DNA from: Agarophyton chilense
Lineage: Eukaryota > Rhodophyta > Florideophyceae > Gracilariales > Gracilariaceae
Assembly (NCBI GenBank): GCA_030374765.1
Contig: JARGXX010000129.1
Span: forward strand, 868,001 to 932,000
DNA length: 64,000 bases
Direction of reading: 5' to 3'
Positions within the stretch are counted from its first letter, which is position 1; each line of letters starts with the position of its first letter. The position numbers and the translations under genes are program-made. This document shows positions 1 through 64,000 of this stretch, piece by piece. The notes under the pieces are model-generated. The model saw nothing but the letters and a program-made list of their open reading frames with translations. It was not told the origin of the DNA and ran no database searches.

Positions 1-554
1 TATCTACATAAAGACCCTTTTAAGAAAAGAAGCTCTGACACTTCAAAATATATATTGGATTCTAGTGATTTATGGGATGAATACAAAAATGAGTGGGGCT
101 TCTTGATGGAAAAAGGATATCAAAGAGCTTCAGAACATGTTAAAGCAATAATCTCAAAGAAAAAACCAGCAGCGTCAAGGACCATCTTGCAGCGATGTAG
201 AAGTTAATCGTAAGAAATCATTCGGTCGTATCATTGTCGAGAATCATTTTGGTGCTTTTGACGAAATTTCGGACTGTTAAAGGTGGGAAGTATGGTGGAG
301 GCAAAATTTTTTATGATGATATCTTTATGTTTTGTTTGGGTTTAACTAATTTCCATGTGAATTTGCATCCTTTTCGTGCTAATGACGTATATTCTTATGG
401 CAGAACTCGTAATCTTTTGTCCTCTATCGGGCACGAAATTGTTCGAACACGTCGCTTGACGCAAAAGAAACAAAAAGCTAAGCGTCAGGGGAGATCGAGC
501 TCAAAGTACAACCATATTGGGTCAGATGAAGACACCATCATTCCAAACATCTAA
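1..554 (+). pseudogene. PIF/Harbinger-like DDE transposase, C-terminal remnant (copy 1)
   Basis: The reading frame is broken. Frame 1 is open from the window edge to 207. A second frame shows an R-I-I-V-E-N-x-F-G block at about 227-253. A third frame (234-554) carries a G-L-T-N-F-H-V block followed by L-H-P-F-R. An I-V-E-N-x-F-G block followed by a G-L-x-N-F-H segment is typical of the region around the last catalytic glutamate of DDE_Tnp_4 (PIF/Harbinger) transposases. The N-terminal part lies outside the window. The frames disagree, so this is a dead copy. Assignment is by motif memory only. Confidence 0.5.
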
Positions 555-1344
555 AAATGAACAATGTTTTTTTTGATAGATACATGGATTGTTGTTTTTT
601 ATGCAGTACAATGTCGTTCGTATTGAATGTTGTTCTGTAAATTTTTTTTATGAACTGTGTTAATCCGTAACTTTGATGTCTTTGTGACTCATTTCTGTTG
701 GAACAACATGTTGATGTAGGAACTGACTTTATTTTTTAGAAATCTACTAAAGAGCTCCAGAACATATACGAGCAATACACCCAAAGACAAAACAGTAGAG
801 TGTAATGTTTTTTGCAACGATGTAGAGAATTTTCGTAAGAAGTGTTCCGATCGAATTATTGTCGAAATTTGTTTTGGGCATCTGATGCCATTGGGAACTG
901 AGATTAGAGGAAGTATCGCCGGGGCGAAAGGGTTTACGATGTTATCTTGATGCTTTGGTTGGGTTTAACTATTATTCATGTGACTTGGCATCCTCTTCGT
1001 GCATCTGACGGCAATTTTTTTGGCATAATTCCAATCGCTTGTACTCGATTGGGGACTAAATTGTTCAAAAACGTTGCTTGGCGCAAACGAAGACCAATCG
1101 TCGGAGGAGTTCGGGCGTAAAGTACCAGGATATATGCTCCGACGAAGACACAGTCCCATCGAACAAGCATTACTGAATAACGTATTTTATTGATAGTTAT
1201 TAGGATTGTTGTTTTCTATGCAATACAGTGATACTTGAGCTGAATGTTGATCTTTGAAAGTGTTTCATGACTTGTAATAATTCGTACCTTTCATGTCGTT
1301 GTGATTCACTTCTGTGGGAATATAATCTAAGTGTAGATACTGAC
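122..1344. repeat. Diverged tandem duplication, two units of about 600 bp
   Basis: Units 122-727 and 749-1344 align along their whole length. Both start with AAGAGCT(T/C)CAGAACAT and end in TGTAG...ACTGAC, with colinear motifs between. Identity looks moderate by eye. Confidence 0.65.
749..1344 (+). pseudogene. PIF/Harbinger-like transposase remnant (copy 2)
   Basis: A second, more decayed copy of the sequence at 122-727. It keeps an R-I-I-V-E block at about 855-880 and a G-L-T-I-I-H-V...H-P-L-R-A block at about 960-1000. No long ORF remains. Confidence 0.45.
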
Positions 1345-1797
1345 ATCGCTTTTCGGAGATGTACTGTGTGTGTACATGACTGAGACGAGATAGTGGTTTC
1401 CTATGTGCATCTTAGATAATGATGTTTTTCAGAATAAGACATGCTGCTGAGCATTCCGAGTGAAGTAAGAATTATTATTTTTCAGACGAACGATAGGGTG
1501 CTTCGCGTTTAAAAGATGCGACTTGTCAGGACATAGCAGACTGATTTTAGACTGTTTTGCTGAAGTTTCGTGTGGTGGGTATGGTTACATACATTTTACT
1601 CAGCACTGACCGCAGGACGAGAGTTAGTCTTGCGAGTTGTGACGTGTGGATGCCTGAAGCAGAGAGCCTTTGACGTTTGTGTAGACATGAGCCAATTGTT
1701 ATGCGAAGGCAGATTGTATGAAATGTGTCAAGAAGATTTATTTACACTACTCGCGAGCAAGTGAAAGTATATTGTGTCAAAAGCATTGTCATTCGAA
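1345..1797. other. Intergenic, nothing recognised
   Basis: No supported gene. It separates the transposase remnants from the 3' end of the one-helix protein gene. Confidence 0.5.
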
Positions 1798-2109
1798 TCA
1801 ATTGCCAAGAGCGGAAGCAAGGTTAACGATTTCGAAGATTGATCCGACCTGGCCAAGGATACCTTTTCCAGTGATGAGTTCAGTGACAATGGCTAGCGTG
1901 AAGCCCATCATTGCGGCCCTGCCGTTGAGAGTTTCGGAAAAGGCAGTGAAACCCTGCGGAACTCTTTCAATTTTCGGCTTCTCGCCAGCCATGCTGACGG
2001 TGGCGCGTCGCACTGGTGCGGCGGCGATTGCACGGTGGGCGGTGAACGATGTTGTGGTGGGGGAGACAGTAGATCGGGCGAGGATGGGGGTAGCGGTGAT
2101 GAAGGCCAT
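1798..2109 (-). CDS. One-helix LHC-like (HLIP/OHP-type) protein, plastid targeted
   Basis: 103-residue protein starting at the ATG at 2107-2109; the frame is open upstream but has no better ATG. Residues 1-40 are rich in Ala, Ser, Thr and Arg with almost no acidic residues, and end in V-R-R-A-T-V-S-M-A, a typical primary-plastid transit peptide and cleavage region. The mature part has one helix with E-T-L-N-G-R-A-A-M-M-G-F, the chlorophyll-binding E-x-x-N-G-R-x-A-M motif of the LHC superfamily, followed by T-E-x-x-T-G-K-G. With a single helix and this size it resembles high-light-inducible/one-helix proteins, which bind chlorophyll and protect photosystems in the thylakoid membrane (family knowledge). 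A TATA box lies 120 nt upstream. The exact subfamily is unresolved. Confidence 0.88.
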   Translation of the reverse strand: MAFITATPILARSTVSPTTTSFTAHRAIAAAPVRRATVSMAGEKPKIERVPQGFTAFSETLNGRAAMMGFTLAIVTELITGKGILGQVGSIFEIVNLASALGN

Positions 2110-2222
2110 TTCGGAGGAGTGGTTGTTAAGGGGGTAGTCTAGAAATGAGAAGTGAGAAGTGCTGTGGATTGAGCGTGGGACAAAGTGTGTTGAGAGTTTT
2201 CTCGCGGAGTGCTCACCGCCCT

Positions 2223-2229
2223 CTTTATA
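2223..2229 (-). promoter_or_regulatory. TATA box of the one-helix protein gene
   Basis: Minus strand reads TATAAAG, 120 nt upstream of the ATG at 2109. That leaves room for a 5' UTR of about 85-90 nt. Confidence 0.6.
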
Positions 2230-3918
2230 CTGCGGGAGACATGGAGAAGAGATGCAGACTGCGCATGATGCATATAAAGTGCAGCCACAACGATGACGCA
2301 GGGAACCACGCGAGGGCTGATGAGCGGCGCACATATCAAACATTTGCAGCTCTGTTTGCAGAGGCCGTGCCCTCAATCGTCTCCACCACCCATTCGCTCA
2401 CGGACGCCTTTCAGGCGTTTCAACAGTCCAATCGCCACGGCGCATCACCAATTACGTGTACTGTAAACCGTTTTCTGCAAGCCAACACATGCTAATGCCA
2501 CGTATAACACGGACCTTGGCTTTACTAATAGTGGCCGGACTGCTTCGCGCGACACCATGTGCATGGTTGTCAACGTTACGTTCGCAATCCGAAATCAACT
2601 ACGGAACAAGATAAACAGCATCAACCCGTAGTATGTTATCTCCGTGGGATGAATCTGGAGTGATCGACTTCAATAAACTCATCGAACAATTTCGTTCTCC
2701 TCCAATATCCGAAACGCTTCTGAATCGCTTCGAATCCCTCACAGGAGAATAGCCACTCCTTTTTCTAAGGCGTGCAACATTCTCTTCTCACCGCGAACAG
2801 CATTCTAGATCAACTGCTCCATCGGTATGAAGCCGGGGAAAAGTTCTTTTTATACACAGGAAGAGGACCTTCTTCAATCGCGTTACATCTCGGTCACTTG
2901 ATTCCATTCATTGTTACTTGTTTCTGTTGTAAATTTTACATATACGTTCAATACCTTACGACCAGTGCAATTGCTATGTTGTTGGAAGTAGGACGTAGTT
3001 TTTGTTGGTATTTCCGTGATGGATACATGCTTTGATATAGTCTGCTGCTCCCCGTGTGATTTTTCTATATGAAAAGAGAACTGAGATGCTGTGTTGTTTA
3101 CCAGAAATCTCCAACTTGTTTCGAACAGCCACCGCATGGCTCGCGGTGCGTTAAATCCCCGGCACCACCCCACGAAGCACTTACAGTGTACAGTACAGGC
3201 TCCCTCGGAGGTGAGAAATGCATCTGACATGAGATCTATTTCATTTTCCCCCCTTTTTTCGTAGAAACGCACACAATTTGCTAAACCGAATCAAATTGGG
3301 CGTCTTGTCGGTCATTGTCATTTATGCTTTCGATCTTAGTGACAATCCCACCTTTTTCCGATGTTCATGGAAAACAGTGCACGGCAGAAATCGAGAAAGG
3401 TTTGAGAGAAGCAAGCACGCAACAGATCCCTAGAACAGATTAGCATGTACGAACTTTTCATCATCGTTAACTGCGAAACCACGGAACACTTTTGATGTCC
3501 GCTACTCGGCTGCTCAACTGGCTGTTTTGAGGCTACGAATGAAGGCCTAAGGATGTACGTGTCCCGTTGTTGGCATTTCTCGGAAGATATGCAGCTGCAC
3601 AAACGGAAGGTATGCGTAGAGCAGATTGTACGTATCTTTAAGCCGTATGTTGTCGTAATTTAGCTCCGAGTTTCGCTAGTCTTTCTACAAGGGCGGAGCT
3701 TGGTTTCTGCAACTCTTTTACCCTTATTTAGCATGTGTTGGATTTCTTCTAGATAAAGAAAGCGCAGCCCTAAGATCTCGGACATCGCATGGCGCATCCG
3801 ACTGAAGGCACAATGGTAGGCTCGGTTCAAGGTGTTTTTTTAGTACCCTGAGTTTAACACTATACCCTGCGCTTCACTAGATTGCAAATAAGCCATATCA
3901 GAACAACGAACTCGTATT
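2230..3918. other. Intergenic, about 1.7 kb, no gene supported
   Basis: Contains short overlapping ORFs on both strands, the longest 129 codons on the minus strand at 2883-3272. None has a recognisable motif or good composition. I see no repeats or RNA genes. Confidence 0.4.
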
Positions 3919-4798
3919 CTAAACAGTACTTAGAATAAAGACGTTTCTCGGTTTGAAGGGCGAGTCAGTAGTTACTCGAAAGCCCTTGTTTTCCACACAT
4001 GGACAATTTCCGTTCGGCAAAGCATCTCCAGTTGGTTTGTATCCCACAATGTCATCCTTGTTACACCAAGTTGTACCCAACACATCACACATAGTCCGAG
4101 GTGAAGTACTTTCCTTTTCCACACACTCGCCTTTAACCCCTGGAATGGGTGCGTATAGTTTTCTGATTCCAATATCTTTTTGAGAACAACGGCAACCGCA
4201 TTTCATGATTCTCTCAGAGATAAACGCCGCAGCACGAGTTTGTGTCTTGCTCTTCCGTAAAACCGCGTACATAATGACGAGAGTGTCGATGGCTTCTGTG
4301 AAAGATGCAGTCATGCGACAACGTTCCGATTCCGGATTATCCCGACCGATTGCCATGCTTTCCTTCCATCCGTCACCAGATTCAACCCCCGGTTCGGCGT
4401 CAACATCGTCCAAATCGATGGTAGTCGGTTGGAATGTCCACCCGTTTGTTGTGATTACAATAGCTTGCATCGATTCATACACCATTTCGCCTCCTTCCTG
4501 CTTAATCAGACATTCGTCGTCAGATAGCAATGCTTCGTGGCCTATAAGAGTGTAATTACCAGCAAACTGATTACCAGTCGGGTTCTGAGAATTTCCCTTG
4601 CAGTGGTTGACATCTATTCTGGAAGCTTTGATCTAAGCCATCAATATCATCAAACGTTTGAACCTTATTGGGGGCTCCCAAAATCTGATAAACGGGAATG
4701 TACTTGGAACAAGTTGATTCAGCTTCACCGAAATTTCCAAAGACAATGATGCCAACTGCGAGAATGAGAACTGGAGAGTATAGTTTCCACGATGACAT
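3919..4798 (-). CDS. Secreted cysteine-rich protein of unknown function, two exons
   Basis: Exon 1 is 4664-4798 and exon 2 is 3919-4584. The proposed intron 4585-4663 (79 nt) starts AAG|GTTCAA and ends TTCTCAG|AAC, and removing it gives one continuous 266-residue frame; without splicing the frame stops at 4571. Residues 1-28 form a clear signal peptide with a hydrophobic core and E-A-E-S after it. The C-terminal third is cysteine-rich (C-G-C-R-C, then M-C-D...T-W-C, then N-C-P-C), suggesting disulphides in a secreted or cell-wall protein. A TATA box lies 114 nt upstream of the ATG. I do not recognise the family. The gene model is inferred from frame continuity only. Confidence 0.65.
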
Positions 4799-4904
4799 TT
4801 TGAAAGCGATGGATAAATTGTGTTCGACTGGTATTGTTGGATAGGTTTGACTTCTCTTGAAGGCTGCGTTCGGTAAATGGACAGGGACATTGGTGCTCCA
4901 GAGG

Positions 4905-4912
4905 CTTTTATA
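4905..4912 (-). promoter_or_regulatory. TATA box of the secreted cysteine-rich protein gene
   Basis: Minus strand reads TATAAAAG, 114 nt upstream of the ATG at 4798. This matches the spacing at the one-helix gene and supports this start codon. Confidence 0.6.
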
Positions 4913-5814
4913 CCGTTCACCTTTCGTCTTTCAGTGATCGAAACATTGGGAATAGCTGTAGAGGAAATGATTCGAAGCTTCCATGAGTCTAGGGTTGTCA
5001 CAAGCTTCCATTTTGCACAAGTTGGAAGAACAGCGGTCCCTCAAGAATTCGAAGGCAAGTGTTGATGAGAACATACTTATTATCGGTATTGCAGAGCGCA
5101 GCGAGGCTTGTCACGTTCGGACCCCATAGATATCTCTCTGGTGGAAGAAGCGGTAGCTCCCATGGACGTGAAATTTGACAGGGTCCAGACAAGCGCCGGG
5201 CCATTTACAAAAACCAGATTCCTTCGAAAATCTAAGCTGCGCACGGCACATATTTGTTCCAATTATCAACCTGTAATGGACAGCGTGACCACGAATACGA
5301 AAGCAACAACACGGACAGAAAGATCCGGCACGGAGAGATTATCTGTTGTGCAAGGTTTGCGAAAGCAAGATTGTAGGATGCAATAAATTGCGTCCCTACT
5401 CTAGAGTAGATACACGACCAAGATTATTCATGCTGGACAGCCGAAGTTAATAACTTAGTAATGGTAACGGATGAGTTCTTTGATTCGAATTCGTCTTCGT
5501 AGAGATATCTTCTTTATGGTTTTCGTGCGGATTGCGTCCAACTCATTCAAGCTACAGGCCCCAAGCAGTCGTTTGAACGTATTCAAAAACATGCAATGAT
5601 AAAATGCAAAAAATTGGGAAATCAATGACTTTTGGGTGCACGTTGGCAATAGTATGGCAAGAAGAAGTAAATGGAAGTCAGGTTCTTTGATATTAAACAT
5701 ATCTCTTCAGTTACTGTAGGGATTACTGTGGCCAAGAGGGTTAAGGAGTTTTTCAGGGGTTTCACTGACCGAGAGTCATGTTTTCATCAACGGAGTAATG
5801 GAGGGTAGCCCTCA
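4913..5814. other. Intergenic, no gene supported
   Basis: Holds a 92-codon plus-strand ORF (5108-5386) and an 81-codon minus-strand ORF (5455-5700). Neither is recognisable; both may be chance ORFs. Confidence 0.35.
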
Positions 5815-6262
5815 TCAAAGGCTCAAATTGGTGCACGGCTTAATTTGATACAGCCATTTTCTTGATGTTGCGAGAAAAACGACCTTGAATCGAGAAGACA
5901 AGCCTCGTTGACCGTCAGCACCAACCGTGTATTTCAAGACACAGCTCGTCCCGTCCACAATGTCCGTGGAACGTGAGAATACCGCCGATAATGCCACCGT
6001 CAATGCGGGTAATGGACGCTGCGTTCAAAACAGGCACGAAGAACGAAAAATTAAGATATGACGACAAGAAGCTGCGCACCTCCTCAAGAAAGGACTTTCC
6101 ATTGGTAAAACATCCTTGCAAACAAATGTATCCTCTTAAACGGTACAGCGCTCGGGCAAAACTCTACACACGGGCGACAAATCCGTACTCAAAAAACTCC
6201 TTGACCCTATCAACCACCTCCGGTGTCGCCAGTTTGCCTTTTAAGTACCAGAACAGCAACTG
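5815..6262 (-). CDS. Possible 3' exons of an unrecognised spliced gene, or a decaying gene
   Basis: On the minus strand a pyrimidine-rich acceptor (CTCTTTTTACAATCAG) at about 6263 opens a frame containing W-Y-L-K-G-K and V-K-E-F-F-E-Y-G-F. That frame hits TAG unless a second intron is removed, from GTGTAG to a pyrimidine-rich TTTTGAACGCAG. Splicing there joins in phase to an ORF ending at 5815 that carries T-D-I-V-D-G-T-S-C and F-K-V-V-F-L-A-T-S. Two good acceptors and preserved phase argue for a real spliced gene whose 5' exons I could not place. It could equally be a pseudogene. No family recognised. Confidence 0.3.
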
Positions 6263-7693
6263 ATTGTAAAAAGAGATTTAAAGGCAACAAAACCTGGCTC
6301 TACCATCAACTACGGAAATATGAGGCTTATCGTAGATTATATTGCAGAAGATGGTCGCAATAGTTAAAATAATAGACTACCACCAGATGATATACTGAAT
6401 CTATTTCATTCGGAAAACAGACAGCTGTCGTTTCGAAACGCCGAGAATATTACAGCGGCAAAACTCTTTTCATAGTCATTTCGTCTCGTGGAAAACATAA
6501 AATACGTTCTGAGAGATCTGGAAGAGGAGTATCTCGTCGTTATAAAATCCAAACTGCATTTCGAACTGTGGCGAAACTAGCCTACTCTCAGAGTTTTGGC
6601 GGAGAATGAAATGCTTCTATTCGTCCGATATCCACCGCGCAAGATCGCAAATATCAGTGAAAGAGATGGAAAAAGATGTTAAAGCAGGAATTGTTGTATC
6701 AGTCGTAACATAGGCAGCTCTTTTGCTTACGATCATCGCCAGGAAGCGCAAAATGTGTCAGTGGCTGGAACTGTTACATCGCAATGACTGTGGGAGGAAT
6801 AATGCGGAGTACTCTGGCTTAAAAAGAAAGATTAGAGCTTTAATATCACATGGATTCTGATGAACGAGAAAAGATCTGTTCAAACCAGGAATATGCACCT
6901 CGATGTTGAGAAACTCAACTGTACCATAAGAACTGTTGTGGAGCAAAAGAAATCGGTGTTCCTTCTTCTGGACGAACAAAGCTCAAGAATTATCAATTAA
7001 TGGTTGCAAGTATATGAGAAGAATAATGTTGACAATTTGAAGCTGCTTGCAAACACGACACATTTTTTTCCAGCCATCTGATAAAGCCGTGAGAAAGACG
7101 TTCCAGGTTATAATAAAACTAACGAGAGAATCTCTCATGCGCCAATGCCTTGTATCACATTCTAACGTTGCACTGAAGAATAAAATGGGCATAGCAGGAT
7201 TCCAAGCACTCATTCCGGTAGTGGTCAGAAAGTCGTGCAAATAAGCTCGAATATGGCCGATATAATTTCGGGTTATGGAGCCGTTTAAAACGGCAGACAG
7301 TCAGATAGTTATCCACCTTCTGTTGAAAAGTGGATGTGTAGTTCATCATGATATTTTTGACCTTGACACCGTGAGTTGGTACCGAAAACAACACGAATGT
7401 AGGATAATTGTTAGTCGTTTACAATATCCTACATCTCCATGTTGTCGACCGTCTCTTTTGATTGGAAATATAGCCATATTGATGCGTAACGAATACTTAG
7501 ATACTATCTTGCCGATAGACGAGGCATGCACGCCACTTCAACCGGGTTAGTGGAATATCCAGAGCACGCTGAGAGATAGCAAGCTGAGAAGACCAATATT
7601 CATCTCTTTGAAACGGTATAACCCCGAAAAAGAGACAAAATCAGACTTGTCCTGGTCGTCTTTTCTGCCAGGAACTTGAAAGTATAAAGAATT
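6263..7693. other. Region without a supported gene
   Basis: Only short ORFs on both strands. It may hold upstream exons of the 5815-6262 candidate, but I could not join them. It ends at the outer edge of retroelement B. Confidence 0.4.
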
Positions 7694-9230
7694 TGTAGGA
7701 CAACGGTTGGAGCGGAGTGTAGCATTCTACTATTTCGGCGTTCCGATGGTTTTTTTGTCGCAAAGTCGCGTTTGGGACTCATTACTGAGTGGCCTGGTCA
7801 GTGCTAGGATAAGAAGCGACACACCGCGTAGGATGCCAGGAGGCAGGGTACATTGTTGGAACACGTGGTATCACGAGTGGAGTGGCTTGCAACGGCGCAT
7901 GTAGTGGCGATACACGTGACTGGTTTTACTACCCTTTGTAGATGTAAGTCCATTAGGGTTTGGCTAAGTGGCTGAAGACTGGGGATTAATATACGTATTA
8001 TTTGGGCACTCACCCTGGCACACAGTATATAGTGTACCAGAGGTGAGCGCCGACTCCAAGTAAAGGAGACAACATGGGCATCATGGCTATTCTGTTCCTC
8101 GCTTAGGATTCCTTAACAGGAGATCCGGACGAGCTATAATAGATAGTCAGCCCCCAACCACTTCACCAGCCGTCTCGTACCTACGTTCCATCAACGTTTT
8201 ACAGTTGCACTGTTCACCCTCGCTGGCGAGTAGTGGCCTTACACCCCACTTCCAGCTCGCTGGTGTTGTAGCTCTACCACCCCTTTTCCTTCGCCGCAAG
8301 CGACCCATCGGCAGTCCGACAGCTGTCGCAGGTGTCTGCTCTCTCCGTTAGAGCGGATACTACACGGAGATACCACGAAGATGTTCGGGATCTTGCTCTC
8401 TTGAGAGACACGCCTCAGGCGGAGGAGACGCGTCCCAGCGGAGCACAGAAACAGAGCAACTCTGGAAAGGCACGACAAAGTCGGGTGTAAGACCGAGGCC
8501 AATCCGGCGGGATATATTTAGAGTGTTTAGGTGAGCACGGCACAGTCCGGTGTGTGACTAATCCTAGGCGGAGCGGTATCACGGCGATTGTCGGGAAAAA
8601 AGCGAGGAAACACTCGTATGAGGTGGACGAGCGAGGTAAGTGAGGCGGCCAATCACGAGAGCCAAAAAGGAGAACAAGAGGAAAACGGGGGCGAAACCCT
8701 ATACAGGGGCGAGACTACGACAAGTGTCGGCGATTAAATATGAACCCACGGTGGTGGTAGCACTCTAGTTGACAGAGGGGTGGATGAACTAACGTGCAAC
8801 CTGCGCTCACGCAGTATGCGGTGAAGACGCGCCGAAGTCGAAAAGTTCAGAGCCAAGACTCCCTCCTTGGTCTCCCCCAAGAGGGTGTTTACTGGGGAGC
8901 AGTGCTCAACCTCCTAAGTAGTGTGGCGCGCGGCCCCTGACATTGGGCGCGCGCCCGAAAAATAGACACTAAATAGCGATAGCGTAGCCAAATAAATACT
9001 AAAAAATACTAAATAATACTAACCATTAGGTAGAACCCGGGCCACGTGTGGCACGCCTCGCACTCTAGCGTCTGCATCCGTGCAATCCACGTGTTCCACC
9101 AGTATGTACTTCCGGTCCTAACCGGCCGTCGGCACGCAATAGCGGTAGAGCTTGTCATAGACCAAGCTAGTCCTCAAGCGAGCGAAATCTATAAGTCCTG
9201 GGAAGAAACCTTGAAGGGCATTTTCCTTCA
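7694..9230 (-). repeat. 3' LTR of element B, interrupted
   Basis: Bases 7694-7717 plus 8370-9230 together (885 bp) align with the 886-bp 5' LTR at 30359-31244. Substitutions are scattered and more frequent than between A's LTRs. The interruption is the solo LTR with its target duplication. Confidence 0.88.
7718..8364 (+). mobile_element. Solo LTR nested in B's 3' LTR
   Basis: A 647-bp sequence starting TGTAGC and ending ATACTACA, flanked on both sides by CGGAG (7713-7717 and 8365-8369). Removing it and one CGGAG copy restores the B LTR sequence. It shares a TATATAGTG..CCAG block (about 8026-8040) with the A LTR, so it comes from a related family. Solo LTRs arise by recombination between the two LTRs of an inserted element. 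Confidence 0.88.
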
Positions 9231-9243
9231 TATCCCCCTCCTT
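9231..9243 (-). other. Polypurine tract of element B
   Basis: Minus strand AAGGAGGGGGATA directly precedes the 3' LTR start TGAAGG. It is nearly the same as A's tract and marks the plus-strand priming site. Confidence 0.75.
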
Positions 9244-9469
9244 AGGTGACGAACTCGCCGTCGAAGTGGCGGGGAGGCAACGGTCCAACCGGCATAAAAG
9301 CGAGCCGTGTAACGCGTCCAGCGACCACTCGACTGTCGAAGGCAGAGCTGCACAACCGAACGACAAACGCACCAACGCGGTAACCACTCCTCGATCTTCG
9401 AGCGCTCTTCCGCATCGTACGCCAACTTCCAGCGAACACATCCCGATACCTCGGCGACCAGTACTCCAG

Positions 9470-9697
9470 ATGAACGGTGGTAACAATCCCCGCCGGGGTT
9501 ACTTCTCCGGTTTCCATTCGGCTCCCCCTCCGCGGAGGAGTGCCTCGTCAACCGCGCCGAGCCGATCCCGGGGTCTCATTGAAGCTTCAAGCCACATCAC
9601 TCCTGCGGAGGACACCTGGCCCAGTTACGACGAACTCGTCGGGTTAAACCCGCGTCAACATGCGGCGATTCTCCGGAGAGCTCCGTGGTTCCGTCCG
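9470..9697 (+). pseudogene. Antisense ORF of element B, N-terminal part
   Basis: Starts at the ATG at 9470 (M-N-G-G-N-N) and is cut at 9697 by element A. It matches the start of A's antisense ORF: both have G-Y-F-S-G...S-A-P-P-P, then a W-P-x-Y-D-x-L-V-G block and A-P-W-F-(R/H)-P. The frame is also open upstream to about 9266. The rest of the ORF resumes at 21469. It runs opposite to B's gag-pol. Confidence 0.78.
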
Positions 9698-10491
9698 TGA
9701 AGTGCAACCCTCGTGAGGGCCGTTTTCCAGGACTTGGTTGTTTTTCCGCCTCGGGCGATACTTGTGAGATCTATGAGTAATACCGCTACTAGCGGGCTGG
9801 CGTAGCCAGGTGTATATGCGTTGTACGCGAAGTGCACCGGCGGCCGTGCGCCGTGGCCCCGATTCGGGTGTGACTTACCCACGTGTAGCACGGGTGGCCC
9901 AGGACAGGTTGGCACAGAATAGCTGGATATTTCTCTATTTATTTAGCTTTATTACACTAGGTTAGGGAGCTCTCTACAGTAGTCTACACTATATAGTGCC
10001 AGGGCGACCTCGCTCTGACACTCAGTAAACCTCCCCAACCAGGGTTCTTGGCTCTAAGTCTTTTTCCGCTTTCGCGAGTCTACCACACTCTACGGAGGTG
10101 AAGCCACGTTACTAACGGTAGACTTATCCACCCTGCGTCAACAGGAGACTCACCGCTGTTAGCGTGTATATCTTTCATACCACTGCCGTGTTCTCGCCCC
10201 AGTATTGGGTTTGCTACATATTTCTTTTGGCTCTCGTGGCCCATGCCCCCGATCGCCCCCACTGGGTGGTCCCCCCTTTATCACTTGCCCACTCCCGTGG
10301 AATACAGCTCATACCTGGTCTGCTCCCTTCTAGCATCCCGCACTCTCCCCGCTCGGCGTGCCGGTGAACCTCGGCCTTACACCCCGACTTAGTCGTGTTC
10401 ACTCCGGAGAGGCTCCGTCGCCGTGCTACCCTCCTTGGAGGAAGACTCGGACATCTTCGTGTGTTTCCGCCGCCCTTGGCGTTGCACTACA
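9698..10491 (+). repeat. 5' LTR of element A
   Basis: 794 bp, TG...CA ends, matching 20675-21468 over its full length. A TATATAGTG block near 9990-10000 is a candidate promoter. Confidence 0.93.
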
Positions 10492-10494
10492 AAC

Positions 10495-10510
10495 TGGTCT
10501 CCCGACTTAG
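10495..10510 (+). other. Primer-binding site of element A
   Basis: TGGTCTCCCGACTTAG begins three bases after the 5' LTR and should pair with a tRNA ending in ...GAGACCA. Element B has the same 16 bases in the same place. I cannot name the tRNA from sequence alone. Confidence 0.75.
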
Positions 10511-10651
10511 AAGGCTAAGCGGACCTGGTTTGGTTGTTTTTCACATTGCTTTGCTGTCTTCTCTAGTCGAGATCTGCTTTCCAATTTCTTGGTTTGGACC
10601 CACTTGGTGGACGCTTTTGTTGTCCTATTCTTAGTGGTCAACGCTACAACC

Positions 10652-12781
10652 ATGTCACGACTACCAACGGAAGCGGAACCCGCGATCACGCGGAGCCGTT
10701 CCGTCAATGACGTGGCGCCTGCGGACCCTGGAAGGGTTCCCCCGCCGTTACCTCAAGCCGCTCCGCAAGGCAAGAGTAAGGGGTCGAACTCCTCCAAGAA
10801 CAACAAGCTACCGCCTAAGGCGTCGAAGAATGGACCCAATTCTGGTGCTGGACCGGCCCCTGCCGTGGATGACCCGGCTCCTGCCGACGAAAAGGCCCAG
10901 AAAAACGAGTTCCACATCGACATAAACTCAAGTGTGAGGCAGCAGATCCGCGTAATGCGGGAAGCGCACAATGCCTTCGTGGAAGAGTTCGAAGCCCTGC
11001 GTTCCAGGTGTGATGGCTCTTCTATGAAGGAAGTGGTTGACGACCTCCGCGTGTTGCGGGCGGACGTCAACACCCTGTTAAAATGTTTTGGTGGTCCCGC
11101 CGCTTACGTGGAAGGTGTCGAGACCCGATTCAATCGTGTTAGCGCCCGTCTCCAGACGTTAGAGCAAACCATCTTGATGGAAGACGTCCCGGAGAAGCCG
11201 GTTGCTGTGTCGCACCAAGCGAAACACGAGAGGAAAAGGGACGATACCCGCCGTCGGCGTGGAAAGCGTGACAGCGATGACTCGGACTCGTCGAACTCCT
11301 CACGGTCGTCGCGTGGCTCTCACCATTCAAATGGGTCGGACTCGTCAGATTCGTCTTCTGACGATGGCCATCGCAGGCGTTCATCCCGTTCTAAACGGTC
11401 GTCTGCCACCCAAGGTGTGATCCGCGCCCGCGAGAAGGGAAGGAAACACTCCGGGTTGAAGGAGCTGAAATGCACCAACCCCCTTTACAAGAAGTTGGTT
11501 TCTTACCGATACTATCGGCTAGAGAACTCCTCTTTGGATCGCACGCCCCGTGGCACGGGTAGCGTGAAGGATTGCATAAATCGTATGCAACTGTCCCTCA
11601 GGAACCAGAACGTTTCTGGAGAAGACCCCATTTTGGTGTTGGATTTCCTTGCGAGGTTCGTCGCCGAAGCGGATATTCTCGGTATGACCGAAGGACAGGC
11701 GTTTATTGCACTCCCGTACTTTATGAAAGGCCTCGCCGAGGATCAATACAACTCTGTAAGAGGTTCGTCTAGAGCCTCCGAAGGAGGGGTAACCTGCTGG
11801 CCAGAAGCAGTACAATACCTCTTGAGGTCTTACGCCACTAATCACGCGATTCAGTCGGCCATTCTCGCTCTTCGCGATACGCGCCAGAAGTCTGGAGAAA
11901 CGGAAACCGAATTCTCGGTGCGCCTGAACAAGGCTTTCCACCGTAGTGGGAACGTACACTCCGCCGGAGAGCGCTGCACCATGTTCATCGATGGACTGAA
12001 CCCCGCTATCCGAACACTCGTGGCCCGTTACCGGGAAGACCGAAGGAAAACCACGTATCTGGAGTTGGTCCAACACGCGCAAGCGGAAGGTGACGCTTTA
12101 AGAGCTCGTGTCCCCGGACACAGGTCGCGAACCGCCAAGGCGTTGGTGATGGAAACGAAGTCGCCATCCCTATCGCTGATTGCGAGTGAGCGCCCCCAAC
12201 AGTAGTACGACAACGTACAGTTCGCCCGAAGCGATATCCATTCGGTCCCGACAACCGAACTACCGTCTACGACGGACGACTCATATGACACGGCCCAGGA
12301 TGGACCCCTGCTGTACGCAGACTCTCCCCGTGTTCACGGACCTCGCATCCCATATTCAAACGGTGCGCTCCGACAGAGTCGCCCTGGATGGAGGGATACC
12401 CGCCAAGCGGTGAAGTTCACGGATGCTCGCTCCGGTTTGCAGCCCTCACGCCCGGGACTCATATGCCACATATGTTACGAACACGGTCACATTTCACCGG
12501 ACTGTATCCTCACCATGAGGGAAGTAGCCCGAGTAATCGGTAGTTATGAGGCGTTGACCCCAGTGGAAAAGCGGATTCTTCCGATGACGTCGTATCTTCG
12601 AGCGAAGATCGATTTTCCACGCAGTATTCCGGAGGCGAAACCGCGCAATGCGTTGCTTTACCCTGCCGAGCAGGCTTCCGACCACCGCTCCGCTCCTTCA
12701 AACCCCGCCGCTGGCGCCCCATTGCTAGTGGTTCAGGATTCTGAGGCCCCGCCCCAGGCGGATGGGACTCAGGAAAACTGA
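10652..12781 (+). pseudogene. gag: Gag of element A, one in-frame stop
   Basis: The ATG at 10652 starts a 517-codon frame ending at TAG 12203-12205; the same frame then continues open to TGA 12779-12781. The N-terminal part is Pro/Ser-rich with a coiled-coil-like stretch, then a Ser/Asp/Arg-rich basic region (about 11250-11420) and a capsid-like domain (about 11460-12120) shared with B and C. The distal part has a zinc knuckle C-H-I-C-x4-H-x4-C at about 12460-12500. The internal stop separates capsid from nucleocapsid; B has a stop within a few codons of the same place. Pol follows in the -1 frame. Confidence 0.85.
12772..12778 (+). promoter_or_regulatory. Candidate -1 frameshift site, gag to pol of element A
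   Basis: GGAAAAC lies directly before the gag TGA, and pol is in the -1 frame. The same heptamer occurs at the gag end of element C, and GAAAAAC in B. A mechanism is inferred; no pseudoknot was modelled. Confidence 0.5.
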
Positions 12782-15700
12782 TTTCGGGAGTCTCCCCTTT
12801 GGGAGAGGCGTCCCCAACAGTGAGGTTGACGACGCCCGAGGCGTCTCCGCCTCGCTCCCCGGTCACAATCCTCATGAGGAAACAGGCCGTCTCAGACGTG
12901 GACTCGGAACACTTTGGTGTTCTACGTCGACCGTGGAAACGTGTTCTTAACCGCCGGTTCCCGGATAGAGTCTTAGTAATGGCCAAGCGCAATTACAAGG
13001 TTTATTCCGACCTTGGCCTTTCTACCCAGTTTATGGTTCGAGTCCTTACTGTTTTGGACACAGGTGCTGGTCCGAATTTCATCGTGGAGTCGCTGCTGCC
13101 CCCGCCCTTGCGGTCTCAGATCCGCCTTGGCGTGGCACCCGACGTCGCGGACGCGAATAACAACCCGTTGTCAACGGTTGGAACCGTCGCTCTCGTCGTT
13201 CGCTTGGGCTCCTTCGTGGTGAAACTCGACTTTATTGTATGCCGGAAATTGACTGCCCCCATCATCTTGGGATGTGACTTCTGTGACAGATTCGTTGACG
13301 CCATAAGGCCCCGCTTAAAGCGTGTTGAGATGGAAGACGGCTCGTCGGTCCCGATTGTCCGTCGTCCGCTGCGGCGTGCCTCCAAGAAGCACGTACCGCT
13401 CCCTGTCGCGCAGGAACCTCCACCCGCTTCTCGGGAGTCTACCAAGCTCCGCGTGGCTGCGTCTATCCGAATCCCGCCAGAGTCCCAAGTATGGGTGCGT
13501 GTCACTTCCCGTCAACACGGTTTACGAGTCATTCAGCCTCTCTCATCTCTGTACGATGGATATCAACTCGCCGTGGCGAATGGAGTCGCGCAGATTGTCC
13601 CAGACAAGCCGTTCACCGTGCTCGTTGCCAATCTGGGGTCAACCCCCCAGTCACTGGTGAAAAACCAAGTTATTGGATCGGTAATGCCTCACCCCACCGC
13701 GATGGTCCCCACTAGGCTGACCGCTGCCGAAGTCCTCGGTCTCGTTCACTCTAAGGAGGGGGAGGAAGCTGCCGTCCAATCACCGAATGATTCGGAATCG
13801 CAACCTGCCGAAACAGAAAAGAAGCCCGTTCCGACGAGTTACGACCGGGTAGACCCCGTGAAAGAACTCGAGGAACTCGACCTCGGTCATGTACCGGAGT
13901 CACACCGTGAAAGTCTGCGTGAGATGTTACGGGAGTTTACCAAAATGTGGGATGGCTCTCTTGGTGAGATAAATACAACGGAACACCGGATAGATTTATT
14001 GCCGAACACCCGACCGGTGGCTCAACACCCTTACAGGGCAGGCCCCAAGGCTCGAGAAGAGGAACAGTTCCAAGTGGACAAAATGCTCCGAGCTGGAGTG
14101 ATCGAACCGGCTCAGTCGCCGTGGGCATCCCCAGTGGTACTGGCTCCGAAACCCGATGGGTCCTGGCGCTTTTGCATCGACTACCGTCGCTTGAATGATG
14201 TTACCGTCAAGGACGTGTATCCGATCCCACGAATGGATGAGTACATCGACTCTCTCGGCACTGCTACCGTGTTCACGGCTTTGGACGCCAATTGGGGATA
14301 TTGGCAAGTTCCCGTTAGGGAAGAGGACCAAGACAAGACTGCGTTTGTCTGTCACTCGGGACTCTACCGTTTCAAACGGATGCCTTTTGGTCTAACAAAT
14401 GCTCCCGCTACCCTTCAGGGTGCTATCGACATTTTGTTGGCCCGCTTTAAGTGGCGTACTTGCCTCGTCTATTTCGACGATATCATTGTATTCTCGAACA
14501 ATCTGGATGACCATCTCACCCAAGTCAGGGACATAATGACCACGCTACGTGACGCTGGAATAACCCTCAAACTGAGGAAATGTGAGTTCTTTACCGATAC
14601 TGTGAAGTATCTCGGGCACATTATCCGTCCTGGACGTGTAATGATCGAGGAAGCTCGAGTGAGGTCCCTTCGCAAGGCGAAAGAACCCGCTCCCCAGACG
14701 GAACCGCGCTCCTTTCTAGGATTGGTCAACGTCTACCGACGGTTTATCCCTAACTTCGCTGACATCGCGGCCCCCTTGAACGCGCTTCTGCGGAAAGGTC
14801 AACCACCTAAACTGGACCCCTTTACGTCCGCCCAGACGGATGCTTTTAACTCCCTTAGGGAGGCTGTCACATCAGCACCGATTCTATCGCTACCGAAACC
14901 CGGACTACCGTTTTCCGTGGACACGGACTCTAGCGACTACCAGGTAGGCTTTGCGCTCTTTCAAACTACTCCCGAAGGAGAACGCACACCCATTGGGTAC
15001 TGGTCACGCTCGCTCAATGTCTACGAGCGGAACTACTCCGTGTCGGAGAAGGAGTGCCTCGCAGTTGTGTGGGCCCTCTCTACACTCCGCCCCTACCTCA
15101 TGGGTGTGCACTTTACCGTTTTCACGGATCACTCGTCCCTACGATGGCTCATGACCATCTCGGAGCCGTCAGGCCATTTAATGCGTTGGAGACTCCGCCT
15201 CGCGGAATATGACTTTGAAGTGATCTACAAGAAGGGCACTCAGAACGCGCAAGCGGACGCGCTCTCGCGTTTACCCACGAATGGGGAAGCTCTAGCCGTC
15301 GATGACGAGGATATACCTTGCTTCGTCGTAGACGATGGAACACCGGGAAACCCGGATTGGTTACACGATAAATGGAACGAAAGCCCGGAATCGGACGATG
15401 ATATTGACGCATTGCTCGTCTCGGACGATTCAAAGAAACCCCCGCCGAGTGATTTTGTGCCTATACCCCCGGAGGAGATGGTCAGAGAACAGCAGGGTGA
15501 CCCCTTCTGTACGAAGATTCGCGCCTGGCTTAATGGCGGTGCACAACTCCCTTTCGAGGTGAACGATCTTGGATACCTCGTCAGGACGGTTCAGTCATCA
15601 CCACAAGTCGTGGTGCCGCATACTCTACAGTCTAGAGTTTTGCATCTATCGCACTATGCGAAACTTGGTGAACACGCCGGTGGACGGAAACTCTACCTCA

Positions 15701-18525
15701 CTTTGCGAAGGAACTTCTACTGGCCCGCCCTGGCGGTGGATTGCTACGCAACGGTGCGGTTTTGTACCGAATGTGCTAAGAATCGGGTGAAACTTCGCAA
15801 GTACTCAACGAAGTTGAAACTATTCCCGGCAGGGGCTCCTCTCGAGTTTGTCACCATTGACTTCCTCGGCGAGCTCCTCACCACACGACGTGGGCATAAG
15901 TTTCTACTCGTTATCACGGATCGTTTCTCATAACTGGTTCGGACCGTACCTTTACGGAAGATATCCGCTTTCACGGTTGCACAAGCATTTGTAACCAATT
16001 GGGTATTCGTCTACGGCCCGCCGGTTAATCTTCTATCCGATAACGGAAAACAGTTTGCATCGCGATTCTTCGAGGACGTGTGCAGGATTCTTGACATCTA
16101 GAACCTGTTCACAACGACCTATCACCCCCAGTTTAATGGGCAAGTGGAGCGGTTTAACCAAACGCTATTAGCGTCTCTCCGTTCTTACGTTGCCGACCAC
16201 CCAAAGACATGGGATTTATATACCGACGCCTTGACGTTCGCGTACAATACGCAGGTACACCGTACTACGGGCTTGACTCCATTCGAACTGGTCTTGTCCC
16301 GCCCTCCGCCCGCTGTCACGTTAGAACCCCAGCCCACGCTGGATGCGTTCCCTTCTGTGAAGGATTATCGCCACAGGTGGAAAGAGTGGCTTACGAAGCT
16401 GATCCCGGTCGCCCGAAGCTCGATGGCTCGTGCCCAAGCCGCTTACAAGCGTGATTTCGACTCTCGTGTACGCGGTAAGGCCCCGCCAATCAAAGCCGGT
16501 GACTTCGTGTTCGTCCGTAAGGAGTACTGGAACCCTGAAAAGGAAAAGAAGCACAAGATTTCTTCCGTCGCGGACGGTCCTTACATGGTCATTTCGGTGA
16601 AAGACGACACCATCGTGGTGGAAATTGTCGACGCTCATGAGCGGATCTCCCGCGACCGCGTTGTACTCTCCCCTCTACCGATGTTGGAAGTAATCGAAAT
16701 GGGTCAACAATCCCTCTCTGAGGATGATGGTGCTCGGCACACAACGGTGGCTCAGCCGACTGCCGTGGTTTCCAGACCTTCTGCGTTACCACACCCTACC
16801 CGGGGACTCTCTGACTTACCGATCTTATCGGACCAAGGCCAGAATGGCCTCTCTTCTCTCACGCCACGGCGCGGTGTCTACCCCCGCCCGTTGGGCGTTT
16901 CAACCACTCCCCATGCCGCTCCGTCTCAGGAGGGGGAGGAGGCTCATAACTCTCGTCGAGAGACGGAAACCGCTTCGTCGCGTCATGACAACCGTGGTGC
17001 ACGGACTCCTGGACACACCAGCAAGAACAACGGTGACCCGGACGTCCCGTCTACCGACGTGCCATCTCCACATTTGCGCGCTACAGCCGTTGCTGAACCC
17101 TCTATCGGAAGCGCCACCGCATCTGCGTCTGATTGCACTCCCCACGGGGACTCTACTCGACAGGACGCACCACGTAGTGGAAACCCCCTCGCCGAAGCGA
17201 AACCGAAATCGTCGCAGGATGCTGTTCGCCCTCGCGATACTGGACCGGCTAGGCCGTCGAGCGTTGACCCGCAGCCCGTGGGTCACGGTTCGTCGACACC
17301 AGCTACGGTGGAAAACTTAGAGAACGCCCTCGCAGGCCCCTCTAGGCCGAATCGATCGGAAGTGGTCCCTCGTACTGTACGGCAGGAGTCACCGGCTAAG
17401 CCGGGCAAGCACACCGTAGCAGACGGGAGATTCACACCCAGCACGCTTGATGCTGGTTCAGAACCCGCGCGAAGTGGCGGACGCACTCCGAGTGTCTCGG
17501 TTGACCCCGACAGCGTTGTCGAAGGCGCACCGGTCACCCCGGAGAATGTGCCCGTCAAGGACGGAAGCACCTCGTCGCCGAGTGAAGTTGAACCCTCGAA
17601 AGGGATAGTTGAGGACGAACTCGCTCCCCGCAGGGGTTCCTCGCCGCGCACTTCGCCGCCCGTTGGTGAGGAAGGCACGGTTGACCCGGAGTTGCACGCC
17701 CGTCGCGGTACTGTGTCGCTTATGCGAGCAGACATACCGGCAGCGCCGTTGCACACGCCCTCACGTGAGGAGGCGGAACGCAGCACTGCGCGGAGTACTC
17801 CCAGCCATCAGCCGGACGTGTCACGGGACCAGACGACACCCGGCTCGGGAGATACGCCAATCAACGCCCAAGGCGGCTCACCCGGCAAGGCACGACGCCC
17901 CGTGATGAAACCGCCTCCCGCGTCAAGTCCAGCACTGTCGCGACGGATTTCACCCCGACGACTCGCGGAACGCGACCGCGAAACCCAGCCTTGGGATGAG
18001 TCCGCGTTCCCCCGAAGGGTAGCCTCTGCACGAGAACTCTCGGAAAGCATTTCGACCCAAAAACTGGGAGAATTGCCCCACGGGAAGGCCTCCGGCCGAA
18101 GCCGTCGAACTGACGCTCTTCGTCATGACGCCTTGGCGGAAGCAACCCGCCAAGCGGCCAAGGCAACCCGGAACCCGGTTCGTTCCCCCACCCAGGGCAT
18201 GGAAAGGCAACGCCAACCCATGGACCCCTCGGGGGAAGGGCACAGTAGCCCACACGCACCCGCGGACGTACACCGGTTTGGTCCGGTGACGCGTACACCG
18301 CAAGGGCGGGAAGTCTACGAGAAGGAGTTCGTGGTCGACCACATAGTGGGGCATTCATACCATCCGGATGGTTATATACAATACCTCGTCCGTTGGTACG
18401 GTTTAGGGCCCGAATGGGATTCGGATGAGCCGATGGAACATCTCCCACGTTCGAAGGTGGTGTCATATCACCGCAGAACGCGGACGGGAATCCCGGCATC
18501 GGTTGTTCAAGCCCAGGTGGGATAA
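12781..18525 (+). pseudogene. pol: Pol of element A: protease, RT, RNase H, integrase, chromodomain, two stops
   Basis: No ATG is needed because the frame is entered from gag. Order: aspartic protease with D-T-G-A at about 13057; RT with Y-F-D-D at 14470-14481; RNase H with S-V-D-T-D and T-D-H-S-S-L-R-W-L; integrase with zinc-binding H/H...C-x2-C and catalytic D, D, E in F-V-T-I-D-F, S-D-N-G-K and Q-V-E-R-F; a long Pro/Ser-rich spacer; then a chromodomain at about 18313-18480 with Y-L-V-R-W-Y-G. In-frame stops TAA 15931-15933 and TAG 16099-16101 break the integrase core, so the copy cannot make an intact integrase. RT-integrase order with a C-terminal chromodomain defines the chromovirus clade. 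Confidence 0.93.
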
Positions 18526-18666
18526 CACCCACCTCGGTGGAAGAGAAAAGAGAAGTAGGTTTGCTTGAGAACAGGTTAGTGAAGGAAGGTTTTGGGTTAC
18601 ACAAGTCACTTGGTTTTTATTCGAAGCTATCGATGGAATACCAAGCACTTGGGATACTACTCTAAG

Positions 18667-20405
18667 TCACAAGGGAAACTCCCCATCGGGATCGCGTGCC
18701 CCGTCACGGGTTCGGCTCACCGCCCCGGGTTGGTTACCTCCCTGGAGGCGGGTGATCAAGGCCTCGCGCATCGCGGCAACATCGCCACTCGCTGCGTTGG
18801 TCCCCAGCCCCACCTGTCGCAGGAACTGGGAGATCACGGCCGCTTGACCCGCCGGAGCGGAGCTCGCATCGCCTGGGGCGGACGCCCCACCACTTGGGAG
18901 ATTCACCGGTGGAACCGGAGGTGGTCCAGCTACCGCGTACTCCGACCCAGCCCCCGCGGGGTTATCCAAACCCGCGTAAGGCGTGGCTGGCGTCCCCGCG
19001 CTAGAGGGACCTCCCGCTTCGGATCCCTCGACCTCCGCCTCGGCGTACGCTTCCCCGTCGTCGGGTTCGTTGTCCACCATTGGATCGTCGCCGTCGTAGA
19101 CGTGGTAATATTCATCCGCGTCCACGAAACCGATGGGATGCCCCTCGGGGATATGGCGTGCTGCAAACCGGAGTTCGTTCGCTTCCTCCGCGGAGATTTC
19201 GTGTCCTTCCCAGGGGTCAAAGTATACGAAATCACCTCCCAAGGGAGTACGCCTTCCCGGTGACAGGTCCTGACCCCGGCTACCCACGGTGCGCCCGCTT
19301 TGTTCAATCGGAACGGCGGTCCAGTCCAACTGGTCGATGTAATCGAGAAGACCCGCCACTTCCCAGGCGTTGGTTACTCCACCAAGTGGGATGCTCAGGT
19401 CCAGGCTGCGAATCGCGGACATCAACCGGAACGGGAGGAACTACAGTCTGTACTGGTCATACACCCCCCAGAGGAGGAACACCGCCGCGCGGACTGCCCA
19501 TTCGGTAATCACCACGGACCACAGTCCGGACTCGGGATCCTCGATGAGGTAAGAACCGTAATACGTGATGACGGGTGGCAGCTCGATGTAACAGCCCCGG
19601 CAGGCCTCGAGGTTCGACCACCACGGTGGAATGAGGACATAGCGACCCCGTCGGTCGGCCACGCGAAGGCGTTCGATCTCCACGTTCTGAGACGGGACCA
19701 AATACCCGAATCGGGATCGTGCTCGACGCTCGAAGCAGATCAGGGCGAGGAAGTTGGCCCGCGCAAGTCGACGCATGTAGCGGAATTCTGCCCGGATAAT
19801 CGGTCGCGTCCAGCACATGGCCTCTTGCCGTGCTATCGGGATGCCTCTCCACAAGAGTGTTTCCAAACCCGCCAGGCGGTCGACGTAACCAATCTCACCT
19901 TGAGTGCGGTAAAGCCGAATGTCGGTGCCGAGACCATCGGGGATGGGATATTCGAAGGAGCCCGGCGAAGCCGTTGATGGCCAAGAGGGACGAAGGCCGC
20001 ATGAGCGGAAGACGAGGTTTCCCTACCCCGGCGCGCCACAGCGTGGACCGGAACCGCTACGCGGCGTCGCCAATCCAACGAAGTTGTCGCCACGGCCGGA
20101 ATATCGCCCGGCAGCATCCCGTTTCCATCGGTGTACATCGCTATGAGCGCTCCGTTTAACACCGCAATCGGGTGGAACCACGGCGCAAGCCGGAGAACGG
20201 ACGCATGATGCCCTGGATGGCGCCCGACAAGCATGTCGTATGGCGGCCACCCTCTCGGGGGGAAAATTCCGTACGGAGCAGCAGCCGCGTTCGCGATAGG
20301 AATCTGCGGCGCAGCCGATGACCCGCTTTGCGGAGGCGGAGCGGACCGGATGCCGGAGAAGTACCCCGCAGGGAGACGGTTGGTTTGATTGTTTTGGTTG
20401 CTCAT
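18667..20405 (-). pseudogene. Antisense ORF of element A, unknown product
   Basis: Lies between the chromodomain and the 3' LTR but on the opposite strand to gag-pol. From ATG 20403-20405 (M-S-N-Q-N-N) it reads about 580 codons, with one frameshift near 19920 and one TAG at 19441-19443. Regions: Pro/Ser/Gly-rich head with G-Y-F-S-G and S-A-P-P-P; a Trp/Arg-rich core with R-P-I-I-R-A-E-F, E-L-P-P-V, Y-L-I-E-D and T-E-W-A-V-R-A-A; then G-D-F-V-Y-F, G-F-V-D-A-D and an acidic, Pro/Ala-rich tail with Q-F-L-R-Q-V-G-L. No signal peptide, transmembrane span or Env-like cleavage site is evident. B encodes a clear homologue and D a distant one. It starts about 270 nt from the 3' LTR, so LTR-driven antisense transcription is possible (inference). 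Function unknown. Confidence 0.8.
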
Positions 20406-20662
20406 CGGTGAGCGAAGAGACCGGATGACCGGAAGAAGAGACCGGCGAAGCGGGAGACGATGCCGAGGAATCGGAGGACTGGCACGCAAGGATGCGGATT
20501 CGGTTGAGATGGAACGTTGAGAACGGTTGTTGCCAGGAGACTGGAGTTTTGCCGCACTGCGTTTCTTGGCACCGGATGAAGTGGATCCCAGCGAGCTGGT
20601 TGCACTCTTATGCATTCGTCTCGGCGCGTCGCCCACCATCGCGGATGTCGTACTCGCGCCTC

Positions 20663-20674
20663 AGGAGGGGGATA
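20663..20674 (+). other. Polypurine tract of element A
   Basis: AGGAGGGGGATA directly before the 3' LTR start TGAAGT. Same motif as in B. Confidence 0.8.
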
Positions 20675-21468
20675 TGAAGTGCAACCCTCGCGAGGGCCGT
20701 TTTCCAGGACTTGTTTGTTTTTCCGCCTCGGGCGATACTTGTGAGATCTATGAGTAATACCGCTACTAGCGGGCTGGCGTAGCCAGGTGTATACGCGTTG
20801 TACGCGAAGTGCACCGGCGGCCGTGCGCCGTGGCCCCGATTCGGGTGTGACTTACCCACGTGTAGCACGGGTGGCCCAGGACAGGTTGGCACAGCATAGC
20901 TGGATATTTCTCTATTTATTTAGCTTTATTACACTAGGTTAGGGAGCTCTCTGCAGTAGTCTACACTATATAGTGCCAGGGCGATCTCGCTCTGACACTC
21001 AGTAAACCTCCCCTACCAGGGTTCTTGGCTCTAAGTCTTTTTCCGCTTTCGCGAGTCTTCCACACTCTACGGAGGTGAAGCCGCGTTACTAACCGTAGAC
21101 TTATCCACCCTGTGTCAACAGGAGACTCACCGCTGTTAGCGTGTATATCTTTCATACCACTGCCGTGTTCTCGCCCCAGTATTGGGTTTGATACATATTT
21201 CTTTTGGCTCTCGTGGCCCATGCCCCCGATCGCCCCCACTGGGTGGTCCCCCCTTTATCACTTGCCCACTCCCGTGGAATACAGCTCATACCTGGTCTGC
21301 TCCCTTCTAGCATCCCGCACTCTCCCCGCTCGGCGTGCCGGTGAACCTCTGCCTTACACCCCGACTTAGTCGTGTTCACTCCGGAGAGGCTCCGTCGCCG
21401 TGCTACCCTCCTTGGAGGAAGACTCGGACATCTTCGTGTGTTTCCGCCGCCCTTGGCGTTGCACTACA
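20675..21468 (+). repeat. 3' LTR of element A
   Basis: 794 bp, same length as the 5' LTR, with about 13 single-base differences by eye (roughly 1.6%) and no indels seen. Confidence 0.93.
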
Positions 21469-22859
21469 GTCCGACAGCGGTCTTCGACGAAGAACTCGTG
21501 GCGTCGTATGCTGATGGCAATGCGCGTCTCCCGGGCAAGCTGCCGGCTTTGATCACCACTTCGTGGGACTAGCGACGCCGTGTGGCGGTTCCCATTCACA
21601 TGATTCTACGGCGAAGGCGCGAGTCGGCGGACGAGAAGCATTGTACCTTCGTCCGCATCGGCTACTCACGGATCAACCGGGCAATCTTTCATTACCCCAT
21701 CCCCGACGAATTCGGCTTCGACCTACATATGTACCGGACGCAGGGTGCGATCGGCTATTGTTACCGCCTTGCCGCGTTGGAAACTTACGCATGGCGCCGT
21801 CAACCTCGAGCGCGTCAAGAAGCGATCCGCTGGGTCCGTCCGATCATTCGTGCCGAGTTCCGTCACCTTCGTCTTGAGTCCCGATATCGGTGGTTACAGA
21901 ACTTCATCTGCGAGGAGCATCGGGGCAGATCCCACTTTGGCTTCCTTGTCCCTTATCAGAACACGGAGGTAAACCGGATTAGTTCCTTCTATCAGTTCGG
22001 GCGATACGTTCCCCTGCCTGGGTGGTGGTCCTCCGTCGAGGTGTGCCGGGGATGTTACGTGGAGTTGCCTCCAGTCGTCTCCTACCTGGGCTCGTATCTC
22101 ATCGAGGATCCGCACTCCGGCTTATGGTCCGTAGCCCTAACCGAATGGGCAGTCCGCGCCGCGGCGTACATCTTGTGGGAAGCCTACGACCAGTATCGAC
22201 TGTGGTATCTTCCTCCGCGTTTGCGTGGTTACATCCGGCAGCTGGACCTTCAACTCCCTCTTGGAGGTGTCAATAACGCTGATGAAGCTCAGGACCTCAT
22301 CGACATCATTAGGCGTGTCGACTGGGCTGTCGTGCCTGTCCGGCAGAGCGGCCGTGGTCAAGAAGCAGGTGGGGCTGATCGGTCTCCGGGGCGTCGCACG
22401 CCGTTGGCGGGAGATTTCATCTTCTTTAACCCATGAGTGCAGCAAGAGATCTCCGAGGCGGAGGCGTCGGCACTCCGGATGGCTCCGCGAGGCATACCCT
22501 ACGGGCACCCCGTGGGGTTTGTCAACTCGGATGACTTCTACTACGCCTATGGCGGTGATGATCTCCCGGAGAAGGCGGGCGAATACCGTGGCGACGAGGT
22601 CATGGAAGACGTGGGAGACCCCGATGGTGCCGATAATACGGCGCAGCCGGCGCAGGGAGCGACTCACGCAGGTGCGGTCATCGATCCAGTGGCGGCGGCG
22701 TTGCCGGACGAACCGGAAGTTATCGAGGTTCCCATACGCCCAGAGGCGGTCGTGACCTCCCAGTTCCTTCGGGGTGTCGGACTGAACGCGGCGAGCGGCG
22801 AGCGGCGACATCGGTACGATGAGAGACGCCTTCGTGGCACGCCTGGCCGGCGGGAGTAA
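21469..22859 (+). pseudogene. Antisense ORF of element B, C-terminal part
   Basis: Continues the ORF begun at 9470 after element A. It matches A's antisense ORF through T-A-V-F-D-E-E, R-R-R-V-A-V-P, the R-P-I-I-R-A-E-F and E-L-P-P-V-V-S-Y blocks, T-E-W-A-V-R-A-A, Y-D-Q-Y-R-L and the C-terminal S-Q-F-L-R-G-V-G-L. It has in-frame stops near 21570 (after T-T-S-W-D) and at 22434-22436, and ends at TAA 22857-22859. A's copy reads through both places, so these are lesions specific to B. Confidence 0.82.
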
Positions 22860-23123
22860 CTCCGCTAGCGATTCGGCTGGCGCGCACGGCAATCCGGGCT
22901 CTTCCAACTAATCCTTTGTGATCTTGGTTATTATATCCCGCTGTGCGGTAGTATGTGCAGCAACTTTGAAAATAGTAAACTGCTTGCGTCTATGACGTAT
23001 TTGTTTTCTTTCTTCTTTTCCACTTCTTCTGAGCGTCCTTCTCCAGACCGTCTGTGCATCTTCTCCTTCTTCCAAGGGTCCTTATCCAGATTTTCTGTTC
23101 CTTTATCCCCATCGGGTGTCTTC

Positions 23124-26100
23124 TTATCCCACTTGGGCTCGGACTATGGTACCCGGCAAAGCCGTGACAGTACGACGATGATACTGTACCACCTTTGACC
23201 GAGATAGGTGCTCTATCGGTTCGTCTGAATCCCATTCGGGGCCGTACGCGTACCAACGGACCAAGTATTGGATATACCCCTTAGGGTGGTAGGAGTGCTC
23301 CAAAATGCGCCCTACCACGAACTCTTGTCGGTACACTTCCCGGCCATCCCGTATGACGGTGTCGCTATTTCCGGGTGGTACCTATCCTTAGCCAGGGGGT
23401 ACCAAAGTGATCACGCGTTGGGCGGCTTCGCTCCGGTCGGATCGTGTAGCGCGCAAGGCAGTCCTCGGCTGAGTAGAATGTCAACCCGACTTCGGCGGTT
23501 CATTTTCCCCAAGTGCCGGGCTTGTTTCGGCGCTTCCCACTCCGGTTGGAGGACCCACACCAGCGGGTAACCCGGGTGGTCGTTCCGCTAATCGGCGTGG
23601 TGAAGCTCGCTTCGGCGGTGAGATTCGCTGGGGCGGTGGCGCATTGTCGCACATCTCTGTCCCACGGCGAGGTTCCGTGTAGTCACGTGAGCGTTCCAAT
23701 GGCTGGCTGTCCGGCGTCGGCGCCGTGGATGTATCCGCCTCCCTGTGCGGGGTACTTGGCGGCGCGTCGTCCACTCGTACTGTATCAGGCTGCGGTGCGT
23801 CAAGCGCATTTGAATTCGGTGTTGCACGTGTGGTGACACCTCGGCGAGTGTTGGTGGCTTTATCCGCAGCTGCGTTCTGAGGCTTGGATAGCGACTGCGT
23901 CGAGTCGTGCAGGACGTCGGTATCAGGCACCCCTGATGGGCGAAGAATGACACGCGACGGTGCGGCGTTTCCAGCGACGGTATCGACCGGATTACGACGG
24001 CTGTCGGGCGCCTCCCCCTCCTTAGACGATGCACCGGAGTTGGTGTCCGTCGGGTGGACTGGGGAGGAGCGACGAATGCCCGACACGATTTTTTGCGGGT
24101 TGGGCGCCGCGGGTAGCGGAAGGTCAGACAAACCCCGAGATGGGTGTGGTAACGCGTAGGGACGCGGGCGGACCTGGGGTAAGGGGGTCGATGAATCCGT
24201 TTCAACGGGAGCAGTCACACCAGTAGGTTGGGATGTTAACGGCGGAGGAGCCGATACCACGCGATCGCGGGAGATGCGTTCGTGATTACCAGCGAGGTCA
24301 ACAACGACAGTGTCGGGAGCCACCGGAATAACCCGAAAGGGGTCGTCGGCAACGGGTGACAGCTTGTGGCTTTCCTCCTTCTCTGGGTTCCAATACTCCT
24401 TGTGGATGAATACATAACCGTCTGGGGCGAGACGTGGCGGCGAGCGAGGGGCTTTGGTATCAAATTCACGCTTGCAAGCGGCCTGGGCTCGGCCCATTGA
24501 ACGCCGTGTGGCGGGAAAGAGCTTCTTGAGCCAAGTTTTCCACACTTCGCGGTAAGCAGTCGGTGACGGAAAGGTATCCAGCGTGGGCTGTGGTTCCAGC
24601 GCCACGGGCGGTGGTGTACGGGACAGTACCAGCTCGAAGAGCGTTAATCCAGTTGTCCTGTGCACCTGCGTATTGTACGCAAAGGTGAGCGCATCAGTGA
24701 ACAAGTCCCAATCTTTGGGGTGGTCTGCAACGTATGAACGGAGTGTCGCAAGTAATGTCCGGTTGAACCATTCGGCCTGCCCATTAGTTTGGGGGTGGTA
24801 AGTGGTCGTGTACAGGTTCTTAATGTACAAGATGCGACACACATCCTCGAAGAAACGAGAGGCGAACTGTCTCCCGTTATCGGAGAGGAGGTTGACCGGT
24901 GGGCCGTAGACGAAGACCCAATATAGGACGAAGGCTTGAGCCACGCTCATAGCGGAGATCTTACACAACGGTACGGTCCGGACCAGCTTTGAGAAGCGAT
25001 CCGTATTTACGAGTAAGAACTTGTAATTCCGCTTAGTGGTAAGGAAGGGACCGAGTATATCGATGGCCACAAACTCCAATGGAGCGCGAGCTGGAAACAG
25101 CTTCAACTTCGTCGCATAACGGAGGAGTTTGACACGGTTCCGAGCGCAATCGGTACAAAACCGCACCGTTGCGTAGCAGTCCACTACCATGGCAGGCCAG
25201 TAGAAGTTACGGCGTAGGGTGAGGTAGAGTTTCCGTCCCCCGACGTGGGCACTCAGTTTGGAGTAGTGCGACAACCGCAAGACTCTCGAATGGATGTTAT
25301 GCGGTACCACGATTTGTGGGTGCGATCCGACGGTTCGTGCAAGGTATCCGGGGTCATTCACCTGAAACGGGAGAGTACCTCCTCCATTGAGTTGAGCGCG
25401 GACCTTCGCGCAGAACGGGTCAGCGAATTGCTCCCGTATTATCTCCTCTGGAGTAATAGGCACGAAGTTCCCTGGTAAGGATTTCTCGGAATCTTCCGAG
25501 AGAAGAAAGTCGTCCACTTCGGAACCGGAATCTGAAGAGTCCGTGTCTCGTTCCTCGTCCTCGATGGTAGAGTCGTCGCCATTCACTGCAAAGCAGGGTA
25601 TTTAATCGTCTTTGACGGGTAGTGCTTCGCCAGTAGTGACCAGGTGGGAGAGAGCATCGGCTTGGGTGTTGCACGATCCTTTTCGGTACTGCACGTCAAA
25701 GTCAAATTCCGCTAGACGGAGACGCCAACGCATCAAGCGGCCTGAAGGCTCCGAGATGGAGAGTAGCCATCGAAGCGATGCGTGGTCCGTGAAAACGGTG
25801 AAATGATTACCCATGAGATAGGAGCGCATCGTTTGTAATGCCCACACTGCTGCAAGGCATTCCTTCTCCGAGACGGAGTAATTTTTCTCGTGGACGTTTA
25901 GCGACCGGGACCACTACCCTACGTGGCGTCTTTCCCCATTGGGTGCAGTTTGAAACAGAGCACAACCTACTTGGTAGTCGCTGGCGTCCTTATCTACGGT
26001 GAAGGGCCTTCCAGGCTTGGGCAACGAGAGGATCGGGGCAGAGATGACAGAATCCTCAAGAGATTTGAAAGATTCCGTTTGAACGGGGGTTAAGGGGTCC

Positions 26101-28142
26101 AGTTTTGGGGGTTGGCCTTTCCGCAAAATCGCGTTTAACGGTGTAACCTTGTCCGCAAAGTGCGGGATGAATCGTCGGTAGACGTTTGCGAGTCCCAGAA
26201 AGGAACGAAGCTCGGTTGGCGTCCGCGGTTCTTTAGCCTCTTTGAGTGACTTAACCCGAGTCTCCTCAATTGTAACACGTCCTGGACGGATAACATGGCC
26301 GAGATACTTCACCGTGTCCGTGAAGAAGTCACATTTCTTCAACTTAAGAGTGACACCCGCATCTCGAAGCGTGGTCATTATATCCCTCACATGAGTGAGA
26401 TGTTTGTCCAGATTATCTGAGAAGACGAATATATCATCCAGGTAGACCAGGCCGGTATGCAATTTGAAGCGGGCCAATAGGATGTCGATGGATCGCTGGA
26501 AAGTAGCGGGGGCGTTGGTAAGACCAAAAGGCATCCGTTTGAAACGGTAGAGACCGGAGTGACACGCGAAAGCGGTTTTATCCTGGTCTTGCTTCCTTAA
26601 CGGAACATGCCAGTATCCCCAATTGGCGTCCAGGGTTGTAAAGACGGTGGCGGTTCCCAGCGAGTCAATGTACTCGTCCATTCTTGGGATTGGGTACACG
26701 TCCTTGACGGTGACGGCATTCAACCGACGGTAGTCGACGCAAAACCTCCAGGAACCATCCTGCTTTGGAGCCAGTACTACTGGAGAAGCCCACGGCGACT
26801 GAGCCAGTTCAATGACTCCTGCTCGAAGCATTTTATCCACTTATGCCTTTTCCTCCGCGCGTGCGGCGGGTCCGGCACGGTACGGGTGCTGAGAGATGGG
26901 TCGGGTGTCCGGTAGCAAATCAATCCGGTGTTCCGTAGTGGCAATCTCACCAAGGGAGCCGTCCCACATAGTGGTGAAGTCCCTTAAAAGTTCTCGCAAT
27001 CGATGGCGGTATGACTCCGGGACGTGGCTGAGATCCATGTCCTCGAGTTCTTGGACTGGATCGGGGCGGTCACCACTCGTTGAAACGGGCTGCGTCTTTG
27101 ATGTTACAGGTTGAACCCCGGGTACCGGTGCTGAAACGGGTTCCGGGCTGTCCCCCTCCTTAGAGTGAACGAGTCCGAGAACGTCAGCTGCGGTCAGCTT
27201 TGTCGGCACCATAGCGATGGGGTGCGGCATGATGGACCCTATCATTTGGTTCTTCACCAGATACTGGGGTACAGTTCCTAGATTGGCGATCAGCACCTGA
27301 AACGGTTGGTTTTGCTCCACATGGACGATTCCATTCGCAATTGCGAGGCTGTGCATGTCATACAGTGACGACAATGGTTGCAATACCCGGAGTCCGTGTT
27401 GACGGGAGGTTACTTTCACTATCATTTGGGACTCAGGCGGGACGCACAACGACGCTGCGACGCGGAGCTTATTAGATTCACGGTTATCCAGTCCAGGTTC
27501 CTGTGCTGCCGGTAGCGGGACATGCTTCTTCGTGGCACGCCTAAGCGGACGACGGACGATCGGAGTGGACGATCCATCCTCCATCTCGACACGCCGTTGG
27601 CGGGGGAAGATCGCTTCGACGAAGCGGTCGCAAAAGTCGCAACCCAAAATGACTGGGGCGGCTAATTTCCGACATACGACGAAGTCGAGTTTCACCACGC
27701 GAGCGCCAACGCGGACTACCAGTTCTATGAACCCCACCGTATCCAACGGTTTGTTGTTCGCGTCAGCGACCTCCGGGACGTGGTCGCGGCTGATCGTAGG
27801 CTGCAAAGCAAGCGGTAACACTTCCTCCCCGACAAAGTTCGGACCGGCACCGGTGTCTAAGACGGTAAGGTGTCGCACCATAAACTGGGGTGAAAGGCAA
27901 AGGTCAGCATAGACCTTGTAGTTTCTCTTGGCCATCACCAGAACTCTATCCGGGAACCGGTTATGGAAGACACGTTTCCACGGACGACGCAGAATACTAA
28001 AGTGTTCCGAGTTCACGTCATTGACGGCCTCTTTCCTTGAAAGGATTTTGACCGTGTAGCGAGGCTTGGACGCCTCGGGCGCCGTCGACCTCGACTCTGA
28101 GGGCGCCCCTCCTTGATAGGAGACTCCCACATTTAGTTTTTC
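23124..28142 (-). pseudogene. pol: Pol of element B, several in-frame stops
   Basis: Homologous to A's pol along its length: D-T-G-A protease, RT with Y-L-D-D-I-F, RNase H, integrase with D...S-D-N-G-R and E replaced context Q-A-E-W-F, and a chromodomain at 23124-23336 with Y-L-V-R-W-Y-A. One minus-strand frame carries stops at about 26841, 25914, 25602 and 23481, and more before the chromodomain. The number of stops fits an old copy. Confidence 0.9.
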
Positions 28143-30193
28143 TGGGCCTGCTCCGCCGGAGGCGGCTGCTCAGAACGTTGAGCAGGCAAGGCCAGGGCAT
28201 CAGATCCAGAAGGTACCGCAGAAGCGGTGGGGTGACCGACCACGTCGGTGACACGGGATTCCGGTGCAGATACCACCCGAGCTCGGAGAAGCGACACGTG
28301 ACGTGGAACATCCGTTCGAGCACGGATATACGATGCAATCGGAACAGCTGCTTTGTCCTCCGGGGATAGGGCCTCGTAATTGACTACGACTTGTGCCCAT
28401 TCTCGGAGAAACAACACACGTTGTGAAGAAGTATGGCCTGGTTTGTAGAAGAGATGACAAATCAGACCAGAAGCCGGCGTTGGGTGGCGAGGCTCAGCGA
28501 ACTTCACCGCGGGGCGGGTAGCTCTCCAACCAGGACGCGAAAAGCGGGCATTGCTACTCTCGTGTGGGACGCGTGGCGCACGGACGCGACCATTATCCGC
28601 ATAGAGTAGCGTGTCATCCTCAATCACGTATTGTGATTCGTCCAAGGTTGAGGGTAACTCCGTTGTCGGGATGGAATGAACGTCGCTATGGGCTAGCTGC
28701 ACGTTATCATAATCCCATCAAGAGGCCTGTTCGTCGATCATCGAAGCTGACGGGGTACCGGGTTGTAACATCAACGCTTTTGCGGACCTAAACCTGGATC
28801 CAGGAGGGCGGGCGCGCAGGGCTTCACCTTCTGCGCGAGCGAACTGCACTAGTTCCAAGTACGTGGCTTTGGGTCTATCTTCTCGACGTCGAGCAACAAG
28901 AGTCCGGATCGCCGGGTCCAAACCATCGACAAACATGGTACAACGCTATTCAGCGGGGTAAACATTGCCACAGCGGTGGAAGGCCTTTTTAAGGCGCGAC
29001 GAATAATCGGTTTCCCACTCGCCTGGACGTTGACGAGTGTCCCGCAGGGCGCGTATCGCCTGCTGAATGGCGGAGTTAGTAGCATACGACCTCAGGAGGT
29101 ACTGAACTGCTTCGGGCCAGCAGGTTACCCCTCCTTCGGACGCGCGTGATGTACCTCTGACAGAGTGATACTGCTCTTCTGCAAGCCCACGTAAGAAGTA
29201 CGGTAAGGCAATGTAGGCCTGTTCCTCGTTCATTCCAAGGGTATCAGCTTCTGCGACAAAGCGTGCCAAGAAATCCAACACCAATATTGGGTCTTCTCCA
29301 GAAAACAACTGGTTTCGTAGTGAGAGCTGCATTCGCTTAATGCAGTCCTTCACTCTTCGTGTACCACGGGGTGTACGATCCAAAGAGGAGTCCTCCAAAC
29401 GGTAGTACCGGTATGATAAGAGCTTCTTAAAGAGCGAATTGGTCGGTTTCAGCTCCTTCAAACCTGTGTGCTTCCTTCCCTTCGTGCGGGCGCGGATCAC
29501 ACCATGGGTGGCTGTTGACCGCTTAGAGCGTGAGGAACGCTCACGGCGAGCTACTTCCACCGATGATTCGGAAGAGTCGGACTCCGAGGACGAGGAGTCT
29601 GACGGTTCGGGATCCGTGTGTCTTCGCTTCCTTCGAGCCGGGCAGTTCTCTTCCTTGGTTCCCTTGTGAGATACTGCAACCGGCTCGACCGGATCATTCC
29701 CCGACATCAGGGTTTGTTCCAACGTCTCGAGACGGCTTTGGACTCGCGAGAACTTGTCCGCGACGTCCTTGACAAAGGCCGAGGGTCCACCAAGGGACTC
29801 CAGAATCGAGTTCACATCCGCACGGAGGACACGGAGGTCCTTAGAAAAATCCTGCGTAGCCGTGTCATTCACCTTCTTGCGAAGGGAATCGAACTCCTCT
29901 GCAAAGATGACTTGAGCTTCCCGCATAGAGCGGAGTTGCTCTTCCACAGCTGCAAGGCTGGGACGGGAGGTGACATCCCTAGCCGGGGAGAGCATCTGGG
30001 CGGCGGCAGACGCCGGTCCTGCTCCACTTGCTGGGGGTGTCGAATCAGAGACAGGAGGTCTCGAGGTCCTTCCACCTGGCACGCCAGTCGATCCACTGGT
30101 ATGAGACCGTGAACAGACCGGGATACGGGATGGTTGCGATGGTTCCGGTGCACCGGTTTGACTCCGCGTCCTCGGACGGTCTTTGGACGACAT
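28133..30193 (-). pseudogene. gag: Gag of element B, two in-frame stops
   Basis: ATG at 30191-30193 (M-S-S-K-D-R-P). Capsid-like region as in A. Stops at about 28946 and 28718 break one otherwise continuous frame to 28133. The zinc knuckle is degenerate: its second and last cysteines are replaced (C-H-L-F...G-H-T-S-S-Q-R), so it should not bind zinc normally. Confidence 0.85.
28136..28142 (-). promoter_or_regulatory. Candidate -1 frameshift site, gag to pol of element B
   Basis: Minus strand GAAAAAC directly before the gag TAA; pol is in the -1 frame. Equivalent to GGAAAAC in A and C. Confidence 0.5.
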
Positions 30194-30339
30194 GAGATCA
30201 GAATCCGTTACACGTGAGTATCCAAACTCGATCGGCTAGTGGGGCCAAGCAACTTCCTCAAAGAGGGCAACTGAGATCCACCTCAAATTGTGAGTCCTCT
30301 TTCCGATTAATCGTGACTGAGTGTGCCCGACTCAAACTT

Positions 30340-30355
30340 CTAAGTCGGGAGACCA
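30340..30355 (-). other. Primer-binding site of element B
   Basis: Minus strand TGGTCTCCCGACTTAG, three bases from the 5' LTR. Identical to A's site. Confidence 0.75.
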
Positions 30356-30358
30356 GTT

Positions 30359-31244
30359 TGTAGGACAACGCTTGGAGCGGAGACACCACGAAGATGTTCG
30401 GGATCTTCCTCTCTTGAGTGACACGCCTCAGGCGGAGGAGACGCGTCCCAGCGGAGCACAGAAACAGAGCCACTCTGGAAAGGCACGACGGAGTCGAGTG
30501 TAAGACCGAGGCCATTCTGGCGGGATATACCTAGAGTGTTTAGGTGAGCACGGCACAGTCCGGGGTGTGACCAATCCTATGCGGAGCGGTACCACGACGA
30601 TCGTCGGAAAAGGAGCGAGGAAACACTCGTATGAGGTGGACGAGCGAGGTGAGTGGTGCGGCCACTCACGAGAGGCAAAAAGGGGAACATGAGGAAAACG
30701 GGGGCGAAACCCTATACAGGGGCGAGACTACGACAAGTGTCGGCGTTTAAATATGAACCCATGGTGGTGGTAGCACTCTGGTCGACAGAGGGGTGGATGA
30801 ACTAACGTGCGACGGGCGCTCACGCAGTATGCGGTGAAGACGCGCCGAAGGCGAAAAGTTCAGAGCCAAGACTCCCTCCTTGGTCTCCCAAGAGGGTGTT
30901 TACTGGGGAGCAGTGCTCAACCTCCTAAGTAGTGTGGCGCGCGGCCCCTGACAGTGGGCGCGCGCCCGAAAAATAGACACTAAATAGCGATAGCGTAGCT
31001 AAATAAATACTAAAAAATACTAAATAATACTAACCATTAGGTAGAACCCGGGCCACGTGTGGCACGCCTCGTACTCGAGCGTTGGCATCCGTGCAGTCCA
31101 CGTGTTCCACCAGTGTGACCTTCCGGTCCTAACCGGCCGTCAGCACGAAATAGCGGTATAGCTTGTCATAGCCCAAGCTATTCCTCAAGCGAGCGAAACT
31201 TCTAAGTCCTGCCAAGAAACCCCCTTGAAGGGCATTGTCCTTCA
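30359..31244 (-). repeat. 5' LTR of element B
   Basis: 886 bp. On the minus strand it starts TGAAGGACAATG and ends GTTGTCCTACA. Matches the interrupted 3' LTR at 7694-9230. Confidence 0.9.
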
Positions 31245-32086
31245 GATACGTATCTGGTACCAGTCTTTTTGAGAGAATTTCTGGTGCTCGCTATATGTTT
31301 TTCCTCAATAACTTGCCTTTCTCACTGCTGACGTTGCTTGCTTGCTGACATGATTACGTTTACTCGGTCCTGATTTTATGTGATACATTGGAAACATTAT
31401 GAGAGAAGGACTGAGGTATTTCAAGACTGGATATTTTTTGGACAGTAGCGCATGGACACATTTATATATTGGGCACGAAAGGTAGCTCGAATACTTACTG
31501 CAAAGGAATGGAAGAAGCGGTTATTGAGAGGAGATGCCCGTTTTAGCGTCGTCGTCATTGCAGAGATTTGGTCACAATCGCCGCGTACGTTGCAGCAAGA
31601 TTTGGCGCGAGTGTGGACTGAAGTTGTGAAGTTTATACTGCATATCATTTTGTGGCGTCTATATATAGACGCCACAGAGTGGCATCGAGATAAGATTTGC
31701 CCGCTTGTGTACAGCGTAATAACCCGGTGAAACATGATGGCCCGCTTATTCAGGTGTGAACATGTGCAGCATTACGCGTTTCTTATAATATGTGAGAGCT
31801 GCGCAATGCCGCACTTTTTTGTTGTTATAACTGAGATTGAAGAATTTGAGACGGTCTCTCTTCATATCGGAAGAAGGATTGAAAAAAGGTATATATTAAT
31901 CGGAAGAGACGTGATAGAAGATGAATTTGAAAACTTCTGGAGAGCGCAGCGATTTATGTTATATTGACGTAATCATCAAGGAGCGATGCAGTGCGATCAA
32001 TGTAAACTACGAGACCATTTGGTGCCATTTAAACCTGGGCGGGCCATTTGTTTGTGAGAACCCATTCGAACAGCCCGTGAGACGTA
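31245..32086. other. Intergenic between element B and the Tc1-like transposon
   Basis: No gene supported. Short ORFs overlap on both strands (31421-31735 minus, 31452-31730 plus). Contains a perfect 26-bp palindrome. Confidence 0.4.
31651..31676. repeat. Perfect 26-bp palindrome
   Basis: Each half reads TGTGGCGTCTATA on its own strand, meeting at a TATATA centre with no spacer. Confidence 0.9.
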
Positions 32087-32210
32087 AAGTCTGTTTCAAA
32101 ATCATATCCCTCGCGCAAATTTTCCAAAAATTGACGTTTTGGCTACAGTAAAACTAACAAAATCAGTGTGAAAAAATTTTCAAGTAAAAAAACTGTTTCA
32201 AAAACATAAC
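32087..32210 (+). repeat. Left terminal inverted repeat of the Tc1-like element
   Basis: Outer and inner direct repeats of a GTTTCAAAA core about 100 bp apart. Pairs with 33301-33426. Confidence 0.75.
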
Positions 32211-32242
32211 GTTTATTGCATTCTTTTTATTCTAACGCGAAT

Positions 32243-33233
32243 TCAGTAGTTTATTTTTGCTCCTTTAGCCTGTATAACACTTTTACAACGCTTTGGCATT
32301 GATTCTATAAAAGGATTGATAGAATTACAGTCAATCTTTTCCCAGCAATCTTTGATACAATTTTTTAGATCAAAAACTGTATCAAATTGCCTTCCTTGCC
32401 CATAAACCATTCGGGCCAACATTCCCCAAATGTTTTCGATAGGGTTGAGGTCAGCAGAGCGCGCAGGCCATTCCATAACCGACATATTTAGACTATTGAA
32501 CCACTGTTTCATAGAATTAGACTTATGCACAGGTGCATTATCTTGCTGAAAAATGAATTCTTCTTCGTGCATACAGTATGCAAAATGTAAAAGATAGTTT
32601 TCTAGAACCTCAGTATTCTTCTCAGAGTTCATTGTAGTTTCAACAAAAAGCAATATCAGTTGCTCCTTTCGTACTTTCGTAGAGATTACAGCCCAAACCG
32701 TTACTGATGCGCCTCCTGAATGCCTGGTCACAAATTCTTTCTTTTCTTTTCGTAGATCATGCCAATACATTTATAGCAATCTGGAACATCAAGATTAAAC
32801 TTTTTTTCGTCGAGAAAGATAACATTATTCCATTCCGTTTTCCAATAAGCCTTTCGAGCACACCAATCAACTCGATTTTTCTTGTGAACATCTTTTAAGA
32901 GAAAATTTTTCCTCATTTTTGTGTACTTGAACAAATGTTGACGGTTGAATTCACGCCATATTGTATATCTTGATAGAGCAAACCATATTGTAGGTCTTGA
33001 TAGAAGAAAATTTAGATTTTTGACAATTTTACCGCAAGATGAAGTGTTTCGGCATAGTTATCTCTTAATTATACGCTTATCGGCTGGGGATAGTGACGTG
33101 ACGTAGGACGGCCGGTTGACCGCTTCGTTGCGTATGTAGCGGGATTTTTGATGAAGTTGCTGATTGTTTTTGGGCTGCGCTTGGGTTTTCGGGCTATATC
33201 TGCTGGAATCATACTCTGACCTACTAATGCCAT
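32243..33233 (-). pseudogene. Tc1-type transposase, frameshifted
   Basis: The likely start is the ATG at 33231-33233. The N-terminal part has a helix-turn-helix-like K-T-I-S-N-F-I-K-N-P and K-R-S-T-G-R-P, as in Tc1 paired-like domains. A middle piece (32728-32934) has F-L-D-E-K-K-F with the first catalytic Asp. The last piece (32243-32770) has Q-Q-D-N-A-P-V-H and D-L-N-P-I-E-N-I-W; 34 residues separate the second Asp from the Glu, the DD34E spacing of Tc1. The pieces are in different frames and a stop follows the N-terminal block, so it is inactive. Confidence 0.85.
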
Positions 33234-33300
33234 GATTTACAGCTGTTCAGAGCGTGTCAGAAATGCACCACGAGCCATAATTGAGCAAATGATTGTTTAA

Positions 33301-33426
33301 AGGATATACTTTTGAAACAGTGTTATTGACTTGGTGGTTTTTATTTGTTGTGAAATGTGCTCTACAGTACGGAAAATGCCATTTTGGTGCAGTTTTTGTA
33401 GAGGGATATGTTTTTGAAACGCACGG
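33301..33426 (-). repeat. Right terminal inverted repeat of the Tc1-like element
   Basis: Inverted copy of 32087-32210 with the same outer/inner layout; moderately diverged. Confidence 0.75.
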
Positions 33427-33428
33427 TA

Positions 33429-34525
33429 CCATTAACTTTGCTTGTTCGATTCCTTTAATGCCTCTCCGCCCTGATGTCACATCATTCCAACCCGCCTCCA
33501 CGGCGATTGTAGGGGCCTATTCGTGGCTTACCCGTGGGGAGAGTCCTGTTCAATTGGCCATGACGCCAGACGTGCAATGCCATGAGGAGTCGTGGTGTCG
33601 GGCGTTACTCCCGGCGCAGACATGGCAAAAACCTGTACATGGCTGTACACGTGAAATCCCGAAATTTGCGATTTAGCTCTGAATGCTTCTTACAGACGTT
33701 AATTTACTGTACGTAATTCTTAAAAAAATCAAAATATTCGTTCACGCTCATTCACGTTTACGCTCGTTCACGCTTGTTAAGAACGGCCCTCACAACAGCT
33801 TACTCAACGCGAAACGCATTTGCGTTATGTGCTGGGTTTGTGGTTCTAAATAAATATTTTGCTACAGTGGCACTTCCGAAAAATACCATTACTATATTAG
33901 TTGAGTGCAACTGTAGGGCCGATGTGTGTCGCTTGCACTAATATACACGAAGCGGCACGCGTTTCACTCGTGTGTTTAACACGCCTCAAAATACTACTGT
34001 GCAATACACGATTGCCACCTGGCACAATGCCGCCGGCGCTGCATACTAAACCTCACCCTTGCCGCGCCCCGAGACACTGGGGACGGAGAGAACAAGGGGG
34101 GACCCCTTGTGCCCGCTCGATCTTCCCCGATTCCACCGCGCGCTTTACGAGCGCATACTACACTTTCGACCAACAGCCCTCCCGCTCTGCGTACGACTGC
34201 CTTAAACAATTACTACTTTTGATTGAAAAGGTTTTTTATTTAGGGTATGTTTCGATTGGGTTTTGGGCTGTCGGACTAAAAACACATTCATGCTTGCCCT
34301 GTTGGGGAAGTGTATCTCATGCTTGTTATACGTATGAGCCAACTCTGCGGTAGATTACATGCTCAGACCTGGAAGACTTGATCTGTAGTTGGATGACAAA
34401 TATACCGCCAACTTGGCGGAATGTGCCACCGACTTGTACATGTTTAAAGCCTTGGTCAGATTTGTACGTTGTGGCCATGAGGCGCACTTGGTGATTCCCA
34501 CGTCTCCAGACACCAACGCCGAAGC
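33429..34525. other. Intergenic, upstream of the multicopper oxidase
   Basis: No gene supported; short ORFs only. A short run of TTCACGCTCA-like repeats lies at about 33741-33779. A weak TATA-like element (ATATACC, about 34400) is about 125 nt before the oxidase ATG. Confidence 0.4.
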
Positions 34526-36358
34526 ATGGCCTTTTCCGTATTGCTTCTTTTTGCTCTCCTCGCCGTAACACAAGCGGCCTTCATAAACCAAACATGGGTC
34601 ATTACGTACAAGACCGTTCTTCCCGACGGGCTAAAGAAATTGGTGCCTGTCGTTAACAATCAGTACCCCGGTCCCACTCTACAGGGCAACGTCAACGACG
34701 TCGTCACAATCACCGTGATAAATCGCCTGCCCACGGAGTCAACCACCATTCATTGGCACGGTATAAAGCAAAGCGGAACACCGTGGAGTGACGGCGTGCC
34801 CGGTATCTCGCAGTGCCCGATTGGACCGGGGGAGACATTCGTGTACAGTTTCGTGCTGGATGCCCCGGGAACTCTGTGGTGGCATTCGCACTCCGGTTTG
34901 CAGAAGAGTTCGCTGTACGGTGCCATCATCGTTGACGGTGATCAAAAGCAAGTCGGACCCTACGAGGACATCGTGTTGCTTCTGAATGATTGGTACCACG
35001 CAAGTGGCGCGGAACAGATTGCAGGTTTGGTTGGTGTGCCCTTCAAATGGGTTGGAGATGCGAATTCACTCCTCTTCAATGGAAAAGGAGATTTCAATTG
35101 CACCGATGCTAATATAGAGTCCGCGAAATGTGACCCTCAGACTGATGAGAAAGGACCTCTTATCATTGATGTGCAGCCATCCACGACGTATCGTTTGCGC
35201 ATCGTCGGCGCTTCTTCTCTTGCTTTCCTCAATTTCAATATCGATGGACATCAACTTCGTATGGTGGAAGCAGAGACCACTCTGTTGCGGCCGTTCAACA
35301 CCAGATTTCTTGATGTGGGCCCTGGTCAATCGTACAGTGCGCTTTTACGAACAAAGTCGCTGCGACAACTGAGGCGAACTAGGAACAACAACGGTGCGTA
35401 ACATTGCTCCATTCCATCTGATAGACGACCAATGCACAAACATCATCATGTGACTGACTAGAGCGATCGTTTTCCTTGCTTAGGCCTCTTCTGGATGCAG
35501 ACCAACATCCGTCACAGAAAAACTGGACCCCAGGGACTGGCCATTCTTCGATACACCACGAACACTGGAGCCAAAGAGCCGCTGAGGAGTCCCCCATCAC
35601 CACCAAAGTACGACAATATCACTTGGTCGCTTATGCATGCCCGGCGCTTCCGTTCACGGCGTGTCATGAAAATTCCACCAGCCAATCGCACCTTCGTGTT
35701 CCTTGGAACCCAAAACAAGCTATCGAATGAGCGTCTCGTCTGGGCCTTGAATAATATCTCATACGTAGACGGACAATCTCCAATTCTTCACTCGATCAAA
35801 CTGGAGGTAGATCGTGACACCAAATCCTATGTGGAACAAACCCGCATTCCCACTCCCTTCGACTACACAAAAAGCCTTTCCAAGGCTGGATTGTCCGAGT
35901 CTGCGAAAGTAGGGACTCAAGTGGTGAAAGTGGCAAAGAACGAAGTGATCGATTGGGTTTTTCAAAACACCGTGTCCTTGTCTGGCGCCGATGAGATACA
36001 TCCATGGCACCTACATTTGCACAACTTTTGGGTGCTAGGGTACGGCGAATACAACACGGCGTGGAATAGAAGCAGCATCGAGACTTACAACTTGAGACGC
36101 CCCGTGTTCAGAAACACAGCCATGTTGTATCCGGGATCATGGACTGTGATGCGAATGAAAGCGGACAATCCGGGTGCCGCTCATTTCCACTGCCACATTC
36201 TTCCTCATTTGGTTATGGGGATGGGATTCGTGGTTCAAATAGGTGAAGCGGCCGACATACCAGACCCACCAGGCGGTACACAGTACTGCGGAACAGTGTC
36301 GAAAATCAGCGCACCGCCCGTGTTGGAGCGTGAGAAAAGAGTTGCTCGAATGAATTGA
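34526..36358 (+). CDS. Secreted multicopper oxidase (laccase/ascorbate oxidase type), one intron
   Basis: Exons 34526-35393 and 35484-36358. The 90-nt intron has AACG|GTGCGTAA and TTGCTTAG|GCC ends and keeps phase, giving about 580 residues, usual for the three-cupredoxin family. Residues 1-17 are a signal peptide. All four copper motifs are present: H-W-H-G and H-S-H-S near the N-terminus, then H-P-W-H-L-H and H-C-H-I-L-P-H-L-V-M near the C-terminus, supplying the type 1 Cys and the trinuclear centre; the Met after the last His is the usual axial ligand. The enzyme oxidises phenolic or similar substrates with reduction of O2 to water (family knowledge); the substrate is unknown. Laccase and ascorbate oxidase cannot be told apart here. 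It looks intact. Confidence 0.9.
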
Positions 36359-36364
36359 AATAAA
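36359..36364 (+). terminator. Polyadenylation signal of the oxidase gene
   Basis: AATAAA begins directly after the stop codon TGA at 36356-36358. If used, the 3' UTR is very short. Confidence 0.45.
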
Positions 36365-36419
36365 CATTATTATCGGGGCTGCGAAGAGCAAGCAGCAAGG
36401 GACAGCTATGTCAGTTAGC

Positions 36420-36497
36420 TACCCTTCGAAGGTATGTGCGAAGGGTACGGCAATGTAAGGGTTAAAAGGGTTAGCACTTGCTAACCCTTAACCCTTA
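36420..36497. repeat. Two adjacent hairpins, the second telomere-like
   Basis: 36420-36447: TACCCTTCG and its exact complement around a 10-nt loop. 36456-36497: TAAGGGTTA-AAAGGGTTAGC pairs with GCTAACCCTTAACCCTTA around a 4-nt loop, with one small bulge. The second is built from GGGTTA units. Confidence 0.75.
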
Positions 36498-36890
36498 CCG
36501 GGTATTTATTCCATAGAGACAATTCGACCTCCCCTCTATGGACTATCTAGCTAGTGTCTTATAAGATGCAGTTCGTATAAGTTTTCTGTTCTCTCGCACT
36601 TTACTTCAGGTGTTAAAGACTAGAGAAAACAAGTCACCATGTGCCGCAATTAACATTATCTTTGTATCAAAATTCAAGTCGTGCAGTCTGGAAGCGCGTT
36701 AGTAGACTAAAAAATCGTCACGAGATCTTCTCATGATCTGCTGGAAGAAGATATTATTGTCCTTGCAAAAGAGACAATACTCTTCACTTGTTTTTTGGAG
36801 CATTGCAGGTATAGTATATGACCATTGTTGCCTTGATGTCACGGATGATAGACCTGTACAAAAAGTTACGACACGAGTTGCAACCGAAAA
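36498..36890. other. Intergenic, nothing recognised
   Basis: Lies between the convergent oxidase and the minus-strand gene at 36891. No motif recognised. Confidence 0.4.
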
Positions 36891-37547
36891 CTAACTGGAA
36901 TACTCGAGCTCTGTTTGCTCCTCAGTAGTAGTGGTAACCTGTGAAACATTCTTTTCCTTCATGTTGAGACCATGATACTGTTCATTCCCCGCATCGTTCG
37001 CCCCCACTTGTCGGTTTCGATGAAAGCTTTCGGGGCATATTTCCATGGCTAGCTCAGTACTGGACATCTCAGAGTGCTCATCAACTGTCAAAACATCCAA
37101 AGACCGTCGAACGCCATTCGAAGCAATCCTTTCCCGTGCTCTTCGTACAATTCTATCCTCTACTTCTTTCCCGTATCCCTGGAAACTACGCCCTGATCTC
37201 TCCGAGGTTCTATGTCCTTTATCTTCAACGTGAAATCTAGTAGTTCCGCGGCTAAACCGACCTCGAGTAAAATCTGTGGGAACAACCTTCATGGACGCAC
37301 TTTCCCGGTCTATCTCATCCACCATCATTACTCTGTGTGTTTCTGATTTACGTGAAACAGGGCTTCGACGAGACGATGTCTGCCTCAATCCTCCGACCAT
37401 GCCTGCGAGTGAATTTAGCTCGATTTTTTCGTTTAAAACAGCTTGGGTTGAGTCGTCGGATGAAACGTTGAAGAATAGCGGTTTAGATCGCTTTTCCGCT
37501 CCGGGACGGGGCGTGAAAGTTTCAAACTTCGAGTCATAGTTTGCCAT
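36891..37547 (-). CDS. Hypothetical protein, polar and low complexity
   Basis: 218 codons from ATG 37545-37547 (M-A-N-Y-D-S-K-F). The frame is open 13 codons further up but without a better ATG. The protein is rich in Ser, Arg and Glu, with R-G-R-F-S-R-G and several R-R-x-x-R-x-R clusters. No signal peptide, membrane segment or known domain is visible. A CATAAAG sequence about 120 nt upstream could be a TATA element. Probably intrinsically disordered. It may be real given its length in a gene-dense stretch, but there is no homology evidence. Confidence 0.4.
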   Translation of the reverse strand: MANYDSKFETFTPRPGAEKRSKPLFFNVSSDDSTQAVLNEKIELNSLAGMVGGLRQTSSRRSPVSRKSETHRVMMVDEIDRESASMKVVPTDFTRGRFSRGTTRFHVEDKGHRTSERSGRSFQGYGKEVEDRIVRRARERIASNGVRRSLDVLTVDEHSEMSSTELAMEICPESFHRNRQVGANDAGNEQYHGLNMKEKNVSQVTTTTEEQTELEYSS

Positions 37548-38265
37548 GTTCAGTTGCTTGGCTGGAATGGGGTTTGTGCTTCCCAAGGCGCACTACGAAG
37601 TGGGTCTGTATTCTGAGTATGGGAGAATTTTCACGAGATGGGGGCTACTGGGAGTTGGTTCTGGTCTTTATGATGAACACAACACTGGTAGGACACGGGA
37701 AAGTAATACTGAAAACCCCACATCTTTATTCAAAGCTGGGTTACTGTTTCCCCAAACGAAATTAATTAGGACAGAAGGACCGGGGGCGTCGAAAGGAAAC
37801 CTCATAAAATCAAAGCCCGTAGCATGCAATTCAGCTTTCCCTCGATTCAAGATATCAACTGGGTTAAGCGTTAACTGTCCCGCCTTCGAAAAGGAGAGAT
37901 ATAAGAAATGGAAGCTGATTTTAGGCTTCTCATAACGCTGTCATATCGCTAATATTCGTTGAGGAATGTCAAGCGTGCGAAGTAGAGCAATATGAATAGT
38001 GTATTCCATGATGAGGGTGAAGCAAGTCATGGTTTCCGTGCGTCGGATGGCCATATATTGCTTGTTCCGCTGACCAAAGCAAAACGCAGCAGAGCATGAA
38101 TATGAAGCTGAAAAGAGACGGAAAGCACTGTGGTGGTTTCCCTATCCGTGTCGCGGAGCATCTGCCCTTGACGGATTACATGTAGTTTGAAGCGTACAAC
38201 TTGCATGCTTTAGTAATTATGGGCAAGTCTAGCGGCCGTGGTAAGAGACGTGTTGCCGCGAAACG
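37548..38265. other. Intergenic, no gene supported
   Basis: Includes a plus-strand 129-codon ORF (37546-37935) that I do not recognise and cannot support. The right part is the 3' flank of clpB. Confidence 0.35.
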
Positions 38266-41193
38266 TTATTCCACCAACGCTACACGGTCTGCTTCAGCCG
38301 GTGCGTTTCCGTTCTGTCCTGCACCGCCTCGAACAGCCCTGAAGTCTAATCGCTCGTTAAAGACGCCCATACGAATCAAATCACCATCTCTAAACCGACC
38401 TTCCAATATTCCTTTAGAGATGGGATTCTCAACCAATCTTTGCACAGCCCTTCTGAGCGGACGCGCCCCGTAGGTAGGATCATAGCCCAGGGTGGCGAGC
38501 AAATCCATAGCCTCTACACTTCCTTGTATTTTCATGCTCTTCTCTCTGAGTCGACGATTTACATCTAGCAATTGCAGCTCTGCAATTTCTCTCAAGTTTT
38601 CACGAGTCAGAGATTCAAAGATAATAGTTTCATCCAGTCGATTGATGAATTCAGGTCTGAACTGCGTCTGAAGTGCATTCATGACTCTTGCCCTCATGAT
38701 TTCTCGTCTCGACGGGTCTCCAGCCACGTCTAGAATATCCGCCGATCCAATGTTAGAGGTGAAGATCATCACTGCGTTAGTGAAGTCAACGGTTCGGCCT
38801 TGTCCGTCTGTCAGACGCCCATCGTCCAGTACCTGGAGCAGCACGTTGGAGACATCCGGGTGTGCCTTTTCAATTTCGTCAAACAGTATAACGCTGAACG
38901 GGCGTCGTCTCACTGCTTCCGACAGTTGTCCTCCTTCATCATACCCCACATAACCCGGCGGCGCTCCAACAAGTCTCGAGACTGTGTGCTTTTCCATATA
39001 TTCACTCATATCAAGCCGGACCAATGCCTGCTCCGAGTCAAACAATTGTTCAGCAAGCGCCTTGCACAATTCCGTCTTTCCAACCCCGCTGGGACCTAAA
39101 AACGCCAGTGTAGCGATTGGGCGATTCGGGTTGGCAAGTCCCGCCCGCGAGCGCTGGATGGCATCCGAAACCGCCTGAACTGCTTCGTGTTGACCAATGA
39201 CTCTCTTCGAGAGCTGTTTATCTAGACCCAAGAGCTTCTCACGCTCCGAGCTTAACAGCTTTGCCACAGGGATGCGCGTCCACGCCGAAACGACCTTGGC
39301 AATATCATCCTCTGTAACCTTGTCACGAAGCAAAGAGTCCCTCATGTATGATTGATGATCTTCCTCAAATTTGGCCAGCTTCTTCTCCAGTTCCGGCAAC
39401 GTGGAATACTTCAAACGAGCGGCCCTGTCCAGATCGTAAGCCTGCTCGGCCTCATCGATCTCTCGTGATGTCTTGTCAATATCTTCCTTGGTCTGTTGGA
39501 TGGTATCCAAAGAGCCCTTTTCCTTCTCCCACTGCACTTCAAGCTCTCTCTGTTTCCCTCGCACAGCTTCAATCTCCTTTGTTAGTTTTTCAAAGCGCTG
39601 CCGTGCACCGGGCTCCTTGTCGTTCTTCAAACTCAACCGTTCCATTTCCATTTGGATAACCTTCCGATCCAAGCGATCAAGTTCGGCTGGTTTGGATGTG
39701 ATTTGCATCTTCAGTGCGGCCATAGATTCGTCAACAGTGTCGATGGCCTTGTCCGGCAAGAAACGATCCGTAATATAGCGATTGGACAGCGTGGCAGCCG
39801 CAACAAGCGCGTTGTCTGTGATTCGCACGCCATGATGGAGTTCGTACCGCTCCTTGAGCCCTCGTAAAATAGAAATAGTGTCCTCAACAGAAGGCTGATC
39901 CACCAGTACCTGTTGAAAGCGTCGTTCCAGAGCAGCGTCCTTCTCAATGTACTTGCGATACTCGTCTAACGTGGTGGCCCCAATGCAGCGAAGCTCGCCC
40001 CTCGCCAGCATTGGTTTGAGCAGGTTGCCAGCGTCCATGGCGCCTTCCGTCTTTCCCGCTCCGACTACGGTATGAATCTCATCAATAAAGAGAATGACGC
40101 TGGGGTCAGAGTCCTTCACTTCGGACAGAACAGCCTTGAGGCGTTCCTCAAACTCGCCGCGAAACTTGGCGCCGGCGACAAGCGCGCCCATATCCAAGCA
40201 AATGAGGCGTCGGTTGGACAGCGACGACGGAACATCGCCAGATACGATGCGCTGTGCCAGTCCCTCTGCGACAGCGGTCTTTCCGACGCCTGGTTCACCA
40301 AGCAGCACCGGATTGTTCTTCTGGCGACGACTGAGAATCTGAATTGTTCGTCGTATCTCCTCATCACGGCCGATGACCGGGTCCAACTCGCCCTTCTTGG
40401 CTGCATCGGTAAGGTCACGGCCGTACTTCTCCAGTGCCTCATAGGTGCTTTCAGCCGACTGCGAGGTGACCTTGCGATCGCCGCGAATCTGCTTGACGGC
40501 CTTGACAATTTCCTGCACAGACGGGGTGGAAGGCGTATTGAGCAGACCGCGTTGCAGTCTGCCATTCTTCCAGCACGCGATGAGCAAGTGCTCGATGGCG
40601 ACGAACTGGTCGCCAAAGTCCTTCTGCGAGACGCGGGCCTCCTCTAGCACCTCGCGCAAGCTCCTACCCATGACGAAGTTCGGGGCGCCCGAGGCGCTGC
40701 CGCCCAGCACGGTAGGCTGGCGCTGCAGAAAAGCGCGGGCGGCGTCAGCGACGGCGTTGTGATTTCCGACTTGGCCGACGATGCGCTGGGCAAAATCGTC
40801 GTCCAGGAGCGACAACATCATGGTCTCGGCCTCGATGACCTGCTGATTGGCATCTGATGCGATGCGCTGGGTGCCGGCCAACGCCTGGTAGGCTTTTTCG
40901 GTGTAGGCGGAGGGTTCGAGCAGGTTGGCCGAGATGTCGAAGCGGCGCTTCTGCACGGGGAAGACAGGGGCAGGGCGGGGCAGGGTCGGGGCGAGCGTGA
41001 GCGGGGCGAGGAAGGGGGTGGTGGCGAGGCGAAGAGCGGGGATCGGGGCGGTGAAAGAGGAGCGCAGCAGCGGGGCAGCTGGGGCGATGAAGGCGCGGCG
41101 AAAGGCGGGCATGGCGGAGGAGGGCGCAGGTGGGCGCAGCACAAGGCGCAGCAGTGTGGCGGGAGGGCGCAGTAGCTTGGAGGAGCGCAGCAT
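38266..41193 (-). CDS. clpB: ClpB/Hsp78-type AAA+ disaggregase, probably mitochondrial
   Basis: 975 codons without introns from the ATG at 41191-41193. The first about 100 residues are rich in Arg, Ala, Leu and Pro with no acidic residues, a mitochondrial-type presequence, then the Clp N domain. NBD1 has Walker A G-E-P-G-V-G-K-T and Walker B I-L-F-I-D-E; a middle coiled-coil domain follows (about residues 500-640); NBD2 has G-P-S-G-V-G-K-T and V-I-L-F-D-E. Both AAA+ modules and the coiled coil mark ClpB/Hsp104, which works with Hsp70 to pull apart protein aggregates using ATP. A TATA box lies 31 nt from this ATG but 112 nt from the next in-frame ATG (codon 28, 41110-41112), so the shorter start may be the real one. 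Mitochondrial rather than plastid targeting is inferred. Confidence 0.95.
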
Positions 41194-41217
41194 TCACGAG
41201 CGAGGCGGTAGTGAGCG

Positions 41218-41224
41218 TTTTATA
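41218..41224 (-). promoter_or_regulatory. TATA box of clpB
   Basis: Minus strand TATAAAA within CTATAAAACG. The transcript would start at about the first ATG, which favours initiation at codon 28. Confidence 0.6.
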
Positions 41225-41616
41225 GAGCACGGGACGAGGGACGGGAGGGTGGACATGAAATGACAGGGATGGTTGCGGAAGACGGTATGGGTGGTGCGGC
41301 TAAGTAGGGGGGTGATCTACGTGCGACTGGCGAAGAGGGAGATAGCGGGCGGATTGGCACGGCGCATCAGCAGATGGTTCCAGTGCAATCCAGATTTTGC
41401 AAGATGCAACGCGTGTAACAGTCATGAGGTGCGCTCAAGTTTACAAAAAAAAAAAAAGTGTGTCAGTCGCAAGATATCAAGGAGGTTACAGAATGGTTTT
41501 AGGGTTTGTGACGCGTCAACGTTTACGCGTGTTGCGTCGCAAGCGAAGGAGAGAACAAACTCAAGTCAATGCGATGGGGAGTTGTTGGTCAGCGACGTGA
41601 GCAGCGCGGAGAGCCG
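41225..41616. other. Intergenic between clpB and the Myb-like gene
   Basis: Short, with an A tract near 41445. No gene seen. Confidence 0.4.
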
Positions 41617-42771
41617 CTACCGATAAAGCGCGGCGTCGCGGCGCTCAGGCTGATGCATGTGAAGACGCTTGAGCTCGGCGGCGTTGCGCTGCTGCTCGAC
41701 GCGGAGGAGGTGCGTCTCCATTTCGAAGCGGCGGCGCTTCTCCTGCTGCTCAGCGTGGAGGCGGCGCAGCTCCAGCTCCAGGCGCAGCCGCTCCGCGTGG
41801 TGCGTGTTGCAGTCGATGCGCTGCGCGAGCGTCGCTCGCGGGATGGTGGCGTGAGAGCTGGTGGCTTGCGAGCTGGTGGCTTGCGAGCTGATGGCTTGCG
41901 AGCTGGTGGCTTGCGAGCTGATGGCTTGCGAGCTGGTGGCTTGCGAGCTGGTGGCTTGCGAGCTGATGGCTTGCGAGCTGATGGCTTGCGAGCTGATGGC
42001 TTGCGAGCTGGTGGCTTGCGGGCTGGTGGTGTACAAGTGCGCGTATTGCGAGTGGACGGCGTTTCTAGTAAAGTCGGCGGTGGTTGCGCAGTAGGCAGTG
42101 TAGCACGAGAGGTGCGGCTGTAGCTGCGGTGGGGGTTGCGGTTGCGGCATCGGCAGCATCGGCGGAATTGGCGACAGGGACTGCCGCAGCTGTTGCGGCA
42201 ACGGCATCGGCATCGACATTGGCATCGGCATCGACGTGGGATCGGAGCAGAGGGGCAGCGGGGCACGCGATCGCGCGGCAGGGCGGCGACAGGCGCGGCG
42301 GCATGCGCGCACGTCGGCAGCAACGGCGCGAAGCAAATGCAGACGCTCGCGCGCCATGGGATCGCGCGGCACTTGTATCGCGTCAGCAGCGACACCACGC
42401 GCGTCGTAGCGTTTCAACAGATGACGAAAGCGGTCCCACACGGTCTTTGCGGTGGGTCGCGTGCCCGCAGCAGCATCGGAAAAGACGCCCGTAGCAAACA
42501 GTCGCACCGTGGCAGCCGTGAAGCGACGCTGCGCATGACCGTGCGGCGCGACGTGCGCGCGGATCGCCGCAACGGCGCGAAGCAGCGCTACGTCGTGCGC
42601 GGGCTTGAAGCGGAAGCGACGGCGCCGTCGCGACGGCGATGGGGACGGAGGTGGAGAGGGCATCGGTAATAGCGAAGGCATCGGCGGCAGCAGAGGCAAC
42701 GGCGGCAGCGCGCGTCGTCGCAGTGGGCGCTCATCGCCGCCGCGGCCGCTGACGGAGCTCCCGCGACGCAT
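41617..42771 (-). CDS. Myb/SANT (trihelix)-like protein with repeat tract
   Basis: 384 codons from ATG 42769-42771, no intron, very GC-rich. After a Pro/Arg-rich head with R-R-R-R-R-F-R-F-K there is a helical domain (about residues 60-140) with H-D-V-A-L-L-R-A-V and K-T-V-W-D-R-F-R-H-L-L-K-R-Y, resembling Myb/SANT or trihelix DNA-binding domains with a conserved late Trp. Next come Pro/Met/Gln-rich stretches, a run of five-residue S-Q-A-(I/T)-S repeats coded by a 15-bp minisatellite, and a Glu/Arg-rich coiled coil (R-L-R-L-E-L-E-L-R-R-L). It fits a nuclear DNA-binding regulator. The domain call is from pattern only. Confidence 0.6.
   Translation of the reverse strand: MRRGSSVSGRGGDERPLRRRALPPLPLLPPMPSLLPMPSPPPSPSPSRRRRRFRFKPAHDVALLRAVAAIRAHVAPHGHAQRRFTAATVRLFATGVFSDAAAGTRPTAKTVWDRFRHLLKRYDARGVAADAIQVPRDPMARERLHLLRAVAADVRACRRACRRPAARSRAPLPLCSDPTSMPMPMSMPMPLPQQLRQSLSPIPPMLPMPQPQPPPQLQPHLSCYTAYCATTADFTRNAVHSQYAHLYTTSPQATSSQAISSQAISSQAISSQATSSQATSSQAISSQATSSQAISSQATSSQATSSHATIPRATLAQRIDCNTHHAERLRLELELRRLHAEQQEKRRRFEMETHLLRVEQQRNAAELKRLHMHQPERRDAALYR
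41846..42025. repeat. 15-bp coding minisatellite, 12 units
   Basis: Unit (G/A)TGGCTTGCGAGCTG repeated 12 times in tandem with no indels. The main variation is G or A at the first base, giving Thr or Ile in the protein. Only the first and last units have other changes. Confidence 0.95.
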
Positions 42772-43849
42772 CAACGCGTCGTCGCCATACGTCCGCGCTC
42801 TCCCGCCGCAGCACGCTTCCCTCTGACACTGTCAGCCGTACACACAGTGGACCCCAGCCACTTCGTCTGTCGCCTGCCCGACGCCGGAGAAGCGCGATTA
42901 ACAGCGGGTTGAGATTAGAAAAGAAAAAGTAGATCCTAGCAGGAGGCAATATTGGGAAAGAGACGACTAACAACGAAGATGTTAGCGCTCACGCTTGTGG
43001 TTGAGCATTTGGCATGCAGATCGACGCACGCAGTGGGCATGCTTGCGTCGTTGATTGATCGACGCAAATGCGTTCACTTTTTCAGAGATGTGGCGCCTCA
43101 ATTTTCTTTTCTCGAAAGAGCCAAGATCTCAGAATCGTAAGAAAGGGACCAGAGATGTGCTTCAGCCGTCGACACTGCGCAGCACAGCGGGAAATCGAAG
43201 AGGTAATTTGTTGGCAATTGAAGGCATGCCAATGTAGTTTTTGTGCCAATTACGATAAGGGAACGACGACGACTACCAACGGTAAACGGAATGGCACTGC
43301 GCCGAGTCCTCAAGCGCAAGCCGTCGTTCTTCCCGCCAAGCCAAACGAATATGTGCGTTTCGTTGCAACCCGCCCACCCCCGTCAGAAAACTACTCATAA
43401 CTCTCGGGTTTCCTGTGAGCATTCTTCGCAGATGGAGCACAAACTCTTTTCTCTATTGGTGGCATGAGATTCTAATGTTCTGGCTGCCAACAAGTAGGGC
43501 AAGGTAATATGTATCGTACTGAAACTCAGGTACAAAGAACACATGAATCGACCCCACGTTCAGACGCACGCCCACGTTGAACGCGAGATGATGCACTGTG
43601 AACCGAATGAAAGCGGATACCTTGGGTCGGAAGCCATGACGCAGCAGGACTCGTAGTCGTTGGATTGTTTTTGATGTCGGCGGAAAGAAACCGATGACGA
43701 GTAGGGATATAGTGACGCCGGGTATAGGTGCGAGTGTGCACGTTGGGAAATGTTTACTATGTGAGCATTGCGAGCGAAGGAATGCAAAGCGAACAAGAGA
43801 TTGATAGAGAAAACAAGAAAGGAAAAAGAGAAAAGGCAGCGCCTCGCAC
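42772..43849. other. Intergenic, no gene supported
   Basis: GC falls sharply after about 42900. Short ORFs on both strands; those near 43453-43850 are in the sulfotransferase 3' flank. Nothing recognised. Confidence 0.4.
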
Positions 43850-44959
43850 TCACTCGGACGAAGGAGGAAGAGTGGAGAAGTTGAATGTTTCAAAGTCCTG
43901 CTTGTACGTTTGAATGATGCGTTGTCGTAAGGAGTGATTGTGGCGAATGAGTTTGTACAGATGCTGCTTGTGGGCAGGGTTTGTTGCGTGGCGCTTCTCA
44001 AGCAGGTGGGATGGGATGCGGCGCGTGGTGTGCTGATACATCCATTGCAGTACAAGGCGCCTGTCGTGATGCAGGTTGTCAAAGGTGCCGATGAAGTCGA
44101 AAGGGATGATATCGGGGTGCAGCAGCTCGACCTGCGGGCGCCAGTGAAGATCGCGCCGGCTGCGGTTGTCCTCGAAGGGAAGGGGTTGATGGGCGGAGCC
44201 GGCGCGCGGCTGGCTGAGCACGACCGACACCGTTGCGACGAAGTGCTGGAAGGAGGGCTTGGAGCGGTTGGCCGCGGCCCTCGCGGCGAGGTCGTGGCCG
44301 AAGAGGCTGTACATTTGCGCCTGATACTCGGGCGAATGGACGGCGGGGCGGTGAATCTTGTCGACGTAGGCGGACACAAGGCGGTGGTAGGGGTTGCGGA
44401 CGAAGCCGAACTTGAGGTAGGCGGGGCTGCGCAGCACGGCGCGGATGCGGTGCGACGGCCAGCGGTGGATGGCGTGGCGGCGCCACGCGGGGTGCGCCAT
44501 GTCGTGCAGCGCCACGTCCAGCTGGGAGCGCGCGGCGGCGAGCACGCGCGCGTTGCGCTCCAGGTACGCCATCTGCCACATGGTGGCCGTGGTGGCCGCC
44601 TTGAACACCGGCACGTACACCACCTTGAGCGCGTGCGACACGACGATGGACGAGTACGCCGGCCCGTACGACCGCAGCCGCGCCACGTCCACCACCGCCG
44701 CGTCGCGCGCGCACAGCGCGCACGCCGCGCGCAGTCGCCGCCTCACCGCCTCGCCGCCCGTGCCTGCGCCCAGCGCCGACAGCTGCGGCACGCGCGCAGC
44801 CGCGCGCGAGAAGGCGCCGCGCCGCGGCGACGAGGACGACGAACAACTTGACGCTGAGCACGACAGCGGCGCGCGCCAAAGCAGCAGCAGCAGCAGCAGC
44901 CCAGCGAAGGGGGCGAGCAGCAGCGCAACGCGCGTCGGGAACGCCACTGGCTCTCGCAT
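43850..44959 (-). CDS. Carbohydrate sulfotransferase (Sulfotransfer_2 family), Golgi type II membrane protein
   Basis: 369 codons from ATG 44957-44959, no intron. Residues about 8-30 form one Leu-rich membrane anchor near the N-terminus, as in Golgi type II enzymes, then a Ser-rich stem. The PAPS 5'-phosphosulfate-binding motif V-Y-V-P-V-F-K-A-A-T-T is at about residues 113-123 and the 3'-phosphate-binding motif F-G-F-V-R-N-P-Y-H-R-L-V-S-A-Y follows at about 184-198. The family moves sulfate from PAPS to sugar hydroxyls of glycans. Red algae make sulfated cell-wall galactans, so a role there is plausible but inferred. The strong GC bias of the first half creates many long overlapping ORFs that are shadows. 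Confidence 0.87.
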   Translation of the reverse strand: MREPVAFPTRVALLLAPFAGLLLLLLLWRAPLSCSASSCSSSSSPRRGAFSRAAARVPQLSALGAGTGGEAVRRRLRAACALCARDAAVVDVARLRSYGPAYSSIVVSHALKVVYVPVFKAATTATMWQMAYLERNARVLAAARSQLDVALHDMAHPAWRRHAIHRWPSHRIRAVLRSPAYLKFGFVRNPYHRLVSAYVDKIHRPAVHSPEYQAQMYSLFGHDLAARAAANRSKPSFQHFVATVSVVLSQPRAGSAHQPLPFEDNRSRRDLHWRPQVELLHPDIIPFDFIGTFDNLHHDRRLVLQWMYQHTTRRIPSHLLEKRHATNPAHKQHLYKLIRHNHSLRQRIIQTYKQDFETFNFSTLPPSSE

Positions 44960-45639
44960 GGCGGCGGGCGCTGAGCGGTGCGTGGCGCGTCGCGGCGCGA
45001 TGAGGTCTCTTTCCCACCGCGCGCGCCGTCTTCTTCAGCGCTGTGGCGCGCGCGCTGAGCGCAGCGGTGCCATTGCGGCGAGCGCCGATTGCTGCGCGGT
45101 GCGCGCGCGACGCATCGGCGCCCGAGTGCAGAAGGAAGCGGCCGCCTTCCCGCCGCGCGCGCGCAGATCGGACCGCCGCTGGCACCCGCGACACTGTTGT
45201 TGTCGCTAGTCATACGGCCTGCGGAGACGTCCACAGCACTATTCCTGCAGATCGTGTCGCCCCACGCCAATGCGCTCCCGTTTCGGTGATGTTCTTCCCC
45301 AACGGTACGCAGTGCTCCGCTGCCAACGGCTTTGCTCGCGAAGCACGACGTGGTGGGAGTTCCCACAACGGATCGCGGGACCGCATATGGCCTCTGCTTC
45401 GCAGCACATGTTGTTAACCATGTGGTGTGGGATTGCGCGTTTGCCACATACGCAGTGATCAAACAATCAACAGTCGAACAGATGTTTTACTTGGATTCAA
45501 GAGGAACAAACTCATTCGAACTATTCTCTCCAAAGACCTTCTATCGCATTTTGCTAGAATCGTGCAGAGATCTGCCGCTAGCGCACCGGGCTTGCGCTTT
45601 AAACCTGGCAACTATAAATGGAAGACTCAATTGGGAAAG
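44960..45639. other. Intergenic, GC-rich upstream flank of the sulfotransferase
   Basis: No gene supported. The Arg/Ala-rich ORFs here follow from GC-rich composition. Confidence 0.4.
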
Positions 45640-46035
45640 CTAGTTGTATGCCACGCATATCTTACACCAGTCTGTCTCACGGGCACTAGAAGACCTACAA
45701 GCGGTGTACGTTATGGAATTACAAATATCTTGCACCATTCCACGGACAACTTCGAGCATCTTTTCATCTACGACACCAGCACCAGTTGCTTTCAGATGTG
45801 CATATTCATTGTACAAACGAACGCCATTAGCTTCACGTCCAACGTTCATCACACGAGCAGCGCCGAACCTGTACTCATTGCTAGTTACATGCGCAGTAAC
45901 TACAGCGGTGCACAACACCAGAAGAACGGCGCCGATCACGTAGGTCATTTTGTTTGACGCGGTCGACATCGGATGGTTGAATGTACCGGGCTGATGGCCC
46001 ACCGGGATCGTTGCATACTCAGCGGAAGAAGCCAT
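45640..46035 (-). CDS. Small single-pass membrane protein, unknown
   Basis: 131 codons from ATG 46033-46035 (M-A-S-S-A-E-Y); the longer open frame upstream has no ATG. One hydrophobic segment at about residues 31-50 (V-I-G-A-V-L-L-V-L-C-T-A-V-V) with a 30-residue Ser/Thr/Pro head and an 80-residue tail holding three cysteines near the end. No family recognised. Length, composition and a clean membrane span make it likely real. Confidence 0.5.
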   Translation of the reverse strand: MASSAEYATIPVGHQPGTFNHPMSTASNKMTYVIGAVLLVLCTAVVTAHVTSNEYRFGAARVMNVGREANGVRLYNEYAHLKATGAGVVDEKMLEVVRGMVQDICNSITYTACRSSSARETDWCKICVAYN

Positions 46036-46530
46036 TGCGACCACAGGACGAACGAAGCTAAGAGGAAGTGAAGAGGAACGATGCTTTGCAGAAAAGTCGC
46101 TTTTCGACAACAGGGGCGTCGTGACTGACGGTGATTGCTGCGCTGCCGTGTCGGGATCGTTTTACCAGCGTGTTGGTGCATAGTGTATGTCAAGGTCACG
46201 CCAAACTTTGTTTGGCGCATTGTGAATTGGAAGCAAAGAAACGCACGAGGTGCTTGTTTGATGGGCCGTTTGACGCCACCTACTGTAGTACTGAAACTCA
46301 TACATTGAAGCAGCCGAGTATGGTGACGTGCGCAGTTTGGATGCAACTCGGGGATTCTTCTAGGATCACGTTTCCGTGGGTGATTTGTGACCACAAACCA
46401 AGTTAAGAAGACAGCGACCGCAACCAGGCGGGTGGACCCAGATTTTGAAACGATAGATACTGGGAGACTCCTCAAAACTCAATGTAGTATGTAGGCACAA
46501 CTTTTTGCACTGTAATCCAAAAATACATAC
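46036..46530. other. Intergenic up to the MULE element
   Basis: No gene seen; short ORFs only. Confidence 0.4.
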
Positions 46531-46538
46531 ACAAATTG

Positions 46539-46820
46539 GGGACTACGGAGAATCTACATGCTGTCGTGAAAGTTTGAAAAATGGAGGAGACCCTCACGTA
46601 ATTCTGGGCCAGATCCTCACCCCGGTTCACGTGAGGATCCTCAAGATTCTCAGCTCCCATTGGCAAGTTCAGAATCTATCACGCTTTGTGACCTGCTCTG
46701 TGACAGATCCTGCGCTTGTGCTTTCGTCTGAACTAGTCCCTCATCAAGGCACAAGTGTGCAGCAATCAGCTCAGACCATCCTCGCTTTTTATTAGACTAG
46801 AGCCGATCGGATCTGCATTC
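46539..46820 (+). repeat. Left terminal inverted repeat of the MULE
   Basis: 282 bp, inverse of 59063-59321. It is longer by about 23 bp because of an insertion near 46785-46802. Confidence 0.88.
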
Positions 46821-47074
46821 CAAGAGTTCCATTACAAATTGCGCGCGCTTCAACCTCAACACGTTTTTCGTCAGCACTGGTAGGATGCTCATTATTGAGC
46901 GTCAGGATTGTTTACAACTTTCATCATCTTTTCCATTGCTCCACTAATATTCTGTCTCTCTAAAGTTCTTCTTTGTCGCTCGGTTTCAGAAAGAACCTTG
47001 TTCTCAATGTAGTGCGTTGTAGTGCGTTTTTTGTTTTGCGTTTCCTTTGGATCTCTCCAAAAATGACTTCTTCC
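46821..47074. other. MULE inner non-coding region, left
   Basis: Between the left inverted repeat and the end of the transposase; nothing else seen. Confidence 0.5.
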
Positions 47075-48266
47075 TTATCTTTGCTTTAACGACACCTTTT
47101 TTGGATTACTAACAAGCAAAACTGATGATTGTTCTTCGTTGTTGTTTCCACTGATCAAATTGACGCAAGAAGGTGTATTTGTGACGGAAAGGTGAGAAGT
47201 TGTTGGAAATCGCCCAATCCTTAGGTTTTCAAGGCCCTTTTTGAGGAACGTCAGAAGATTCTGAACCGCAACACGACGGATACTCTCCGCAACTCTGTGC
47301 ATCTGGTCAGTCGTGGCTCGGCAATCAAAATGAATAGCATAGGCCGAGAACTCACTTTCCATCGTGTTCTTCATTTTGTCTATGAGATCTTGAATTGTAG
47401 TGCTCTGGAGAAGATCCTCATACCTCTCCCGTTTGCTTTCTGGTTCCTGGTCTACGACAGAATCAAGTGGGCCCTTGTCAGTTCTGAACTGATGTCCAAT
47501 GGATCCCATTTATTTTCGCAAGTCCACAATATCCGCCAACTACCAACCTTCCCCCATTTTGTTCCAATATGGATGCCAGAAGCTTTCTAAACGGAACCGC
47601 GCCTCCAACACGAGTCTATGTTCTGGCCATCGTTCGGAGATATCTGGGTACACTGTTGCAACCATCGTTACATGAGCACATGGAAACCAGTCCGATAAGA
47701 AATTCTCGCATGTGCATCCACCGGAAGGAACTTTGTCATACCTGGAGTCCTTGTAAACGTATACCTGGTATGTGGCTGCAAATTAGAATGTGGAGTTGGC
47801 TTTTGGCGCGTACGAGAATCCAAGAGTGAGGATCAGGACAAGTTTGTCGTCCGAGAGATAAAGATCCTCATTATCAACTTCAAACATCCCCCAATTAACA
47901 TCAATATTTCGGGTCACATATGCATTGACAACTTTGAACCTCATGGCGTGCTTCGCACTTTTTTCTATGAATTTCTGCAGACTGTATCCAGTTACAGAAG
48001 ATACCAATCTGGTCCTCACATCCCGCGGGAAAGGCAATTGGCAAGCACTGAGTTTGTTCATAAGAGAGGAGTCGTGGGCATTGAATGACTTCCCTCTATC
48101 CTATCGAAGGCGTTTAGTTATTTTTGCCATCTCTTCTGGAAGTTCAGAGAAAGGGACTCGTGGTCCCACGATTATTTTTTGATATTTTGAGTTGGATCCT
48201 TCGGTGTACCCAGTTTCCTGAAACAAGAATCGACGGGGGAGGTACACCTGTTTGTAGCAGCTGATA
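47075..48266 (-). pseudogene. MULE transposase, distal part with SWIM zinc finger
   Basis: Minus strand. A block with E-T-G-Y-T-E-G-S-N-S (48101-48250) fits the T-S-x-x-E-G-S-H region around the last catalytic acid of MULE/FAR1 transposases. Then, after a TAG at 48101, S-V-T-G-Y-S-L-Q-K-F (47783-48061). After a frame change comes the SWIM finger, C-T-C-E-N-F...F-P-C-A-H (about 47680-47720), followed by a C-terminal tail to 47075. Several stops and frame changes. The 5' part of the gene is on the far side of element C. Confidence 0.8.
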
Positions 48267-48267
48267 A

Positions 48268-49734
48268 GAGGAGATAGATTCTCATGGAGAAAATGATTCA
48301 GACCCCGACTCGTCAGACTCCAGTTCCGATACGAGTTCATCGTCGGATGATGACCGTAAAGGTAAGAAGAAGAAGAAACCGAACAGGTCCACGAAGAAGT
48401 CGTCGAAAAAGAACCGAAAGTGTAAAAAGCGATACAATGAGTCGCCCGACTCTGAGTCGGACACCGAAATGGACCTGGAGGTGCACCAACCCTTGAACGA
48501 TATGTTCACCAAAGCGGTTGACTACAGGACTTATCGGTTGATCAACAAGTCTTCTGAATACATCCAAGAGGTCCCTCAGAAGATTACTAAGCACCACAAG
48601 AAGCTCAGCTTCCAAATGGGTGACACAACCTTCACAGGTACGGATCCTATTGCGGTGATTGAGTTTCTACAGAAGTTCAAGATTGCATGTGACCAAAATG
48701 GTTTTTCCGAGGGCGCTGCTATGTGGCTATTTCAGTTTTACCTTAAAGGACAAGCATACTACTTGCTGCATGGTAGGCTCCGCGGCAACACCTTAGCGAT
48801 GGATGAGGATGGCACAGAGATGTTGGAGTCATACCCAGAAGTGGTCATTTTCCTTTTGGAAACACACGCCACCGATGAGGTTATCCAAGAGGCTTACTCG
48901 GAAGTCCTTGCTTACCATCAAAGGTCTTGGCAAACCGAATCGGAGTTTTCGCTCGCGCTGTGGAATCGGGCAACCCGCTGTGGTAATGTGTTCAATACCT
49001 CTCGGTTAAAGTCGCTAATTGCCGACAATGTCGACAAAGCGATCCGTTCCCAGGTACGCAACTACCTGGCCACTAACCGAAAGGTAGACTACAATGGGCT
49101 GGCTCGATACTCCCAGGGCCTTGGAGATACCCTTCGGCTGGGAAAGAGACCAGCCGTGCCTCTAACCTCGAAGGATAAACCGAAAAGGTCGGTCTTGGAA
49201 ATTGAAGATAGCACAACCTCAGAGAGTAGCTCGCACCTCAAAGTACCTACAGGAACCGCTGTCCACTTGGTAGCGACCCAGGGGCGGTTCTCGAAACCTT
49301 CGACGGTAGGAAATTGGTCGTCAACGCGTACACCAAACTCGGTACAATCGCGGCCAAGTTCGGTGAGCTCGCATAGGATGCCAGGAGCGAGCTCCAATAA
49401 CTCGCCACCCACATCCTACGCCACTGCTCCTACCAACCAGGTTTCGAGGCCCCCCTCAATGGTAACGCGAGACCCCCAAACTGGAGGCCTCGTTTGCTGG
49501 TTTTGTCTCGCTACAGACCATTTGGCAAACAATTGCGCTAACTTTCCTCCAGGGATGAGAGACCAGTTGATTCAGGCTCGCATGCAGAATCACCAACGCC
49601 TCTATAAGTCTTCAACACAAGCACCAAATAGGTTCCAACCCCGTACACCGGTACAGGTCAATACCATCGAGGAAACACCAAACGTGGACTCAACCCCTCC
49701 CGTACAGGAGGAAAACACCGAATGGTTGGCGTAA
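48268..49734 (+). pseudogene. gag: Gag of element C, N-terminus missing
   Basis: Open from 48268 with a Ser/Asp tract and Lys-rich stretch as in A and B, then a capsid-like domain and zinc knuckle C-W-F-C-x4-H-x4-C near 49495-49540. The frame runs to TAA at 49732-49734 with no internal stop, so capsid and nucleocapsid are fused here. The first Met in the remaining frame is 48469 but is not the native start. Confidence 0.85.
49710..49716 (+). promoter_or_regulatory. Candidate -1 frameshift site, gag to pol of element C
   Basis: GGAAAAC, 15 nt before the gag stop; pol is in the -1 frame and overlaps gag. Confidence 0.45.
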
Positions 49735-52700
49735 TGGCCGAACCCAACCTGAAATCGGAAGGCCAATCGATACCCGGAACCTTGAAGGTGGAAGTGAACA
49801 CGTCACAACAAGTTCCGCTTTGTCATATGAAGTACAACAACTATAAAGTACGTGCTTCAATGTGTCTCTCCGATCGCCTTGCGGTTCCGGTCACCTGCGT
49901 GCTGGATACGGGGGCCAGCCCAAACGTCCTGAACTCCCGCGTCATCCCTGAGGCGGTACTTCGGAACTTGAGCCGACCTCCCGACAACAACCCGCTGGTG
50001 GATGGAAATAAGCGCCCATTAAACCTTCGAGGTATGCTCCCCACTGTGGTGCAGCTCGGACACCTCAAGGTGAGACTGCAATTCTTTGTTGTCGACCGTT
50101 TACCAACAGACTGCCTACTAGGTACGAACTTCATTGACAGACATGTCAAAGCAATCCTTCCTGATTCCCGTACCGTCGCCTTACGTTACGGGGGACGAAT
50201 GGTCATTTTAGGTAATACGGAAACCAAACGGGGATGGTTCGTCAAACCGAAAAAGACGATATCCACCGAAACGGTCCCCAACAAAGTGTGCATTACCAAA
50301 CAGGTTGTTATCCCGCCAATGCACCAAATATTGGTATCGGTGTCGTGTGCGACCCCCGGGCTGGTCATACTACAAAACCATCCGAGGTTAGCACATCGAC
50401 ACCTCACCTTGATGGCCAACGGGATTGTCGACAACATCCCAAATCAACCCTTTAAGGTGTGTCTCAGTAACTTCAGCAGTCACGACGTGAAGTTGCCGAA
50501 GAGTACCAATGTTGGCATCGCACTACCGGCACCACAAGGGGTCTTCGCTGTAGCTCACACTGATCTCGGTGAGGTCGCCTTCGATAAGGAAGGGCGGTGC
50601 GCAAATGCGTCCACAACCACAAAGGTATCGATAAATACCAACTTGGAATCAAAGCTAACCGATAAGGCATCGGTAGACAAAGAACAGGAACCTGACCCTG
50701 AGAGGCAATGGCAAGATACAGTCCAGATCGGTGAAGATAATGGCGAACTGCGGGGCCGTATTATCGACCTTCTGGAGGAGTTCGAAACCATGTGGTCAGG
50801 CCATCTGGACCACATTAAGGCCACACAGCATCGCATCGAGCTCCGCCCAGACTCAAAGCCGATTTAGCAGCAACCATACCGTGCAGGTCCGAAGGCGGGA
50901 GAAGTAGAACTCAAAGAAGTGGAGCGAATGCTCCAAGAAGGGGTAATTGAACCAGCCATCTCAGATTGGGCTAGTCCCGTGGTTCTGGTTCAGAAGAAAG
51001 GGGATAACCGTATAAGGTTCTGTGTAGACTACAGGAGGCTCAATAGCTTGACCGTCAGGGATTCGTACCCGATTCCTAGAATGGATGAGTGCATCGACTC
51101 CTTGGGAGATGCGCAGATATTTACCACGTTGGATGCCAATTGTGGTTATTGGAAGGTACCCGTAGGTGAGGAAGATCGAGACAAAACGACCGTCACGTGC
51201 CATGCAGGTTTGTTTCGCTTCACGCGGATGCCTTTCGGGTTGTGCAATGCTCCAGCCACCTTTCAAAGGGCGCTGGACATCATCCTTTCGAAGGTTAAAT
51301 AGACAACCGCCTTGGTATACATCGATGATGTAATCATCTATTCCAGATCGGTAGAACAGCATTTTGTTCACGTACGCACCGTACTAACTATCCTAGCTGA
51401 GGCGGGGGTGACGCTGAAGCTACGCAAATGCGTCTTCTTTACCAGAACGGTTGAATACCTGGGCCACATCATAGGCCCTGGTACCCTAGAGGTTGCGCCG
51501 AGCAACATTAGAGCCGTAAGGGAGGTCAAGGTGCCACGATCCCAGACAGACGTACGATCCTTTATAGGTTTATGTAATGTCTATCGTCGCTTCGTGAAGG
51601 GATTCGCGAAAATAGCGGCTCCCCTCAACAAGAAGCTCCAGAAAGGTGAATCTGAACGGTTTGAGAATCTATCGAATGACGAAATGGATACCTTTGAGTA
51701 ATTGAAACGAGCGTTGTTGTCGCCGCCAATATTAGCGTTACCGAAAACAGGTCTACCGTACACGCTGAATACAGATGCATCCCATGCCCAAATTGGATGT
51801 TGTCTCATGCAGGAGCAGCAAAACGGAGATAAATTACCTATAGGGTACTGGAGCCGCGCTATGAATGAGGCGGAGCAGAACTACACGGTAGCCGAGAAGG
51901 AATGTCTAGCAGTAGTGTGGAGCATGTTGATGCTCCGTCCATACCTTTATGGTAAGCGCTTTACGTTGCGCACGGACCACGACGCCTTAAGGTGGATCCT
52001 CAGACTCGCAGATGCGTCTGGTAGACTTGCCCGTTTGAGGGTGAGACTTTCGGAGTTTGAATACTACGTAGAGTACCGTCCATGTATCAGGCACAACATA
52101 GCTGACGCTATGTCACGCTTAAACACCTCAGGGTTAGAGACAGAACCTGTGGACAATGATATCACTTGCTTTTTGGTGTCATCAAACCAAAATGGTACCG
52201 GCGAACACCTAGAAGGATGTTGGGACTTACCTGAAGAAGGTTCTTTGCGGAACACGGACATGGCAACGCAGATACTGACCCTAGAGGAAACGAACGTCAT
52301 GCCCGTAACCCGAGAGGAATTTCTACGAGAACAGGCCCAGGATGCGTACTGCAGAACCCTGGCTGACCAAACTGGTTTAAAAGGATCACTGTTCGATGTG
52401 GGCCACAATGGGTACATCTTGAGAAGGTCAACCTTGGATGGTAGCCTTCAAAAGGTGGTTCCGAAGGCACTGCGCCCGAGAGTCTTGTATCTCGCGTACT
52501 ACCCGCGACTATCGGGACACCCCGGTGCCACTAGGATGTATTACACCTTGAGGCAACGGTTCTATTGGCCTCATATGGCCCATGATGTGTATACCTTTGT
52601 AGGTCAATGCGAATCCTGTGTTCGTACCCGCGATGGTATTCGAAAGCATCGAAAGTACCTCAAGCTGTTTCCAGCAGCGGGTCCGCTGGAGTTTGTTGCG

Positions 52701-53523
52701 ATAGACCTTATAGGACCACTTCCCAAGACCAAGAACGGGTATCAGCACATTCTAGTGATCACCGACAGGTTCTCGAAGCTCACGAGAGCGATACTTTTCA
52801 AAGGATACGAAGTCAACTACGCTGGCGATCGCGTTCCTCAACAATTGGGCCTACCCGTATGGTGCACCACTGTACCTACTTACCGATAATGGTGCAAACT
52901 TGGCATCGAAGTTCTTCGAAGCAGTCTCTAACCTCTTGGATATCAAGCACTATTTCACTACTGCCTACCACCCGCAGACGAACGAACAGGTCGAGCGCTT
53001 TACCCACACATTGGTGTCAAGGCTACGACACTATACGGAAGAGCACCAAACTGGGTGTGATGAGCTGGTGCAACCGCTCACCTACTCCTATAACCTTCAG
53101 GTACAGCGGAAAACGCAGACCACTCCCTTTGATTTGGTTCTTTCGCGACACCCCCAAGGTATTGTAGTGCAGGGAGATCATACCACCAGCACTGCAGCTG
53201 GCGCACTGACCCCTGCCCAAGTCAAGCGAAATACCCTTGTGAGGTTGAGGAGGGCTCTCAAACATGCAGAGAGCCTCCTCACTGCAGCCCAGAAGCGGTA
53301 CAAGGCCGAGTACGACCGTTGGGTAGCCGAAGTGGTCTCTGTATCTGCGGGACAATATGTCTACATGGACAACCCACCTTCAGGTAAAAGACCACGACCG
53401 GGTGATGAAGCAGACGACGAAGCTATTGACAGAGATATCAATTCGAAGCTTCTACCCAAATCAGTGGGACCTTATAAGGTATTGAACGCATCAGACCACA
53501 CCGTTACCGTTGAACAAGATTGA
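49722..53523 (+). pseudogene. pol: Pol of element C, stops and a frameshift
   Basis: Protease D-T-G-A-S-P-N; RT with Y-I-D-D-V-I; RNase H with T-L-N-T-D-A-S; integrase with C-E-S-C zinc pair, D in V-A-I-D-L-I-G, D in T-D-N-G-A, E in E-Q-V-E-R-F. Stops at 50865, 51300 and about 51699, a frameshift near 52840 inside the integrase, and TGA at 53521. The RT stop at 51300 lies just before the catalytic Y-x-D-D. Confidence 0.9.
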
Positions 53524-53841
53524 ATACCGAATACGATATCAATTGACCGTATTACAGTGGCACCTGAAACGGTTCAACATCGCATTGAGGCAGGCACCTC
53601 AGCCCGAGAGCGCTGAGCGGTAGCTCTGCGCACTCGACCCTCGGAGGACCCCACCCCAATTGAGGTGAACGATCACCGTCAACGTGATGATCCGGATTAC
53701 AACCCTTTAACAGGGACGGAAATTGAACCCCAACGGTAACAACGGAAGCTCCCGACCCGGCTCCCACACAAGAAGCTCCCAACTCGGAACATATGAACTT
53801 TCAAGGTAGCGTTCCCGCGAAAGATCAGGACCAAACCTCAA

Positions 53842-54022
53842 AAGAATTTCCCGTTGACCGTCTGGTGGGCCACACGCGAACCTACAATGGTCTGAAATAC
53901 ACCGTCAGGTGGTACGGCTAGGGCCCAGAAGGGGACCCCCTCGAACCCCCAGCCGCAATACACCCACACTTCCGTATCAGGTATTGGCGCCGTCGCAAGG
54001 AGCCGATGCCTGCAGATGGCTA
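53842..54022 (+). pseudogene. Chromodomain remnant of element C
   Basis: V-D-R-L-V-G-H...L-K-Y-T-V-R-W-Y-G, then TAG at about 53921, then G-P-E-G-D-P-L-E-P. Matches the chromodomains of A and B. Several stops separate it from pol. Confidence 0.7.
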
Positions 54023-54183
54023 ACCTTAGACCTTCGTGGTACTCAGGCTTAAGGAAGGAGGAGAAAATACGTCGTTTTCCGCAGAAGGTGGACGCATATG
54101 TGTGTCAGATTACCTACGAGGGAGGACACGAAAGAACAACCAAATGTAACAGTAGAGGAGACAAGAAGAGACAACAATTTACT

Positions 54184-54564
54184 TTAAGAAGGACCTGTCG
54201 GTTTAGGAGCAATGGAATCAGGAGGACCCGTGTTATTGACCAACCAAGGAGGAAAACTTGGAGAAATGCTAGGAGCCATCGACCTAGGAGGTAGAGAAGG
54301 AGCGGTAGCCCCGCCACTGGGGAGAGGAGTCGAAACCAAAAGAGGATGAACGAAAGGAACGGCCGGAGCGGGTTGAAAAACCGCAGGGTTCAAGTTAGCA
54401 CCAAGAAAAGAATCCGTCAAGGGATCAGATGGCGCATCAGCAGAGACGCCTGCCAGATTGGCAACCTGACGGGTGGCCAGTTGGTACATGTCCAACTGGA
54501 ACTGATTCTGGAACTCACCAAGCTGGTTCAGCACCTTCAGGTATTGCGCATGGCGCGGCAGCAA
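54184..54564 (-). pseudogene. Antisense ORF remnant of element C (C-terminal part)
   Basis: 126 codons with L-L-P-R-H-A-Q-Y-L-K, Q-L-D-M-Y-Q-L-A-T-R-Q-V-A-N and a Pro-rich tail. Matches element D at 63893-64000, also opposite to gag-pol. The rest of the ORF is missing through a deletion at 54563-54574. Confidence 0.75.
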
Positions 54565-55030
54565 ACCTTCAAGGAAAGCCGGACAGCACTATTACGGTCG
54601 CGATGCCGCCAATCAAGGACAGCAATACCTTAAGGGTTGTGGAGCAGTGGAAACGACCAGGCAGGACGGCGCGGGCAGGGACCTAGGAGGGAAATGAAGT
54701 TTGAACAACCGGGAAAGGAGCAATACCAACTTGTTTAAACAGTGGGCTATGCGGGAGCAGAATCGCAAGCACGCAGGGCCACTACCGAAAAGGCGTCCGC
54801 GAGCGCGCTAGTTATACTTCATCGCCTTCATGACAGTCCCTACCTGAATGGTTGTCGCTCAATTCGTACGCCGACGTCGTCGCGCGCCCTCCCCAACCGA
54901 CACTGGTGCCGAGTTATGAACCTCAAGGGATCGCGCGTCGTGCACAGACACTACTCCGATGCCCGCGCCGCTGTCGCTCGCTACAACTCTATGGTTTGAT
55001 GGAAGGAAACACGGGGCGTGCCTCACGGGT

Positions 55031-55042
55031 AGGAAGGGGGTC
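55031..55042 (+). other. Polypurine tract of element C
   Basis: AGGAAGGGGGTC directly before the LTR start TGTCG; same in D. Confidence 0.65.
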
Positions 55043-55648
55043 TGTCGTAAAGTGGCGGAAGGGCTGACCTTTGAGGTTGTCGATATACTACACTGACCTT
55101 GTAGGTGATGGATGCGAGGGATCATCGGCCATGCAGCTCCGGGAGAGCTACCATCTAGGTGTTGTCAGCCACGTGTAGTGTTGACCTGTACCTTCTGGTT
55201 GAGTAATTGTTAGTAATTGTAATTGTAATTATGTTTATTTTAGTACAGTGGTGGAGTGGCCACCTGGCACTGTAGCCAGTGCTGGCCAGGTCTCTGGCAC
55301 CTCCCGGGTGATCTGGAGAGTGTAGTCCACTGTATGTAGGGAACTGCACCTCCCCCATCCTAATCTGATAAAGACAGGCACCCCTTGGGTCATGAATATT
55401 TCTTTTGGTGCATCGTTTCTCAACTACCACACAGGCTTTCCCGAGCGTCGACGGCTACCATCGTTCACCTACACGGTATAGGCTAGTTGCCCCGCCGTTT
55501 GCCCCTGTGGGTTTTCACGGTGTCCTGTTCCCATCGAGGTTTATTACGTCTACCTTCTAAGGTTGAGCCTCACCACGCTCCCTACAATTGAGCGTCACCA
55601 CGCTCCCGAGACAAGACAGTAGCATCCCCAAGAGGTGATTTTATGACA
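55043..55648 (+). repeat. 3' LTR of element C
   Basis: 606 bp starting TGTCGTAAA and ending TTTTATGACA. Inverse match to 60478-61111 (element D). Confidence 0.78.
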
Positions 55649-56528
55649 TGATATACTCCGTCGCAGAGAGTAGAGCTCTTCCTGCATTTGCGAGAACCAC
55701 TGTGTACGACCGATCTTTTCGCACCACCGAGCCACGTTTCCTTTTTGATTCTGGTTCAAATGCCAATCGTCCAAAGTGACGTAAGATTAGGGACAAACAC
55801 TGCGGAGGGCCGCTAAACAAGATTCACTTTGGTCGATTGTGAAACAACTCGGAGATATACGTATGCAGTCGAGGAACTTTTTTAAGATCCAAATGAAGCT
55901 TTCTGTCGTCTCATTCTTCAAATATCTCATAAAGAAGATTTTTAAGTGACCGTCATTGTCATGGCCGTTGAAGGTGACAAACCGGAAGGCCAAAGCGGTT
56001 ATGCACAGCCTTGCCATCAAGTGAAACCCCTGGAATAATGCCGTATCGCTCGTAGTCTTGTCGCCACTCCTCAAAACACCACCCAGCATAGCTTAAAGAG
56101 TTCTCTGCGTCTGTTGAGCAGTATACATAGTTTCGCTGATGGTCATCTACGAGATTATATTAATTGTTGTACATACGAAGGCATTCCTTGTCTCTAGGGT
56201 TTCGTGTGTCTGAGATGTATTTCAATCTTTTCCGGAAAAGGTCCTTATCGAATCGTATGCTGTATTTGTCTTCTAAAATTTTGAGGATATCGGTGTACCT
56301 TAAACGCAGTTTCTGATACATATGGTTCGCCTCAGCTTCCAGTTTCGGTGGTAGCTTTGTCCGAAATATTTTCCTATCTGCCTTGTGATTGTGATGTGCC
56401 TTCGATATGTGAACGTCGTATCCCCAAAGTTCTCTTCCACCAGATTCCGATCGTGATAGTTTCACGCGACGCACGCAAAAAGAAAAGGGGCATTTGTATC
56501 GCTCGTTTTGAGATAGGCCGCATATCAA
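55649..56528 (-). pseudogene. MULE transposase, zinc module and DDE domain
   Basis: 56160-56528 carries a C-x4-C ... H-x-x-H-N-H-like module (Y-K-C-P-F-S-F-C-V-R-R-V to H-H-N-H-K), as in the FAR1/FLYWCH-WRKY N-terminal domains of MULEs. 55787-56089, in another frame, has G-D-K-T-T-S-D-T, F-N-G-H-D-N-D-G, E-T-T-E-S-F-I-W and F-T-I-D-Q-S-E-S-C, the MULE DDE core with its first two acidic residues. Past a TAA the frame continues D-W-H-L-N-Q-N-Q to about 55655, where element C's LTR cuts it. Confidence 0.82.
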
Positions 56529-56699
56529 GTACCCTCTTGAGAAGACTTTGATACCTTCACTGCGCTCGTACGTGGAGTACCTAATGTGCAGATTGAATCC
56601 ACAACACTTTGATATGTATTGTAAGTGTTGCAGGATCTTTTCGTCAGCTGTAGCCTAAACTGAACTTAGAAATGCGGCAAAAGCATCGCGAACATATCA

Positions 56700-57801
56700 T
56701 TACTCGTATTCTTCTCTCAGTTCTAATAGGGCAGCGTCATTCTCTTCTGTAGATGCGCTGAGATCCTGACTTTTTGGATAGTCATGACGTCCATGATCCG
56801 CACTCTTCGTATCCTCCTCCTTCCATTCAACTTCACTCTTGGGGTACGGTTCGGGCATGCCGCTGTCTTTTTCTTGACGCATTACAGTATCATTCTCAAA
56901 AGCTTCTTTGTCTCTGAAGGCAGCTTCCATCTGGCTCCAAATGACCTCGGGTATCTTCTCTTCATTTTGCCACTAACCTCAGGAGCGCCAGTCTCACCAT
57001 TGCCTCTAACTACTGCTTTCATTAATAGGGAAACGAAAGTAGTCAGATCTCTCTGTCTTAGTTACAGCGAAACATTATATCATTCTCAACATACCTCTGC
57101 TGTGCCTTCACACTCTTCCGTGACATCAACGACAGAATCGTCACTGTCCACTTCCTTCACTGCATGAGATGTAACGCCCTGTGCTGTGGATTGGCCCTCT
57201 AATTGTATACCCAGGGACACTAGCGAAGCTCCATGAGACTCCGAGAGACTCTCTGAGGTGCTTGTATGAATGAAAAGGATTCCCAGGCTCTTCAAACGGC
57301 TTTTCTTTTTAGAGTCCTTGCCGCTTTAGCTCTTCTTTTGCACTCATTTTGATGGAGTTCTGTCTGATTATGATTGTGAGCGTTCTCTCCTTGAATCTCC
57401 CATTTCATCCCATGAGACAAGAGCTTAGCGACAAATGCCGCCTTGCAAGAAGTGCCTTTGGGGTATTTCTTGTAACGCAAGCAACGGATTCGGGCACTGA
57501 TCTTGTATTTCGTGTGTCTCGTAAACGATATACATAAATGGATACCGTATGCATAACCGTCTTTTCCCATGTCTCGAATATGCCCTGGGAGATCCTCAAC
57601 TACAGTAGCAACAACCTCGGGCCTCAGTATCTTCTTATTTTTCTGGTCCTCTTCTTCTCTCGAGCCCGAAGACACAATCTCCCTTACATGTTTTTCTTTC
57701 AACTGAGGATCTGTTCTTCTCCACGACTGGCCTGATGGGAGTGCAACCAAGTAAGGTATCAGATGGAGCGTCATTCGTTGCAATATGTACCGTGTTCCCA
57801 T
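56700..57801 (-). pseudogene. MULE transposase N-terminal region, second zinc-like module
   Basis: 57292-57801 has an A-Y-G-I-H-L-C-I-S-F...C-L-R-Y-K-K-Y...C-K-A-A-F...H-N-H-N-Q pattern, again FLYWCH/WRKY-like with Cys/Cys/His-x-His. 56700-56930 is an acidic linker in another frame. Two such modules in a row suggest either a tandem domain or two separate ORFs. Confidence 0.5.
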
Positions 57802-58894
57802 TTTCTCGATGCCGTTCTGAGTACCTCCGTTCTCGAATTTTATCCATTATCATATCTATAACTACTTCGTTTGTCACCGACCGCCTACGATACTCACTGA
57901 CACAGCTTATGCCCTCCCAACGAGCTTCTGCACATTCCCAACGATAAGACTCTGTCAGATCCTCAGAGCAACTCTCGAAAGTACCTTGTGGCAAAAGACC
58001 TCGAGTGCCAGAAATGTGAGACATCATTGACAGAGTGTAAGCCCCGCAGCTGTATAAATCCTGCTGATGAGCATGACGCAGTACATTCAACATGTAGTTC
58101 TCTTCTCGAAGTATTCATTTTACTCTGCTCCGAAGAGCATGATCAATTAGGGCGGTTACGAACCGCTTTCGTCCACTAGAAATCTTGTACCGAAGACTGT
58201 CACCTCAATACGGCACCCAAGACTTTCCTTTTACGTTTTCCCTTGCCACAAGTGCCCCCCAATTCGAATAGATATATTCATAGGAATTATAACTTGTATT
58301 ATAGGACCGGGCGAAAGGTATAGCTTCTGTTTCAATCGTCGTTCAAAACGCTGTAGAAATTCCAGTTCGAACGTCTTACTCCCTTCCCGCTCCAACGTAT
58401 CAGCGACATACCCTATACAGCATCCCACTCCAGCGTTTATCAAAACGAATCCATTCTCGGGTTCTAATTTGTATATACCAGCAGTAAGCAGAGTATTACA
58501 GAACCACGCTTTTGCCTTACAAGAAGAAATAAAAGAAGGAAGAAAGTTTCCATCAGCATCGAATTCATTATTCATAACTGTACAAAGGTGGATCCAAACT
58601 CCTCGAAGTTCTCTAATACCAACCGCTGAAGTCCTATCAAAAGTGATACTGGTACGCACGCCTCTGGATGTCTTTCAGAAAACCAGTGATAACCTCTTTC
58701 AATTTATTAACATCCAGTTTGCTCTTTTCAAAGAGGTTTCTTCGTTTCCTTGCCATTTTGCGTTCCAGTGGAGTATCGTAGCAATAAGTATAATCTCCTG
58801 AGTCCTCGTTGTTCAGATCTAAAAAAGAATTCATAAATACATCGAGAGGATCCTCGGGATGATCCCGAATTGTTCTATCGGGAATGTCAGGCAC
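57802..58894 (-). pseudogene. Ulp1/C48-like cysteine protease ORF carried by the MULE
   Basis: In pieces over two frames. 58231-58659 ends with Q-V-I-I-P-M-N-I-S...G-G-H-L-W, matching the I-P-x-N-x-x-x-H-W block with the catalytic His of C48 proteases (here with G-G-H-L). 57635-58093 starts with A-H-Q-Q-D-L-Y-S-C-G-A-Y, the Q-x-D-x-x-S/D-C-G catalytic Cys block. The spacing and order fit. Plant and other MULEs often carry ULP1-like genes (family knowledge). Stops and frame changes make it inactive. No confident start codon. Confidence 0.6.
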
Positions 58895-59062
58895 ACGAAA
58901 CGTGAACGAAGGAAATCAAACGAGTTTAAACGAGACCTCAGAGAGATTCTTGGAGCTGTCGATGGCAAATATCGAATCTGAAATTACAAGAGTAACTGTC
59001 CTCTTCTGTATTGGAACAGCATTTCAAAATGAAAGCGCGCCATTACAATGAAGGCTCAATTT

Positions 59063-59321
59063 GAATGCAGATCCGATCGGCTGGTCTGAGCTGATTGCTG
59101 CATACTTGTGCCTTGATGAGGGACTAGTTCAGACGAAAGCACAAGCGCAGGATCTGTCAAAGAGCGGGTCACAAAGCGTGATAGATGCTGAACTTGCCAA
59201 TGGGAGCTGAAAATCTTGAGGATCTTCACGTGAACCGGGGTGAGGATCTGGCCCAGAATTACGTGAAGGTCTCCTCCATTTTTCAAACATTCACGACAGC
59301 ATGTAGATTCTCCGTAGTCCC
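59063..59321 (-). repeat. Right terminal inverted repeat of the MULE
   Basis: 259 bp, inverse of the left repeat with few differences. Confidence 0.88.
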
Positions 59322-59330
59322 ACAAATTGG

Positions 59331-60477
59331 GCGTTCGTACGAAAAACATTAGGATTCCTGTATAGATGTGACATGTTCGACTCTGCGTTGACAGGGACTG
59401 GTAGCAATCGCGATATAGTGTCAGCAGATATGACACAATGAAAAGAGCTAATGCAGGTACAAAGAAAAGGTTACAAGTGAAATCTACACTTAGTACAAAA
59501 CGGAGCACGGAAGAGAAAGGAACACGAAAGAGAGGGGCCACAAAAAGAGATAATTCACACGGAGGGTGGCAAAACAGATAGAGATAAGGACTGGTAGGCG
59601 GCGTTAGTATTAAAACAATTGAACAGAACGAAAAGCGGCGTTAGCATTAAAACAATTTTAAAAGACAGTAGGGGGCGTTAACATTAGAACAATGCAACAG
59701 GACGGAAAAACGGAAGATAATTGCAGAATAGAGAAATGGAAGGGACACTTGTAATTGACAAGTCAAACGCACACTATAAAAGAATGGACAGAACGATGGA
59801 CGGAAGTAAAAGGAAATAATAAAAAAGCGAAGAGAAGAAGAAATCTTACGACTTCTGCCGATACTTGTCTACGTAGTAGCACCATAATGGCGTCGAAATC
59901 AGATGGAATTCCAGTTATGGGCCCAGTTATGACTGAATCGTCTTGAAAATCATCGTTTCCACCTTTATTCAATTCAACTACAGTGAAGTTTAAATTGATA
60001 AACGAGTTGCGCCACTGAGTGGGCATCGTCGAACATATTTCGGACGGAGGTTGCACATAATCTCGCGCTATCTGTAGAGCAACGCGTGCGCGTATAACCT
60101 GTTGGGGTACCATTCATATGGCGTCCGATATATCGGGGACCACGGCAACGATTTTAAGATTAATATTAGTTTTTAGTATTTTAGACACCTTAGAAGGTAT
60201 TTTAGTTAAGTCTCTACAGAAACACCGTAGTGAACGGATGGACGTGGAAGGCTGGGAATATAGGCATTGTACGTGTATGGACCAGGATTGGTTTGCACTA
60301 CTATAGTCTACACATGTAGTTCACTGTCTAGAATAGACTTAAGCGATGGCTTCACCGCCATCGCTACCACCAAGTAAATGGGAACCGAGTGCTTGGCTCT
60401 AGATTATGTCTCCTACGCGAGTCTCCGTCTCTTAACGGAAGGAACCGCGACCGGTTTGGCTAATCTATCCCCTCAAG
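59331..60477. other. Intergenic with tandem repeat and an LTR-like remnant
   Basis: 59597-59704 holds three imperfect about 37-bp units with a GGCGTTA(G/A)(T/C)ATTA(A/G)AACAAT core. A 116-codon minus-strand ORF (59763-60113, ATG start) is unrecognised. About 60150-60477 resembles the middle of the A LTR in plus orientation (CTTGGCTCTA...CGCGAGTCT), so it may be an old LTR fragment. Confidence 0.45.
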
Positions 60478-61111
60478 TTTCGTACAATCACCTCTGGGGT
60501 ATGCTAATGTCTTGTCTCGGGAGCGTAGTGACGCTCAACTGTAGGGAGCGTGTTGACGCTCAACCTTAGAAGGTAGACGTAGTAAACCTCGATGGTAACA
60601 GGGCACCGTGAAAACCCGCAGGGGCAAACAGCGGGGCGGCTAGCCGATACCGTGTAGGTAAACGATGGTAGGCGTCGATGCGCGGGAAAGCCTGTGTGGT
60701 AGTTGAGAAACAATAAACCGAAAGGCATAGTCGTGACTCAAGTGATGCCTGCCTTTATCAGATAAGGATGGGGGAGGTGCAGTTCCCTATATGCAGTGGA
60801 CTACATTCTCCAGATAACCCGGGAGGTGCCAGCAAGGCACGGTCTCTGACCTAGTGTCAGAGACCTGGCCAGCACTGGATACAGTGCCAGGTGGCCACTC
60901 AACTACTGTACTAAAACAAATATAATTACAATTACTATCACTAACAATTACTCAACCAGAAGGTACATGTCAACACTACACGTGGCTGACAACACCTAGA
61001 TGGTAGGTCGCCCGGAGCCACGTGTCCGATGATTCCTCGCACCCATCACCTACAAGGTCAGCGTAGTGTATCGGACACCTCAAAGGTCAGCCCTTCCGCC
61101 ACTATACGACA
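60478..61111 (-). repeat. 3' LTR of element D
   Basis: Minus strand starts TGTCGTATAGTGG next to AGGAAGGGGGTC. Its outer end is diverged from C's. It contains a 10-bp inverted repeat GGTCTCTGAC around a 5-nt loop (60841-60865) absent from C. Confidence 0.75.
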
Positions 61112-62089
61112 GACCCCCTTCCTACCCAAGAAGCACGCCCCGTGTCTCCCTTCATCCCACCATAGAGTTGTGGCGAGCGACAGCGGCGCGGGCATCGGAG
61201 TATTGTCTGGGCGCAGCGCTGGATCCATTGAGGTTCAGAACTCAGCGCCAGTATCGGTTGGGGGAGGGCGCGCGACGACGTCGGCGCACGAATTGAGCGA
61301 CAACCATTCAGGTAGGGACTGCCATGAGGGCGATGCAGTGTAACTCGCGCGCTCGCGGACACCTTTTCGGTAGTGGCCCTGCTTGCTTGCGATTCTGCTT
61401 CCGCATAGCCCCCCTGTCTAACCAAGTGGGTATCTCACCCTTCCCGGTTACTAAAACTTCAGGTTCCTCCTAGGTCCCTGCGCGCGCCGTCCCGCCTGAT
61501 AGTTTTCACGGCTCGATAACCCTTCAGGTATTGGTGCCCTTAGTTGGCGGCGTCGCGACCGTAACCGTGCTGTCCGGCTTTCCCTGAAGGTTTCCTGGCT
61601 TCTCGACCTTTCAGGTCTCGTCTACCTTGTAAGGATTGACTCGTGGCGCCGGTGGGGCCTGAGCCTGCGTCGATACAACCATTGAGGTGTTGGCCTGGGT
61701 CCGTGGTGGGAGCTTTCGGTTGTGAGATCTTATTGGTGTTGAGCGGCGCCGTCGGTAATTACGCGACCTTTTTCCGGTTTTGCATTCCGGTTTACTCTCA
61801 AGGCGATGACAGGATCGCGCGGCCTCCACACACGCGTTCGAACCCATTTGGTACCACGTCGGTGCACCCCGCGCCGCATCGTGGATTCGTCACCGATACC
61901 TCGAAGGGGTGGGTCGTCCCCACAAGCAGCACCAGCGCTGGAGAGACGTGAGATGCCGCCGGTTTCCATTGAGGTTGAAGAAGTCGGCGACTCCGAGGGG
62001 ATTGACACCCCTGCAGTTATGCCTTAAGGTCGGATTGGTCCCGTTCCACGATAGCTCAAAGGTCTAGACCCGCTCGCGACCGCACGCCG

Positions 62090-64000
62090 GTCACTATTGT
62101 ACCCGAAAGGTCGGTTTCGGTACTACCGGAAAGGTTAGATACGTTGGCCGTCTCCTCAGAACGGACCGAGGAGGCTTCACTTCAGGAGGATGAATACCCG
62201 CTGGTGTTCACCGCGGCGGTGGAGATCGAGTCATCACCTCGTTCGTTGGGTCGAGCTACGTCCTTCCCAATCATGTTAGGTAGCGGCCCAGCTCGTGGCC
62301 GTGGACGCTGTGGTACTACCAAGAGGGTGACTCGCTCGACTTCGCGAACGCCTACCAACATTGGGTTTTGCAGCATGCCTGTCCCTGCGACTCAGTTCTC
62401 CCCTGGGACTCCGTCTGACCCGTACCAACGCAGTGGTGGACTTCCTTCGACGACCCAGACCAATTGGGCTCACACTCTGGCGTTCGGTGCGGCGAACCGG
62501 ACGACGAGTCAGTATGGACCTTTTGGAAATACCTTCGACCACGTGACGAACAATGACCTGTCGAAGCACGATTGGCCTGCGGCGGTGGGGAATTCGTCAT
62601 TGCCGGCAGCTCTTACCAGACCAAAGTTGGATACCTGCTTGGGTTTGTCCCGTTAGGACTGCAAGCGCCTTCGCTCCGTTCCATTGCTTTTGAAGAAACG
62701 GGACCAAGAGTCTCAACCTCGTCAGGGTCGACTGGAATGTTACCAGAGTCGGCAGCGTCATACACCTTTGACGTATTTCATCCCGTCGATATATCCGAGC
62801 GACTTGCAGTATGTGCGCATCGAACCGGAGCTGGATTATTACCGTCGATTGGTGGTGCAAGTGTGCCAGTACCCGTCTATTCCGGAGACTTACCTTCCGG
62901 TTTCACCTGACTTGGTTTCCCTGAATCGGCCTTTCACCACTATCATTTGGGCTGACCGTAGTAGGTGGGGCGAGGATGCAGCGACGGAGAGTCGCGTTCG
63001 CACTCGCAACTCTTACACTCGCGTTATGCATATGTTTCATAACGTCGAGTACTTCTCACAACGTACAAAGGGCAGACGAGATTGGTACGTGCTTTGACCA
63101 TAGTGGGGGAAGTCCTATGAGGTTCCGTTATCGCTGAGCGTGCCCACTCCGCCGGTTTTGGCGTACTTCGGGAGTCAGATTTCCCGGATCCTAGAGCGGT
63201 ATTACCTCCTTTGATCGATTTCTCTCTCGGAGTGGACCGTGTTGGTTGCCATCCTGGCTCCGGAGGCCGCCCGTAACGGTATCGATTGGGATTGTCTCAA
63301 TCTCGACTCTGACATATACGGAGATGGTGTTCAACCTGTAGGTCGCAACTTCTTCATACCTCCGAGGGTTGCCCAGAATATTTTCCGATTTGGTTACGAG
63401 AACATCGTGGAGGGGACCGATTATACCGTGAAGTACTTGGACTCGTATCTCGATCAGAGCAAGAATTACCATTGGGATTCCCATCAAGGTTGGGAGGCTT
63501 TCCATTCCGCACCTTGGGAGATTGTGCCTCGCCACGCCCAATATTATCCCGGGGCGCATCCTGTTTATGGAGCTTTCGCGAGCCCCGAACCTTATCACGG
63601 TACTGTGAAGACACCAGTTGGTCGTTATGCTGGCCCCTTCTCGTCCGAGCCGTTACCTCAAGGTCGTAAGTCGCCTATCCTTACTGGTGTGACTCCTACT
63701 CAACCGAGCTCCTCGCGGGTTGCTGGTCTGGTTCGACCTCTGTTGGCGGGTATTGCTCGTCGTCCGCCTCAACCTATGATGGATTCTCCGGCCGTGGTCG
63801 GTTTGCTGGCTCGAATACGCCATTCTTGCGTCACCAACTTTCGGAGGGCTGGGCCTACCTCCGTGGTTGCTGCATTAACGCTCCTTGAAGGTTTGCTGCC
63901 GCGCCATGCGCAATACCTGAAGGCGCTAAACCAACTTGGGAAGTTCCAGAGTCTGTTCTAGTTGGACATGTACCAACTGGCCACCCGTCAGGTTGCCAAT
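62090..64000 (+). pseudogene. Antisense ORF of element D, unknown product
   Basis: One plus-strand frame from about 62090 to the window edge, broken by stops at 62654, 63095, 63101, 63212 and 63959. Blocks: Y-V-R-I-E-P-E-L-D-Y-Y-R-R-L; W-A-D-R-S-R-W-G; M-H-M-F-H-N-V-E-Y-F; T-P-P-V-L-A-Y-F-G-S; L-S-E-W-T-V; R-N-F-F-I-P-P; L-P-R-H-A-Q-Y-L-K. Their order parallels A and B (Y-R-L before the Arg-rich block, then P-P-V...Y-L-G-S, E-W-A-V, F-V-Y-F), which suggests distant homology. No known domain recognised. No native start codon assigned. Confidence 0.65.

Follow-up and report, generated by a model that had tools for sequence, protein, structure and literature searches.

Antisense open reading frames located between pol and the 3′ LTR are known from plant Ty3/gypsy elements, e.g. 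Grande (gene23), RIRE2, Retand and PvRetro13. Passages in the literature describe these frames as present in many copies and conserved at the protein level, and call their function unknown (PMC7264820; PMC11963269). The antisense protein of Grande is described as nuclear in a passage of PMC7264820. The same source mentions Boty of Botrytis and Sclerotinia, a fungal LTR element with an antisense open reading frame, and an antisense promoter in the 3′ LTR of HTLV (PMC7264820).

In the open-access literature a search that combined antisense open reading frame and chromodomain found the Retand paper only, and searches for algal cases found no element with an antisense open reading frame. Term searches of PMC3248453, on fungal LTR elements, and of PMC6317226, a survey of plant LTR elements, gave no antisense passage. 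The layout of the locus described here is known, i.e. from Grande and Retand in plants and Boty in fungi; the protein, the host group and the scarcity of lysine in the protein (a lysine desert) look new.

Elements in the window

The window, i.e. the whole stretch of 64,000 nt of Agarophyton chilense DNA that was analyzed, contains element A on the plus strand inside element B, which is on the minus strand. The insertion point is the antisense open reading frame of B, and a 5-bp target duplication, GTCCG, flanks the insertion. The 5′ LTR of A (positions 9698–10491, plus) is 98.4% identical to its 3′ LTR (20675–21468, plus). The gag region of A is at positions 10589–12205 (plus) and shows a weak Retrotrans_gag match (E 2e-4, below the cut-off for that family). 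It is followed by the pol sequence for reverse transcriptase (RT), RNase H and the integrase zinc-binding domain at 12799–15933 (plus), and then by the C-terminal part of pol with the chromodomain at 16144–18525 (plus; Chromo E 4e-5, just below the cut-off). Element B is bounded by a 3′ LTR at 8365–9233 and a 5′ LTR at 30378–31247 (both minus), which are 92.9% identical.

Pieces of the pol of element C occupy positions 48469–53523 (plus). Element D is on the minus strand and runs past the end of the window; its 3′ LTR is at 60480–61688 (minus), where the inner edge is an estimate based on the common end of three genome matches. C and D represent a second family. The RT of C is 86% identical to that of one D copy, and the identity of C or D to A, B or the lineages E1 and E2 (see below) is 53–64%.

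The window also displays host-type genes, which are a multicopper oxidase in two pieces (34526–36358, plus), a ClpB-type ATPase in a single open reading frame (38266–41193, minus) and a Sulfotransfer_2 protein (43850–44959, minus). A DDE_3 endonuclease match at 32243–32770 (minus) is probably the remnant of a DNA transposon. Positions 41785–42069 consist of a tandem array of a 15-base unit with about 13 overlapping register copies, and an inverted pair of 243-base copies, 96% alike, is found at 46539–46781 and 59079–59321.

Antisense open reading frames in the window

In A and B of the window an open reading frame that runs antisense to gag-pol is situated between pol and the 3′ LTR. In A it is at positions 18667–20639 (minus) and starts with the ATG at 20639. 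The frame is lost near 19960 and again near 18730 and meets an in-frame TAG at 19441, which leaves pieces of 268, 141 and 252 codons. Intact-type copies end at a point equivalent to about position 18704 in A, and position 18667 belongs to a shifted frame; the bounds first assigned to this open reading frame, 18667–20405, are thus displaced at both ends.

The antisense open reading frame of B is severed by the insertion of A. Its N-terminal part is at positions 9266–9697 (plus), where the start codon reads GTG, and the remainder is at 21469–22890 (plus), with stop codons and a frame change near its end. The D frame, at 61806–63961 (plus), is also broken in the window, and in C there is a C-terminal fragment at about 54262–54575 (minus) that adjoins the 3′ LTR of that element. 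The original prediction was that A, B and D each carry a long antisense open reading frame next to the 3′ LTR. A homologous frame is indeed present in all three; however every copy in the window is broken.

The proposed homology of A and B at the protein level is borne out by tblastn, with 51% identity over 393 aa (E about 1e-121). A and D display 27% identity over 166 aa (E 9e-7). C was also predicted to retain the C-terminal end of the frame. The protein match of this fragment is weak and C-terminal (E 0.039, tblastn), however its identity is secure because a 119-nt stretch of its DNA shows 93% identity to D.

Copies across the genome

The assembly to which the window belongs (79.76 Mb, 135 contigs) was searched, and five lineages are considered here: A, B, D, E1 and E2. 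The antisense open reading frame is multicopy. The B query gave at least 137 matches in the genome, the A query at least 151, other lineages among them, and the D query at least 150, some of them partial copies. The A query also revealed lineages with an identity of about 50%, and two of these were named E1 and E2. The 105 matches listed for the E2 query are 7 E2 and 98 E1 copies; by hand count, three of the former and 68 of the latter among these listed matches have no stop codon in the matched stretch, which is about 390 codons for E1.

Frames uninterrupted from the first ATG were counted in loci that are best-scoring or hand-picked copies and do not represent a random sample. They were found in 12 of 30 loci in A (645–659 codons), 3 of 8 in B (592–650 codons) and 3 of 30 in D (801–821 codons). 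Nine loci fetched from the further lineages comprise four open frames (E2, 614 codons; E1, 591–597 codons) and five broken ones. In a full-length D search, 4 of the 55 copies listed are without a stop. The typical open length is about 590–660 codons in A, B, E1 and E2 and about 820 in D. The A, B, E1 and E2 proteins have a mutual identity of 45–54% and are 20–27% identical to D. A chromodomain is present beyond the antisense stop codon in 9 of 14 loci checked, and two of the other five had less than 300 nt of flanking sequence.

Three equal-scoring E1 copies (G000:C68:3138457, 3147654 and 3156851) are spaced at regular 9197-base steps, which suggests a tandem amplification or an assembly effect. 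Relatives of the antisense protein were not found in prokaryote genomes or in IMG/VR. An RT query of IMG/VR was likewise empty, and the absence from that database is therefore uninformative.

Selection on the antisense frame

A comparison of dN/dS among copies had been suggested with the original prediction, and it gives values of about 0.2 between lineages. The pairwise NG86 medians are 0.23 for A–B (42 pairs), 0.20 for A–E1 (42 pairs), 0.18 for A–E2 (14 pairs), 0.19 for B–E1 (9 pairs), 0.26 for E1–E2 (3 pairs) and 0.45 for D–E1 (18 pairs). At the median the synonymous divergence is beyond computation for B–E2, A–D, B–D and D–E2, and most comparisons with D are saturated. Medians within families are higher, i.e. 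0.78 in A (91 pairs), 0.53 in B (3 pairs), 0.56 in D (15 pairs) and 0.70 in E1 (3 pairs). This is the pattern expected when copies decay after insertion and the active lineages are constrained.

Changes within families were split into private ones (found in one copy only) and shared ones (found in two or more), using 30 copies of A, 29 of D and 7 of B, with one near-identical copy dropped in each of D and B. The pN/pS of private changes is 0.90 in A, 1.05 in D and 0.88 in B, and that of shared changes is 0.62, 0.57 and 0.52, respectively. The contrast has a Fisher p of 0.047 in A, 7e-5 in D and 0.07 in B, the last of which is not significant. Within families, private changes look near neutral and shared changes look constrained.

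A codon model gives an omega of 0.225 with a set of eight sequences and 0.079 with a set of four. For the latter set the log-likelihood is −7174.4 with omega free and falls to −7492.0 when omega is set to 1 and kappa to 2; fixing omega at 1 thus costs 318 log-likelihood units. As yardsticks, gag-pol of A against B shows a dN/dS of 0.30 over 2011 codons and RT shows 0.04–0.08 in the four computable pairs. As these values are lower or similar, the antisense open reading frame is not exceptionally constrained.

All six frames were compared in eight pairs. The sole stop-free frame is the antisense one, and all others, the sense frames included, have 3–28 stops per sequence. The mirror frame has a dN/dS of 0.38–0.50 but 12–28 stops; its values are low because it shares its third codon positions with the coding frame. 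The remaining four frames have a dN/dS of 0.98–1.68. The antisense frame is multicopy and conserved, and purifying selection acted on it during the active life of the elements; there is little doubt that it represents a selected protein-coding gene.

Age and descent

A profile of the A/B/E proteins matches a profile of D with a probability of 95.7% (E 9e-9) over 222 columns. From this match the antisense open reading frame probably existed already when the two families split, barring an exchange between them. The earlier view that the frame predates the split is upheld to that extent. The view that D shares only ordered blocks was too narrow, as the profile match covers more than blocks.

The median dS of the antisense frame among A, B, E1 and E2 is 1.5–2.7 where computable, and that of RT is 1.6–2.5 where computable; both are near saturation. 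The similarity of the two favors inheritance of the antisense frame together with pol. Trees of the antisense and RT sequences agree in the large groups and differ in how A, B, E1 and E2 are arranged. The antisense tree places B with E (support 70), and the RT tree places A with B (support 96) and has one node at 41.

Start of the antisense transcript

The antisense start codon is close to the edge of the 3′ LTR, at a distance of 35 nt in A, 32 nt in B and 47 nt in E1, where the edge was placed by likeness to A. A polypurine tract is recognizable in this interval in all three. In D the gap is about 117 nt. A promoter outside the 3′ LTR would have hardly any space within a leader of 32–47 nt, and antisense transcription is likely to start inside the LTR, judging from the anatomy of the elements. 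TATA-like words in the antisense direction are found in the LTR of A only, with none in the LTRs of B or D.

A small inverted repeat was seen by eye just inside the LTR edge (20675–20715 in A, and at the same place in B and E1). The layout is common to the three but the letters differ, and the repeat would fall in the leader of the antisense mRNA.

The host genome displays four Piwi-domain (Argonaute) matches and one RdRP match, which is in two pieces. These matches suggest that RNA silencing is present in the host. Contig C39 shows a phycobilisome gene cluster at 41200–42206, 85377–99919 and 224129–227691, and one of its gene pairs occurs in two copies, near 38 kb and near 224 kb. This contig is probably the plastid genome of a red alga and indicates a red algal host, barring a contaminant contig.

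The antisense protein and its possible function

Single representatives of A, B, E1 and E2 have a basic N-terminal tail rich in Ser and Pro (pI 11.1–12.0), a core of about 390 residues with 12–13% Arg and 3–4% Trp, and an acidic tail (pI 4.1–4.2) that holds a conserved C-terminal block. D has a basic C-terminal region in place of the acidic tail. It was noted at the outset that no shared domain could be recognized, and the searches are in line with this. Pfam gave no match in 21 members at E ≤ 1, nor in five at E ≤ 10, and with no match to NCBIfam either, a known family of these two collections is ruled out. PHROGs gave two matches only (E 0.19 and 0.24), and a PDB sequence search gave E-values of 0.72 and 0.84 at best. 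A derivative of gag is ruled out by an hhalign probability of 1.7%. Structure prediction is of low confidence, with a mean pLDDT of 28.0 for the full protein and 36.4 for the core.

The best explanation is that chromodomain retrotransposons carry an accessory protein gene arranged tail to tail with gag-pol. Its antisense mRNA would begin within the 3′ LTR, because the start codon in A, B and E1 almost adjoins the LTR edge. The product may be a nuclear protein, as its basic tail, Arg/Trp-rich core and, in A/B/E, acidic tail would suggest, and it would regulate the element. Alternatively, it may shield the element from host silencing; this is plausible because convergent transcription and the host Argonautes give a reason for it. 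These last steps are less sure than the first, and the probability of the whole chain is roughly 0.4. No domain match in the Pfam, NCBIfam, PHROGs or PDB searches supports a nuclear or silencing role, and such a role, taken by itself, is put forward tentatively, at somewhat less than even odds. The antisense open reading frame would then encode an accessory protein kept by selection, which perhaps acts in the nucleus as a regulator or against silencing and which probably benefits the elements within their host.

A selected antisense protein could instead have a structural, particle or env-like role, i.e. in assembly, entry or movement, and not be nuclear. The open reading frame is element-linked, conserved and long, and the D protein has a fairly hydrophobic stretch, with a 19-residue hydropathy maximum of 2.09. 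However the maxima in A, B, E1 and E2 are 1.17–1.74, and there is no match to gag or to any Pfam family. Such a role is unlikely, although it is the strongest of the alternatives to an accessory protein that acts in the nucleus.

Somewhat less probable is the capture of a host gene, on one occasion and in antisense orientation, that the elements have kept since. The lack of a relative among known transposon domains is consistent with this, however all of the top-scoring matches listed are element copies and none is a non-element copy, which is a weak test. In addition, the origin of the gene and its present function are separate questions.

The amino acid composition raises a further alternative. 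Lysine is 0.2–0.8% in eight A/B/E proteins, where about 2% is expected from base composition, as against 3.4–5.2% in the gag and pol of A and the integrase of B. Arg stays at about 10–11% in the antisense proteins of A, B, E1 and E2. At their longest, the stretches without lysine measure 193–614 residues in 19 A/B/E proteins and 123–126 residues in three D proteins. The lysine content of three D proteins is 1.5–1.8%, compared to about 2.1% expected. AAR triplets in A, B and E number 5–7 per thousand in the coding frame and 9–27 in the two other frames of the same strand, and in D there is no depletion in the coding frame. The confinement of the A/B/E depletion to the coding frame points to selection that acted on the protein and not on the DNA, and the scarcity of lysine in these lineages apparently has this cause.

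Between lineages, 3 of 258 Arg differences are Arg/Lys exchanges, compared to 19 of 63 in RT; these counts are from six pairs in both directions and are non-independent. Among the amino acid changes within A, lysine is the new residue in 20 of the 382 private ones and in 4 of the 131 shared ones. In B the corresponding counts are 10 of 345 (private) and 2 of 59 (shared); in D they are 13 of 409 (private) and 12 of 224 (shared). Shared variants within families thus show no clear purge of lysine.

Lysine deserts are described as enriched in proteins of the ubiquitin pathway and as occurring in some viral proteins in a passage of PMC10169902. A lysine-poor adaptor would engage the host ubiquitin system, remove a restricting host factor and escape its own modification. 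The low lysine content, the depletion of AAR triplets in the coding frame only and the rarity of Arg-to-Lys changes all fit this model. Several points weigh against it, however. D is less depleted of lysine relative to its composition than A/B/E, new lysines appear in single copies with no clear avoidance among shared variants, and the Pfam search gave no ubiquitin-related domain. In addition, most lysine-desert proteins are extracellular or at the plasma membrane according to the source cited (PMC10169902). The adaptor model is improbable, a little more so than the capture of a host gene.

Lentiviral accessory proteins engage the host ubiquitin system. A more elaborate proposal is that the near-lysine-free, LTR-driven antisense product works on this system, without being destroyed by it, against the silencing machinery that convergent transcription would trigger in its absence. 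This is slightly more doubtful than the adaptor model itself; if true, the protein would be a retrotransposon counterpart of the lentiviral accessory proteins.

The antisense transcript itself might be what matters, as a non-coding regulator or a source of dsRNA, and antisense non-coding roles are discussed for other elements in a passage of PMC7264820. However the constraint is at amino-acid-changing sites of one frame, which is the sole open frame, and makes this highly improbable. Least probable of all is an open reading frame due to chance or composition, or the shadow of a sense gene, as long sense-strand frames do overlap it (e.g. 411–417 codons in two E1 copies) but the stops in the other frames, the dN/dS values and the codon model nearly refute it.

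Comparison with known systems

The accessory gene proposed here is found in five diverged lineages of one genome under strong selection at the protein level, and E1 is both numerous and largely open. Its odd composition suggests concrete tests. It offers a tractable case for asking what antisense genes do.

With regard to lysine-desert proteins such as San1, Slx5, others of the ubiquitin pathway and some viral proteins, the antisense protein is alike in having long lysine-free stretches across diverged lineages. The likeness to San1 and Slx5 is compositional only, and no homology is claimed. HBZ of HTLV is comparable in the putative transcription from the 3′ LTR towards gag-pol. However HBZ has a bZIP domain, where Pfam shows no bZIP or other domain match in the antisense protein, and HBZ is much shorter than the proteins of A, B, D, E1 and E2. 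Boty, which is likened here from its description only, also has an antisense open reading frame between pol and the 3′ LTR and is an example from outside the plants.

The closest systems are Grande, RIRE2, Retand and PvRetro13, which, as described in the passages cited above, are alike in the position between pol and the 3′ LTR, the antisense orientation, the many copies and the conserved protein. The Retand protein displays TRP28 (PF04195), whereas the proteins here have no Pfam match, assuming that PF04195 was in the set searched. For the Grande gene a separate upstream promoter is described, whereas the start codon here abuts the LTR. The plant cases differ further in that the host here is a red alga and the A/B/E proteins are lysine deserts. 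Retand is described as belonging to a non-chromovirus lineage, whereas the open reading frame reported here is carried by chromodomain elements. The antisense-gene plan would thus extend to chromodomain elements and probably to the red algae.
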